Assembly (NCBI GenBank): GCA_030374765.1
Contig: JARGXX010000013.1
Coordinates: 186,001-250,000 of the forward strand
DNA: 64,000 nucleotides
Reading direction: 5' to 3'
DNA from: Agarophyton chilense
Taxonomy: Eukaryota; Rhodophyta; Florideophyceae; Gracilariales; Gracilariaceae
The translations under genes were made by a program, and so were the position numbers. The notes under the pieces were generated by a model that did no database searches, was not told the DNA's origin, and saw only the letters and a program-made list of their open reading frames with translations. Positions 1 to 64,000 of the stretch are shown piece after piece (position 1 is the stretch's first letter; each line of letters opens with the position of its first letter).

Positions 1-673
1 TTCTCAGGAATACCGCACGAGTCACTGCCTGAACCTTCATCGTTGCATTTGCAATCGAGTGAGAGCTTACTTTTAAGAGACATGGAGGCGGCGACGAGTT
101 CTTTCCGAATATGCTCCTTTTGTTCCTCTGTTTTGGCAACTTCTTTTTTTTCTCGCTTTGCTCTTGCTTAAGATCCTTTTAAGCTTCACTTATTTGCAAA
201 AGAAGCTGGTGGAGCTCACTTAGTTCACGACCACCTATTCCAGACCGCAAGTATGTGCGCCCGTTTTTTTTGGCAGCAGCTTCTTGTAGTCATGCTGAGC
301 GACCTTGGAACTGTTTCCAAATGATATTGCAGGTCGAGCTGGTGTCAGAATTGCAGCGCGTAAATACTGCTTTATCACGAGGCCGAGTTTTCCCATAAAG
401 GGCTATGAGCGCCTGAGCTGCCGCCACCTCCCGTACACTCATAACGTTTTCCAGAGGCGTATATTTCGAGCGACGGCCGCTATTGTTGCGGCGTCCATCA
501 TCATGCGTAGAAAATGTCCAAACGGAGGTTGCATTAGACGGCGTAGTATCTGACACAGCCTGAACAGCTTACTAATCAGGAACTGTCTGTACAGGCGCGA
601 TGGACGCAGAGATTAAAGGCCTGGAAGCAGGTTTATGTTGCGTAGAAGAGGAGGAGGCAGCGCCGCTGGCCAT
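1..673 (-). pseudogene. Decayed minus-strand gene of unknown function, runs off the left edge
   Basis: An ATG at 673-671 opens a Ser/Ala-rich N-terminus (begins MASGAASSSSTQHKP). The frame meets two consecutive stop codons near 563-568, resumes open through 290, is lost by a frameshift around 285-290, and then shows a Lys/Glu-rich probable coiled coil down to base 1 with one more stop and one more shift. The pieces lie in order on one strand, which is why I read them as one broken gene and not as chance ORFs. A basic or hydrophilic middle followed by a charged helical tail resembles DNA-binding accessory proteins of DNA transposons, but no domain is recognisable. Function is unknown. Confidence 0.4.
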
Positions 674-2939
674 AGCGGGAGATAAGATACTGGGTTTGGT
701 TTTTGAGAGATGCACGGTAAAATCTACACGAAGGCTGACGGTGCCTTTTCAAGGTGGTATCTACTTTCCCTCCAAATTATATTTCGCATGGCTGTGCAAC
801 TTCTTCATAGACACGTGACAAAACGGGCACAAACCATCCCGGTTTGTAACGAGCCGGAGGGAGAATTCTGCAAGGGTGCTGCCACTGTTAATGTTATTTC
901 CTACATGCTGCAGCTTTGTGGCTTACATCTGCAGGCGTAAGGTTGTTCGACCATATCAAGAACGACAATATCTGACATGACAAATAAATGACAAGAGGCA
1001 AGTTAATGAAGAAAAATCTGCATGAACGGACGGCTATAGTTCAAAAATACCGAGACGACGCAAACTCGCTAACAAAAGCATCAAATGCAAACGAAATCGA
1101 GAGAGAAGTAAATCGCAGAACACGATTCACAAGAGCACAAAGAGTCAATGCAATGAAGACTTAAGAGCAAAAAACATCGAGCAACGAAGGTATGAAAAAT
1201 GGAAAAAGAAAACTGAAGAACAACCATCTTGATAGCTACAGAAACCCAGCAGAGAAATTGTTTTTTGGCTTGTGCTGATACTCTTTGCCTCCATTCCATA
1301 TTCTCTTTACGCCCTTCACCACGTATTCTAAAGCTTACGTGTAGATCAGTATCATGGACAATACCGCAATTACTAAAACGGTCACTATTAACACCACGAA
1401 AAATCTAATGATATGTTTTGGGACTGTACGTATAACATTAATTTTAAAATTAAAAGAGTTCGATATCGTGGTCGAAACGGAGAATTTATCCGAGAAACAG
1501 CACCAACAGGATAGACTGTAATTAATCTTCAATATACGTATCGCAACATAAACTGCAACTCAACGTTGGGGTTACTGGTGTGGTAGTCGTCATTAATGCA
1601 CTTTATCCACATCTTCTAGACAGAATGCTTTCCAATTTCACTGAAATCAGGAACAGAGTATTGCGTCTTTCTAAAAACGACAAAAATGGAAGTACAACAA
1701 AAAAGCTTTGTACCACATTAAATTGATTTGATGGTTTAGTTTGCCTATGTCAAAATCAAACATAGGACATTTCTGCTCAGATTGGAATTCACAGCTACAG
1801 TTTATAACTGTAAAGGAGAACTATTGGAGAAAATGATAATCCAATTTTTTTCTCCAGAAAAAGTATATGTTTTTCTTTGGCTAGTGAAAAGTCAAAAAAT
1901 GTCTTTTCTTTCACACAAAATGAACACATCTTTCGTCACTAAACCACTATTTTTTTGTATGCCTGTGAGCCTGAAATCCTCGGTCTTGCGTGAGAAAGTA
2001 AAGTTTGTAGACGAAAATTTCGACCGCGGCGCGCAGTGTCGTTGATAGCTGTGGGAACCGATGTCCGAGAACCCAGACGACAAAGGCGTTCGGTTCCTGG
2101 TTGTTTAATGTAATGTCTATGACTTGGTGGAATCCTGAACACGGTGCGTGGGTCACAGGTCGAGCGCAAATGAGCGTAGGAGAGGCTAGTTAGGTGAAAA
2201 CAAGACGATAGGAGTTGAGGACTGCTGATACAAATAGTAAGATCAGCAGTCCTTCCTTTATACTCAACAGACGAATGCGAGAGCCATAAACTACGAAGTG
2301 TATGCTCTCGAAAACAAATACAAATACCAATACAAAATCAAACAAAAGTCACGTAAGCAATACAAGAATAAATAGACCATAATACAAACATTCAAGTTCA
2401 CTGAGAGTGCGTTGCCACAATGGCTGAAAGCCAAGACTTCTTTGTTACTGTGTATTTGTTTCCACGATGATGAATTAGACGTCAGATAAATAAACCGAAC
2501 AAAATGATGATTTCATGTCTTGTTGAGGTCAATTGCTCTGTGTATTGCAAGTAGGTAATATGCAACTGTATTTGCAAGCGTATGTTTCGTAAGAGCTCTA
2601 TTGAACACAAGTCTTGATGTGGCCAGTTCGAACGTAGCGAATAGAGCCATTTATGTTATTGGCCTTGTATTACGTTTGGATTGAGAGTCGTAGTGGATGA
2701 AAGACCATGAAGGTTATGGCCGCTGCACGCGATGCACGCTGTGCAGCAGCAAGTACATTTCGGTGCGCTCAAGTCCGGTAGAAGGAGCTCAAAATAACGC
2801 TTGGTCCGAAACAGTCCAAGCAACACTGTGCGCTGGGTTAACCAACATTATTTGAATGGTACAGAGGCACGTGTGATGGCTGTGCGGTAAGTGCGAGGTT
2901 GGAGGGTGAAGTACTTACAGATCTGTAAGGAGGGTTTAT
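674..2939. other. Non-genic stretch, no supported gene
   Basis: Only short overlapping ORFs on both strands, with AT-rich sequence up to about 2.6 kb. The only structures seen are small inverted repeats, of which 2218-2253 is the clearest. A second, imperfect one pairs a gagagccata-type arm near 2279 with a complementary arm near 2305. Confidence 0.5.
2218..2253. repeat. 12-bp perfect inverted repeat with 12-nt loop
   Basis: AGGACTGCTGAT at 2218-2229 is exactly complementary to ATCAGCAGTCCT at 2242-2253. It would form a hairpin in RNA or single-stranded DNA. No gene ends nearby, so a terminator role is not supported. It may be a remnant of a fold-back element. Confidence 0.6.
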
Positions 2940-3412
2940 TTGGCGGCCTACATATCCTACAGTAATGTTAGTGTGCGGAAGGTGTTGGGTGACCATGAGC
3001 ACGGCTCAGCGAGCGTGGGGCGTTTGGTACGTGCTGACGTCACGGGGCCAAGATGTGGCGCCAAATTCAGCGCAGTGTGCGATTGCTCAGAATGGAACGG
3101 CGCGCTGCGCACGCGACAGCCGTACGACCTACGGCAGCGCAAGGCGAGTGTAAAGGCGCGCACGTTGCCGCCAAACGAACACAATCTCTTCGAGAGATTA
3201 CGCGCCGCATGTGGCACACAGCACGTGACCAGTGCGCGTGGCGAGCACGTGCATGGCGCGTGGCGCTGCACGCGTGCCAATCTCACTGTCACTCACAGCG
3301 AATGTCAGCGAGTACAAAACGGCCGCTCGCACCCGCTGCAGTCGCTCCGCCGAGGTGCACGTCGCATCCGCTCACTTCTCCCGCTCGCGTCGCTGCGCCC
3401 CAGTTGTTCAAC

Positions 3413-5257
3413 ATGCGCTTTGCCGCTGTTCTTGCTCCGCTGTTGCTGGCGCTCGTCGCGCTTTGCGCGCCGACGCTCGCGCACTTTGCTCCCCGCAGCG
3501 CAGATCCCACTTGCGCGCGCGGTATTCGAAAGGGCGGCGCCTGCTGCCCGCGCAAGTGTGGCGCGTGTGGCGGAACGGGCTGTTGGGTGCGTGGTGTGTA
3601 CATCAATACCTTGTGCTGCCCCGATGCCATTTTGGAGAGCTCTCCTTCCTGTAACCACGCCGCGGGCCCTTGCAAGATCCCAGCTGTGCCGCTGCCGCTG
3701 GCCCCGCCCCCACCCCCGCCACCTCAAGGCGATCCCTTCTGCAAAACAGGCGTCTCCTTTAACGGCGCTTGCTGTCCCGGGCAATGCGGCCGCTGCGGAG
3801 GCACTGGATGTTGGGTCCGAGGTGTGTATCTTTCCACCACGTGCTGTGCCGACAAGATCAACCGTGAGATGCCCTCATGCTCTGTGTCCAAACCGCCTTG
3901 CAAGATTACTTCATATCGTACAGTGTCCTCTGATCTTCCGCTCCCGCAACCCATGTCGGTGCCAACAGCCCCCCGTGAGACTCTCTCCCTCGCTGCTGTG
4001 CACTCGGAGTCACAGCCTGCCATCAGAAGCGTTCAGGCGATGCCCAAGCCGCTGGAACGCCACGGCTTCCCTCTTCTCACAACTGTGTCCAGAATGGCAG
4101 ACCCGTCATGCTCCAATGGCATCGCTGCGCGGGGAGGCTGTTGTCCGAAGGTATGCGGCCAGTGTGGTGGCACTGGCTGTTGGCCCAAATCACTTGTCAC
4201 GGGCACTCTGTGTTGTGCCGACGGAATCATTCGCACCAAGCCATCGTGCAGTGTGGCTGGTCCGCCTTGCAAGCTGGCTCCAGCTACGCAGAAATTTAGC
4301 CCCGCCTTTTTCAATCATGCCTTTGTGTTCAAGGGAAGGCCTGTGCAGAGACACGAAGCCTGCGCTGTCATGATCAATGGTCTTGTCATTCTTGTCGGCG
4401 GCCGTGGTGTGAACAAGCCAGTGAGTATCTACAATCCTAAGACCGGCATCTGGACCACTCATCCGGGTCCAGGTGCCGGAATCGAGATCCACCATTTCCA
4501 ATGCGTCGCCGCTCAAGGAAAGGTCTGGATCGTTTCCAGTTGGACGGGCGGCTTCCCATTCGAAAAAGACAATGACAAGATCTTTGTGTACGATGTGGCT
4601 TCCAAGTCGTGGGCGACTCGAGCAGGCTTGCCGTTGTCGAGACGCCGTGGCGGAAGCGCAGCTGTGCTTCGCGGAGACTGGATTTATGTAGTTGGAGGAA
4701 ATCGTGGCGGACACGGCGCGCATGCCACGTCGCTGCCTTGGATGGATGCCTACAACTACAAGACAAATAAGTGGCAAACTGCACTGCCATCCATGCCAGC
4801 GACTGAGGCTCGTGACCACGTTGGCGGTGGTATGGTGAATGGCCAATTGTGCATTGCGGGCGGTCGAGACGGTGGCGAAGCCAATTTCTTCTTCAAGAAC
4901 AAGGCCGCCACATACTGCTTCAACTTTGGGGCGTGGAAATGGGAGAAGAAGGCCAATATGCCCGTCCCGAGAGCTGGTGCCATGACTGGAACAGTGTGCG
5001 GCGGGAAACTGATGGTTGCTGGAGGCGAGGGCGGAACACAAGCATACAGAAGAGTCGATTTGTTCAATGGATCGGTGTGGGAACGAGGTCCCGACATGCT
5101 TCGAGCGAGACATGGCTCAGGTCTGGCTATCGCCCAATGCCGATGCGGTCAGATATTCATTCCAAGTGGAAGCGGTAACCGCGGTGGAAGTCCCGAATTG
5201 TTTTCGACCGAGAAATACAATCCGCCGGGAACACCAAACGTGTGTGGCTTCTATTAA
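3413..5257 (+). CDS. Secreted protein with three 10-Cys modules and a C-terminal kelch propeller
   Basis: The protein has 614 residues and no intron. I chose the ATG at 3413 because it starts a clean signal peptide (MRFAAVLAPLLLALVALCAP, cleavage near residue 24). The frame is open back to 3053 but that extension would bury the signal. Three copies of a cysteine module follow at about residues 31-89, 107-164 and 230-288. Each has ten cysteines, including a CC pair, a CGGTGCW core, a second CC pair and a closing PCK. A polyproline run (about 91-105) separates modules 1 and 2. Residues 315-610 carry kelch-type blades with repeated VGG, AGG or GG turns and spaced W or Y residues, expected to form a beta-propeller. 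It probably acts outside the cell or in the wall, binding carbohydrate or protein. Family knowledge supports the kelch call. The module's role is unknown. The module could be mistaken for a chitin-binding or disulfide-knot domain. Confidence 0.85.
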   Translation: MRFAAVLAPLLLALVALCAPTLAHFAPRSADPTCARGIRKGGACCPRKCGACGGTGCWVRGVYINTLCCPDAILESSPSCNHAAGPCKIPAVPLPLAPPPPPPPQGDPFCKTGVSFNGACCPGQCGRCGGTGCWVRGVYLSTTCCADKINREMPSCSVSKPPCKITSYRTVSSDLPLPQPMSVPTAPRETLSLAAVHSESQPAIRSVQAMPKPLERHGFPLLTTVSRMADPSCSNGIAARGGCCPKVCGQCGGTGCWPKSLVTGTLCCADGIIRTKPSCSVAGPPCKLAPATQKFSPAFFNHAFVFKGRPVQRHEACAVMINGLVILVGGRGVNKPVSIYNPKTGIWTTHPGPGAGIEIHHFQCVAAQGKVWIVSSWTGGFPFEKDNDKIFVYDVASKSWATRAGLPLSRRRGGSAAVLRGDWIYVVGGNRGGHGAHATSLPWMDAYNYKTNKWQTALPSMPATEARDHVGGGMVNGQLCIAGGRDGGEANFFFKNKAATYCFNFGAWKWEKKANMPVPRAGAMTGTVCGGKLMVAGGEGGTQAYRRVDLFNGSVWERGPDMLRARHGSGLAIAQCRCGQIFIPSGSGNRGGSPELFSTEKYNPPGTPNVCGFY

Positions 5258-8200
5258 TTGCCTGTTTTCCGTAGGGAAGGTTGCAATCCAAATGACCCTG
5301 CCACAAGGGTCAGCAGAACACGTCGTTCTGACTATCTTAGTGGGCACGACTCTAAGCGGCCCCAATCTATTGTGATATGTGCTGTAATCTTCGGACTACG
5401 AAGATGACAGTGTTCGATGTGTCTTCATGTTTATGTTTCGTTGCATCATATTCGGTGTTGTCAACAAAGAAGTCAAGCGGTTGAGGTAAGCACCTGTACA
5501 TTGCCGTCAAGGAGGTTATGAACCCTTTGGTGGTCTTCGGTCACCCGTGCATGACCAAGTTTGTGTATTCCGTTTGTATGACGACTCTCTAGCGTGACCG
5601 CTTGTGTGAATATCAATTAAACACCGTTTACGTTTCTCTGTCCAAACTGCGTACACGCCTGCTTGGAATCGATTAGGTGCCGCATGATGCTGGATTTCAA
5701 CATGCATCCCTGACACCGGGTAGTCGGAGACCGTGGCACGTAATGACACTGTTGGAATATCCTTGACCCTCCAGCTAGATGCTCGTAGGGATGCGGTGTG
5801 CTCACCAAGAAGCCAGGTGTGGGTGAGACTTTAGGGTGACGCACATCTTCTGGTGAGCCGACACCGTGATAGTACTGTAACTTTACCGATGGCACTGTAT
5901 CTAATGATGATGTCATCGCAGTCTCGAATGCGTCATCTGCCTCGCGTGGAGCTTGACAATTCCACTTGGAGCCTCAATTCTTCCTGTGCAAGAACTCGAG
6001 ACATCGAATCCACCGATACAGCTGAGTCGCAATGCAAGCTGAAAATCATACACGCTTTGTATTGTGAATATTTTGCTTTCTTTTGTCTTCAATCGTCAAA
6101 TTATCGTAACGCACAGACAGCGTTTGGTTCGCATCAATTTGTATATCGAAGGTAGGTCGTGAGACTTCAAAATGCCAGTCTTAGGTAGTCTGACGTTTCT
6201 GAACTTGATTTGTGTTCTGTTTGTTTGATAAAACATTCCCTCTTTCTGTGCCTGCAAGAACGAATTGTTCTCGGCTCGCGATCCCAATGAAACTTTCGCG
6301 AATTGATATATAAAATCACTATTGGGTTTCGGTCTAATCTTGGAATTCACTTTGAAAATCTAACTACAGGAGTCCTTATGTGTGTCATTGGTTTGCTTCA
6401 GACTCCTTTAGAACCTGCATATCACGTATTGCACTTACAATGCAAAGCAAACCATAGAAAATATGCTGAGCTGTGCAAAAGTATGTGGTCACTATCCACC
6501 ACCGAAGAGGTGCGGCAGCCTGTATTATGGATAAGGGGGCCAAAGCACGGTGATAAGTATGAGGATATCATATACTTGGCAGACAATCAGAACGGACTGT
6601 TAGCAATGGAATACTTACATTTAATCCGAGCAAAATGGGTGGCATCCACCGTTCGTTCAAAGAGAAAGAGAGAGTGAAAGAAAGAAATACTATACAGTAA
6701 TTGGCTGAGAAGCAGTTGCGCTTAAGTCGGGGCCGTGGCTTCGAGAGATGAAGAACAAAGCGTCTCACCACTTTCAGCAATGCATGCCAGACCTATTGGA
6801 ACTACCCACTGGGTATATGAACTCCGCACGGTAGAATGATGTGTATGTCGTTTTTCCTTACAATGGTAAGAATGGCCGACCTGCTCATGCTTTACAACAG
6901 TGAGGAGTCATAGCTGGAGACGTGGAACGATTTTGCATTCAAATCTCAGTGACCTGGCTGTTCCACACATTTGAACCGAGAGAAAAGACACTGTCAACAA
7001 CAGACACAAAAGTCACGGTGTTCCGAACACCGGTTCACGCATGCTAGCGAGGGAATGAACAAGCTTTTTTTTTAAAAAGGATTCCCTCAAATGTCGCAAC
7101 AGGAGAGATAAAGCTACCGAAGGGTACAACTTTTCGTAGAATGCAAAAAAGAACCAAATGTCTTTGTACCATTCAATATTCGCTGTTCGTCATGGAAATT
7201 TGATGGGCCTAACGGTATTCTATTGAAAAGAAAATTTTGGGTCAGGGAGTAAAAGCAGATGGTGCCGGGATATCGTGCCTTAACAACCTTGCCAGTGTGA
7301 TCCGTGACAGATTTGGGAATTTCTTCGTGATAGTGTTGAGTACCTTCTCCATGAGAAGAACACTCGACAAGGCCTCATTTGACAGAAGCTCCCGCTCACT
7401 ATTGTTTGGCGTATTTCGAATCGATTGAGGAGGCCTATCTCCCGTTAGCAGATAGTAGGGACTCGTCACTGGCTCGTGACATTTACTTCAAGAATGTACT
7501 ACCCAGACTTTTTCTTAAACTTTTTCGAAGGTTTCTCAGAGCACGAGAGCTCTACCTCTCAGAAGGCAAGATTAAGTATAAAACGGATACATGAAGATTG
7601 AAGACCCAGAGGTATTGCATGGTACAATAAGCGAGCCATGATGTTACTCGTGGTTTGGACTTCACAGCAGCTAGTGACAGCTCCTCTCAGTTCTGCGTCT
7701 TTCCTTTCTGCTTGGAGATAAGGATGATGATAGAAGGGTTACCAAGCAAAGTTAATACTACATCAGCACACCAGTATTAGAGATTAAAATCAGCTCTCAG
7801 TTCTTCATCAGTTTTCTGCTCAACACAATAACCATACCAGTAACTAATGGTGAGTCCTGTCGTTGGATGCACCGCCCATTTCTCCGTCGCAGATCTGTGG
7901 CTGTCGTGGGTTTGTGAAAGATTGTGGTCAGGGTATTATTCTGGAAAAAGAATACAGTATGGAAGTGTTGGCACTATTAAAATCACGACACGTAAATTCT
8001 GTGGACGGACCTTGTCCTGGTGGTCTTGTACTGCGTGACATAGTCACGCGGTTGGTGCGGATGCGACCCATTATGCATCTCAGTGTGGTGTGTAACTCAT
8101 AAGCACCAGTTGCACATTACAGTGCAACTCGGCATCGTTTTCTGAGGGCTAATCTTATGCTCCTACTGATGTTGAATTAGGCATCCCAGGTTGTGGCTCG

Positions 8201-10959
8201 AATTACATCTGAGTTTCGCTTATGGTCAGGAAGTAGCAGTCTGATTTTTCACTTTTTTCCATAATTCGATAGTAAGAAAAAGACATTTAACGAACCTTAA
8301 TTTTCGTTTGTGTTCACAAAAACGTCATACAGGTGGAATAACTGTACACCTGTTTAAAAAGCGCCGCACTATAACATATCATATTTGGTGCATCAACAAC
8401 GAAAACAAAATTGATGAGGCTCGCAAACATCTTCAAAAAACCAAAAAAGGCACAATCAAGGTAGATTTATTCGTTCTATGGCAACTTCAATTGAACGCTC
8501 TACATCTTTTCTCAAAGCTTTTTGCGATAAATTACATATATTTTTTTGTACTTCTTTTTTGTGTTCTTCACAAGTATGGCCTAATCTAATTGTATACCAT
8601 CCACCAGGTAGTATGAAAAAATATTCTCCTTTTTTGTAAACATGAATGAAAAAGATAGAGAAAGCTTATATAATCATTTTCTGTCCTGCCCATAAACGGT
8701 CAAGAATTATTATATCGCTTGTGGTAGGTAAGGACACTTAGTTACGGAAGGGTCCACGATTGTCCGTCTGTAAGTTTGTTGGCCACAGTCAGACCTTTTG
8801 CACTGTTTTGTAGGTGTCATTTGGCCTTGCGTCGGTTAAGAGAAGCTGTTGCTACCTATGTGGTTTCGAGAATACTGGTTAGTTGGAGTAGCCAAATGCA
8901 ATGCACTTATTACAAGGCACTCAGTTGTGCCTCTGAAATGAGTAGCGCACTGAATTGCTGATTTGATCAATAGCTATACTAAGCGTGTACGACATCACCC
9001 CCCCCCCAAGCTCAGTTCTTTTAATAGGCATCTAGCACTGCAGGTTGTGCGGGCCGATTTCCAGTTCTTGCGAACGATGTTGACATCGTTGAAGTTTGCA
9101 ACCCGATCTGAGCCCGGTTCAACTTCTGAGTTTTTCCAAACATTTTAGTAGCTCGTAGTTCCATTTTTGTCAATGCGGTGATCTATATTCGTCCTAATTT
9201 TAAATGTGCTTTTATCAACGACAAACGTGTCATCTTTTCAATGTACCAGTCTAAAAAATTTGCTTGGAGTAGTTTTCTACAAATTACTGAATAAATCAAG
9301 CAGAAAATATGAACCACCCTGATTTTTGCACAATTCAAAGGTTTCCTTGTTCATCCCTGTTGCAAAGCAAAACACGAGATGGTGAAGATCAACTGGATGT
9401 CCCGGTCCCACTCCCTGGGGAATTGACTTCAGAGGTAGTGCCCTCTGCCCGTGCGCAAGCGCAAAGGAAAGCCGAGTGTAAGAACGGGAACAATGACTGG
9501 ACCTATTTGAGAAAGTGAGGGGATAAAAGTCAAAGAGATTTAAACTATCACAGTTCTCCAAAAAACGGATAAAAAATATAATATAAAAGAAAGACTCCCT
9601 TAGACGAAAACAATTCCCGGGGTATCAACATCTTAAGCAAGCTACATAAAAGCGCTTCAAAGAAGAACACGTCTGCTAAGAAAGAGAGAACGATCAATTG
9701 CGTCCGTAAAATATCCATTTACAAAAGATGAATTGGATTAGGTCTTTGGGTATCCGTACTTTATTCCAACAAAGAATAAAACACGAAACATGTCCTGAAT
9801 AATCCGGAGTGGTGACTGCTCTGGGACCAATCATGCTTACGTTTCTAATAGAGTCGATACCCAACTCAAGCCGAGACATATACGACCAAAAAGGTGGGCG
9901 TCAATTTTGGGTTTGAAGATGTTTACTATTCTTTACAATAAACATCGGCGAAAATAAGCCTTTTCCAAAACTGAATAGCCTATATAGGTAAATGAGATAT
10001 AAGTATCCCAATAAAACCTTCTTCTTCTTGATCTTTCTAAACCAACGGAACAATAGACTTACGTCAGCAGTAACTAGGGGCCAGACTTTCTGTTTTCCCG
10101 TAAGACACTCCGGATGTATAACGTTTTCTTCCGTCTTTCCGCTTCTGCGTTTATCTTATGTAGGCATGTAAAATCCTTACAAGACTTCCCGAAAAGATTG
10201 AATAACCGACAGATATGTATTGAATCTACACCCAAAGCTGTTTCTTTTGCAGGAAACGGTAAGCGACACAACTTGCTGCTGCTTTACGTGCAGTACTAGT
10301 TACAATAATGCTACCAAGTTTTTACCACGGTAACAGTCTTAGAACTATGTAGGGGCTTTCCACATTGACCCAGTGTCATTGAATCATTGGTGCACGCAAA
10401 GCATCTCCTATGAACGCCTAACCTTTAACTAGTACATTGAGTTGATTTGAGGTGCGGTGTCCAGAGACTAACGCGTCAATGGTCTCCTGTACTGTTAAAA
10501 ACGTCTTAAAGGTTTTTATAGTGTATGGTTTTGCTTATACAGCGGCTATGGTCTTATTGGACAATAGGTGGTTCACGCTACATATTTTGATAATATGGAA
10601 GAGCTCGAAGCTACACGGAAGTGATTCTTTTGGTTAAAAGTGTTGGTTGAGGTCATGTGAAAGAGAACTGGGAGACATAAATGCCTCTTTTACAGAGATC
10701 TAGAAGCTTCAAAATGGAAATAGAATACAGTACTACTTGATAATTACTAAATTTGGCTTTTAAGTTGCTGAAATCGCTGCTAATAGCTTTTATAGCAGCA
10801 CACTAACCAATAAAAATATGGGAACTAGATTAATTACCCTGAAGCTCCATTATGGCTTTCGACACCAGCGATAGAATAGAAAGTGCAAAACCTGCTGTAA
10901 CTCCATCAAAGTGTGTTCTGACAATGCTTGAACAATGAACGCATTCCATCATCTACAAA
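5258..10959. other. Long stretch without a supported gene
   Basis: Both strands contain only short ORFs of no more than about 120 codons, with no recognisable domain, no LTR and no paired terminal repeats that I could find. The minus strand at 5516-5916 has two overlapping frames that could be a decayed gene, but nothing identifies it. A poly-C run sits at about 8998-9008. Base composition is AT-richer than the kelch gene. It is probably old, unrecognisable transposon debris. Confidence 0.45.
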
Positions 10960-11056
10960 AGACTCGAAAAAACTTGATTAAGTTGATTTGAATTAATAAT
11001 GAGAAGGCTATGATTGACCTGAACAAAATACGTTCTACAAAAATATCTAATACTAA

Positions 11057-11071
11057 GAGCATCTCTACCGC
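11057..11071 (+). repeat. Left TIR of the Harbinger element
   Basis: GAGCATCTCTACCGC, exactly inverted at 13963-13977. Similarity between the two ends beyond these 15 bases is weak. The first nine bases resemble the ends of the MITE at 52080-52586. Confidence 0.95.
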
Positions 11072-11396
11072 AGTAAATCTATCCAGGATTTTCATGCCAC
11101 GGGGCAAAATGCAACTCTACCGCGGGAAATGAAATCTATCCTTTTCATTTCCCTTTTCTTTAGATGCCAAATTTCCTCTATTGGACCCCTCAATAGAGGC
11201 TGAAGTGAATCTAATAGAACGAATAGATATACCAGTATGGCTCTCGTGATTGGACAGCCAAGAAACGTTTTGGCGCCAACCGCCCGTTCCAAAACACAAA
11301 CACCCTTGCACGTTCTGCTCCGCAACAAAAATCCTTGCTCCTTCCGTTGCCCTCACCTCCTTCGCCACTTCCGAGCTCAGCCATTCCCTCGCTATT

Positions 11397-12305
11397 ATGG
11401 GTCGTGGGAAGAGCTGGGACCTGTTGGAGAACCGAAAGCTCGCCAAGGCGTGGGTGGCAGCTTCAGAAGACCCCATCGCTGGTGTAGATCAAACACGAAA
11501 AGTGTTTATGAATACGGTCAAACGGCGCTTCATCGAACTTGGGCCAGAGCCATCCTGCGTGCCGGAAAGTAGGTATAGATCTCGAACAACAAACAGCATT
11601 GCGCAACACTTTTCCGACATGTCTGCAGATGTTCAGAAGTTTCGGGTTGCAATGGGTAGAGTGCAGGCATCCAACCCGACTGGGGTATCAGAAATGAACG
11701 TGGCCCCAATGGCGGTGAGTATCCATCTTGGAAAGACGAACACTATGTCCTATGATTTTCAGGACTTTGACGTAAGAAAGTGGCTTTACTTTGATGCTTG
11801 GAAGGTGCTTCGCCAACACCCTAAGTGGTGTGCTCCGCCATCCACAGAATCCTCTCAGAGCGGTGACCAAGTACAAGATGACGGCAATAGCTCTAGAGAG
11901 CCGTCACCAAGTAGTACACCGAGGAAGCCTCAACGTAAAGCAGATGATCGTTTCGGAATAGGAAGTCGCAGCGCAAAGATTATCAAGCAGGAGGAATTGC
12001 GCAAGCAGACTGTCCGATCCTTGGCATCATCTGCGAAGCGCAAATCAAAATTACTGGAAGAGAAGAACGCCATAGCCATATTCTCGCTCCATGGATGCCA
12101 GGGGAAGCCGGAAACGGAAGCATTCTTCGATGCGCTGCGCAAAACATATCTTGCGAACGCCCAGAAACGAGCTCGTCTTGCCCAGAGCGAGGTCAGTAGT
12201 GCCACTCAAGGCCCTACACAAGAAACGATGACTGAAACGCGGACTACGAGTACTGAGCAGGAGTCAGCCGCACCCCCAGGGGGCCCCGCCGAGAGATGGT
12301 CGTGA
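11397..12305 (+). CDS. Harbinger accessory Myb/SANT-like DNA-binding protein
   Basis: The 302-residue product begins MGRGKSWDLLENRKLAKAW. The frame is open upstream to 11250, but the upstream part has no helical Myb character, so I prefer the ATG at 11397. Residues about 5-60 have the tryptophan-spaced helices of a Myb/SANT or trihelix domain. The middle (about 155-200) is Ser/Pro-rich. The C-terminal half holds a Lys/Arg/Glu-rich probable coiled coil and ends in a disordered Thr/Ser/Glu tail. In PIF/Harbinger elements this second protein binds the ends and brings the transposase into the nucleus. That role is taken from the family. The frame has no internal stop, unlike its partner. Confidence 0.8.
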   Translation: MGRGKSWDLLENRKLAKAWVAASEDPIAGVDQTRKVFMNTVKRRFIELGPEPSCVPESRYRSRTTNSIAQHFSDMSADVQKFRVAMGRVQASNPTGVSEMNVAPMAVSIHLGKTNTMSYDFQDFDVRKWLYFDAWKVLRQHPKWCAPPSTESSQSGDQVQDDGNSSREPSPSSTPRKPQRKADDRFGIGSRSAKIIKQEELRKQTVRSLASSAKRKSKLLEEKNAIAIFSLHGCQGKPETEAFFDALRKTYLANAQKRARLAQSEVSSATQGPTQETMTETRTTSTEQESAAPPGGPAERWS

Positions 12306-12448
12306 GGAGCGTTGGGAGGGCAGAAGTACGGTCTCGTTTGCGAAATTTCCTTCGAGGGCACGTGCCCCCCACCACGCCGGGGGAGAACCCCCGGACCCCC
12401 TTTCGTTTGCTGCGCTTTGTGGCGTTGTCTTCATGAGTAAATGAATAT

Positions 12449-13819
12449 TTACTGCAATGAGTGCGTTCTGAATACTTCCCCTTCCATGCTCTGGTCCTCC
12501 TGTCCATTCGAACGGGCCCAGATATGCTGAATGAGGTCGTGCTTCCGAGAGAAGTGATCAACGCTACTGACGATTCTGGAGCAACGTGAAGCGACCATGG
12601 AAGACCAAGTCTGACGCGCGAATGCTTCGCTTAATTGTTCTCGAGTAACATCCAAAGACTCCCATTTGAAGCACTGACCGTAACTGAACATCGTGACCGC
12701 CTCATCATAGTGCATAAGACCGTTCATGCAGCTGTCGTACAAGTCTCTACGAGCCTCAACGACCATATTGTGTAGTATAATGCACCCCTTCATAACGAAT
12801 GCCATGTCATTTCGCTTCCACATTCTGCACGGCCTCTGCAGAATGTTGAAGCGAGCTACAAGGACGCCAAATGCGCGCTCTATATCCTTCCTGAACGCTT
12901 CTTGAGCCCTTGAGTAAGCACATTTTTGTGGGTTGGTTCCGTCCTTGATTGTTTTTGCAAAGATCGCCCAGTTTGGGTAGATGCCGTCTGCGAGATAGTA
13001 CAACATTGAACGCGTTGTGCCGTTTATCTTATACGGTAATGAAGGAGGGAACTCTCCCTCGCGTATTTTCTGCATAGTTGCTGATGTACCCAAGACGTTT
13101 AAGTCGTTACACGACCCGGGACTACCGAAATGTGCATGCCATATCCATAGATCGGCATCACAGATAGCTTCAAGGACGACTGTAGGCTTTTTTTCTTTTC
13201 CCTTTTACTGTCCAGCCCATGCGACTGGACAGTTTTTCCATTCCCAGTGCTGGCAATCTATACTACCAATGCAACCGGGGAACCCGCGTGCAGCATTGAT
13301 CTTCATGATACGTTTCAGGTCCTGCTCGGTCGGCTCGCGCATATACTCCGCACCAAACTGCTCGACAATCAAACGGCAGAACGCCTTTACAAAAAGTAGT
13401 ACAGAATCTTCTGACATTTGAAGATACTCATGTAGCGCATCTGCAGCGACTCCATATGCAAGCATGCGCAGTGCTGCGACGATACGCTGCAGTGGATGAA
13501 TTCCTCTTTTGCCCAGTCCGTCTTTCCTTCGCACAAATACTCCTTTGCCATCCAGTTGCTTGTAGACGCGGTCGAAGACGTCCCGTGGCATTCTGAACCG
13601 CCGCATAAATTTGTCTTCGCCATACTTTGCCGCGTCTTCCAAGTAGTAGCTCAAAAGGCGAGCTACTGCAGTGTCGAAGTCACGAGCGACGTTGGAACTC
13701 TTGCAGGCTCGAGACCCAGAGCGGCGGGGTAAATGTATTGTCTCTAGCCCGGGAAGTATACCGGTAGCAGCAAGGTACGACAGGGTGTCGTCCTCGCTGG
13801 ACTCGTCTGACTTCGCCAT
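12449..13819 (-). pseudogene. PIF/Harbinger DDE transposase, one premature stop
   Basis: A single frame of 457 codons runs from the ATG at 13819 to the stop at 12449, broken only by TAA at 13205-13207 (codon 205). It has the DDE_Tnp_4 / plant-transposon-protein layout. The first Asp is in GSIDCQHWEWKNCP (about residue 188), the second in SPGSCNDLNV (about 239), and the Glu in DIERAFGVLVARF (about 314), followed by GCIILHNMVVE. The stop falls between the first and second catalytic Asp, in a segment where the family usually continues without a gap, so the product would be dead unless the stop is read through. No frameshift is present. The gene ends 143 bases from the end of the convergent Myb-like gene. 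Confidence 0.9.
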
Positions 13820-13962
13820 GTCGCGCTCGATCCCTTTTCATTACGGGACGCGGTAGGGCTGAAATAATCTGCATGATTAAAAGGGGTTTACATGTCACTC
13901 TATCGGATAGAGCGCCCAATCAAAACGCCCGAAAAAGGCGAATAGATTCTATCTTTCCATTC

Positions 13963-13977
13963 GCGGTAGAGATGCTC
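13963..13977 (-). repeat. Right TIR of the Harbinger element
   Basis: Perfect reverse complement of the left TIR, followed directly by the TAA target duplication at 13978-13980. Confidence 0.95.
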
Positions 13978-14110
13978 TAAGAGGTTAATATGTTGCACAC
14001 TCTATGGAGATCATACACGTAGCAAATCAACTGTCCGTGATTTAAGAGAATCCTGCCAAAAGTTGAACAATCAACATTCCACTAACAAGGTCCAGAAAAT
14101 GAATCTTGTA

Positions 14111-15363
14111 AATTCTGTTTCAAAATCATATCCCTCATCCAGAATATTCTAATAATTGTCATTTTGGCTAAAGTAGAGTTTACGAAATCAATGTGACAAA
14201 AATATGAAGTAAAAACACCTTTTCAAAAACATAACCTTTCCAGCATTTTTAAAGCAAGTTTAGTAGTTTATTTCAGCTTTGGTACCCTGTATAACGCTTA
14301 TAAAGCGCTTTTAAATTGATTCTATGAAAAGATTTATGGCATTACTGTCAATATTTTCGCAGCATTCTTTGATAAAAATTTTCATATCAAAAACTTTATC
14401 AAATTTCTTTACTTGCCCATAAACCATTTGGTTCAACGTTTTCTGAATGTTTTCGATAGAATTGACTTCGAGAGAGCGCGCAGGCCATTGAATGACCGAC
14501 ATATTTAAAGTAATAAACCACTGATTGATTCATAGAATTAGACTCAAGCACAGCGGAATTATTTTGCTGATAAATGAATTCTTTTCCGTACACAAAGTAT
14601 GCAATCAGTAGCAAATAGTTTTCTAGAACTTCAAGATACTTCTAAAACCCCATAAAAATTTCAATGAAAACCATATCACTTGCTTATGTTTTAGAGATTC
14701 TGTGCCAAGAATTGTCTCCTTCTTCCTTCTTAGATCATTCCAATAAATTTTATAGAAATCTGGATCATCAAGGTTAATCTTTTTTTGTTGGAAAAGATAA
14801 AATTAGTCTAATTTTTTTCCAGCAGGCTTTTTCAGCACAACATTTCACACGATTGTTTTTGTGATGGTCTATAGAAAAGGTTTCCTGATTTTTGTGTATT
14901 TGGAAAACTTTTCACGGTAAACATCACGCCATTTAGTAGATCTTGTTAGAGGCAAATACAGGATTTTGACAATTTTACTGCAATATGAATGTTACGGTAC
15001 AGATCTTACTTATTTCTACGCTTAGAGGCTATGGATGATAATATAGGACGGCCATTTGAACGCATTTTTATTTATGTCGTAGGATTTTTTATGAGTTGCT
15101 GTTTGTTTTTGCCTGTGCTTGAGTTTTCGGGCTATATCTGCTGGAATCATACCCGACATACTAATTTTCATGATATTCAGCGGTTCAGAGCGTGTCAGAG
15201 GCGGGCCACAAGCCATAGGTCAGCTATTGATTGTAGAAAGAATATACTTTTGAAACAGTGTTTTGGACTGTGGTTTTTATTTGGTGTAAAATGTGCTTAA
15301 CAGTACATGAACTGCTCTTATTGGCGCAGTTTCTGTCAAGGGATATATTTTTTAAATGCCCTG
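14111..15363 (-). mobile_element. Tc1/mariner element, decayed copy, 1253 bp
   Basis: TA dinucleotides at 14109-14110 and 15364-15365 flank ends that match the better copy at 16689-17988. The left end reads AATTCTGTTTCAAAATCATA and the right end complements GCRTTT-type sequence. The element is inserted in dispersed-repeat copy A. Confidence 0.8.
14311..15216 (-). pseudogene. Tc1/mariner transposase remnant
   Basis: Minus-strand fragments match the transposase at 16845-17840 in order. The N-terminal helix-turn-helix region (starts MACGPPLTRSEPLNIM, with GMIPADIARKLK) lies at 15022-15216, the region around the second Asp near 14530-14614, and the C-terminus at 14311-14502. Multiple stops and frameshifts lie between them. 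In the tail, the SPDLNPIEN motif of the sister copy has become SLEVNSIEN, so the usual motif carrying the last acidic residue is damaged. It is plainly non-functional and older than the sister copy. Confidence 0.8.
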
Positions 15364-15570
15364 TACCACCTGGCTACAGAAACAGTTACCAATGTCTTTC
15401 TATAAGCGTTGCAAAAAATCTCCTTCGAAGGAAATTCAAATTGCTGGTGAATTTATATCTAATTCTATTTCTCCGTCACAAGGATCTACTCAGTATGAGT
15501 CCAGCTTGCGCCTCCGTTACGAGAAAAAGTTGCTTAACGTCTCTAGCTTCCGAGACAAGAAATAACGCGT

Positions 15571-16688
15571 TACCAAATTAGGGAGACGCAGGTAGTCGTC
15601 GCATAAATGGGTGATCCTAACATGTTGCGCACCAACTCTCCGATTCTTGCAACAAGCAACCATTTGAACTGTCCAACAGGATCCATAAAACTCTCTTTCG
15701 ATTTTCTGCTTTGTTTTTCAAATTGTCTTTGTGCTACAGTTATGAATTCTTTCTGCGCTACACCAATTTTCGGTCCTTCGTTTTCCGCACCTTCGATAAG
15801 CGGCTTTACTGCTGATCCTACACCGAGCCATTTATGTTACACCAGATTGTTTTCGTCCTAACCGCTTCCTACCGAGAACCCTTCCAACGAGGGTTCCTAT
15901 TTGCTAGACTTCGGTCTTCATGGGCAACATGCTGATGGTCTATTGGCTCAGAACTTTGACCTGACTGCACCTCCACAGGTTTATAATATATACGCCGCTG
16001 AGCGAAACTACGAACAATCGATGTAGTGGACGTCTAACTTTAGGAGGTGGATCTTTCGTGCGTCATTCGTCGTAGGCATTCCCGGGGTTGGAAGGCTAAT
16101 ATATTCCGCTCTACCTGGATCCACCAAAACTTTCGTCTGTCACTCGCCGTGATCAATCCCGTGGTAGACGGGCTAACATATATCCGCACTACCTGGTTCC
16201 ATTGGACTGTGGTTAACGACGAGTCCCTAACAAACTTTTATGATATTGATGGTATGCACCTTGGTGTGGTTCCTCGAGACACGGAACGATCACGCGATTT
16301 GCGCTTCTGCATCTTATTTGAACCTCATTCACTGTAACGAAAACGCGGTGAATCACTCGAGATAACTCGTAGCGAAATGGCACTTTTCGCGTACGAGCGA
16401 GTCCACCAGGTTTGTGGCGAGTAATAGGTTTCCCCGTAGTAACCGTTTCGACATCTTCCACTACCGAAATTACAGAGAGGTGGCATACGACAACTCTCTA
16501 TCCAATTATTCGGAAGATTTCGACCGCGGGGGTAGCTTGCAGATCAAAAGCGACATGCTCCTTTATAGCCCAAAAATGCTAAGGGCTCAGTTTTTGTACC
16601 TTCGTAAGTTTGGGTCGCAGTACAGCTTTGATCACAGATTTCAGTGCAAACGGGTGACCCGCTCTTGTAGGAGATATCTTTGCCGGTA
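15571..16688. other. No supported gene
   Basis: Short ORFs only. A 7-bp hairpin (GAACCCT with AGGGTTC) lies at 15876-15896. The minus strand at 16213-16461 and 16544-16688 is moderately open without a recognisable domain. Confidence 0.4.
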
Positions 16689-17988
16689 AAGTCTGTTTCA
16701 AAATCATATCCCTCGCGCAAAATTTCCAAAAATCGACGTTTTGGCTACAGTAAAACTAACAAAATCAGTGTGAAAAAATTTTCAAGTAAAAAAACTGTTT
16801 CAAAATCATAACCTTTTTTGCATCCTTTTTATTCTAACGCGAGTTCAGTAGTTTATTTTTGCTCCTCTAGCCTGTATAACACTTATACAACGCTTTGGCA
16901 TTGATTCTATAAAAGGATTGATAGCATTACAGTCAATCTTTTCCCAGCAATCTTTGATACAATTCTTCAGATCAAAAACTGTATCAAATTGCCTTCCTTG
17001 CCCATAAACCATTCGGGCCAACATTCCCCAAATGTTTTCGATAGGGTTGAGGTCAGGAGAGCGCGCAGGCCATTCCATAACCGACATATTTAGACTATTG
17101 AACCATTGTTTCATAGAATTAGACTTATGCACAGGTGCATTATCTTGCTGAAAAATGAATTCTTCTCCGTGCATACAGTATGAAAAAGGTAAAAGATAGT
17201 TGTCTAGAACCTCAGCATACTTCTCAGAGTTCATTGTATTTTCAGCAAAAGCCATATCAGTTGCTCCTTTCGTGGAGATTCCAGCCCAAACCATTACTGC
17301 TGCGCCTCCTGAATGCCTAGTGACAAATTTCTTCTTTTCTTTTCATAGATCATGCCCATAAAATTTAAAGCAATCTGGACCATCAAGGTTAAACTTTTTT
17401 TCGTCGGAAAAGATAACATTATTCCATTCCGTTTTCCAATTAGTTTTTTGAGCACACCATTAAACTCGATTTTTCTCGTGAATATCTTTTAAAACAAAAG
17501 TTTTCCTCATTTTTGTGTACTTGAACAAATTTTGATGGTTGACTTTAAGCCAAATTGTAGATTGTGATAGAAGCAAATTTAGATTTTCGACAATTTCCCC
17601 GCAAGATGAAGTATTGCGGCATAGTTTTTGCTTAATTCCACGCTTATTGGCCGGGGATAGTGACGTAGGACGGCCGGTTGAACGCTTTTTTCCGTATGTA
17701 GCGGAGTTTTTGATGAAGTTGCTGATTGTTTTTGGGCTGCGCTTGAGTTTTCGGGCTATGTCTGCTGGAATCATACCCTGACCTACTAATTCCATGATTT
17801 CCAGCTGTTCAGAGCGTGTCAGAGGTGCACCACGAGCCATAATTGAGCGAATGATTGTATAAAGGATATACTTTTGAAACAGTGTTATTGACTTAGTGGT
17901 TTTTATTTGTTGTGAAATGTGCTCTACAGTACGTGAAATGCCTTTTTGGCGCAGTTTTTGTAAAGGGATATGTTTTTGAAACGCACTG
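16689..17988 (-). mobile_element. Tc1/mariner element with IR/DR ends, 1300 bp
   Basis: The element is flanked by TA at 16687-16688 and 17989-17990. Outer repeats begin AAGTCTGTTTCAAAATCATA on the left and, inverted, CAGTGCGTTTCAAAAACATA on the right. A second, inner copy of the same motif occurs about 104 bases inside each end (about 16793-16819 and, inverted, about 17858-17885). Two direct repeats within each inverted end is the IR/DR arrangement known from Sleeping Beauty-like Tc1 elements. The transposase is encoded on the minus strand. Confidence 0.88.
16845..17840 (-). pseudogene. Tc1/mariner transposase, two nonsense codons
   Basis: One frame from the ATG at 17840 to the stop at 16845, about 330 codons and close to the family norm, is broken by a TAA at 17460-17462 and a TGA near 17345-17350 without any frameshift. 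The N-terminus is a paired helix-turn-helix (LTRSEQLEIMELVGQGMIPA), followed by a GRPTS AT-hook-like linker. The catalytic triad is visible: Asp in VIFSDEKKFNLDG, Asp in FQQDNAPVHKS, and Glu in SPDLNPIENIWGML. The family excises and inserts at TA sites. Two stops make this copy dead, but it is much fresher than the copy at 14111-15363. Confidence 0.9.
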
Positions 17989-17990
17989 TA

Positions 17991-20461
17991 CAGTGTGCGT
18001 TAAGATCTTTAAGAACTTCGAAAGTTGGCTCGCTTTCTTATCCTAAGTCATAGTGAAGAGTCATACGAAGCCATTTGATTTTCAATAGAATTTCTCACAA
18101 AAGAGTATATGGACGTGATTTTTGCGCTTGCCTACGTGCTCAGTAGAGATCCAGAGCTAGATCGGGTCGCGGGAGCTGTACTTTAGAGCGAATTGCAGCA
18201 CTATATGCACATGAGTCTAAATGGACAGAAAGGTTTTCATCTATGTCATCATCTCTGACAAGGTTTCGATGTTTTCCGGCGGCTTTCCGGTTCACGAGTT
18301 CGGATATCTGAGACCTGAAAGAGATTGATTCATTTGATGGAGTTGATGAAATTGAAGAATATGACTTGAATGACCTTGACCCTGTAAGGCAAAGCTCTCT
18401 GCAGAAGGTAATGATTTCGTGACCTTCTGTAATCGCTATAACGCAACATGAAGGGTGCAGTTGCGCCTCGAAATGTAGAGCTGGAAAACGAGGCCGGTAG
18501 GGTCTGAAATGCAACTGGCTGTGACCTACCGGATCTAAAACGTTGGAACGATCTTCTTGGTATGCAAATGGAACTGAGAAAGTTTCTCAAGCACCTTTTG
18601 GACTACTACAATTATAAAGGTTGAGAAATCAGCGATGCTGTCGAGGGTGCGGGAGAGAAGGAGAATACAGTCACAACGATGTGGCCTCGAAAAAATTGTA
18701 CCACGGTCTTCTCAGCAACACTCTCAGTCATTAGAACTTCTATATGGAATATACCGGACAGCAAAAAAGATTTTTCCGTCGGCCAGGGCTAGTTTGCCGT
18801 TGTTTGATTCGGAATTCAGATTAGCCTATAAGCAGATAGAATATCCCATCTCCAGTACCGTGGTACGGTCGTCTGCCTCAAGGTGAACGTAAACCTGGAC
18901 ACTTCCGCCATATCCCCCACACCCCTTAACATTTGCTTAGAACTGTCAAGCCATGAGGCAAACTTCTCGAGCAATATCGCGATAACTGCGAGCGCAATAG
19001 TCGTTTTAATTGTCTTTCTTCTTGAGTGGGCGTTTTCTCGAACCAGATCCTCCGATCAAGTGCCCGGTTTCATCATCTTTATTTCTCAAGCGACTTCTTT
19101 AGTTGAAAGGAGAGACGCAAGTACGTTTCGGCATCTTTCAGGCATTCTTTAACATCGGCTAAAATGGTCATGGCTTTGACAGTTTCTACAATAGAGTCCG
19201 GTACGCAGACACCAGCGGCTTTCACGTCCGCGAGAATAACTGCGTTTCTGAGTTTCATAATATTCGTATACCTCTTATCGAGATCATTAATATGCTATGG
19301 TATAATCCAGTCTCCAAACACATCACGATAGCCTACCGCCACACTCCCACTACGATCAAAAGAACAATTCATACCTAGGTCTGCGTGTGACTGGAATTGA
19401 AACCACTGAGAGGATTCATTGGAGTATTCTGGTAAGCTTTTGCAAGCTGATTGAGTTCTCAAAGCACTTTGGCGGCTGGCTGCAGTTCAGAAGCCACTGA
19501 CTTAAGGACGAAGTGATGTAATCTTTCCTGTACATTGCGATGAAAAGTATGTAAAGGTTGTCCATATACATTTAAAACCAAAAAAACCACTTCGCTTCTT
19601 GATCTCCATAGCAAGAAAGCGTAGCACATCTGCGAAACGAGATTTTTCCTGTGAAACATGGAGATCTATCCATTTTGTCTCTTCCTGGATCTATAGTTCT
19701 GTCGGAGCTTTGTAGTCCAAACCAAAATGATTCTGATGCAGGTCGGAAATATCGGAGGTGAAAATCCGTGTGTCTTTCTCTAAGTCTTCTTTAGAAGCTA
19801 TTAGTCCTTCAGCAATTGGTTCACCTGCTGGAACTCTGGATGCCATCTCTGGTTCCGGGACATCGTCTTCATACTCATCAAACTTATCACTGTCGCGGTC
19901 TTAAATTCTACGAAGAGGACGCTTCACGTCTTAAGCATCTTGATGAATACAAAAGTCAACATCGTCTTCATATCCATCACCGCCACGGTTGCGATTGGGT
20001 CTGCACTACTTTTCGACGCCCTTGTACTGCGTCATCTTATAACCAAACTCAGCGTTTCCGATTCTTCTGCGCAACTTGTTACATTTGAACAAATAACACA
20101 CAGAAGCAAAACTTTTTGTGCACGTGGCGCTGTCCTCGTGAATGCAAGCACCGAACGTACAAAAACCAATCGACACTTCTCGCTTGCGTTCTCGCCCTTC
20201 AGCATCAGCAATGTACTCATCGATTTAATAACCCTTTATACAACTTCACCAACCAACAATCTCTCAATAGAAACCAGCAACTGGCTTTCCACCGCACCAA
20301 ATTTGCCGCTGCTGGCTCGCTTCCTCTTAATTTCTGTGTCGCAAATTCATTGGGGGTAACAAAAGCTCAAAATTATACTTTCAGGAGCATAAATGTCTGT
20401 ACAATTCCCCGACTTGGAGAAGGAACTCTTTCTGTAAGAGCTGTCTGTCGAAATTGACAGA
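17991..20461. other. No supported gene
   Basis: Minus-strand ORFs at 18140-18514 and 18330-18590 are Ser-rich and overlap in two frames. They could be a decayed gene, but I recognise no domain. Downstream of the subtilase-like fragment (19.8-20.4 kb, minus) the frame is repeatedly broken and may hold its lost C-terminal half. No nucleophile Ser motif was seen. Confidence 0.4.
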
Positions 20462-21076
20462 TTAACCTACCGTCAGCACATTTTCCGGAGATGCTAGATA
20501 AGTTCTGTATGCAACCCTGCCTTCGTCTCCGGTAGACCCCAACAGTGGTATCCCTCTTCTTCGCACATTACTTACCATGGATTTGAGAGCGTTTAAAGCT
20601 TTCTTGGTGTTCAAGGACATGAAAATTACCCCATTTGGCCCTGTTCTGATCCAATGATATACCATTCCATCCAATACGTTTATAATTGACGACTTCATTG
20701 CTGTTCGATTGTATCCAAATGCCCTCAGCGAAATGAATCTCGCCTTCTTTTCGACACCATACCTCTTTTCAGCAATTAACCCGAACATGTGAGTTGCGGG
20801 ACCAATGCAATCCATGTGCACGTCAACACGATTGTTCACATAGCAATACCCTGCTTTTGCTCGCTCTTAACACCCCTCATGCGTCAATCGAACGCCAGAG
20901 TCGATAAGGTATATCCCTGTTCCGTGCTTAAAGTCCCCAAGGTCAAAACTGTTGTCCAGAGGTAGATTTGGTTGATCTATACGGTCAAGACCCCATGGTA
21001 CCACTTTTGAGGGGGGTCTCATCGTTACAGTGACTGTTAAACTGTAGGTGCCCTTCGAATCATCACTGGCAGTCAC
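20462..21076 (-). pseudogene. Subtilase (peptidase S8, proteinase K-like) remnant
   Basis: Two pieces in one frame (21076-20867 and 20839-20462) are separated by an in-frame TAA at 20867-20869. The first contains VPWGLDRIDQPNLPLDNSF and the strand with the catalytic Asp (GIYLIDSGVRLTH), as in proteinase K-type subtilases. The second aligns with the His region. The family GHGTH is here GPATH, so the catalytic His is replaced by Pro, followed by YGVEKKARFISLRAFGYN and an FMSLN strand. The GTSMA serine segment was not found downstream. Upstream, 21077-21965 has further broken minus-strand frames, including a hydrophobic stretch that may be the old signal peptide. Stop plus loss of His make this a dead protease. 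Confidence 0.7.
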
Positions 21077-24000
21077 AACAATTTAACATACTTCACTGTG
21101 CAAATAGCTGATAAGAATGCTTTATCTCTTCCGGTTAAACATTGGATGTCGTTGGCGCTTTCATGTACCACACGGAGAGAGCTCCGATATCGTAACCGTC
21201 ATTGTCGACAGTGAAGTCATCTTTTTGATAGTTGTCTTCGTAGTATTCCTCCTCTGCACTAGAATCCTCGAACTTTTGCTCCCCACGCTCTTCGGCTTTT
21301 GATTTGTCTTCTAACAGGCCTTCGTTGTCGGAAATGATTCAAGGTCCGCCACGCCAGATAAGGCCTTGGAAACTCGATATGTTGTATGTATGTGCCTTGG
21401 AATGATGACAAAGGCTCGGTAGATCGCTGAAGTAATATCTATGGACTGCAACAAGACAAATAAGTAAAACATGGGGCACCACGTTTAGCCAATATATGGA
21501 GTAGAAAGAATTGGGTTTTTCGGTTGAGCTCTGTAAGGCTGCTTTCTTGGCTTGTGTAGCCAGTCGGTGTTGTTCGTATGTCTTTGTACGGACTGTACGA
21601 CTGTGCCTATATGTTGACGTTGTTGTTTTTTCTCCCGGCAGTTTAGACCATCAAACAGCATGTCTTTAAACTTTCTTCTCGCAAAAACCCCTCTATGCTC
21701 ACAAATTACAATAATCACTAAAGCTCGGTGCCTCATACTCAAAAAAGCTGCTCCCTTGGAAACCTTTATCCATGCAGGTCTTGAAGTTTAGCAGCAATGC
21801 TGACGCAATGCAAAGCAGCGCAACAGGAAAGCGACGCACGCAAAAAATACGCAAAATGTCGTTCTGCACCCACACTTGCTTTAAATCTTTGTAATTCCAC
21901 TCCACAGACATTCGTAGTGCATTCACCAAAGCATCACACGCGCGAGCTGGACATCTAAAGTGCATGTACTTTCAAATGCAGTGTGCAACCAAGGTCCTTA
22001 AATATATGCCGGATCGGCAAAGAGACATTATCGCACTCCACCCTACTTCATACGTTCTACAATGGTTTCAAGTCAGCTTTTTCTCAACAGTGTGAAATCG
22101 TGTCTTCTTCTTAATTCAGGACTAATAAGATGAAATATCACACCAGTAGGTGTAGTTTTGATCCAATACATCAAACAATGTTTCGAGTGTGACTAGAGTA
22201 ACATGCTCTTTGTTTGCTTTTCATTCCAGCAGGGTGACATAATAAAAGGGGTAGGACGAACAACACTTGGTGGTGCTACAAACAATAAGTTTACTACGCG
22301 GCGGTAGTTCTCGGCTGAGGCTCCCTTCTTTCGCTGCTGTGCTCGCAGACCATACGACTTAGGAAGATTGTAGACCGCAGATAACCAGGCATATCTAACT
22401 ATGGCAACATCTGTGAAACACTACAGAACAAATCTATCCGGCGTGTAGGCTATTCGGGTTGCTTACGATCATTATCGATACAGTATATTATACCATTGAA
22501 GATGCATTATGGATACAGTATATTATACCCTAAAAGATGCGCATCGGTTTTTGCAACCTTTCACACAGGACCTTACACAAACATATCCTGATGTTAGTGC
22601 AATCGAGAAAAACTGCAAAAGTATCTAGCAAACTTCCCCGTCGTAAAATTGCTGCTGGATAGATAAATGCACGGTCCGCCAGCTGCTGATATTGTAAGTG
22701 TGTAATGAGTTTACCTTTCAATGCCAAAATCCGCTCGAATGCCTTCCAAAAGATCCCCCATATGTGATTATATCGTATTCCAAAAACTGTTTCCATATAA
22801 TACCATTTATACGCAGATGATGAACGTTTTAGAACGACACAGCATGCCATAACAAAGTCACAGAGGTACAGATTGAGAATAGTGCCAGTAATGCTCCACC
22901 CAACAGCGCCAGAAACACACCCAATATCGTTTCGACCAACTTGGAAATCATAAAGGAATTGCTGATCAGAGAATATGTTGAGGTGAAATGTGGTATGGGG
23001 GATGCGCAGTGCTCTCAGTTCAAAAAGTTTGCCACATTGCGTTGAGCTTCATAGAGACGGTTCCAAAGCGTTCACACTACTGACGATTCGGCTTCAACGC
23101 TTTGAGCAACTAGGAACAAAGTATGTCGGCGTCGAATATGGACCCGAGCGCGTCCAATTGCATAATTATCTTGACGAACCATTGATCGTTCACATTGAAA
23201 GGAATCGTTTTTGTTCCATGTTTCCCAGACTTGGGACAGAAAGATAGAACTAGATGCGAATAGTTGCAAGCCGTAAGTTGGTTTGCGTAAGGCGCAAGAC
23301 TCATAATTCTCTTGTAAAATACCGTATTGTAAGTGTGGAGCGTGGCTCCGAAATTTCACACGAGAATTGGTTCGGCGCAAACCATCTAATGGCCATAATT
23401 TATGGATGCTTTTAGTAGGACAATGTAAGGGTGGCCCAGGTATTGGAATCGGCATTGTAAAAAGTACAGAGGAGTGGAGGTATGGTTCCAGATACTTTCT
23501 AGGTATTTTCTGAAATCTCCACGGTATGGTACAGCTTATAATATAGGCGATGGTGGTCGCAGCATTGCCACGACTAAAAAAAGCCTACCCCGCTCACGAT
23601 CTTGATTACTTTCACTTGCGCAACGACTTCAGATCTTCTTGAAACGAGTCCGAGTTACTATGATATAGATATCCGCCCGGCTTCTTTTACGACATTGTCG
23701 CGAGTAAAATTCACCTAAACTTTGGGTTGTTTCTGTGTGTTTCTATGGTTTTGCGTACTCAAGCTTTTCTCCGTCCCAATCTTGGGATTTTTCTTCGTTC
23801 TCGTGTCTTTAGTTTTTCTGTTCCTTTTTTCCAGCTTATCTTGGGTTTTTATTTGGATATGCTCTCTTTTCCACTTTCTCTTTTGAATATTCCGCTTCTG
23901 ATCTCATTTGACCATCATTACTCGATCCTCCACTATTGTTTCAGTTCTTTTCTATCCGTTTACCTCTCTGGGATTCCCGACACCTTCGTCGGTTTTAAAC

Positions 24001-24496
24001 CCTCCATGAAGTGGGTACATAGAGCTCTCTAATTGCTGCTCCTTCTAATAGGAAGCGAGGATCGAGACAGCCTCGGCGTCTCTTCCCATTTCTGGTATCG
24101 CACGACGTAGGGTATCCCCACTTAGAAGAACTGTTTCCTTTTCTTTCTCTGGCGTCTGCCGAATTGGTCCAACTATTCAACTGGTCTTTCGAATTGCTTG
24201 CTTGTGTTCGACTTAGGAAATTTGGGTCACCATCGGTGGTTTGTATAGTTGTTGTACTTTTCCGTAACGGATATATTTTGTTTTGTTTTTGTTCTTTGTT
24301 GGAATTGCTTCATTGGATGCATCGTAACGACATTGTCGTACCGACCATTTTGTGGGTATAACCGACCCTTCCAAAGGTTCTAGAACGAGCTCAAACCATT
24401 CGAAAGGTGATTTATGCCCCCATATATCGGGTAAAACATAAGTCGATATCGATGAGACCGTTCCTGTTCGTCGCAAGGAAACATAGGTTTTCCAGA
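21077..24496. other. No supported gene
   Basis: 21485-21965 (minus) may be the broken N-terminal part of the subtilase pseudogene, with a hydrophobic segment VALLCIASALLL near 21.8 kb. 22.5-24.4 kb contains short ORFs on both strands and one 35-bp tandem duplication, with no recognisable domain. Confidence 0.4.
22471..22546. repeat. Two tandem copies of a 35-bp unit
   Basis: GATACAGTATATTATACC begins at 22477 and again at 22512, each copy followed by a similar GATGC-containing tail and preceded by ATTATC or ATTATG. Each unit contains the self-complementary GTATATTATAC-like core. Confidence 0.6.
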
Positions 24497-24870
24497 CTAC
24501 CCAGGCTTTGGGTGTTGCCAAGGTGCCACCCGGTTTGGTTCTTTTCGCCGCGACATTCTTGAGTTGAGAGCCCATGAACCATCTCTTCGCACACCTCCAA
24601 TACCATTGCCTATAAACTGCATATTTCTTTCTCTTACAAGCATGTTGTGTAGTATGCAACAAGCGGAAAGAATAATTCGTATATCTTCGATATACCAAAG
24701 ATTCTTGGAACCCAAAGTACGTTGAATCTGTTTAAGAGAACACTAAACACCCTCTCCACGCTTCCTTTCATGAGGTTGCGATAGCCACCACTTCCATTTG
24801 TAGCCACAGTGCTGCGGGTGATTTCGATGTCGCTTTCGAAGCATTTGTCCTCAGGATCCACAAGATTCAT
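24497..24870 (-). pseudogene. PIF/Harbinger transposase C-terminal fragment
   Basis: 24634-24870 reads KGSVERVFSVLLNRFNVL, matching the Glu-bearing ERAFGVL-RFNIL block of Harbinger DDE transposases. After a frameshift, 24497-24715 reads LSACCILHNMLVRER, the conserved helix that follows it. The Asp-bearing N-terminal half was not found upstream. It differs clearly from the element at 11057-13977, so it represents another lineage. It is a dead fragment. Confidence 0.7.
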
Positions 24871-25801
24871 TGGTGGGCAACTGCGTAGGTTACTCCAATT
24901 TGAATGTCCCTACGCCCCAACTAGATGTCAATAATAGATGAACCAGAGATCCAGGTGGTTTCACAAGTGCATAAACCTTACACGATTGCAACCAAGAAAG
25001 CAGCTGCTAACTGTTTTTTCTTAACGTGACCAATTTTATCGTTTTCAAGTTGAACTTGGGAGATTGAACAATTTTTTAAGCGCATGCATTTGAAAAGTGG
25101 CAGTTACTTGAGTGGGGGCCATGAAAAAAAATTACACAGCGCAGCGCAAAAACGCAGCAAAAAGGCGATAAGTGCTTGCAAGAGTGCTCTTAGCGGCGTG
25201 GGTGGGAGTGCCTAGTGTAAGGAGCGGTGGGCGCGGGCAGCCGGGTGGGCGGGCTGTGGTGTGGGGCAGTCGGTTGGGTAGGAGTGAGAAAAAGTTTCGG
25301 AGAATGAAGCGCGCTGCTACAATGGAGCGCAGCGTAACGTTTTGTAACCCCAAAATGGAACGCGGTGTGCGGTGGCAGGGTTCCAAGTTGAAGCGCTAAG
25401 ACGGATGGAGCGTGTCGTGGCGTGGCGAGGCGCCTATAGAAAGTACCGAGACGGAGTACCAAGACTGTGGGTGGCGAGGATAAAGCTCTAAAACGAAGCG
25501 CGAAGACAGTGGATGGCGACGGGGATGTTTTTAGCGAAGTCGTTGGCGTACATTGCGCGTGGGGATAGTGTAGTGGCCAGGAGGGCGGTGTTGTACGGAA
25601 TTGCGAGAGAGTTGGAAGCATGCAGTAAACTTGTTTCAAAATTAATTTGAACCTACCGGTTGGGACAAAAGAGAGACGTTGAGATACATTCAAAAATAAT
25701 TGGACGCTTTCTAATTCTTAGAAATGGAGAACTGGTTCGGCCAAAAAATGCACTACACGTTGTATAATAATCTAAATTGGAGCACTATCGATAGGGTTGC
25801 T
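24871..25801. other. No gene; GC-rich degenerate repeats at about 25130-25640
   Basis: The GC-rich part contains a loosely repeated GAAGCGC-containing motif (near 25305, 25389 and 25495). On the minus strand it reads as degenerate copies of a TVLALRLGT-like peptide, so it is a decaying short-repeat tract rather than a gene. Confidence 0.4.
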
Positions 25802-25806
25802 CTTCG

Positions 25807-26415
25807 TGTCGTACAATCACCTATGGGGTATGCTACTGTCTTGTCTCGGGAGCGTGGTGACGCTCAACTATAGAAGGTACACTTAATAAACCTCGATGGT
25901 AAAAGGGCACCGTGAAAACCCGCAGGGAAAAACGGCGGGGCAACTAGCCTATACCGTGTAGGTGAAGGATGGTAGCCGTCGACGCGCGGGAAAGCCTGTG
26001 TGGTACTTGAGAAACAATGAACCAAAATATATAGTTGTGACCCAAGTGGTGCCTGTCTTAATGAAATTAGGGTGAGGGAGATGCAATTTCCGTTATGCAG
26101 TGGACAACACTCTCCACATCACCCGGGAGGTGCCAGCGAGGCACGGTCTCTGACCTAGTGTCAAAGACCTGGCCAACACAGGCTACAGTGCCAGGTGACC
26201 TCTAAACTACTGTAATAAAATAAATATAAATAAAATTACAATTACTAACAATTACTCAATCAGAAGGTACATTTCAACCCTACACGTAGCTGACAACACC
26301 TAGATGGTAGCTCGCCCGGAGCTGCATGGCCGATGATCCCTCGCATCCATCACCTACCAGGTCAGTGTAGTATATCGACAACCTCAAAGGTCAAACCTTC
26401 TGCCACTATACGACA
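25807..26415 (-). repeat. Outer element 3' LTR (609 bp)
   Basis: Bounded by TGTCGTA and TACGACA. It lacks the duplicated GGGAGCGTGGTGACGCT unit that is present twice in the partner LTR at 46288-46920, which explains most of the 24-bp length difference. Confidence 0.95.
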
Positions 26416-26427
26416 GATTCCCTTCCT
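26416..26427 (-). other. Polypurine tract of outer element
   Basis: On the minus strand AGGAAGGGAATC abuts the 3' LTR, the expected plus-strand DNA primer of an LTR retrotransposon. Confidence 0.65.
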
Positions 26428-28326
26428 ACCCGTGAGACACGCCCCTTGTCTTCTTACATCAAACCATAAAGATATAGTGAGCGACAGCGGCGCGGGCATC
26501 AGAGTGAGGTCCGCCGGCGGTTGCTCACGGTGCGCAATGTGCGATCCCTTGAGGTTCAGAACTCGGTGCCGGTGTCGGTTGGTGAGTGCGAGCGATGACG
26601 GCGGCGCACGAATCAAGCGACAACCATTCAGGTAGGGACTTTCATGAGGACGTTGCAGTGTCAATATCACGCTCGCGGATACCGTTTCGGTAGTGGGCCC
26701 CTGCGTGATTGCGATTCTGCTTCCGCATAGTCCACCGTTTAACCAAGATGTAATGGCACCTTTCTCGGTTGCTCGAACTTCATTTTAGTCCCAGGTACCT
26801 TCGCGCACCGTCTTGCCTGGTCGTTTCCACGGCTGGACAAACCTACAGGTATTGCTGCTCTTAATTGGCGGCATCGCGACCGTAATCGTGCTTCCCGGCT
26901 TTCCTTCAAGGTTTCCTGGCTTCAGGACCTTTCAGGTTTCGTCTTTCTTTTAAGAATTGATTCGCGGCACCTGTTGGGACTGAGCCTGCGTCGATATAAC
27001 CATTGAGGTTCTTGTGGCGGCCGCCTTCCACTTGAATTCCTTCATGTCTCCTTCTTCAAGTAAATTGTTGTCTTTTCTTGTCTCTTCTACTGTGACATTC
27101 GGTTGCTCTTTCGTGTCCTTCCTTGTAGGTAATCTGACCCGCACATGCGTCCACCTTCTGCGGAAAACTACGTCTTTTCTCCCCCTTCCGTAGGCCTGAG
27201 TACCACGAAGGTCTAAGGTTAGCCGTCTGCAGGCATCTGCTCCTTGCGACGGTGCCAATACCTGATACGGAAGTTTGGGGGTATTGCGGCTGGGGGTTCG
27301 AGGGTGTCCCTTTCTGGCCCCCAGCCCTATCACATTACGGTGTACTTCAGACCATCGTAGATTTGCGTGTGGCCTACAAGATGGTCAACGGGAAATAACT
27401 CTGAGGTTTAGTCCTGATCTTTCGGAGAAGCGCTACCTCGAGGGTTCATATTGTAGTATCCGCTCTAACGGAGAGAGCAGACACCTGCGACAGCGTTTGG
27501 ACTGCCGATGGGTCGCTTGCGGCGAAGGAAAAGGGGTGGTAGAGCTACAACACCAGCGAGCTGGAAGTGGGGTGTAAGGCCACTACTCGCCAGCGAGGGT
27601 GAACAGTGCAACTGTACAACGTTGATGGAACGTAGGTACGAGATGGCTCGTGAAGTGGTTGGGGGCTGACTATCTATTATAGCTCGTCCGGATCTCCTGT
27701 TAAGGAATCCTAAGCGAGGAACAGAATAGTCATGATGCCCATGTTGTCTCCTTTACTTGGAGTCGGCGCTCACCTCTGGTACACTATATACTGTGTACCA
27801 GGGTGAGTGCCCAAATAAATATATAAATAATACCCAGGGGTCAGCCACTTAGCCAAACCACTGTATGGGTATGGTCCCTAATAGACGTCTAGCTACAAAG
27901 GGTAGTAAAGCCCTCCACGTGGATCGCCACTACATGCGCCGTTGCCAATATGGCACTCCCCTAGGAAGGGTCGCAACTATGCGCGCGCCGTGGTAAGCCA
28001 CTCGACCCATGACGCCACGTGTTCCACTAAGATATTCTGCCTCTAGGCATCCTATGCGAGATGCCGTTTCATATCACAATGCTGATGATAACACTCACTT
28101 ATGAGTTCCAACCGCGACTTCGTGAAAAACCAACCTATCGGATTCCCCGACATAGTAGAATACTACACATATGTTCCGAGTTGGGAGCTTTGGGTGTGAG
28201 TGCCGAGTCGGGAACTCCAGCTTTTACCGTGTGAGGTTCAATTTCCGTCTCTGTTACAAGGTTGTAATCCGGATCATCACGTTGAAGGTCATCGTTCACC
28301 TCAAATAAGATGGGGTCCTCCGAGGT
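26428..28326 (-). other. Outer element tail between integrase and 3' LTR, split by a solo LTR
   Basis: Minus-strand sequence 28173-28326 continues openly in a shifted frame after the integrase end as an acidic stretch. After the solo LTR (27452-28167), 26950-27333 is an open, Arg/Lys-rich, Pro-containing 127-codon frame. This probably corresponds to the long disordered post-integrase linker seen in the inner element. I found no chromodomain here, so either it was never present or it has decayed. Confidence 0.5.
27452..28167. repeat. Solo LTR of a third LTR retrotransposon (716 bp)
   Basis: It starts TGTAGTAT and ends ATACTACA and is flanked by CATAT at 27447-27451 and 28168-28172. No internal coding region is present, so the element has been reduced by recombination between its LTRs. 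Shared motifs with the inner element LTR (GGTGTAAGGCC, AATAAATA-type 3' region, TGTAGT start) suggest a related family. Confidence 0.9.
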
Positions 28327-30355
28327 TCAAGTGCGCAGATGTACAGCTCTGGGCTCTCGGGCTGAGGTGCCTCCCTCAATGCGATGATAAAGCGTTTCAG
28401 GTGCTACCGTAATACGGTCAATTGATATCGTATTCGGTATTTCATCTTGTTCAACCATAACGGTGTGGTCTGATGCGTTCAATACCTTATAAGGTTCCAC
28501 TGATTTGGGTAGAAGCTTCGAATTGATATCCCTATCAATAGCTTCATCGTCTGCTTCATCACCCAGTCGTGATCTTTTACCTGAAGGTGGGTTGTATATG
28601 TAGACATATTGTCCCGAAGATACAGAGACCACTCTGGTTACCCTACGATCGTAGTCGGCCTTAAACCGCTTCTGGGCTGCAGTGAGGCGGCTCTCTGTAT
28701 GTTTGAGAGCCCTCCTCAACATCACAAGGGTATTTCGCTTAACCTCGGCCGGGGTCAGTGCGCCAGCTGCAGGGCTGGTGGTATGATCTCCCTGCACTAT
28801 AATACCTGGGGGGGTGTCGCGATAGAACCAAATCAAAGGGAGTGGTCTGCGTTGACCGGTGTACCTGAAGGTTATAGGAGTAGGTGAGCGGTTGCACGAG
28901 CTCATCCCACCCAGTTTAGTGCTCTTCCGTATAGTATAGTAGCCTTGATACCAATGTGTGGTTAAAGCGCTCGACCTGTCCGTTTGTCTGCGGGTGGTAG
29001 GCAGTCGTGAAATAGTGCTTGATACCCAAGAGGTTACAGACTGCTTCGAAGAACTTCGATGTCAGGTTTGAACCATTATCGGTGAGTAAGTACAGTGGTC
29101 CACCATACGGGTAGACCCAATTGTTGAGGAACGCGATCGCCAGCGTGGTTGACTTCGTCTCCTTTAAAGGTATCGCTCTCGTGAGCTTCGAGGACCTGTC
29201 GGTGGTCACTAAAATGTGCTGATACCCGTTCTTGGTCTTGGGAAGTGGTCCTAGAAGGTCTATCGCAACAAACTACAGCGGACCCGCTGCTGGAAACAGC
29301 TTGAAATACTTTCGATGCATTCGAATACCACCGCGGGTACGAACACAGGATTTACATTGAACTACAAAGGTATAGACATCATGGGCCATATGAGGCCAAT
29401 AGAACTGTTGTCTCAAGATGTAATACATCCTGGTGGCTTTGGGGAGTTCTGATAGTCAAGAGTAGTGCGCGAGATACAAGACTCTCGGGCGCAGCGCCTT
29501 CGGAACCACCTTTTGAAGGCTACCATCCAAGGTTGACCTTCTCACGATGTACCCATTGTGGTCCACATCAAACGGTGATCCTTTGAAACCAATTTGGTCA
29601 GCCAGGGTTCTGCAGTACGCATCCTGGGCCTGTTCTCGTAAAAATTTCTCTCCGTCTACGGGCATGACGTTCGTTTCCTCTAGGGTCAGTATCTTCGTTG
29701 CTATGTCGGTGTTCCGCAAGGCGCCTTCTTCAGGTAAGTCCCAACATCCTTCTAGGTGTTCGCCGGTACCATTTTGGATTGATGACATCAAAAAGCAAGG
29801 GATATCATCTTCCACAGGTTCTGTCTCTAACCCTGAGGTGTTTAAGCTTTACATAGCATCAGCTATGCTGTGCTTGATACCTGGACGGTACTGTACGTCG
29901 TATTCAAACTCCGACAGTCTCAACCTCCAACGGGCAAGTCTACCAGACGCATCTGCGAGTCCGTGGATCCACGTTCAGGCGTCGTGGTCCGTGCGCAACG
30001 TAAAGCGCTCACCATACAGGTATAGACGGAGCATCAACATGCTCCACACTACTGCTAGACATTCCTTCTCGGTTACCGTGTAGTTCTGCTCCGCCTCATT
30101 CATAGCGTGGCTCCAGTATCCTATAGGTAATTTGTCTCCGTTGTGCTGCTCCTGCATGAGACAACAACTGATTTGGGCATGGGATGCATCTGTATCCAGC
30201 GTGTACGGTAGACCTGTTTTCGGTAACGCTAAGATTGGCCGCGACAACAGCGCTCCTTTCAATTCCTCAAAGGTATCCATTTCGTCGTTCGATAGATTCT
30301 CAAACCATTCAGATTCACCTTTCTGGAGCTTCTTGTTGAGGGGAGCCGCTATTTT
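28327..30355 (-). pseudogene. Outer element pol, 3' half: end of RT, RNase H, integrase
   Basis: This continues the RT frame interrupted at 42051. It reads APLNKKLQKGESEW and the RNase H start TLDTDASHAQISCCLMQE with TEKECLAVVW and TLRTDHDA. The integrase follows: a zinc region near 29.4 kb, core Asp in FVAIDLLGPLP, Asp in LLTDNGSNL and Glu in GQVERFNHTL. A frameshift near 28.8 kb separates the C-terminal integrase part (28327-28905). In-frame stops occur at 29975-29977 and near 29.85, 29.46, 29.27 and 28.92 kb, so no working polyprotein can be made. Confidence 0.9.
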
Positions 30356-31072
30356 TGTAGTGCAACGCCAAGGGCGGCGGAAACACACGAAGATGTCCGA
30401 GTCTTCCTCCAAGGAGGGTAGCACGGCGACGGAGCCTATCCGGAGTGAACACGACTAAGTCGGGGTGTAAGGCCGAGGTTCACCGGCACGCCAAGCGGGG
30501 AGAGTGCGGGATGCTAGAAGGGAGCAGACCAGGTATGAGCTGTATTCCACGGGAGTGGGCAAGTGATAAAGGGGGGACCACCCAGTGGGGGCGATCGGGG
30601 GCATGGGCCACGAGAGGCAAAAGAAATATGTAGTAAACCCAATACTGGGGCGAGAACACGGCAGTGGTATGAAAGATATACACGCTAACAGCGGTGAGTC
30701 TCCTGTTGACGCAGGGTGGACAAGTCTACCGTTGGGGAGGTTTACTGAGTGTCAGGGCGAGATCGCCCTGGCACTATATAGTGTAGAATACTGTAAAGAG
30801 CTCCCTAACCTAGTGTAATAAAGCTAAATAAATAGAGAAATATCCAGCTATGCTGTGCCAACCTGTCCTGGGCCACCCGTGGTACACGTGGGTAAGTCAC
30901 ACCCGAATCGGGGCCACGGCGCACGGCCGCCGGTGCACTTCGCGTACAACGCGTATACACCTGGCTACGCCAGCCCGCTAGTAGCGGTATTACTCATAGA
31001 TCTCACAAGTATCGCCCGAGGCGGAAAAACAACCAAGTCCTGGAAAACTGCCCTCACGAGGGTTGCACTTCA
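30356..31072 (-). repeat. Inner element 3' LTR (717 bp)
   Basis: Compared with the 5' LTR it lacks a 76-bp segment (present at about 41636-41711). The break lies in a CCGTT / TGGTT context, consistent with a short-repeat deletion here or an insertion there. The AATAAA-like AT-rich part lies near 30.83 kb. ORFs inside the LTR are repeated in the other LTR and are not genes. Confidence 0.95.
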
Positions 31073-31083
31073 TATCCCCCTCC
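31073..31083 (-). other. Polypurine tract of inner element
   Basis: The minus strand reads AGGAGGGGATA directly before the 3' LTR, as expected for second-strand priming. Confidence 0.7.
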
Positions 31084-31341
31084 TGAGGCGCGAGTACGAC
31101 ATCCGCGATGGTGGGCGACGCGCCGAGACGAATGCATAAGAGTGCAACCAGCTCGCTGGGATCCACTTCATCCGATGCCAACAAACGCAGTTTGGCAAAA
31201 CTCCAGTCTCCTGGCAACAACCGTTCTCAACGTTCCATCTCAACCGAGTCCGCATCCTTGCGTGCCAGTCCTCCGATTCCTCGGCATCGTCTTTCGCTTC
31301 GCCGGTCTCCTCTTCCGGTCATCCGGCCTCTTCGCTCACCG

Positions 31342-33044
31342 ATGAGCAACCAAAACAATCAACCAAACCCTCTCCCTGCGGGGTACTTCTCCGGCTTCCG
31401 GTCCGCTCCGCTTCCGCAAAGCGCGTCATCGGCTGCGCCGCAGATTCCTATCGCGAACGTGGCTGCTGCTCCGTATGGAATGTTCCCCCCGAGAGGGTGG
31501 CCGCCATACGACATGCCTGTCGGGTGCCATCCTGGGCATCATGCGTCCGTTCCCCGGCTTGCGCCGTGGTTCCACCCGATTGCGGTGTTAAACGAAGCGC
31601 TCATAGCGATGTACACCGATGGAAACGGGATGCTTCCGGGCGATTTTCCGGCCGTGGCGATAACTTCGTTCGATTGGCGACGCCGCGTAGCGGTTCCGGT
31701 CCACGCTGTGGCGCGCCGGGGTAGTGAAACCTCGGCTTCCGCTCATGTGGACTTCGTCCTTCTTGGCCATCAACGGCTTCGCCGGGCTCCTTTCGAATAT
31801 CCCATCCCCGATGGTCTCGGCACCGACATTCGGCTTTACCGCACTCAAGGTGAGATTGGTTACGTCGACCGCCGGGCGGGTTTGGAAACACTCTCGTGGA
31901 GGGGCATCCCGACAGCAGGGCAAGAGGCCATGTGTGGACGCGACCGATTATCCGGGCAGAATTCCGCTACATGCGTCGACTTGCGCGGGCCAACTTCCTC
32001 GCCCTGATCCGCTTCGAGCGTCGAGCACGATCCCGATTCGGGTATTTGGTCCCGTATCAGAACGTGGAGATCGAACGCTTTCGCGTGGCCGACCGACGGG
32101 GTCGCTATGTCCTCATTCCACCGTTGTGGTCGAACCTCGAGGCCTGCCGGGGCTGTTACATCGAGCTGCCACCAGTCATCACGTATTACGGTTCGTACCT
32201 CATCGAGGATCCCGAGTCCGGACTGTGGTCCGTGGTGATTACCGAATGGGCAGTCCGCGCGGCGGTATTCATCCTCTGGGAGGTGTATGACCAGTACAGA
32301 CTGTGGTTCCTCCCGTTCCGGTTGAGGTCCGCGATTCGCAGCCTGGACCTGAGCCTCCCCCTTGGTGGAGTAACCAACGCCGAAGAAGTGGCGGGTCTTC
32401 TCGATTACATCGACCAGTTGGACTGGACCACCGTTCCGATTGAACAAAGCGGGCGCACCGTGGGTAGCCGGGGTCAGGACCTGTCACCAGGAAGGCGTAC
32501 TCCCTTGGGAGGTGATTTCGTATACTTTGACCCGTGGGAAGGGCACGAAATCTCCGCGGAGGAAGCGAAAGAACTCCGGTTTGCACCACGCCATATCTCC
32601 GAGGGGCATCCGATCGGTTTCGTGAACGCGGATGGATATTACCACGTCTACGACGGCGACGATCCAATGGTGGACAACGAACCCGACGACGGAGAAGCGT
32701 ACGCTGAGGCGGAGTTCGAAAGATCCGAAGCGGAAGGTCCCTATAACGCGGGGACGCCAGCCACGCCTTACGTGGATTTTGATAACCCCGCGGGGGCTGG
32801 GTCCGAGTACGCGGTAGCTGGACCACCTCCGGTTCCACCGGTGAATCTCCCAAGTGGTGGGGCGTCCGCCCCAGGCAATGCGAGCTCCGCTCCGGCGGGT
32901 CAAGCGGCCGTGATCTCCCAGTTTCTGCGACAGGTGGGGCTGGGGACCAACGCAGCGAGTGGCGATGTTGCCGCGATGCGCGAGGCCTTGATCACCCGCC
33001 TCCAGGGAGGTAACCAACCCGGGGATGGTGAGCCAAACCCGTGA
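31342..33044 (+). pseudogene. Long ORF antisense to gag-pol in the inner retrotransposon, one frameshift
   Basis: The ATG at 31342 (MSNQNNQPNPLPAG) opens a plus-strand frame to about 31.92 kb. Coding then continues one frame over to the stop at 33044, giving about 567 codons in all. The first half is Pro/Ala/Ser-rich, then has folded-looking segments (SFDWRRRVAVPVHAVARRG, FVLLGHQRLRRAPFEYP). The second half has hydrophobic, Trp/Tyr-rich segments (WSVVITEWAVRAAVFILWEV), a strongly acidic stretch (about 32.65-32.74 kb) and a Gly/Ala/Pro tail ending in QLLR-type helices. Composition and the lack of stops over 1.7 kb argue for a real protein. I recognise no family. The single shift near 31.90-31.93 kb may be decay or programmed. 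It lies in the 2-kb gap between the pol stop and the 3' LTR. Confidence 0.6.
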
Positions 33045-33223
33045 CGGGGCACGCGATCCCGATGGGGAGTTTTCTCTTGTGACTTAGAGTAATATCCCGA
33101 GTGCTCGGTATTCCATCGATAGCTTCGAATGAAACCCAAGTGACTTGTGTAACCCAAAACCTTCCTTCACTAGCCTGTTCTCAAGCAAACCTACTTCTCT
33201 TTTCTCTTCCACAGAGGTGGGTG

Positions 33224-36200
33224 TTATCCCACTTGGGCTTTAACAACCGATGCCGGGATTCCCGTCCGCGTTCTGCGGTGATATGACACCACCTTCGAAC
33301 GTGGGAGATGTTCCATCGGCTCATCCGAATCCAATTCGGGCCCTAAACCGTACCAACGGACGAGGTATTGAATATAACCATCCGGATGGTATGAGTGCTC
33401 CACTATGTGGTCGACCACGAACTCCTTCCCGTAGACTTCCGGCCCTTGCGGTGTACGCGTCACCGGACCAAACCGGTGTACGTCCGCCGGTGCGTGTGGG
33501 CTACTGTGCCCTTCCCCCGAAAGGTCCATGGGTTGGCGTTGCCTTTCCATGCCCTGCGTAGGGGAACGAACCGGGTTCCGGGTTGCCTTGGCCGCTTGGC
33601 GGGTTGCTTCCTCCAAGGCGTCATGACGAAGAGCGTCAGCTCGACGGCTTCGGCCGGAGGCCTTCCCGTGGGGCAATTCTCCCAGTTCTTGGGTCGGAAT
33701 GCTTTCCGAGAGTTCTCGTGCAGAGGCCACCCTTCGAGGGAACGCGGACTCATCCCAAGGCTGGGTTTCGCGGTCGCGTTCCGCGAGCCGTCGGGGTGAA
33801 ATCCGTCGCAACGGTGCTGGACTTGACGCGGGAGGCGGTTTCATCACGGGGCGTCGTGCCTTGCCGGGTGAGCCGCCTTGGTCGTTGATTGGCGTGTCTC
33901 CCGAGCCGGGTGTCGTCTGGTCACGTGACACGTCCGGCTGATGGCTGGGAGTACTTCGCGTCGTGCTGCGTTCCGCCTCCTCACGTGAGGGCGTGTGCAA
34001 CGGCGCTGCCGGTATGTTTGCTCGCTTGGGCGACACAGTACCGCGACGGGCGTGCAACTCCGGGTCAACCGTGCCTTCCTCACCAACGGGCAGCGAAGTG
34101 CGCGGCGAGGAACCCCTGCGGGGAGCGAGTTCGTCCTCAACTATCCCTTTCGAAGGTTCAACTTCACTCGGCGACGAGTTGCTTCCGTCCTTGACGGGCA
34201 CATTCTCCGGGGTGACCGGTGCGCCTTCGACAACGCTGTCGGCGTCAACCGAGACACTCGGAGTGCGTCCGCCACTGCGCGCGGGTTCTGAACCAGCATC
34301 AAGCGTGCTGGGTGTGAATCTCCCGTCTGCTACGGTGTGCTTGCCCGGCTTAGTCGGTGTGTCCTGCCGTACAGTACGAGGAACCACTTCCGATCGATTC
34401 GGCCTAGAGGGGCCTGCGAGGGCGTGCTCTAAGTTTTCCAGCGTAGCTGGTGTCGACGAACCGTGACCCACGGGCTGCGGGTCAACGCTCGACGGTATAG
34501 CCGGTCCAGTATCGCGAAGGCGAACAGCATCCTGCGACGATTTCGGTTTCGCTTCGGCGAGAGGGTTTCCACTACGTGGTGCGTCCTGTCGAGTAGAGTC
34601 CCCGTGGGGAGTGCGATCAGACTCAGATGCGGTAGCGCTTCCCATAGAGGGTTCAGCAACGGCTGTAGCGCGCAAATGCGGAGATGGCACGTCGGTAGAC
34701 GGGACGTCCGGATCACCGTTGTTCTTGCTGGTGTGTCCAGGAGTCCGTGCACCACGGTTGTCATGACGCGACGAAGCGGTTTCCGTCTCTCGACGAGAGT
34801 TATGAGCCTCCTCCCCCTCCTGAGACGGAGCGGCATGGGGAGTGGTTGAAACGCCCAACGGGCGGGGGTAGACACCGCGCCGTGGCGTGAGAGAAGAGAG
34901 GCCATTCTGACCTTGGTCCGATAAGATCGGCAAGTCAGAGAGTCCCCGGGTAGGGTGTGGTAACGCAGAAGGTCTGGAAACCACGGCAGTGGGCTGAGCC
35001 ACTGTTGTGTGCCGAGCACCATCATCCTCAGAGAGGGATTGTTGACCCATTTCGGTTACTTCCAACGTCCGTGGCCGGACGAGTACAACGCGGTCGCGGG
35101 AGATTCACTCATGAGCGTCGACAATTTACACCCCGATGGTGTCGTCTTCCACTGAAATGACCTTGTAAGGACCGTCCGCGACGGAAGAAAGCTTGTGCTT
35201 CTTTTCCTTTTCAGGGTTCCAGTACTCCTTACGGACGAAGACGAAGTCACCGGCTTTGATTGGCGGGGCCTCACCGCGTACGCGAGAGTCGAAATCACGC
35301 TTGTAAGCGGCTTGGGCACGAGCCATCGAGCTTCGGGCGACCGGGATCAGCTTCGTAAGCCACTCTTTCCACCTGTGGCGATAATCCTTCACGGAACGGA
35401 ACGCATCCAGCGTGGGCTGGGGTTCTAACGCGACAGCGGGCGGAGGGCGGGACAAGACCGGTTCGAATGGAGTCAAGCCCGTAGTACGGTGTACCTGCGT
35501 ATTGTACGCGAACGTCAAGGCGTCGGTATATAAATCCCATGTCTTTGGGTGGTCGGCCCCGTAAGAACGGAGAGACGCTAATAGCGTTCGGTTACACCGC
35601 TCCACTTGCCCATTACACTGGGGGTGATAGGTCGTTGTGAACAGGTTCTTGATGTCAAGAATCCTGCACACGTCCTCGAAGAATCGCGATGCGAACTGTT
35701 TTCCGTTATCGGATAGAAGATTAACCGGCGGGCCGTAGACGAATACTCAATGGGTTACAAATGCTTGTGCAACCGTGAAAGCGGATATCTTCCGTAGAGG
35801 TACGGTCCGAAACAGTTTTGAGAAACGATCCGTGATGACGAGTAAAAACTTATGTCCACGTCGTGTGGTGGGGAGCTTACCGAGGATGTCAATGGCGACA
35901 AACTCGAGAGGAGCCCGTGCCGGGAATAGTTTCAACTTCGTTGAGTACTTGCGAAGTTTCACCCGACTCTTAGCACATTCGGTACAAAACCGCACAGTTG
36001 CGTAGCAATCCACCGCCATGGCGGGCCAATAGAAATTCCTTCGCAAAGTGAGGTAGAGCTTCCGTCCACCGGCGTGTCCACCAAGTTTCGCATAGTGCGA
36101 TAGATGCAAAACTATAGACTGTAGAGTATGCGGCACCACGACTTGTGGGGATGACTGAACCGTCCTGACGAGGTATCCAAAATCGTTCACCTCGAAAGGG

Positions 36201-39075
36201 AGTTGTGTACCGCCATTAAGCCAGGCGCGAATCTTCGTACAGAAGGGGTCACCCTGCTGTTCTCGGACCATCTCCTCCGGGGGTATCGGCACAAAATTAC
36301 CCGGCGGGGGTTTCTCTGAATCGTCCGAGACGAGCAATGCGTCAATATCATCATCCGATTCCGGGCTTTCGTTCCATTTATCGTGTAACCAATCCGGGTC
36401 CCCCGGTGTTCCATCGTCTACGACGAAGCAAGGTATATCCTCGTCATCGACGGTTAGAGCTTCCCCATTCGTGGGTAAACGCGAGAGCGCGTCCGCTTGC
36501 GCGTTCTGAGTGCCCTTCTTGTAGATCACTTCAAAGTCATATTCCGCGAGGCGGGGTCTCCAACGCATTAAGCGGCCTGACGGCTCCGAGATGGTCATGT
36601 GCCATCGTAGGGACGAGTGATCCGTTTAAACGGTAAAGTTCACACCCATGAGGTAGGGGCGTAGTGTAGAGAGGGCCCACACAACTGCGAGGCACTCCTT
36701 CTCCGACACGGAGTAGTTCCGCTCGTGGACATTGAGCGAGCGTGACCAGTACCCAATGGGTTTGCGTTCTCCTTCGGGAGTAGTTTGAAAGAGCGCACAG
36801 CCTACCTGGTAGTCGCTAGAGTCCGTGTCCACGGAAAACGGTAGTCCGGGTTTCGGTAACGATAGAATCGGTGCTGATGTGACAGCCTCCCTAAGGGAGT
36901 TAAAAGCATCCGTTTGGGCGGACGTAAAGGGGTCCAGTTTAGGTGGTTGACATTTCCGCAGAAGCGCGTTCAAGGGGGCCGCGATGTCAGCGAAGTTAGG
37001 GATAAACCGTCGGTAGACGTTGACCAATCCTAGAAAGGAGCGCAGTTCCGTCTGGGTAGCGGGTTCTTTCGCCTTGCGAATGGACCTCACTCGAGCTTCC
37101 TCGATCATTACACGTCCCGGACGGATAATGTGCCCGAGATACTTCACAGTATCGGTAAAGAACTCACATTTCCTCAGTCTGAGGGATATTCCAGCATCAC
37201 GTAGCGTGGTCATTATGTCCCTGACATGGGTGAGATGGTCATACAGATTGTCTGAGAATACAATGATATCGTCCAAATAGACGAGGCAAGTACGCCACTT
37301 AAAGAGGGCCAACACAATGTCGATAGCACGCTGAAAGGTAGCGGGAGCATTGGTTAGACCAAAAGGCATCCGTTTGAAACGGTAGAGTCCCGAGTGACAG
37401 ACAAACGCAGTCTCATCTTGGTCCTCCTCCCTAACGGGAACCTGCCAATATCCCCAATTGGCGTCCAAAGCCGTGAACACGGCAGCAGTGCCGAGAGAGT
37501 CGATGTACTCATCCATTCGTGGGATCGGATACACGTCCTTGACGGTAACATCATTCAAGCGACGGTAGTCGATGCAAAAGCGCCAGGACCCATCGGGTTT
37601 CGGAGCCAGTACCACTGGGGATTCCCACGGCGACTGAGCCGGTTCGATCACTCCAGCTCGGAGCATTTTGTCCACTTGGAACTGTTCCTCTTCTCGAGCC
37701 TTGGGGCCTGCCCTGTAAGGGTGTTGAGCCACCGGTTGGGTGTTCGGCAATAAATCTATCCAGTGTTCCGTTGTATTTATCTCACCAAGAGAGCCATCCC
37801 ACATTGTGGTAAACTCCCGTAATATCTCACGCAGACTTTCACGGTGTGACTCCGGTACATGACCGAGGTCGAGTTCCTCGAGTTCTTTCATTGGGTCTAC
37901 CCGGTCGTAACTCGTCGGAACGGGCTTCTTTTCTGTTTCGGCAGGTTGCGATTCCGAATCATTCGGTGATTGGACGGCAGCTTCCTCCCCCTCCTTAGAG
38001 TGAACGAGACCGAGGACTTCGGCAGCGGTCAGCCTAGTGGGGACCATCGCGGTGGGGTGAGGCATTACCGATCCAATAACTTGGTTTTTAACCAGTGACT
38101 GGGGGGTGGAGCCCAGATTGGCAATGAGCACGGTGAACGGCTTGTCTGGGACAATCTGCGCGACTCCATTCGCCACGGCGAGTTGATATCCATCGTACAG
38201 AGATGAGAGAGGCTGAATGACTCGTAAACCGTGTTGACGGGAAATGACACGCACCCATACTTGGGACTCTGGCGGGATTCAGACAGAAGCAGCCACGCGG
38301 AGCTTGGTAGACTCCCGAGAAGCGGGTGGAGGTTCCTGCGCGGCAGGGAGCGGTACGTGCTTCTTGGAGGCACGACGCAGTGGACGACGGACAATCGGGA
38401 CCGACGAGCCGTCTTCCATCTCAACACGCTTTAAGCGGGGCCTTATGGAGTCAACGAATCTGTCACAGAAGTCACATCCCAAGATGATGGGGGCAGCCAA
38501 TTTACGGCATACAATAAAGTCGAGTTTCACCACGAAGGAGCCCAAGCGAACGACGAGAGCGACGCTTCCAACCGTTGAAAACGTGTTGTTATTCGCGTCC
38601 GCGACGTCGGGCGCCACGCCAAGGCGGATCTGAGACCACAAGGGTGGGGGCAGCAACGAATCTACGATGAAATTCGGACCAGCACCTGTGTCCAAAACAG
38701 TAAGGACTCGAACCATAAACTAGGTAGAAAGGCCAAGGTCGGCATACACCTTGTAATTGCGCTTGGCCATTACTAAGACTCTATCCGGGAACCGGTGGTT
38801 AAGAACACGTGTCCACGGTCGACACAGAACACCAAAGTGTTCAGAGTCCACGTCTGAGACGGCCTGTTTCCTCGTGAGGATTGTGACCGGGGAGCGAGGC
38901 GGAGACGCCTCGGGCGTCATCAAACTCACTGTTGGGGACGCCTCTCCCGAAGGGGAGACTCCCAAAATCAGTTTTCCTGAGTCCCATCCGCCTGGGGCGG
39001 GGCCTCAGAATCCTGAACCACTAGCAATGGGGCGCCAGCGGCGGGGTTTGAAGGAACGGGGCGGTGGTCGGGAGC
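33224..39075 (-). pseudogene. Inner element pol: protease-RT-RNase H-integrase-linker-chromodomain
   Basis: One frame, -1 relative to gag, runs about 5.8 kb with no frameshift but seven stops, at 39005, 38720, 38279, 36626, 35747, 35126 and 35105 (lower base of each). The protease motif VLDTGAGPNFI is near 38.68 kb. RT has FCIDYRRLN, the VYLDD active site near 37.27 kb and MPFGLTNAPATFQ. RNase H has SVDTDSSDYQVGCALF. Integrase has an HHCC zinc region and catalytic Asp (AIDILGKLP), Asp (LLSDNGKQF) and Glu (GQVERCNRT). A Ser/Pro/Arg/Glu-rich linker of about 500 residues follows (35065 to about 33430), then a chromodomain at about 33427-33275 (FVVDHIVEHSYHPDGYIQYL) and a short tail. Chromodomain elements can target heterochromatin. 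That is family knowledge. Confidence 0.92.
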
Positions 39076-41097
39076 CTACTCGGCAGGGTAAAGCAACGCA
39101 TTGCGCGGTTTCGCCTCCGGAATATTCCGTGAAAAATCGATCTTCGCTCGAAGATACGACGTCGTCGGAACAATCCGCTTTTCCACTGGGGTCAACGCCT
39201 CATAATTACCGATTACTCGAGCTACTTCCCTCATGGTGAGGATACAGTCCGGTGAAATGTGACCGTGTTCGTAGCATATGTGGCATATGAGTCCCGGGCG
39301 TAAGGGCTGCAAACCGGAGCGAGCATCCGTGAACTTCACCGCTTGGCGGGTATCCTTCCATCCAGGGCGACTCTGTCGGAGCGCACCGTTTGAATACGGG
39401 ATGCGAGGTCCGTGAACACGGGGAGAGTCTGCGTACAGCAGGGGTCCATCCTGGGCCGTGTCATATGAGTCGTCCGTCGTAGACGGTAGTTCGGTTGTCG
39501 GGACCGAATGGATATCGCTTCGGGCGAAGTGCACGTTGTCGTACTCCTGTTGGGGGCGCTCAATCGCAACCAGCGATAGGGATGGCGACTTCGTTTCCAT
39601 CACCAACGCCTTGGCGGTTCGCGACCTGTGTCCGGGGGCACGAGCTCTTAAAGCCTCACCTTCCGCTTGCGCGTGTTGGACCAACTCCAGATACGTGGTC
39701 TTCCTTCGGTCTTCCCGGTAACGGGCCACGAGTGTTCGGATAGCGGGGTCCAGTCCATCGATGAACATGGTGCAGCGCTCTCCGGCGGAGTGTACGTTCC
39801 CACTACGGTGGAAAGCCTTGTTCAGGCGCACCAAGAATTCGGTTTCCGTTTCTCCAGACTTCTGGCGCGTATCGCGAAGAGCGAGAATGGCCGACTGAAT
39901 CACGTGATTAGTGGCGTAGGACCTCAAGAGGTATTGTACTGCTTCTGGCCAGCAGGTTACCCCTCCTTCGGAGGCTCTAAACGAACCTCTTACAGAGTTG
40001 TATTGATCCTCGGCGAGGCCTTTCATAAAGTATGGGAGTGCAATAAACGCCTGTCCTTCGGTCATACCGAGAATATCCGCTTCGGCGACGAACCTCGCAA
40101 GGAAATCCAACACCAAAATGGGGTCTTCTCCAGAAAAGTTCTGGTTCCTGAGGGACAGTTGCATACGCTTTATGCAATCCTTCACTCTACCCGTGCCACG
40201 GGGCGTGCGATCCAAAGAGGAGTTCTCTAGCCGATAGTATCGGTAAGAAACCAACTTCTTGTACAGGGGGTTGGTGCATTTCAGCTCCTTCAACCCGGAG
40301 TGTTTCCTTCCTTTCTCGCGGGCGCGGATCACACCTTGGGTGGCAGACGACCGTTTAGAACGGGATGAACGCCTGCGATGGCCATCGTCAGAAGACGAAT
40401 CTGACGAGTCCGACCCATTTGAATGGTGAGAGCCACGCGACGACCGTGAGGAGTTCGACGAGTCCGAGTCATCGCTGTCACGCTTTCCACGCCGACGGCG
40501 GGTATCGTCCCTTTTCCTCTCGTGTTTCGCTTGGTGCGACACAGCAACCGGCTTCTCCGGGACGTCTTCCATCAAGATGGTTTGCTCTAACGTCTGGAGA
40601 CGGGCGCTAACACGATTGAATCGGGTCTCGACACCTTCCACGTAAGCGGCGGGACCACCAAAACATTCCAACAGGGTGTTGACGTCCGCCCGCAACAAGC
40701 GGAGGTCGTCAACCACTTCCTTCATAGAAGAGCCATCACACCTGGAACGCAGGGCTTCGAACTCTTCCACGAAGGCATTGTGCGCTTCCCGCATTACGCG
40801 GATCTTCTGCCTCACACTTGAGTTGGTGTCGATGTGGAACTCGTTTTTCTGGGCCTTTTCGTCGGCAGGAGCCGGGTCATCCACGGCAGGGGCCGGTCCA
40901 GCACCAGAATTGGGTCCATTCTTCGACGCCTTAGGAAGTAGCTTGTTGTTCTTGGAGGAGTTCGACCCCTTACTCTTGCCTTTCGGAGCGGCTTGAGGTA
41001 ACGGCGGGGGAACCCTTCCAGGGTCCGCAGGCACCACGTCATTGACGGAACGGCTCCGCGTGATCGCGGGTTCCGCTTCCGACGGTAGTCGTGACAT
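39076..41097 (-). CDS. gag: Inner element Gag (capsid, nucleocapsid)
   Basis: The 673-residue product is intact from the ATG at 41097 (MSRLPSEAEP) to TAG at 39076. The frame is open 21 codons upstream, but those lack an ATG start. Its N-terminal part is Pro/Lys-rich, followed by a helical probable coiled coil and an Arg/Ser/Asp-rich block (about 40.33-40.55 kb). The retrotransposon gag capsid-like domain comes next (about 39.6-40.2 kb, with PYFMKGLAEDQY and SGETETEFLVRLNKAFH). A CCHC zinc knuckle CHICYEHGHISPDC lies near 39.25-39.29 kb. It packages element RNA in virus-like particles. Pol follows in the -1 frame, which stays open for at least some 30 codons upstream of the gag stop, so a frameshift, not readthrough, would join them. 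Confidence 0.9.
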   Translation of the reverse strand: MSRLPSEAEPAITRSRSVNDVVPADPGRVPPPLPQAAPKGKSKGSNSSKNNKLLPKASKNGPNSGAGPAPAVDDPAPADEKAQKNEFHIDTNSSVRQKIRVMREAHNAFVEEFEALRSRCDGSSMKEVVDDLRLLRADVNTLLECFGGPAAYVEGVETRFNRVSARLQTLEQTILMEDVPEKPVAVSHQAKHERKRDDTRRRRGKRDSDDSDSSNSSRSSRGSHHSNGSDSSDSSSDDGHRRRSSRSKRSSATQGVIRAREKGRKHSGLKELKCTNPLYKKLVSYRYYRLENSSLDRTPRGTGRVKDCIKRMQLSLRNQNFSGEDPILVLDFLARFVAEADILGMTEGQAFIALPYFMKGLAEDQYNSVRGSFRASEGGVTCWPEAVQYLLRSYATNHVIQSAILALRDTRQKSGETETEFLVRLNKAFHRSGNVHSAGERCTMFIDGLDPAIRTLVARYREDRRKTTYLELVQHAQAEGEALRARAPGHRSRTAKALVMETKSPSLSLVAIERPQQEYDNVHFARSDIHSVPTTELPSTTDDSYDTAQDGPLLYADSPRVHGPRIPYSNGALRQSRPGWKDTRQAVKFTDARSGLQPLRPGLICHICYEHGHISPDCILTMREVARVIGNYEALTPVEKRIVPTTSYLRAKIDFSRNIPEAKPRNALLYPAE

Positions 41098-41238
41098 GGT
41101 TGTAGCGTTGACCACTAAGAATAGGACAACAAAAGCTTCCACCAAGTGGGTCCAAACCAAGAAATTGGAAAGCAGATCTCGACGAGAGAAGACAGCACAG
41201 CAATGTGAAAAACAAACAAACCAGGTCCCCCTAGCCTT

Positions 41239-41254
41239 CTAAGTCGGGAGACCA
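41239..41254 (-). other. Primer-binding site of inner element
   Basis: The minus strand reads TGGTCTCCCGACTTAG, three bases after the 5' LTR. It begins TGG, complementary to a tRNA CCA end. The identical 16 bases serve the outer element at 46269-46284. The donor tRNA is not identified. Confidence 0.8.
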
Positions 41255-41257
41255 GTT

Positions 41258-42050
41258 TGTAGTGCAACGCCAAGGGCGGTGGAAACACACGAAGATGTCC
41301 GAGTCTTCCTCCAAGGAGGGTAGCACGGCGACGGAGCCTCTCCGGAGTGAACACGACTAAGTCGGGGTGTAAGGCCGAGGTTCACCGGCACGCCAAGCGG
41401 GGAGTGTGCGGGATGCTAGAAGGGAGCAGACCAGGTATGAACTGTATTCCACGGGAGTGGGCTAGTGATAAAGGGGGGACCACCCAGTGGGGGCGATCGG
41501 GGCATGGGCCACGAGAGCCAAAAGAAATATGTAGCAAACCCAGTACTGGGGCGAGAACACGGCAGTGGTATGAAAGATATACACGCTAACAGCGGTGAGT
41601 CTCCTGTTGACGCAGGGTGGATAAGTCTACCGTTAGTAACGCGGCTTCACCTCCGTAGAGTGTGGAAGACTCGCGAAAGCGGAAAAAGACTCAGAGCCAA
41701 GAACCCTGGTTGGGGAGGTTTACTGAGTGTCAGGGCGAGATCGCTCTGGCACTATATAGTGTAGAATACTGTAAAGAGCTCCCTTACCTAGTGTAATAAA
41801 GCTAAATAAATAGAGAAATATCCAGCTATGCTGTGCCAACCTGTCCTGGGCCACCCGTGGTACACGTGGGTAAGTCACACCCGAATCGGGGCCACGGCGC
41901 ACGGCCGCCGGTGCACTTCGCCTACAACGCGTATACACCTGGCTACGCCAGCCCGCTAGTAGCGGTATTACCCATAGATCTCACAAGTATCGCCCGAGGC
42001 GGAAAAACAACCAAGTCCTGGAAAACGGCCCTCATGAGGGTTGCACTTCA
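41258..42050 (-). repeat. Inner element 5' LTR (793 bp)
   Basis: Same ends as the 3' LTR, plus the additional 76 bases at about 41636-41711. It is followed by the target duplication at 42051-42055. Confidence 0.95.
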
Positions 42051-43816
42051 ATTTTCGCGAATCCCTTCACGAAGCGACGATAAACGTTACATAAACCTAC
42101 AAATGATCGTACGTCTGTCTGGGATCGTAGCAACTTGACCTCCTGTACGGCTCTAGTGTTGCTTGGCGCAACCTCTAGTGTACCAAGGCCTATGATGTGG
42201 CCCAGGTATTCAACCGTTCTGGTAAAGAAGACGCATTTGCGTAGCTTCAGCGTCACCCCCGCCTCAGCTAGGAGGGTTAGTACGGTGCGTACGCGTGCAA
42301 AGTGCTCTTCTACCGATCTGGAATAGATGATTACATCATCGATGTATACCAAGGCGGTTGTCCGTTTAACCTTCGAAAGGTTGATGTCCAGTTCTCTTTG
42401 AAAGGTGGCTGGAGCATTGCGTAACCCGAACGGCATCCGCGTGAAGCGAAACAAACCTGCATGGCACGTGAAGGTCGTTTTTTCTCGATCTTCCTCACCT
42501 ACGGGTACCTGCGAATAACCACAATTGGCATCCGACGTGTTGAATATCTGCGCATCTCCCAAGGAGTCGATGCACACATCCATTCTAGGTATCGGGTACG
42601 AATCCCTGATGGTCACGCTATAGAGTCTCCTGTGGTCCACACAAAACCTCACACGGTTATCCCTTTTCTTCTGAACCAGAACCACTGGACTAGCCCAATC
42701 GGAGTTGGCTGGTTCAATTACCCCTTTTTGGAGTATTCGATCCACTTCTTTGAGTTCTATCTCTCTCGCCTTCGGACCTGCTCGGTATGGTTGCTGGTAA
42801 ATTGGCTTCGAGTCAGGGAGGAGCTCGATGCGATTCTGTGTGGCCTTAATTTGGCCCAGATGGCCTGGCCACATGGTTTCGAACTCCTCCGGAAGGTCGA
42901 GAATACGGCCGCGCAGTCCGCCGTTATCTTCACCGATCTGGACTGTATCTTGCCATTGCCTCTCAGATACAGGTTCCTTATCTTTGTGTACCGATGCCTT
43001 ATCGGTTAGCTTTGCTTCCAAGTTGGTATTTATCGATACCTTTGTGGATGTGGATGCATTTGCGCACCCCCCTTCCTTATCGAAGGCGACCTCGCCGAGA
43101 TCAGTGTGAGCTACAGTGAAGACCCCTTGTGGTGCCGGTAGTGCGATACCAACATTGGTATTTTTCGGCAACTTCACGTCGTGACTGCTGACGTTGCTGA
43201 GACACACCTTAAAGAGTTGATTTGGGATGTTTTCGACAATCCCGTTGGCCATCAAGGTGAGGTGTCGATGTGCTAACCTCGGATAGTTTTGAAGTATGAC
43301 CAGCCCGGGGGTCGCACACGACACCGGTACCAATATTTGGTGCATTGGCGGGATAAGAACCTGTTTGGTAATGCGCACCTTGTTGGAGACCGTTTTGGTG
43401 GATATCCTCTTCTTCGGTTTGACGAACCACCCCCGTTTGGTTTCAGTATTACCTAAAATGGCAACTAGTCCCCCGTGACGTATGGCGACGGTATGGGAAC
43501 CAGGAAGGATTGCTTTGACATGTCTGTCGATGAATTTCGTACCTAGTAGGCAGTCCGTTGGTAAACGGTCTACACCAAGAATTTCAGTATTACCTTGAGG
43601 TGTCCGAGCTGCACCACAGTGGTGAGCATACCTCGAAGGTTTAATGGGCGCTAATTTGCATCCACCAGCGGGTTGTTGTCGGGAGGCTGGCTCAAGTTCT
43701 GAAGTACCGCCTCAGGTATGACGCGGGAGTTCAGGACGTTTGGGCCGGCCCCCGTATCCAACAATCAGGTGACCGGAACCGCAAGGCGATGGGAAAAACA
43801 CATTGAAGCACGTAAT
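42051..43816 (-). pseudogene. Outer element pol, 5' half: protease and RT, cut by the inner element
   Basis: The protease motif LLDTGAGPNVLN lies near 43.75 kb in a region with several stops (43.43-43.8 kb). The RT frame is open from 43378: FCVDHRRLYSVT, MPFGLRNAPATFQ and the active-site motif ALVYIDDVIIYS. It ends at VYRRFVKGFAKI where the inner 5' LTR begins. The remaining residues of that ORF come from the LTR. The continuation is at 30355 downward. A substitution in the usual LDAN motif (here TSDANCGYSQV) also marks decay. Confidence 0.92.
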
Positions 43817-44066
43817 TTATAGTTGTTGTACTTCATATGACACACCGGAACTGGTTGTGACGTGTTCTCTTCCACCTTCAAGGTTCTGGGTATCGATTGG
43901 CCTTCCAATTGCAGGATGGGTTCGGCAATTACGCCAACCTTTCGGTGTTTTCCTCCTGTACGGGAGGGGTTGAGTCCAAGTTTGGTATTTCCTCGATGGT
44001 ATTGACCTGTACTGGTGTACGGGGTTGGAACCTATTTGGGGCTTGCGTTGAAGACCCATAGAGACG

Positions 44067-46239
44067 TTAGTGATTCTGCATGCGAGCCTGAATCAACTGG
44101 TCTCTCATCCCTGGAGGTAAGATAGCGCAACTTTTTGCAAAATGGTCTGTTGCGAGACAGAACCAGCAAACGAGGCCTCCATTTTGGGGGTCTTGTATTA
44201 CCATTGAGGGGGGCTTCGAAATCTGATTGGTAGGAGCAGTGGCGTAGGATGGGGGTGGCGAGTTATAGGAGCTCGCTCCCTTCATCTTCTGCGAGCTAAT
44301 TGCACTTGGCGGCGATTGTACCGAGTTTGGTGTACGCGTCGACGACCAATTTCTTGCCGTCGAAGGTTTCGAGAACCGCCCCTGGGTCGCTACCAAGTGG
44401 ATAGCTGTCCTGGTAGGTACTTCGATGTGCGAACTACCCTCTGAGGTTGTGGTGTCTTCAATTTCCAAGACCGACCTTTTCGATTTATCCTTCGAGGTTA
44501 GAGGCACGGCTGGTCTCTTTCCCAGCCGAAGGGTATCTCCAAGGCCCTGGGAGTACCGAGCCAGCCCATTGTTGTCTACCTTTCGGTTAGTGGCCAGGTA
44601 ATTGCGTACCTGGGAACGGATCGCTTTGTCTACATTGTCGGCAAAAAAGCGACTTTAACCTAGAGGTAGTGAACACATTACCACAACGGGTTGCCAGATT
44701 CCACAGCGCGAGCGAAAACTCCGATTCGGTTTTCCCAGACCTTTGATGGTAAGCGAGGACTTCCGAGTAAGCCTCTTGGATAACCTCATCGGTGGCGTAT
44801 GTTTCCAAAATAAAAATAACCACTTCTGGGTATGACTCCAACATCTCCGTGCCATCCTCATCCATTGCTAAGGTATTGCCGCGGAGTCTACCCTGCAGCA
44901 AGTAGTAGGCTTTTCCTTTAAGGTAAAACTGAAATAGCCACACAGAAGCGCCCTCGGAAAACCCATTTTGGTCACATGCAAGCTTGAACTTCCGTAGAAA
45001 CTAAATTACCGCAATAGGATCCGTACTTGTGAAGGTTGTGTCGCCCATTTGGAAGCTGAGCTTCTTGTGGTGTTTAGTAATCTTCTGAGCAACCTCTTGG
45101 GTATATTCAGAAGACTTGTTGATCAACCGAGAAGTCCTGTAATCAACCGCTTTGTTGAACATATCATTCAACGGTTGGTGCACCTCCAGGTCCATTTCGG
45201 TGTCTGACTCAGAGTCGGGCGACTCATTGTATCTCTTCTTACCCTTTCGGGTCTTTTTCGACGACTTATTCGTCGATCTGTTCGGTTTCTTCTTCTTCTT
45301 ACCTTTACGGTCATCATCCGACGATGAACTTGTATCGGAGCTGGAGTCTGACGAGTCGGGGTCTGAATCATCCTCTCGATTCTTTCCCCTCTTCGTCCTC
45401 TGCTTCTTCCCTTTTCGGTTTCTTCTTCGCTCATCTAACGAGTCAGACGAATCATCATTGGGACCACCTCCATGGCTATCCTTTTGAACGAAACCAGTAA
45501 TTGGTGGCAGATAAATGTCTTGAGGATCTACCTTCCCCGGAACCTCTTGACTCTGCATTGGACCTCGTAGGTACTCACTATCAGTAGATAAGTGTTTGGA
45601 ATGGGTGGAATGATCCATTTGGAACCCTTGTGGTATGCGCTTTGCGATGTTCACCTGTGTAGGTTGGGATTCTGCGAATCCCTCGGGAACCCAAAGTTCC
45701 TGCACAGCGCAATAAACATGCTCCCTAGCATCTGTAAAGAGATACTGTTTCACCATTTCAGGTATCCTTTCCGACAGCTCTTGAGCTGCTCTGTCAACCA
45801 CAATACGGGTAAATGCATCGACGTCCATTGAGGGCGGAACCATCCGGGTATCCGACTTCTCCTTTAAGTTTAATGCATTCTCGACGGCGAAGGTGACGAG
45901 CGCTTTTGCTCGCTCTTCGAGTTGAGGCCATAGCTCCTCCGCTGCAACCTCAATTGGTAATTCCCTATGAGGTTCTGTTGCCCAAGGCGGCGGACCATGT
46001 ACCTTTACGGTTTTGTCCCGAGGGTGCCGGAGCAGCTCCTCGGGGTTTTCCAGACTCGGTTGAACCGATAGGGCTCCTTTAAGACATTTATGGCTTAGCA
46101 GGGCGCTCGCACCACGCGTATTCTTTTTAGGTCGTTCCATTTGTGACCAATAGCGGTATCCTGTATTGCTTTGTGGTATTTCCAGAAACCAAATAGGTGT
46201 ACGAGCGTCCAATCCTTCTCGGAATCTCGTGTGAACCAT
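44067..46239 (-). pseudogene. gag: Outer element Gag, broken by a stop and a frameshift
   Basis: The ATG at 46239 opens 412 codons with a charged Ser/Asp/Lys/Arg-rich block (about 45.2-45.46 kb) and is stopped by TAG at 45001-45003. The same frame resumes through the capsid-like domain (44587-44943, with FQFYLKGKAYYLLQGRL and SGKTESEFSLALWNLA). A frameshift near 44.65 kb leads to the last part (44067-44507), which holds the zinc knuckle CWFCLATDHFAKSC. The domain order matches the inner element Gag, but the proteins are clearly different families. Confidence 0.88.
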
Positions 46240-46268
46240 GAAGGTACGACGAAACCTAGAAATACTTT

Positions 46269-46284
46269 CTAAGTCGGGAGACCA
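46269..46284 (-). other. Primer-binding site of outer element
   Basis: TGGTCTCCCGACTTAG on the minus strand, three bases from the LTR end. Identical to the inner element site. Confidence 0.8.
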
Positions 46285-46287
46285 AAA

Positions 46288-46920
46288 TGTCGTACCATCA
46301 CCTCTGGGGTATGCTACTGTCTTGTCTCGGGAGCGTAGTGACGCTCACCCGTAGGGAGCGTGGTGACGCTAAACCTTAGAAGGTAGACTTAATAAACGTC
46401 GATGGTAACAGGGCACCGTGAAAACTCGCAGGGACAAACGGCGGGGCAACTAGCCTATACCGTGTAGGTAAAGGATGGTAGGCGTCGACGCGCGGGAAAA
46501 ACTGTGTAGTAGTTGAAAACAATGAACCAAAAGATATAGTTGTGACCCAAGTGGAGCCTGTGTGTATCAGATTAGGATGGGGAAGGTGCAGTTCCCTATA
46601 TGCAGTGGACAGCACTCTCCACATTACCTGGGAGGTGCCAGCAAGGCACGGTCTCTGACCTAGTGCCAGAGACCTGGCCAGCACTGGCTACAGTGCCGGG
46701 TGGCCACTCAACTACTGTACTAACATAAATATAATTAATATTACAATTACTAACAATTACTCAACCAGAAGGTACATGTCAACACAACACGTGGCAGAAA
46801 ACACCTAGATGACAGCTCGCTCGGAGCTGCATGGCCGATGACCTCTCGCATCCATCATCTAGCAGGTCAGTGTAGTACATCGACAACCTCAAAGGTCAAA
46901 CCTTCTGCCACTATACGACA
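46288..46920 (-). repeat. Outer element 5' LTR (633 bp)
   Basis: TGTCGTA to TACGACA, followed by CTTCG. It contains two near-identical GGGAGCGTRGTGACGCT units in tandem (about 46330-46372) where the 3' LTR has one. Confidence 0.95.
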
Positions 46921-46925
46921 CTTCG

Positions 46926-47589
46926 TTGAAAAAATTTATGGAAATACATAACAAGCACCATGTTTAGCGTCGATTGAACTAATGGTCTCATTTGAGGTCG
47001 AGTTGCCTCACATGAGGCAAATATGTATTGGTTTGTACTTCTGCATTACCAATAATCTACAATCTCTAGAAAAGTGTTATATGTTATAGAGATTTCTCGT
47101 TGTTGTTGGAATCTAAATTCGAAGTATGCCATACTAGATGATGATAGCTTTTTTTCTAATATGGCGTAGGACTAAATATATTAGGGTTTTTTATAAATTT
47201 GCCTAATTGACTTTGGTACATTAAAACTATATAGTTTGAAAGAAAAAAACTGAAGCTATGTTTGAGCACTCCTTTGAGGATCGTGTTTAACAAGCATGAA
47301 CGAGCGTGGACGTGAATGAGCGTGTACGACTATTTTGAGTTTTTGAAGAATCGCGTACAGTAAATTAACGTCTGTTAAAAGAATACAGAGCTAGTTTACA
47401 AACGTCGCACCAATTTACATTTCTTAATATTTTGCGCCGTGTTTGCATTGCAAGGCTTTACAGCTCTAAATTTGAGATTCTAAATCCTGTATAAATTTGG
47501 GATATTTTTTAGGAGAGAATTTGGCCTCATATGAGGTCAAGCTGGTTTAAAGTGAGGCCAACTTTCGGACGCACAGACAGCAATTGACG
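46926..47589. other. AT-rich stretch without a gene
   Basis: Two related palindromic blocks, about 46984-47026 and 47522-47567, each contain CTCATWTGAGGTC followed by a GAGGC-type inverted arm. They lie about 540 bases apart in the same orientation. Nothing else is recognised. Confidence 0.4.
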
Positions 47590-48000
47590 ACCATAATTGG
47601 AAAGGGAAACTGTAGAGCAGTATGATTTGGTAATGTAGGCGCAAGATGGATTCATATCGAGAAGACCCCCGAGAAGTTGATTTCGTAGAAATTTTGAATG
47701 CACCCCTATTTTCCGGTTAATATTTGACGAGTATTTCGGGAACCTGAGAAGGGGGCATTGGTAACTGGCCCTGTAGCCAGGTGGCATGATGCATTGCTGC
47801 ACATTTGTTAGTAGAATGTCAATTTTTGGTTTGCCGTGGCACCCTGACAGTCTGTTTGCCACGTGTATGGCCTCTGTAGAGTATGAACCATATTAATCTA
47901 TAATTATTAGTTTATTCAGCAGAACTAACATAGACGAGGTCAACCCCGACCTGCTCACTACAAAGTGAAGTCAACCGAGTCGCCTTCACTTCCTAGCATT
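47590..48000 (-). repeat. Dispersed repeat, copy B
   Basis: The reverse complement aligns with the reassembled copy A at 10960-15570, and the match is clearest at 47640-47960. A minus-strand frame (47527-47862) contains PPGYRASYQC and SCAYITKSYC, similar to PPGYRNSYQC and ACASVTRKSC in copy A, which suggests coding ancestry. The family is unidentified. Confidence 0.6.
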
Positions 48001-49817
48001 CCGAAACATGTTCTTTACCACCTACATTGGTGTATGACTCCATTAGGAGGGCAAGCACGATTAGTCCTGATGCGTTTATCCCTCAGAGTTTCGCCGAAAG
48101 TTCTCCGTGTCCTTTTCTATAGTATAAATGGCACCGAATTGACACAGGGCTTTTAAAGGTTTCTGACCCTGTAAAGTGATCTTTCAAAAACATAATTGGT
48201 TACAATCGCTCTGCCTACGAACCTCTTCCCGCTTGTCACACAGTCTCGTAACTCACTCAGGGTGTGCCTGCCCTGGGCATTTCCCCATCTAACGGTTTTC
48301 CTAATTTCCCTATTTCCCTATTTCTCACACTATTTCTCTGGAGTTTGTTTATCTCTATTATATTTCTATACATTCCTTTACCAATATCTCTGCAGGTGCA
48401 TCCAGTCACCATCTGCGGTCTTTCATCCGGCTTGCGTTGGCGCCTGCGCATGGACAGAAGGCACTACTGCTGAGTTGGTCTCTTCAGAGAGTGGGACTCG
48501 GACAACTCGTAGATCTGCACCCTTGCTGGCTCTGATTCACAGAAAACTCGAAAAAATTCCAGGATTCATATTGCGCTTGAACACTTCCTCGACGAGTTTA
48601 ATGTATTTACGTTACTCTATGCTAGACCAGTATTCCCATAGCCTTGGAGGGATTCTCTTTGGAAAAGCCCTGCATTTCTTTCTTCCAAATTATGGTTGTC
48701 TTCGTCTGTTCCGTCTTAGGAAATAACACGTTATACACATCAACATGACCAATGCTAAGGTTATGAGGTATCATGCACGTTAAACAAAACGCGGTACTCC
48801 ATCTTCGTAGTGGAGTGGGAATCTTTCCTTCAGCGCATGGAGTCTGTTTTGTCAGTATTTCAAATGTACACTCTACAGGCTGGCATGTCTGACTGGTACT
48901 ATCGTCTCATGTTTTCAGCACCGGGTTTTCACTATGTTTGGATCTCGATGATGTTTTCATCAAGTTTCAGCCAAGCTTAAAAGAAACTTCTCCGATAAAG
49001 AAGGAGTGGATGGGTACACCTGATACATAGATATCTACGATAGTGCCTCTCTGCCATAACTTTTTGTCCATTGTTTTCTTCAGCGATAAAAAAGCGTAGA
49101 TAATAGAGTCACCGAGCACAACTGGTTTCTCTTCTTTGTTGTATATGACGTTATTTTTCGTCGTTGCTACAGCAGACGTGACCACGTACAGCTACTAGCT
49201 TCAACGTCAATTGCCTTGCAAATACCGCACCAAACACACTGCTGCAAACCTCACAACATAGTGCGGCACCATGCGACGATCTCTTTGTCAAATTGGAGTT
49301 GATTGGTAACGACACATGGCCAGGAATACCAAGGATCACCCCATACAACGAAAATGTTGTCTGTGCCGAATGCGGTGGAACTATGTGTTACTGTATGCAA
49401 TTCGTACCCTTAGTGACAGCCAAAGTAGCCGTGGAATACCCTTCATGGGGAATCTGTTCTGCGGACAAGAAGGAAGCCCGAAAAAAAAGCGTATAGGAGT
49501 TGTACGTATGAACGCCACGGCTTTCCAGGAAGTGGTAAACGGATTCAGATAACACAGTGCGCATTGGAGGGAATTCGAAGGGTGTGACCGGAACAGGCCA
49601 AAGCGTGCATGGAATTCAAACAAGATTAGCTTTATTTCTCAGGCAACAACCTCGCTGTAGCTATATTTGTGGGTTCCTTATTCTGCCACTTGCGACGACG
49701 CTTCGATCTTAGGCATTCTTCTGCGCTCATGACGGCATTGAAAACATCTAGACGAGTATTTCGAGGGATGTTTTTATTATGGTAGAAGGTGAAGCAATTC
49801 ACGTGTAACCCCAGTTT
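48001..49817. other. No supported gene
   Basis: The plus-strand ORF at 48196-48726 (176 codons) is hydrophobic and Phe/Leu/Ser-rich without recognisable motifs and is probably chance. 49293-49552 (plus) shows two overlapping cysteine-containing frames that might be a degraded zinc-binding tail of some transposase. This is too weak to name. Confidence 0.35.
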
Positions 49818-51300
49818 TCATTCACTGTATGAATACATGGTATAGCCTCCACGACCTTCTGTTGTTTTCATATTGCGCATGACACAATGAACGCTTTTTC
49901 TGTTCTCGTTTTCAAGATGTATTTGAACACTTCCTGCCGATGAATTATTAACTACATTGCATTCAGAAAAGTCGAACCGTGGTGTGATAACGGAGAGAGA
50001 CGCCCGTTTCCGCTTGTATTCCACGTGATCGTTTAAAAACTGCAGAATGATTCGTTGTTTCATAAGACCGATATCCAATATCGGGTCTCCAGTTCTACTG
50101 AGAGCTTTCAGAAGAGCGTGAGCCTTTAGAATGCTGGTTTCGAGGACAAGTGTGAGAATGCTCATAGTGACACGCCTCTCTTTTCTCACTGTGGCTGATA
50201 TCGACCGAGATTGGTCAAATCTATCTACACCATTCATGAAAAGGTTATACGCTACTATGAATTCAGGGACCTGCAGTGTAGTGCGCCGAAGAGATTCATT
50301 TTCTGTCCATCGCAGCAAGGGTGCCATTCCGTGCACACACCACTGCGAGCTCGTCGGGTGTGTGAATACGAGAAGTTATACTAACAGCTAAGTCGTTTGT
50401 GTAAAAAGATATCACAGAAAGATCTTTGTAGATGATCAAACCAGTTTTTTAGTCTACAATCAAAGGTGAGTTTGCTTCTTCCCCCTTTTGAACCACCTGC
50501 ACCAAACGCCAATCTCCGCGATCAACATATTTCAGACTCTCGATTGCCTCTTTGAAAGCAGAGCGGTTTTTACCATATACATTCCTTAATCGAACTGTTC
50601 CAAAACTTTTACACTATCCGTCACTGAGTGCATGAAATTGACGGGCTAACACATGTCGTGTGTAAAAATTGTCCATCACAATCAGACGTCCATGCTCAGG
50701 GGTTGGGGGAAGCTGTGCTTGGTGAGACATTTGAACGCACCACAGTGCCCATGATGAAAACTTCTGTACCAATTTCCCATCAACCTTCCGCTCGACAGGT
50801 CCACGAAGATTGCGAAATAGCTTTGTGTAACGTTGTAATAGAGTTTGTCCAGACTTGTTAGAAGATCAATTGTCTTGAAAATTGTCTAGAAATGCGTGGG
50901 ACCATCCCACGACAGCATAAAACCGGATGCCAAATTTGACCGGCTTCGATTTCATGTACGAACGAGCGCGAGTACGACCTTTACACCTTATAGTGGTCTC
51001 ATCCAGAGAACTATTGTCAACAGGCACAGGGAGGGTCGCGGTGTTCCTCGCAAAAAGCTCCAAGGTCTGCCTACTGTGCCATAATGGGTGGACAACAGCG
51101 AAGTCAGAATCATAAACAGTATAAATTCGTGAGGCAGCTCGTATGGCCATAAATGTATCTCGACTCATCGTCTTCTTGTACAAGAAATTACCAAGTAGGT
51201 AGGATGTATGCCAGTAGTCCTTGAGGCGGTTGAGGCGTTGTACCTAAGTTGCTAGCTCAAGCCCAAAATAGGCCATTAGCTCATCCATTAGTAGCGGCTT
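49818..51300 (-). pseudogene. piggyBac-type transposase (DDE_Tnp_1_7), decayed
   Basis: Pieces lie in family order on the minus strand. LMDELMAYFGLELA is near 51.27 kb, then YKKTMSRDTFMAIRAASRIY (51.1-51.18 kb). DETTIRCKGRTRARSYMKSK with FGIRFYAVVG follows near 50.93-51.03 kb and holds the first catalytic Asp. A broken middle is next, then YNLFMNGVDRFDQS (about 50.22 kb), the piggyBac signature near the end of the catalytic core. Coding traces may extend to about 51.59 kb. Stops and frameshifts between 50.34 and 50.87 kb kill it. I did not find convincing terminal repeats or TTAA duplications. Confidence 0.8.
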
Positions 51301-51643
51301 TGTGCGTTTTCAATGTCTCGAGAGCTCCGTGCTTTCCATTTCCTCACACAGTTGAGATAAGAGCTGTTCAAAAACAAACTGAACAGACCCAGTTCGTTTC
51401 TGTGGGCATATGCTCGTCGAATTAGTTCCTCGTTTGCAAAGTAAAGACTGCCGCGATTGCGCTATTTGGAGCAGTACGTAACTGCTTCATGTAAGTCTTA
51501 TCATTAAAGGCTCTTAAAGCAGACACTAAAAGCTTCTTTTCATCGGGTTTATCCCAATACAATTCTACTGCACTCTCAAAGCTTCATTCAGCGATGTTGT
51601 GAGATAGATGATGATCTTCAATCTCGTTCATGATTATAATTTG

Positions 51644-51679
51644 GGTACCAAAGAGGTCATAGTTTTGCGCTTTGGTACC
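51644..51679. repeat. 9-bp inverted repeat
   Basis: GGTACCAAA at 51644-51652 and TTTGGTACC at 51671-51679 with an 18-base spacer, just upstream of the piggyBac remnant. It could be subterminal sequence of that element. Confidence 0.5.
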
Positions 51680-52079
51680 AAACATTTGCTGGTAAGAAAA
51701 TATGGCACCAGAAGCCGACGGTACTAGTTACGTTGTTTAGCGGTTTCCCACCTCTTTGTAAACTTTAGGTGCAGTCTGACCGCGCAGCAAGGCTCAAAAC
51801 ACACACTGTTTCCAACTTAAACAAAAGATGTAGATGCATATTATATGATGGGGTACGAAACTGTCTTGGAAGTCAGAGAAAAAGACGCCACAAAATCTTC
51901 ATCTTATGGAATAGAAGAGTGAAACATCTCACCACAACCAATGACGACACTTTGCATATGTCTATTGAGATAGACATACGACACCTGAACACTTGGAAGA
52001 GTGAAAACCAGCTGTTTCTGTCTTTTACTGGCCGTTACCCAATGAAATTCGTACCTTATGTCTATTTCACTAGACATAA

Positions 52080-52586
52080 GAGCATCTTCACTGGTAGTCT
52101 ATTTGCGCGTTCCAACTCAGAAAAAAGATATAGAATTCGATTTCTTCTCCAACCGCGTCTGATTAAAATTGAGTTTTAAATTTTCTTTTGGAAAATTGGA
52201 CGTCGCTTCCCCAAATCGCGATTCAAAAATTAAGGCAAACAGACATTTCGATCCAACCTCTGAGTGCTGTATTCTCCTTGAGATTAGTGACGCTGCTTGG
52301 TTGTTACCTTTTTGTCTCCTTCCCGTGCAAGAAGCGAACAATCGAAACACCTTTTCCCGCGAGATTAACGCGATAGGTGCTCGGATTACGGCGGAATGGG
52401 AAGGACGTAGAGCGATCAGTCGATTTCTCCTGGCTAATAGAACGCGACGCCGGTGGGAATTCGAGTTTTAACAAGTTCTAATCCGAAAACAGATTTGGAG
52501 TGCGAGGAGGGGAATGGAACACACCCGTAATGTGTCGACACTTGTCGTATTTGGAACGCGCAAATAGACTACCAGTGGAGATGCTC
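52080..52586. mobile_element. Harbinger-type MITE, 507 bp
   Basis: 36-bp terminal inverted repeats (52080-52115 and 52551-52586) differ at one position only. They begin GAGCATCTTCACTGG or GAGCATCTCCACTGG, related to the ends of the autonomous element at 11057-13977. The flanks are TAA at 52077-52079 and 52587-52589. No transposase lies inside, only chance ORFs. It is therefore a non-autonomous element presumably moved by a Harbinger transposase. Confidence 0.93.
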
Positions 52587-52589
52587 TAA

Positions 52590-53562
52590 GGGTTCAGGGT
52601 CAAAAGGGTTAAGGTACTTCGAGACAATCTTCGTTTGGCTGAAATACTGTCTATTTCTACTGTAATGTTTGACAGAAACCGCAGCGTCTACGTGTTATAC
52701 GTGACTCAAAGACTTCCAATTTTGCCCTTACCTGCAAATTAACAATTGCCCGGAACCAGGGCGTGCATCTGCAATGAAGAAATGATAAAGAAAAAGAACA
52801 AGAAAAAGAAAAAGACTACTCGGAAGGAAGCTCAACACACCTTTCGACATGCTCGATGTCAAAGCAAGGCTGTGGATAAGATTCTGTTCTTCCAGCATCG
52901 TATCGTGTTCATCCCGGAAAAAGTAGCCCCACTGAGAGCTGCGGTCGCTTCGGCTTACTTCCACGCTGGATACATTGGTTTGTTTCACCGAGTTTCAATA
53001 TACCTGTAAGGCACAGTAATGGAGTGCGACCAAGAACGCGAAGATAAACGCAAGCCACGTCTTGGTACGACGTCTTCTCACAAATGCGCCTCGTTGTGCT
53101 GAAATGATATTACAACAAGGAACGCACGGTAGATACAAGGACTTCCTTGGAAGACCGGTACACGGGTTGATGGCCTAAAACCTCAGCCTTTCGCACGTCG
53201 AGAAAAGCTATTCCTCGCTATATTTTAGAATTGAAAGCTTGCGGTCATAAAAGCTATCTGTGTGACTCATAGAGTTTGGGCAGTAATCGTGTGTCCCTTT
53301 TCGTAAATGTCAATGACCTGACGCACTTCCGGTGAAGCCGCACAGAAATAGCGCGCTTTCGAGCTGCCCCGAATTGAAGAGAGCTCTATCACTGCTACTG
53401 GGCATCATGTGTTTTGTAATTAGTTTCCGAAAGAATCATTGTGTTCTACATCGATACGATCTTCCATTGAATACAGAACTGTTGGCTTAAAAGGGCGGAT
53501 TGAAAGCCAAGTTTTTTAGTAGGAAGCTGTCCACATGATTGAATTTAGACAGAAAAAAAACA
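52590..53562. other. No supported gene; downstream flank of the glycosylase gene
   Basis: Only chance ORFs, including a Lys-rich one at 52746-53009. The end next to 53563 should contain the 3' UTR of the glycosylase gene. Confidence 0.45.
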
Positions 53563-54384
53563 TTACGTAGCTTGCTTTTTGATCAGTTCTTGAACCTGTT
53601 TATATCTTGGGCAGCGTGGGGTATGATCATTGATTACACCCGTAGCCTGCAAGTGAGCGTAAATGATAGTACTACCAACAAACTTGAAATTCTTCTTCTT
53701 TAGGTCTTTTGCGATTTCGTCAGAGAGCTCATTCTTCGAAAGCCACACACCAGCCTCGCAATTTCGTTGAGGAACATATCCAACTCGGTTCCAGAAATAG
53801 TGTGCAAGACCAACACCCTCCTCTCTCAACGCAATGACAGCCTTTGCGTTATTGATAGCAGCACGGATCTTTAGCTTGTTTCGAATGATGGACGGGTCCT
53901 GTTGTAATCGCACTGCGTCCTCCTCGGTCATATCTGCAATTAGATCAACGTCAAAGTTGTGGAATGCGTTCGCAAAAGCCTCTCGCTTGCGGAGCACAGT
54001 CAGCCAACTGAGACCAGCTTGGAACGTCTCAAGCAGGAGAAACTCAAACATTTTCTTGTCGTCGTAGACGGGAACGCCCCATTCCTCGTCGTGATACTTG
54101 ATGTAGTCAGGCGCTGATAGACACCATTCGCATCGAGTTTCCTTCCTTGGTCGCTTTGGTGCGGGAGGCATTGCGGAAGTTCTCAAAACAGTGACAGATG
54201 ATGCGGAGGGTGTGGCTGGTGTGAGGCGGAATGTTGGCGCGATCAATGCAATGCAGCAGTTGCTGCTTGAAAGTGGGAATTGCTGGAAGCCAATGGTTTG
54301 ATTGCCAAAGCGCAATGAGGATGAGACCTGGAAAGCGCAAGAGATGTTCGCTAGTGGCGCTCGAGCGGCGCCGAGGGAGAACAT
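53563..54384 (-). CDS. TAG: DNA-3-methyladenine glycosylase I
   Basis: The 273-residue intronless protein removes 3-methyladenine from alkylated DNA, starting base-excision repair. Residues 84-260 match bacterial Tag. RCEWC carries a zinc Cys (85), YHDEEWGVP carries zinc His98, and HTPRCPRY carries zinc His254 and Cys258. LLLETFQAGLSW has Glu119 at the position of E. coli Glu38, and Trp127 in the base pocket. Bacterial Tag is about 187 residues. The extra N-terminal 80 residues (MFSLGAARAPLANI) are Ser/Ala-rich with few acids, like an organelle transit peptide. They are followed by PKRPRK, a possible nuclear signal, just after an internal Met (72). I chose the ATG at 54384. The frame two codons further up begins with GTG. 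Tag is mainly bacterial, so a bacterial or organellar origin is likely. Confidence 0.93.
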   Translation of the reverse strand: MFSLGAARAPLANISCAFQVSSSLRFGNQTIGFQQFPLSSSNCCIALIAPTFRLTPATPSASSVTVLRTSAMPPAPKRPRKETRCEWCLSAPDYIKYHDEEWGVPVYDDKKMFEFLLLETFQAGLSWLTVLRKREAFANAFHNFDVDLIADMTEEDAVRLQQDPSIIRNKLKIRAAINNAKAVIALREEGVGLAHYFWNRVGYVPQRNCEAGVWLSKNELSDEIAKDLKKKNFKFVGSTIIYAHLQATGVINDHTPRCPRYKQVQELIKKQAT

Positions 54385-54993
54385 TAACACTAAATAGCAA
54401 TAGCGGTTGGCTTCAAGATAGGCGGGATGTTAAGTTGAATGAACTTAACATAGCCTCACGTAGCAGCGGAAGCGGCCTCGGTTGCGACTTTAGCGGCATG
54501 CCGGGCAACGCAGGACGGAAATGCTACGGTTTGTGCCAGCCCAGGGAGCACGCGCGCTAGAGTGAGTCGATGCGGGGGGGGCGGTGACAACGGGGAAGGT
54601 TGCATGCGATGCACTGTGTTAGGGGACCGGTTCGGGTCGGCGGGCAGTTGGCAGCGGACCATCGAGGTGGGCACACGACCAACAATGGTACACAACACGT
54701 GCACGTCGACGGCATACTTTTGGTCCATGTGATCTGTCTGCAATTTCAGTGAAGCTCGCAGCAGTGGAACCTGCGCAGCGCGCGCCATTAGGTATCTAGC
54801 TTAGGGCCACCTCCTCGCAGACGAAGACGGATAAAGGCCGTACCCACGCCACAGTTCCCTTCTTGCGTGCATTCCCCTCCTCCCTACCGCCATCCACTTC
54901 GCGCCACTCTCTTAATTAACCAGTCCTTTTCCTCGTAGCTCCCATTTGGCTTGCCTGTTTTTGCCCTGCTCTGGTCTGCGCGATCGCGTCTTC
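54385..54993. promoter_or_regulatory. Intergenic region between divergent genes, possible bidirectional promoter
   Basis: 610 bases separate the start codons of the glycosylase (-) and the RNase H-like gene (+). A minus-strand ATG-initiated ORF of 110 codons (54456-54788) lies here. It has low-complexity Pro/Ala/Ser composition and may be chance or a leader ORF. No TATA-like box stands out. Confidence 0.35.
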
Positions 54994-55821
54994 ATGCCCA
55001 CGCTGAACGACAACAAAGAACAAGCGTCTCTCGACGTTTGCGCCCCCTGTCCCCTCGAGGACTGTGGCGATGATCCCAACTTCTTGCCAACTCGCATATA
55101 CACCTCTGCTCTGTTTCTTCCAGGCTCACCTACGCTAGAGCCCTCACCTCAAACTCTTCCAGCCGCTTCTTTTGCGGTGTATCTTCATTGTGCCGACCAT
55201 CAGGTGCGCGTCTCTCAACCGCTCACCGCTTCGTTTCAAAGTTATCGCACTGCCAGTTTGAAAGCCTTACTGTGTGCATTGCAATTATGCAACTGTTTGT
55301 GTTTGCAACACGTACATGTTGTCTGCGATGATGACGTGCTTGTGGATTTGTTCAATGCATGCGAATCATCAGCCCAGTCGAACCCCGGACAAGATGAACA
55401 TTTAACCTCCTCGGAAAACATGGCCTTGTGGAGAGCGATACAGGTCATGGATGACGCCTTTAAGGTACGAGGGGCTTTTCTACAGATACTCCCGAACAAT
55501 GGCGCTGATGGCATGCACATCGCTAGACAACTCGCTCGCTCGGCCATCACAATGCACCAATACTGCTCACGATGTAAATCCAACTATGGACCTTTACGCA
55601 CCCCGCACAGCTGTGAGGCCGATCAACAACCACCTCTCAAACGCACGGGCTCTCTCGTTGAAGGTACGGATGACTATGGTCGTGCTCGCATTGTAGCCGC
55701 AGTATGTCCAAAGTGTAGTGCTACATTTGAACATTTACACGAGCTGGAACGGCATGTTGAGTGTGATTGTCCCGAAGTGTTGGAAGAGTGGTTTGCACAT
55801 ACAAAGATTGTCAAGAACTAG
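54994..55821 (+). CDS. RNase H-like fold protein with C-terminal Cys/His zinc motifs
   Basis: The 275-residue product has its first in-frame ATG at 54994 (MPTLNDNKEQASLD). The frame is open to 54946 only through a TTG. Residues about 58-180 show the strand-strand-strand-helix-strand pattern of reverse-transcriptase-like RNase H domains: a hydrophobic strand FAVYLHCA, a helix SLKALLCALQLCNCL, strand VHVVCDDDVLVDLF, and a closing helix GADGMHIARQLARSA. The usual Glu in the first helix is absent and only the middle Asp is clear, so catalysis is doubtful. The C-terminus has YCSRCKSNYG with HSC, then a C2HC finger CPKCSATFEHLHELERHVEC. It is free of stops and intron-less. Function is unknown. A nucleic-acid binder is plausible. 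Confidence 0.72.
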   Translation: MPTLNDNKEQASLDVCAPCPLEDCGDDPNFLPTRIYTSALFLPGSPTLEPSPQTLPAASFAVYLHCADHQVRVSQPLTASFQSYRTASLKALLCALQLCNCLCLQHVHVVCDDDVLVDLFNACESSAQSNPGQDEHLTSSENMALWRAIQVMDDAFKVRGAFLQILPNNGADGMHIARQLARSAITMHQYCSRCKSNYGPLRTPHSCEADQQPPLKRTGSLVEGTDDYGRARIVAAVCPKCSATFEHLHELERHVECDCPEVLEEWFAHTKIVKN

Positions 55822-57683
55822 TTCCGTTTCCTGGTCTTCGCCTAAGCCCTCTACTTGCGACCGTCTGTGACTGTATGTTCACTTGTTCCTTTCCTTTACG
55901 TTCATACTTTTTTCTGCTCACTCAGCAACACCGAGGAAGCACTTCAATTGTATTCTTTCCCAACGATAGATCTTCACCTTCTAACAACCGCTTTGCAGAG
56001 AGAATCGATGTGGACGCAGACGTAACTACTCTAGCTAGCTTCATCTATTGATTGTTAACCTTACTTTTTTTCTTCTGGTTTTTGGTGAGCGTCAACCAAT
56101 GATTATGTGTCGAAGTTGGGTATCTCCTATTGCAGGTCTCGATGAGACGATAAATTTATCCTACCACGTTCTTCGCCGTGTGTGTTTGACTTTACTTCGT
56201 TTCTGCGCTGTTCATGTCTAATCAGGTCAACACATTGTAAATATCTTGCAACGAACGGGTATGACATGCGATAGAGCAGTAAACTGGCCCAGCGTTCAAA
56301 CTCAATTGTCTAGGACCAAGGATAATCGAGCGTACAGTCATCTCTTTTATCAGCGGAGACACGAAAGCAGCTGTTTCTTCCCTTTCAACATAATTTGAAC
56401 CATGGTAGATACTGAACGCTGGATAGAAAGGTCGCGAAAGCATATTGCTTTGGGCATTGCACGAATGTGAACACAGGCGATCCTCCACGCTACATGGGGC
56501 GCAAAGATTTTATCATTCTTGCCAATATCTTTTCGAGATCTACATCTTGCAAATTTGCATGGTTTTCCATCATCGCAAGGCGATGCAATCTCGTTTCGTC
56601 GCGTCATAGAGGGTAAATTGCTAACCCTAACTTTTTTTCGACTAAAATCATCTTCTCACACGTCCTTTGCTTTCCCACCCACTCCTCACTAGGCGCCGCA
56701 CAGCGATGCGGCGCCTGGTGAGAAGTAGGTGGGCGCTTAGAAGCCTTATCAACAATGTCAGGTTTCAGGAATAAGTTCCGAACCTCTTCAGCACCGCTAA
56801 TGAGTAGAATAGAATGGACCTGTCTTGTCCATTCTTTTCTACACATCAGCGGCTTTGCAAACTAGCGAAAGCCTGATCTAGAGTTGCGAACGCGATGGAA
56901 ACAACAAGAATATCCTTGGAAACTTTCATTCGGGTTCTCTAGAAGGGTGACAGATTTGTTCTTTAGAAATTACAGCGTCGAAGTAAAAGTCAAAGCAACC
57001 AATATTCTTATTCTTTGGGGATGAACGTCAACTGTCAAAGTTTTCCAAGATTCTTTCAATTCGCTGATCTGCACTTCGCTGTCGGGGTATTCGTCGTTTG
57101 TAGTGTTATCTACTTGAGTCATAACAGGGCGCGCACGCCAGATAAATCAACATTTATGCATCGTAGCTGGTATTGAAATGAGATCGTCCTGCAGATTTTG
57201 TGCTCCCTTCCAGACGCCCTTGCACGAAGGGAAAATGATAATAACGAGCGTAAATAAAAAGTGGTAATTGCTACCGCAGTTTCATGGTCACAACTTTTTG
57301 GCTGATGTCTCAGTTGGAATCTCTATGAATTCAGTTGTCCAGAATGATACCGAGAGATATCACATCTGTTGAAATAAAATGACTGAATCGCACCTAGTGC
57401 ACTTTCGAAGGGCGAAGCGGTATGCTTGAATGAATGGAAGGAAGGATTTCCATTTCTTTATTGGATGTTCTTCTGTTAAATATAGTAAGATGACGGGATA
57501 CATGAAACCGTATAAGGACGAAGTGTTTGCGAACACCATGATCGTCTCAGAGCATCGAATACATGATGATCCACGGTGACGGCAAATCACAATCAGTTCT
57601 GCCCAGACATTTTCCGACTTCCGGCTTGCGGCGAGCGACTGTTTGTACAGTACTCTAGAAGAGCATGGTTCAGATAGTGTATT
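55822..57683. other. No supported gene; contains a strong hairpin
   Basis: This lies between the 3' ends of the RNase H-like gene (+) and the glycosyltransferase (-), so it should hold both 3' UTRs. Short ORFs only. The 27-bp inverted repeat at 56674-56733 is the main structure. Confidence 0.5.
56674..56733. repeat. 27-bp imperfect hairpin, 6-nt loop
   Basis: Arms 56674-56700 and 56707-56733 pair over 27 positions with three mismatches. The inner nine bases GGCGCCGCA / TGCGGCGCC are perfect around the loop CAGCGA. It may be a small-RNA precursor, a regulatory stem or a tiny fold-back element. Confidence 0.75.
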
Positions 57684-59390
57684 CTAGCGTTGCATGCTTT
57701 TCACCTTATTAGCAATGAAGGCACGTGTCGCGGAGGCCTCGTTTGCCCCCGCGAATGCTTCCCAAAAGAGCCTAATACTTCCTGGGTCAGTCAACTCACC
57801 AGTTTCTGAGTGAAACGTTCCTTGACAGCATTCAAATTCATGCGACACCAATCGCTTAGGTAAGAAGTAAAGTCCGCGAGACATGGTCGATACAATGTGC
57901 ATGCTCATTCCAGATTCGCTGCCAATGAACACATCGGCCGAGATCATCTCATGCATGGATTGAAGAGTATCAGCGGCGATGTGGAATTTCACAATTAGTC
58001 CACCTGGGAACAATAGAAAGCGGCGAGGCTTCCTTGAATAGGCGTTTCCAGTTGAATTGGTAGATTTATGGCTAGAAACTTCGGCGGTTCCGAATGCTCT
58101 TATTGCGCGAGTCACCCAATTTACATCACGCACCTTTCCGTCAGAATCCATGTAAAGCTTTGTCATACGAGATATATCATGTCCTTCAAAGCGGTTTTTC
58201 TCTTTCGGAGCACCTTCAGAGTATATGTGAATAACGACTGGCATTCGAGAAAAGATACCACCGCGTTCTTGTACGATAGCTAAAAACTCTCTGACAACTC
58301 GACCAAATGCTGCAGTGGAAACCATGTTGCGCTTTGACTCCTTGAAGAAATCTCCTCGTCGGGCATGGATCGCAATGTTCAGGGCGTGCTCCCGATATTC
58401 TATTGTTGTTCTTCTACGTGAAAGCTGAATGATTGGAATGTCGTATCTCGGCACGATATTGCCATGTGCTGCGGTGCGACTCGTGTTTTCGTGAAGGTCC
58501 TTCACACCATGTTGATCCCAATAACTGTTAAATAAGTACGCTCTAGTTTTGCGGTCAAAGAACGAATCTGCCGGGTTAGAGGCGCATGTGAGAAGAGGCA
58601 TCTGGAAAATAGTATGAGATCTATTGTTATGTTTCACAAACGAATATTGTTGTTCCTTGCAAGCATTCCTGAGCTGAGCATCCCCTGATCTCACACACCT
58701 CATCCTTCCATAGGTTAAATTGTAAGGAAGCTCGACGAGATGATTAAAATTCATATCCGGAAAGGAACTGTTCCTTTTCAGACCCTCGCAAACATGACAC
58801 GTTCTGTGTGAAACGTTAAACGAAGATTTGCAGAACGATTCGCGGATGAATTCTCTCGGAATTTGACCATGGCCCCAACCAAAGAATTCTTCCACTGCGT
58901 TCGGATTGTCTTTGGTTAGAGGACCATGTGTAGATACGCGATGAGAGTACGACAAGCCAAGTCGTAATGCAACCCCAATTTCCGCGTTCATCACGGCGGA
59001 ATTATGACCCATGCCATCGCTAGCTGCTGGACGAACAGGAGTGTATAGCACTCTATACCTCGATTCCTCCAGGGTCAGGAACCGCACGCGATCCGGGACG
59101 TACCACGGATGGTTTAATCTGTTCGTTGTTGCCGGTACCTTTCTCAATTTCGAAGGGTAGAGGAAAGGCCAACCATCACGTTCTTCATTCGATCCATCGA
59201 CTCGAACAGTCTCAGGACTCTCCGCTGTGGAATTCGTCAATATGAAGGCTTTGGCGGCTACTGAAATAACAGATGAAAGCGCGAAAAGCATAGCAAAGAG
59301 CACCAAGTTCATGTTGTTTGTTCTGATCGATATTTTTGTCCCCCTCTTAATGAAATTAGGATCACAGACATGGGCTGGATTGTCGGCCAT
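57684..59390 (-). CDS. Fucosyltransferase-like type II membrane protein
   Basis: The 568-residue product starts at the ATG at 59390. An alternative ATG lies at 59312, just before the hydrophobic segment. Residues 27-50 (MNLVLFAMLFALSSVISVAA) form a single membrane anchor near the N-terminus. The rest is lumenal-looking, with at least seven N-x-S/T sites. The motif IAIHARRGDF at about 340-349 matches the H-x-R-R-G-D nucleotide-sugar-binding loop of GT-B fucosyltransferases (alpha-1,6 and related clans). A later ADVFIGSESGMSMHIVSTMS block (about 486-505) resembles their second conserved motif. Such enzymes move fucose from GDP-fucose onto glycans in the Golgi. The exact acceptor is unknown. No intron or break. 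It could instead be a distant sugar transferase of the same fold. Confidence 0.68.
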   Translation of the reverse strand: MADNPAHVCDPNFIKRGTKISIRTNNMNLVLFAMLFALSSVISVAAKAFILTNSTAESPETVRVDGSNEERDGWPFLYPSKLRKVPATTNRLNHPWYVPDRVRFLTLEESRYRVLYTPVRPAASDGMGHNSAVMNAEIGVALRLGLSYSHRVSTHGPLTKDNPNAVEEFFGWGHGQIPREFIRESFCKSSFNVSHRTCHVCEGLKRNSSFPDMNFNHLVELPYNLTYGRMRCVRSGDAQLRNACKEQQYSFVKHNNRSHTIFQMPLLTCASNPADSFFDRKTRAYLFNSYWDQHGVKDLHENTSRTAAHGNIVPRYDIPIIQLSRRRTTIEYREHALNIAIHARRGDFFKESKRNMVSTAAFGRVVREFLAIVQERGGIFSRMPVVIHIYSEGAPKEKNRFEGHDISRMTKLYMDSDGKVRDVNWVTRAIRAFGTAEVSSHKSTNSTGNAYSRKPRRFLLFPGGLIVKFHIAADTLQSMHEMISADVFIGSESGMSMHIVSTMSRGLYFLPKRLVSHEFECCQGTFHSETGELTDPGSIRLFWEAFAGANEASATRAFIANKVKSMQR

Positions 59391-60385
59391 TGGTGCGTAG
59401 AGAGTATCTGTTCCAATGGAAACGCAATCCTTGATATTTCGAATCAACAAGGCACATACAGAAATACTTCAAAGCTAAGAAGGATGATTGAACGTTTGAG
59501 GGTTTAAGAAGCCACCTTCAGTTGCGATGAGTATCGTTATATTGTCCTGGCTGGCTATCTTAACCTTGGCTCTGAGCATGAGCTATCAGGCATTCTCAGC
59601 TCCTCTCTAAATTGAGCTTCCTAGGATGCCAGACATTCTTAATTATTACCCATCCCTCTCTAGTCGGGTTTCGAATTTAACGGACCTAGATCACGTCGCG
59701 CTTTCAACATATAATCTCGCAAGCATGGCTTGATAGGACATTCGTTCACCAGCGGTCAATCGCATTGCTACATGGACCCTTTCGCGGTAAATGGCAGGAA
59801 AACATACCTTCATGCACACTATCATGACCCCCAAACCAATTGACTAATCATTTTGTACCATGCACTGACTTTTCGTTTAGAGGCGTTGAACATGTATTAA
59901 CTGAATGAAATCGACATCTAACTGATTCTCATAAACCTTTGTTGGATTGGAAATTCTTGAAAGACTCATATATCATAAACGAACATAACAGAATCGTTAG
60001 AATGAAAACCTACCTACCGTTCAAACAACGGCAAATCCCCACTGTGCCTGTGCAGCTAGAGTCTAGCCAGAGTCTAGCCAGACTCTCTAGTAGCTACTGA
60101 AACTAGAGCTAGAGTAACCTTAAGAGAGGGGGCTATGTGAAAGGCATCGGGCTTGTGGTTGGTCCTTCCAAAGGTTCTGTTCAATTACAGTATGTAACTT
60201 TATTAATAGATACTGTAAATAGCATTATTTGGGCCCATCCAAGACAGGAAGAGGTCTGCTCCATTCACGCTGTGATGTGGACTTCTCGGGACCGTCATCG
60301 CAATCGACGTCTCGGTCTGGTTGGGATTAAGAAACTGCTCAGTTTGTTTTCTCTAGCGCTTCACGTGAATATCTACAACGCCACG
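59391..60385. other. Intergenic, divergent promoters of the glycosyltransferase and small membrane protein
   Basis: No supported gene. Two 11-bp tandem units AGAGTCTAGCC (60058-60079) are followed by an inverted partial copy. The plus frame open from 60137 is upstream sequence of the small spliced gene and has no protein-like features. Confidence 0.4.
60058..60079. repeat. 11-bp tandem repeat, two units
   Basis: AGAGTCTAGCC occurs twice, then AGACTCT, which is complementary to AGAGTCT. It is a short structured tract about 300 bases upstream of the small spliced gene. Confidence 0.6.
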
Positions 60386-60797
60386 ATGGCACTCCCCTCT
60401 AAGATAGGAGCTTTTATGGTTGGACTTGCTGTTGGGAGTGCGAACTGTTTCTACTGGCTGCATAAAGATGTTAGAACCGTCAACGATGCGATGATGCGAA
60501 AGATTGATTCGATCCGGCACCAGGTATGTGTTTTATTGTTTCTTGTATTGATCTAGGACGAAACGAAACTTGCAGGACTTTGGTTCGGCCCATGCGAGAG
60601 GTACACACCGCGGTTTCCTTCTAAAGATCATGATTATCATACTAGATTGCATCGAACTAACAGACATTCTTCTTGATACTTTTGCAATGCAGATAGAAGA
60701 AAAGGACAGAAAGGCAGCTTTGCAGCTTGCCGCACTTGAGTCTGCTATGCCTAGTCTTTCAAGCCTGGCATCCGATGACGCGAATCTGGCTTCATGA
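60386..60797 (+). CDS. Small single-pass membrane protein with coiled coil, one intron
   Basis: Exon 1 is 60386-60523 and starts MALPSKIGAFMVGLAVGSAN. It carries one hydrophobic segment (about residues 7-24) and a charged helix. A canonical donor GTATGT follows at 60524. An acceptor TGCAG ends at 60692, preceded by a CTAAC branch-like sequence and a T-rich tract. Exon 2 is 60693-60797 and continues the charged helix (IEEKDRKAALQLAALE). The spliced product is 80 residues. A second acceptor at 60571-60575 (CTTGCAG) is also in frame and would add 39 residues and split the helix, so alternative splicing is possible. The shape, a short N-terminus, one membrane pass and a coiled coil, resembles small organelle inner-membrane subunits, but I do not recognise the family. 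Confidence 0.6.
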
Positions 60798-61149
60798 GAG
60801 GAACACCCCGTTCAGTTTTCTTCAACCCTCACGACCGTGTATTATCAAAGTATTCAAATTGATCGCGAACGTTGAGTGTGAAAACCGCCACGGGGCCATC
60901 AGACCTCGTTTATTGGGACAGGTTCAAGAACTGTAGCTCTTTGAATGTTTTTCAGCTTTTTTGTGATGTTCTCGCCGACGATCAGTGGATCGAACTTTGG
61001 TCTCGAAAGCAGTAGGGTGAAATCGAGCGCTAGCTAATTCAGAGGATTCATTTGCAAAAACGCGAATTTCCCTTACTCTTCGGCATATCACCACTCTATA
61101 AACAATTATTCATGTGGTGTCCGAGATACATTTATATGCCTTAGGCATC
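60798..61149. other. Convergent 3' flanks of the small membrane protein gene and BMS1
   Basis: No ORF of interest. It should contain both 3' UTRs. Confidence 0.5.
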
Positions 61150-64000
61150 TTAACCACGGGCTCTCTTCAACTCCCGAGCCTCACGGGCTCCTTCCATTGC
61201 AAACTTCCGTTTTCTTCGTTCTTTCTGTGCACCTAAATGTTTGGTCTCCTCACGTTCTACTTGTTTCTTATGACGCAACAAAGCCTGACCCTTAGCTTCT
61301 TTCCTTCTCTTCACTCTATCATTCCTTATGCTGTAGATAGCCTGCAAAAATTTTCGTTCTTTCCTTTCTTTGTCGTCTAGGATCAATGCTCTTTCTTCTG
61401 AAACGGCTGCCTTGCGCGTTGGAAGGGCTTTCGGCTTGCTTTTCCGCGCAAAGTTCTTAGGTTTCGAAGCGTATGGCAGTGAGCCCTCCAGCTTCTTTGA
61501 AAGGCGCAACGGTGTGAAAATTGGTCTTGCTCTATCAATGGGCTGATATAATGAGTCTTTGGATAACGGAATCGGTAGCTGCTTTGCTTCGCGCACTTCG
61601 CGAATTGTACGCATTCTCCATGTTCCAGACCCATCTCTTTGCCTATCAAGCAGAGTTGTAGCAATCGAACAGAACCTTTGAGCTTCTACGGGGACCCATG
61701 CTCTCAAAAAAACAATATCGCTCAACAGAATCTTGTCTTCAAAGCCAGCGCGAAAAGTACCGGGCGGGCTTTTGGCTAGGTCACGGTCAAGCATGTTTCC
61801 TTGAGAGTTAGCAGCTATGGCTTTCTTAATGGCGCCTCGCACACCACTTACGGTACGTATACTGGCACCTAAGTACTTCGAAACTTCAAGTTCCGAGTTG
61901 AACATGCCCTTAATAAAGGCTGTGTTCTTATGCACTTTCACTGGCTCTCCAACCAACTTGAGTTTCTTCACCACTCTGCATTCCGTATCCAATTCTGTGA
62001 CCACACCAGTCGCAGCTATCCGAAAACTTGTCCGCTCCCTTCCGAGGGTCTGACACATGATAACACCAGCTCCTGGGGCCACACTGGGCGCCCAGAATGT
62101 AGCGCTACAATGCAAATATTCGGGCGTGTACTTCAAATATCTTCGCCTTCCACCTTGATCTTCAACATCGTAAACAGGGATCGTTTGGAATCGACGCCAA
62201 CCAATACTCATGACAATTGGGTCAGTTGACTTCAGCACTCCTCGTTTAAAGCGATGACGTCGTATTCGAGCTCTTAAGTAAGTCTTCCCTTCATCATCCG
62301 AAGACTTCAATCCACCCAACACCATTGGACAATTCGGATCGAAAAACTTGACAAACTCAACTGGGACATCTTGGAGCTCCATTCTTACGTACTGCCCTGG
62401 GGTTATTCCTTCAAGGGCTATTCGTGATTCAGTGTCAAGTTCTCCAAATTCTTGATTTCTCAACTTCTCGAACCTCTCTCTCTCTTGTTTCCTTGGATCT
62501 GGCGTACGCATTGCAGCATCTCGAACAGCTTTGCGAGATTTTGCACCTGGACGAACCTCCTGAGTAGAATTTACGAGCATCTCAGCATCTGAGTCGCTAT
62601 CTCGAGCTTCTCTTGTATCCCAATCTTTGTCAAACTCCTGCTTCTTTTGAATTTTCTTTTCTTTTATGCTCTCCATGTAGTCTTGTTCATCTGGTCCTTC
62701 ACCAAAATCTTCAGCTTCGGAGGACTGCCCAACATGCTTCTCGCCAGTTTCAAGGTCTTCAAAACTTCCATCAAGAGCATCTTCTTCATCGCGCTCTTCC
62801 TCTCTAGGTGTTTCTGAACTATCAACCTGGCGTTGTCCAGTCCCAAATCTTCTCCGTCGAAGCTTTGCACATGCGAGTTCATCTGACACCCAGTTTCGCG
62901 TAACTTGGGGAATAAGTCTCGTAAAATCATCCAAAACTGCAGTGGAGAACATCATACCGTTTTCGTCGCTCTTCTGTTGATTCCGGGGTCTGAAGAATTC
63001 TTCTTCTTCTCTTTCACCAACAGGTTCTTCATCGGAATCCATATCTCCATTCTCCGTCTCCGTTCCGCCTTGATTTTCGCCATAGATGTACTTCTCTAAC
63101 GCTTTCGACGGAGATACTGCATTCTTAAGACTCTTCTCAGCATTCTTCAGGGTTAAATCCTTCCACCGTCGGGCGTACATCTCCTCGTCAGGGATTTCTT
63201 CTTTAGTTTGCGATTTTCCACTCGTCGAACTACTAGATATGGATGCATCATCCTGTTCGCCATCACTTTCTTCTTCTCTCAAGTCGACTGGTGTATTCTT
63301 TTCTTCATATGATACCACTTTATCCTGACCTTCGAAATCACCAGCGTAACTCACACCCTCGCGCTCTCTTTCTCTTTCTCTGTCGCTTACACCGTCGCTT
63401 TGGCTATCGCTGTTGCTATCGCCTTCGTCATCGCTTTCGCTATCGCTTTCTCCGTCGCCTTCGCCGTCGCTTTCGCCATCTCTCTCGCTCTCGCTTCTGC
63501 GTCTCACCTTGCGCTTGATTTTCCCTATCAAAGATCCACCACTATTCTCGCTAAGAACAGCTGAGTTGTCACCCTTCGCAGAAAAGTCGGCTGGGCGTCG
63601 TATCCGATCGTTCTCAATCTGGCCAGACACAAACTTCTTTCCACCTTTTACAAGTTGCAAGGTAGCATTCTTCAGTTTCTCGTCAAGCGCAGTGGCATCT
63701 GCTTTCTGCAATCGCTTCACCATTCTCTCACCTTCACCATCAGAAGACTCCTCGCCTTGCGCATCAGCACCAAAAACAGTTCCGTCTTCGGTGACCAATG
63801 CCGCTTTATCTGAAAAGCGAACATCATCGGGAGCTAGATTGATGTACACCGCATCCCTGTCGAACGCAATTCCATCAATTTCAGGAGCCATTGGCGCATA
63901 AACCATCCGCTCTTTCTGAGAAATCTTTCGCCTCGACTTCCCATCCCGAGCGGCGCTTTCTTTTGGGGTTTGATCAGTTTTTAGGTTCGCTGCAGGACAC
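61150..64000 (-). CDS. BMS1: Ribosome biogenesis GTPase BMS1, C-terminal three quarters
   Basis: The frame is open from the window edge to TAA at 61150, 949 codons without an intron. The Met at 63906 is internal, since the same frame continues upstream to 64000, so the N-terminal GTPase domain lies outside the window. Family proteins are about 1180-1280 residues, which fits. The visible start has FDRDAVYINL, conserved just after the GTPase domain. Then comes a long acidic Ser/Asp/Glu middle, including a near-repetitive SDGEGDGESDSESDDEGD-type run at about 63.37-63.49 kb. The conserved C-terminal domain (about 62.35-61.3 kb) has GWRRFQTIPVYDVED, YTPEYLHCSATFWAP and FIKGMFNSELEVSKYLGA. A basic Lys/Arg tail ends it. 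BMS1 binds RCL1 and U3 snoRNP in the nucleolus and is needed for 18S rRNA processing and 40S assembly. Confidence 0.95.
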   Translation of the reverse strand, partial: CPAANLKTDQTPKESAARDGKSRRKISQKERMVYAPMAPEIDGIAFDRDAVYINLAPDDVRFSDKAALVTEDGTVFGADAQGEESSDGEGERMVKRLQKADATALDEKLKNATLQLVKGGKKFVSGQIENDRIRRPADFSAKGDNSAVLSENSGGSLIGKIKRKVRRRSESERDGESDGEGDGESDSESDDEGDSNSDSQSDGVSDREREREREGVSYAGDFEGQDKVVSYEEKNTPVDLREEESDGEQDDASISSSSTSGKSQTKEEIPDEEMYARRWKDLTLKNAEKSLKNAVSPSKALEKYIYGENQGGTETENGDMDSDEEPVGEREEEEFFRPRNQQKSDENGMMFSTAVLDDFTRLIPQVTRNWVSDELACAKLRRRRFGTGQRQVDSSETPREEERDEEDALDGSFEDLETGEKHVGQSSEAEDFGEGPDEQDYMESIKEKKIQKKQEFDKDWDTREARDSDSDAEMLVNSTQEVRPGAKSRKAVRDAAMRTPDPRKQERERFEKLRNQEFGELDTESRIALEGITPGQYVRMELQDVPVEFVKFFDPNCPMVLGGLKSSDDEGKTYLRARIRRHRFKRGVLKSTDPIVMSIGWRRFQTIPVYDVEDQGGRRRYLKYTPEYLHCSATFWAPSVAPGAGVIMCQTLGRERTSFRIAATGVVTELDTECRVVKKLKLVGEPVKVHKNTAFIKGMFNSELEVSKYLGASIRTVSGVRGAIKKAIAANSQGNMLDRDLAKSPPGTFRAGFEDKILLSDIVFLRAWVPVEAQRFCSIATTLLDRQRDGSGTWRMRTIREVREAKQLPIPLSKDSLYQPIDRARPIFTPLRLSKKLEGSLPYASKPKNFARKSKPKALPTRKAAVSEERALILDDKERKERKFLQAIYSIRNDRVKRRKEAKGQALLRHKKQVEREETKHLGAQKERRKRKFAMEGAREARELKRARG

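Follow-up and report, generated by a model that had tools for sequence, protein, structure and literature searches.

We find that a chromodomain-bearing Ty3/gypsy retrotransposon of the red alga Agarophyton chilense carries, between the end of pol and its 3' LTR, a long open reading frame on the strand opposite gag-pol, here called ORFX, whose position, strand, openness and constraint at the protein level hold across five sub-families of one genome. Weighing the evidence set out below, we consider it probable that ORFX is a resident antisense gene of a Gracilariaceae chromodomain Ty3/gypsy group, and that it encodes a putative accessory protein binding nucleic acid or ribonucleoprotein. The window referred to throughout is the whole 64,000-nucleotide stretch of contig JARGXX010000013.1 that was analysed (C13:186001-250000), the genome searched comprises 79.8 Mb in 135 contigs, and the features of the window are collected in Table 1.

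Table 1. Features of the window, in order of position (coordinates are those of the window).
Feature	Position	Strand	Remarks
734-aa open frame	3053-5257	+	Cys/Gly-rich repeats, then kelch repeats
Transposase in two pieces	12449-13819	-	PF04827 match
Decayed old ORFX-like remnant	15742-16665	+	Nearest to sub-family E, 26-38% identity
Fragments presumed to be Tc1/mariner-like	16845-17294 and 17460-17840		Follow the ORFX-like remnant; assigned by look
Target-site duplication, left copy	30351-30355		ATTTT, read from sequence
3' LTR	30356-31072	-	TG...CA
Palindromic TATA-like site in LTR	30772-30783		CACTATATAGTG; present in the window and in 3 of 3 sub-family A loci
CACGTG palindrome in LTR	30885-30890		Lies 223 nt before the ATG of ORFX
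Polypurine tract	31073-31084	-	AGGAGGGGGATA in sense; between LTR and ORFX start
ORFX, antisense gene	31108-33044	+	One frameshift near 31.9 kb in the window copy
Pol tail	33224-35065	-	Pro/Ser-rich linker, then terminal chromodomain (PF00385, 24.7 bits; cut-off 25.1)
Integrase region	35126-36598	-	In-frame stops in the window copy
Reverse transcriptase and RNase H	36626-38254	-	PF00078, PF17919, PF17917
Protease region	38279-38716	-	DTGAG, which we take to be the protease motif; no Pfam match
gag, 694 aa	39076-41160	-	Weak Retrotrans_gag match below cut-off; CCHC-like knuckle read from sequence
Probable primer binding site	41240-41254	-	Complement ends ...CCA, 3 nt off the LTR; inferred from sequence
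5' LTR	41258-42050	-
Target-site duplication, right copy	42051-42055		ATTTT, read from sequence
Methyladenine glycosylase	53563-54390	-	PF03352; probable host gene
BMS1/TSR1 C-terminal domain	61150-63906	-	PF04950; probable host gene

The carrier of ORFX is an LTR retrotransposon on the minus strand (30356-42050), in keeping with the initial annotation, which had described an antisense frame in a red-algal Ty3/gypsy element. Like chromoviruses, it has gag, reverse transcriptase-RNase H and integrase, and a chromodomain stands at the C-terminal end of pol. The LTRs end in TG...CA and differ from each other by 23 mismatches and 78 gap positions in a 796-column alignment, and pol occupies one frame with several in-frame stops, which leaves this copy with a broken pol. 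The PF00385 score of the pol tail exceeds the cut-off in sub-family B (30.8 bits) and lies below it in the window copy, which belongs to sub-family A, and in sub-family D (22.0 bits); the piece from locus L002, whose frame ends inside the domain, gave no chromodomain match at E<=0.01. To our knowledge, standard chromoviruses lack an antisense gene of the kind described here. The last pol stop, at 33224, is separated from the 3' LTR by 2.15 kb, close to the 2 kb or so first estimated. As in aORF-3R genes (antisense additional ORFs between pol and the 3' LTR), ORFX lies between the 3' LTR end at 31072 and this stop, runs antisense to gag-pol, and recurs many times in the genome with its protein conserved, the copies counted being the ORFX places themselves.

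At the window locus, ORFX consists of two overlapping plus-strand open frames (31108-32007 and 31896-33044) that differ in phase, which places a frameshift near 31.9 kb. Intact sisters of sub-family A have a single 645-aa frame beginning at the ATG equivalent to 31108, and as judged from these sisters the frameshift is a lesion of the window copy, intact copies existing elsewhere in the genome. The initial annotation was correct in proposing a plus-strand frame with a single frameshift, but its start at 31342 and its length of about 567 codons have to be replaced by those of the sister copies. Between the end of ORFX in the window and the convergent pol stop there is a gap of 180 bp.

Sister copies are abundant in the same genome. 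Four ORFX queries matched at least 108, at least 72, at least 150 and at least 77 places, and these merge (within 2.5 kb) into at least 384 distinct places, counting fragments, spread over 60 contigs, a lower bound because the genome searches score the best candidates only. The places matched by the Gracilariopsis chorda protein P0006 (at least 77) share none with the other three lists among the matches listed, and 54 of the 77 have no stop across the aligned ~470 codons. We examined 64 loci (L001-L064, where L001 is the window copy, L032 is the same place as L034 and L051-L053 match identically), mostly the best-scoring ones, which biases the set towards intact copies; within it, 38 loci have one uninterrupted frame of 590 codons or more, which encodes 550-655 aa from the first ATG. 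The copies fall into five sub-families, namely A, that of the window, and B to E, whose proteins are 37-52% identical to that of A. Reverse transcriptase identity to A is 82% for B (87% for a second piece), 79% for C and 76% for E, with no match for D in the stretch fetched, and E is the most distant from A in reverse transcriptase as it is in ORFX.

The arrangement of ORFX is the same in all copies in which a pol tail was matched. At 62 of the 64 loci the pol tail follows ORFX and is encoded on the other strand, and at none do the two share a strand, the other two loci (L031 and L064) having no pol-tail match within the fetched stretch; the pol-tail queries were taken from the window, L032, L033 and L042, and these loci match themselves. 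A degenerate polypurine-tract motif is found just upstream of ORFX at 58 of the 64 loci, and the distance from the start of the tract to the ATG is 34, 96, 34, 45 and 80 nt in the five sub-family representatives. Three like-scoring copies on C68 (L051, L052 and L053, at 3138214, 3147411 and 3156608) recur at a spacing of 9197 bases and a pair of ORFX places on C77 lies 9249 apart; both sets look like tandem elements with shared LTRs.

Between sub-families, ORFX diverges in the manner of a protein under constraint. With at most five members per sub-family compared, pN is 0.31-0.47 versus a pS of 0.66-0.74, and differences per codon position amount to 0.32-0.50 at first, 0.28-0.43 at second and 0.58-0.68 at third positions; the corresponding dN/dS of about 0.17-0.32 is rough, because synonymous sites are near saturation and some dS values are undefined. 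Since a protein-guided alignment could favour the third-position result, we repeated the comparison on a 270-codon core aligned as nucleotides only, using for these pairs and for the frame comparison below one representative per sub-family (L002, L034, L031, L041 and L064); in all 10 pairs the third position again varied most (chi-square p 4e-14 to 5.2e-5). That third positions vary most between sub-families indicates a selected protein and not a GC shadow. Of the two signs by which the initial annotation would have recognised such a shadow, sister copies with many stops and a lack of codon-position bias, neither was found. That the five representatives show no stop in the ORFX frame carries no evidential weight, since intact copies were chosen.

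The initial annotation had itself raised the prospect of a GC-driven shadow, and the suspicion that ORFX is a chance open frame or the reflection of a sense-strand gene draws on two observations: long sense-strand frames stand opposite ORFX (298 aa in A and 411 aa in D), and N/S inside sub-families is as high as 0.50-0.79 (within- and between-sub-family ratios were computed without L047, L049, L052, L053 and L058 in D and without L032, the duplicate of L034, in B). For shared versus single variants, N/S is 0.79 versus 0.70 in A and 0.50 versus 0.57 in D. Recent copies within sub-families appear to decay almost freely, close to neutrality, and purifying selection, evident between sub-families, leaves a weak signal inside them. 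In a six-frame comparison, however, it is the ORFX frame that tops identity in all 10 pairs (35-57%); the runner-up is a sense frame with 31-50% identity and 11-28 stops per sequence, whereas the sense frame with the long open stretches reaches 19-33%. Moreover, synonymous-codon shuffles of ORFX (n=300) regenerate such stretches, with 298 aa reached in 30% of shuffles and 411 aa in 7%, the exception being a 240-aa sense frame in A that is reached in 0.7%. Taken together, identity per frame, synonymous shuffles and codon positions lead us to reject a sense-strand gene or its shadow, and we give almost no credence to chance or base composition as the origin of the frame. The same constraint bears on the proposal that the antisense RNA rather than a protein is what matters, with double-stranded RNA limiting the element. 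Such a role is suggested as a possible function of plant antisense ORFs in the available text of PMC7264820, but an RNA function alone predicts no constraint on amino acids, which makes this account very unlikely; an RNA effect in addition to the ORFX protein may exist.

The predicted protein begins with about 150 poorly conserved residues (with a pI that exceeds 9 for the representatives of A, B and C and is 7.0 for D and 6.0 for E), followed by a conserved region at residues ~185-525, a variable one at 526-600 and a conserved motif near the C-terminus at 601-625. In all five representatives the core has a net charge of +4 to +9 and the tail is acidic, with a net charge of -9 to -24. Arginine makes up 10 of the 29 invariant core residues versus 41 of the 341 residues across the core (hypergeometric p 8e-4), and neither His nor Cys occurs among the 29. 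This arginine-rich core suggests binding to nucleic acid or ribonucleoprotein, although the weakly basic core of the sub-family E representative (net +4, segment pI 6.7) and the finding of no domain match in support of nucleic-acid binding stand against that reading.

Database searches agree with the initial annotation that the protein matches no known family. Neither window half nor any of 19 relatives had a match in Pfam (hmmscan; 17 relatives at E<=1 and two at E<=10), and four proteins each searched against NCBIfam and PHROGs gave no family match. Two peptide patterns each, taken from alignment A1, retrieved no relative from viral contigs or prokaryote genomes, and the L064 protein as query retrieved none from plasmids or phages. 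Sequence searches of the PDB yielded no match at E<=10 with alignment A1 and, with alignment A2, two matches at chance level (E 0.7 and 4.1), both in the acidic tail. Homology to the element's own gag was considered separately and rejected (hhalign probability 0.1).

The interval between pol and the 3' LTR is where retroviruses keep env, which would suit not a regulator but a structural protein, an envelope-like one or one for movement from cell to cell, and the pit connections of red algae are a conceivable route for cell-to-cell spread. An envelope-like gene would be expected in sense orientation and with a transmembrane segment; ORFX is antisense, and its five representatives contain no transmembrane-like stretch, the best 19-residue Kyte-Doolittle mean being 1.57. 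Antisense placement would also seem ill-suited to a particle component made together with gag-pol, and the env-like genes of plant elements are in sense orientation according to the available text of PMC7264820. We therefore regard a structural or movement role as unlikely.

Relatives of ORFX extend beyond A. chilense. Protein searches, in part limited to scoring the candidates with the most words in common, returned among the matches listed BWQ96_03215 (617 aa) and BWQ96_10156 (565 aa) of Gracilariopsis chorda, FGB62_50g12 (419 aa) of Gracilaria domingensis, a 245-aa A. chilense fragment named "unnamed protein product" that is 100% identical to the genome along its entire length, and two further proteins; the G. 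chorda and G. domingensis relatives are known here from protein sequences alone. A midpoint-rooted ORFX tree of 18 rows, from which P0004 was left out, has a single main split (support 100/100) with sub-family E, BWQ96_10156 and the two further proteins on one side and sub-families A to D, BWQ96_03215 (beside D, 100/99) and FGB62_50g12 on the other. Because A. chilense and G. chorda occur on both sides, two ORFX lineages predate the split of the genera, unless elements moved between species. The ORFX-like remnant elsewhere in the window, which matches sub-family E with an E-value of 3e-17 in a search restricted to that stretch, suggests ORFX lineages that are older still.

An older Ty3-like element encloses the ORFX-bearing one (LTR-like repeats at 25807-26415 and 46288-46920, 86% identical), and its reverse transcriptase pieces are 46-53% identical to that of the inner element. 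No ORFX match was found in its 26.4-28.3 kb part, from which it follows that ORFX may be the gain of one element group, as would fit a captured host gene, for example one captured long ago, before the family radiated. That a few copies captured it recently is at odds with the occurrence of ORFX in five diverged sub-families and three genera, and capture more generally with the absence of any same-strand case of ORFX and pol among the 64 loci; overall, we hold capture to be quite unlikely.

If ORFX is a resident antisense gene, its expression would depend on the neighbouring LTR. The start of ORFX adjoins this LTR, so that its promoter should sit in the 3' LTR. CACGTG occurs within 700 nt upstream of ORFX at 37 of 38 intact loci (it is absent in L054), mostly 180-265 nt from the ATG, where counting bases predicts a chance of about 0.17 for 700 nt; as copies of one sub-family share descent, these amount to about five independent cases. 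The palindromic TATA-like site of sub-family A was found at none of nine loci examined from other sub-families. Either CACGTG or the TATA-like site may serve both directions. A poly-A-like motif 46-86 nt past the ORFX stop, seen at 10 of 12 loci examined, carries little weight because four loose motifs were allowed. The ORFX mRNA would start inside the 3' LTR, cross U3 and the polypurine tract on its way back into the element, and end ahead of the convergent pol stop. Being antisense to the genomic RNA, it would yield protein from integrated DNA only and never from packaged RNA. Least certain are the later steps, in which the protein might bind nucleic acid or the ribonucleoprotein of the element and tune the latter's expression or its steps in the nucleus, perhaps working like Grande GENE23, the antisense proteins of Retand or HTLV-1 HBZ.

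Antisense genes in a comparable place are described for Retand elements, a non-chromovirus lineage reported in the available text of PMC11963269 to carry an antisense ORF with a TRP28 domain in 97% of clusters, from flowering plants. In the parts of PMC11963269 and PMC7264820 at hand, the Retand antisense ORFs (TRP28, PF04195; Grande gene23 is among these antisense genes) resemble ORFX in lying antisense between pol and the 3' LTR and in being present in most copies and across species, and DNA binding is suggested for them. Unlike the TRP28 proteins, ORFX has no match to PF04195 or any other Pfam family among 19 members, and unlike Retand its carrier has a chromodomain and a red-algal host. 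Outside plants, Boty of Botrytis and Sclerotinia also has an antisense ORF between pol and the 3' LTR, a likeness drawn from its description in the available text of PMC7264820, which likewise places an antisense promoter of HTLV-1 inside the 3' LTR, where that of ORFX would be. The antisense protein of this virus, HBZ, is described as nuclear and as having a role in the virus life cycle in the accessible part of PMC11963269. ORFX shares the anatomy of these antisense genes and may work as they do; so far as searches can tell, it falls outside their protein families. HBZ belongs to the bZIP proteins, and ORFX differs from it, too, in having no Pfam match.

These parallels lead us to a more tentative idea, which we rate as possible though doubtful: that unrelated retroelements (deltaretroviruses, Retand, Boty and red-algal chromodomain elements) independently hold an antisense gene at the 3' LTR, and that ORFX would act after integration, as a copy-number sensor for example, with a two-way LTR promoter and an undescribed fold. 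Under such convergence, the antisense gene would be kept because its strand is readable only from integrated DNA.

Plants, a fungus and some retroviruses are already known to have antisense genes beside the 3' LTR (PMC7264820 and PMC11963269, in their available text), and among titles and abstract openings of the open-licence literature we found none describing an antisense ORF for LTR elements of red algae. What ORFX adds is a large protein family from a lineage only distantly related to land plants, with hundreds of copies in one genome, a constant place in the element and strong constraint between its old sub-families. Members of the family are carried in seaweed annotations as hypothetical proteins, which should serve as a warning to users of those annotations, and the family as a whole offers an independent data set for asking what the antisense genes of retrotransposons do.
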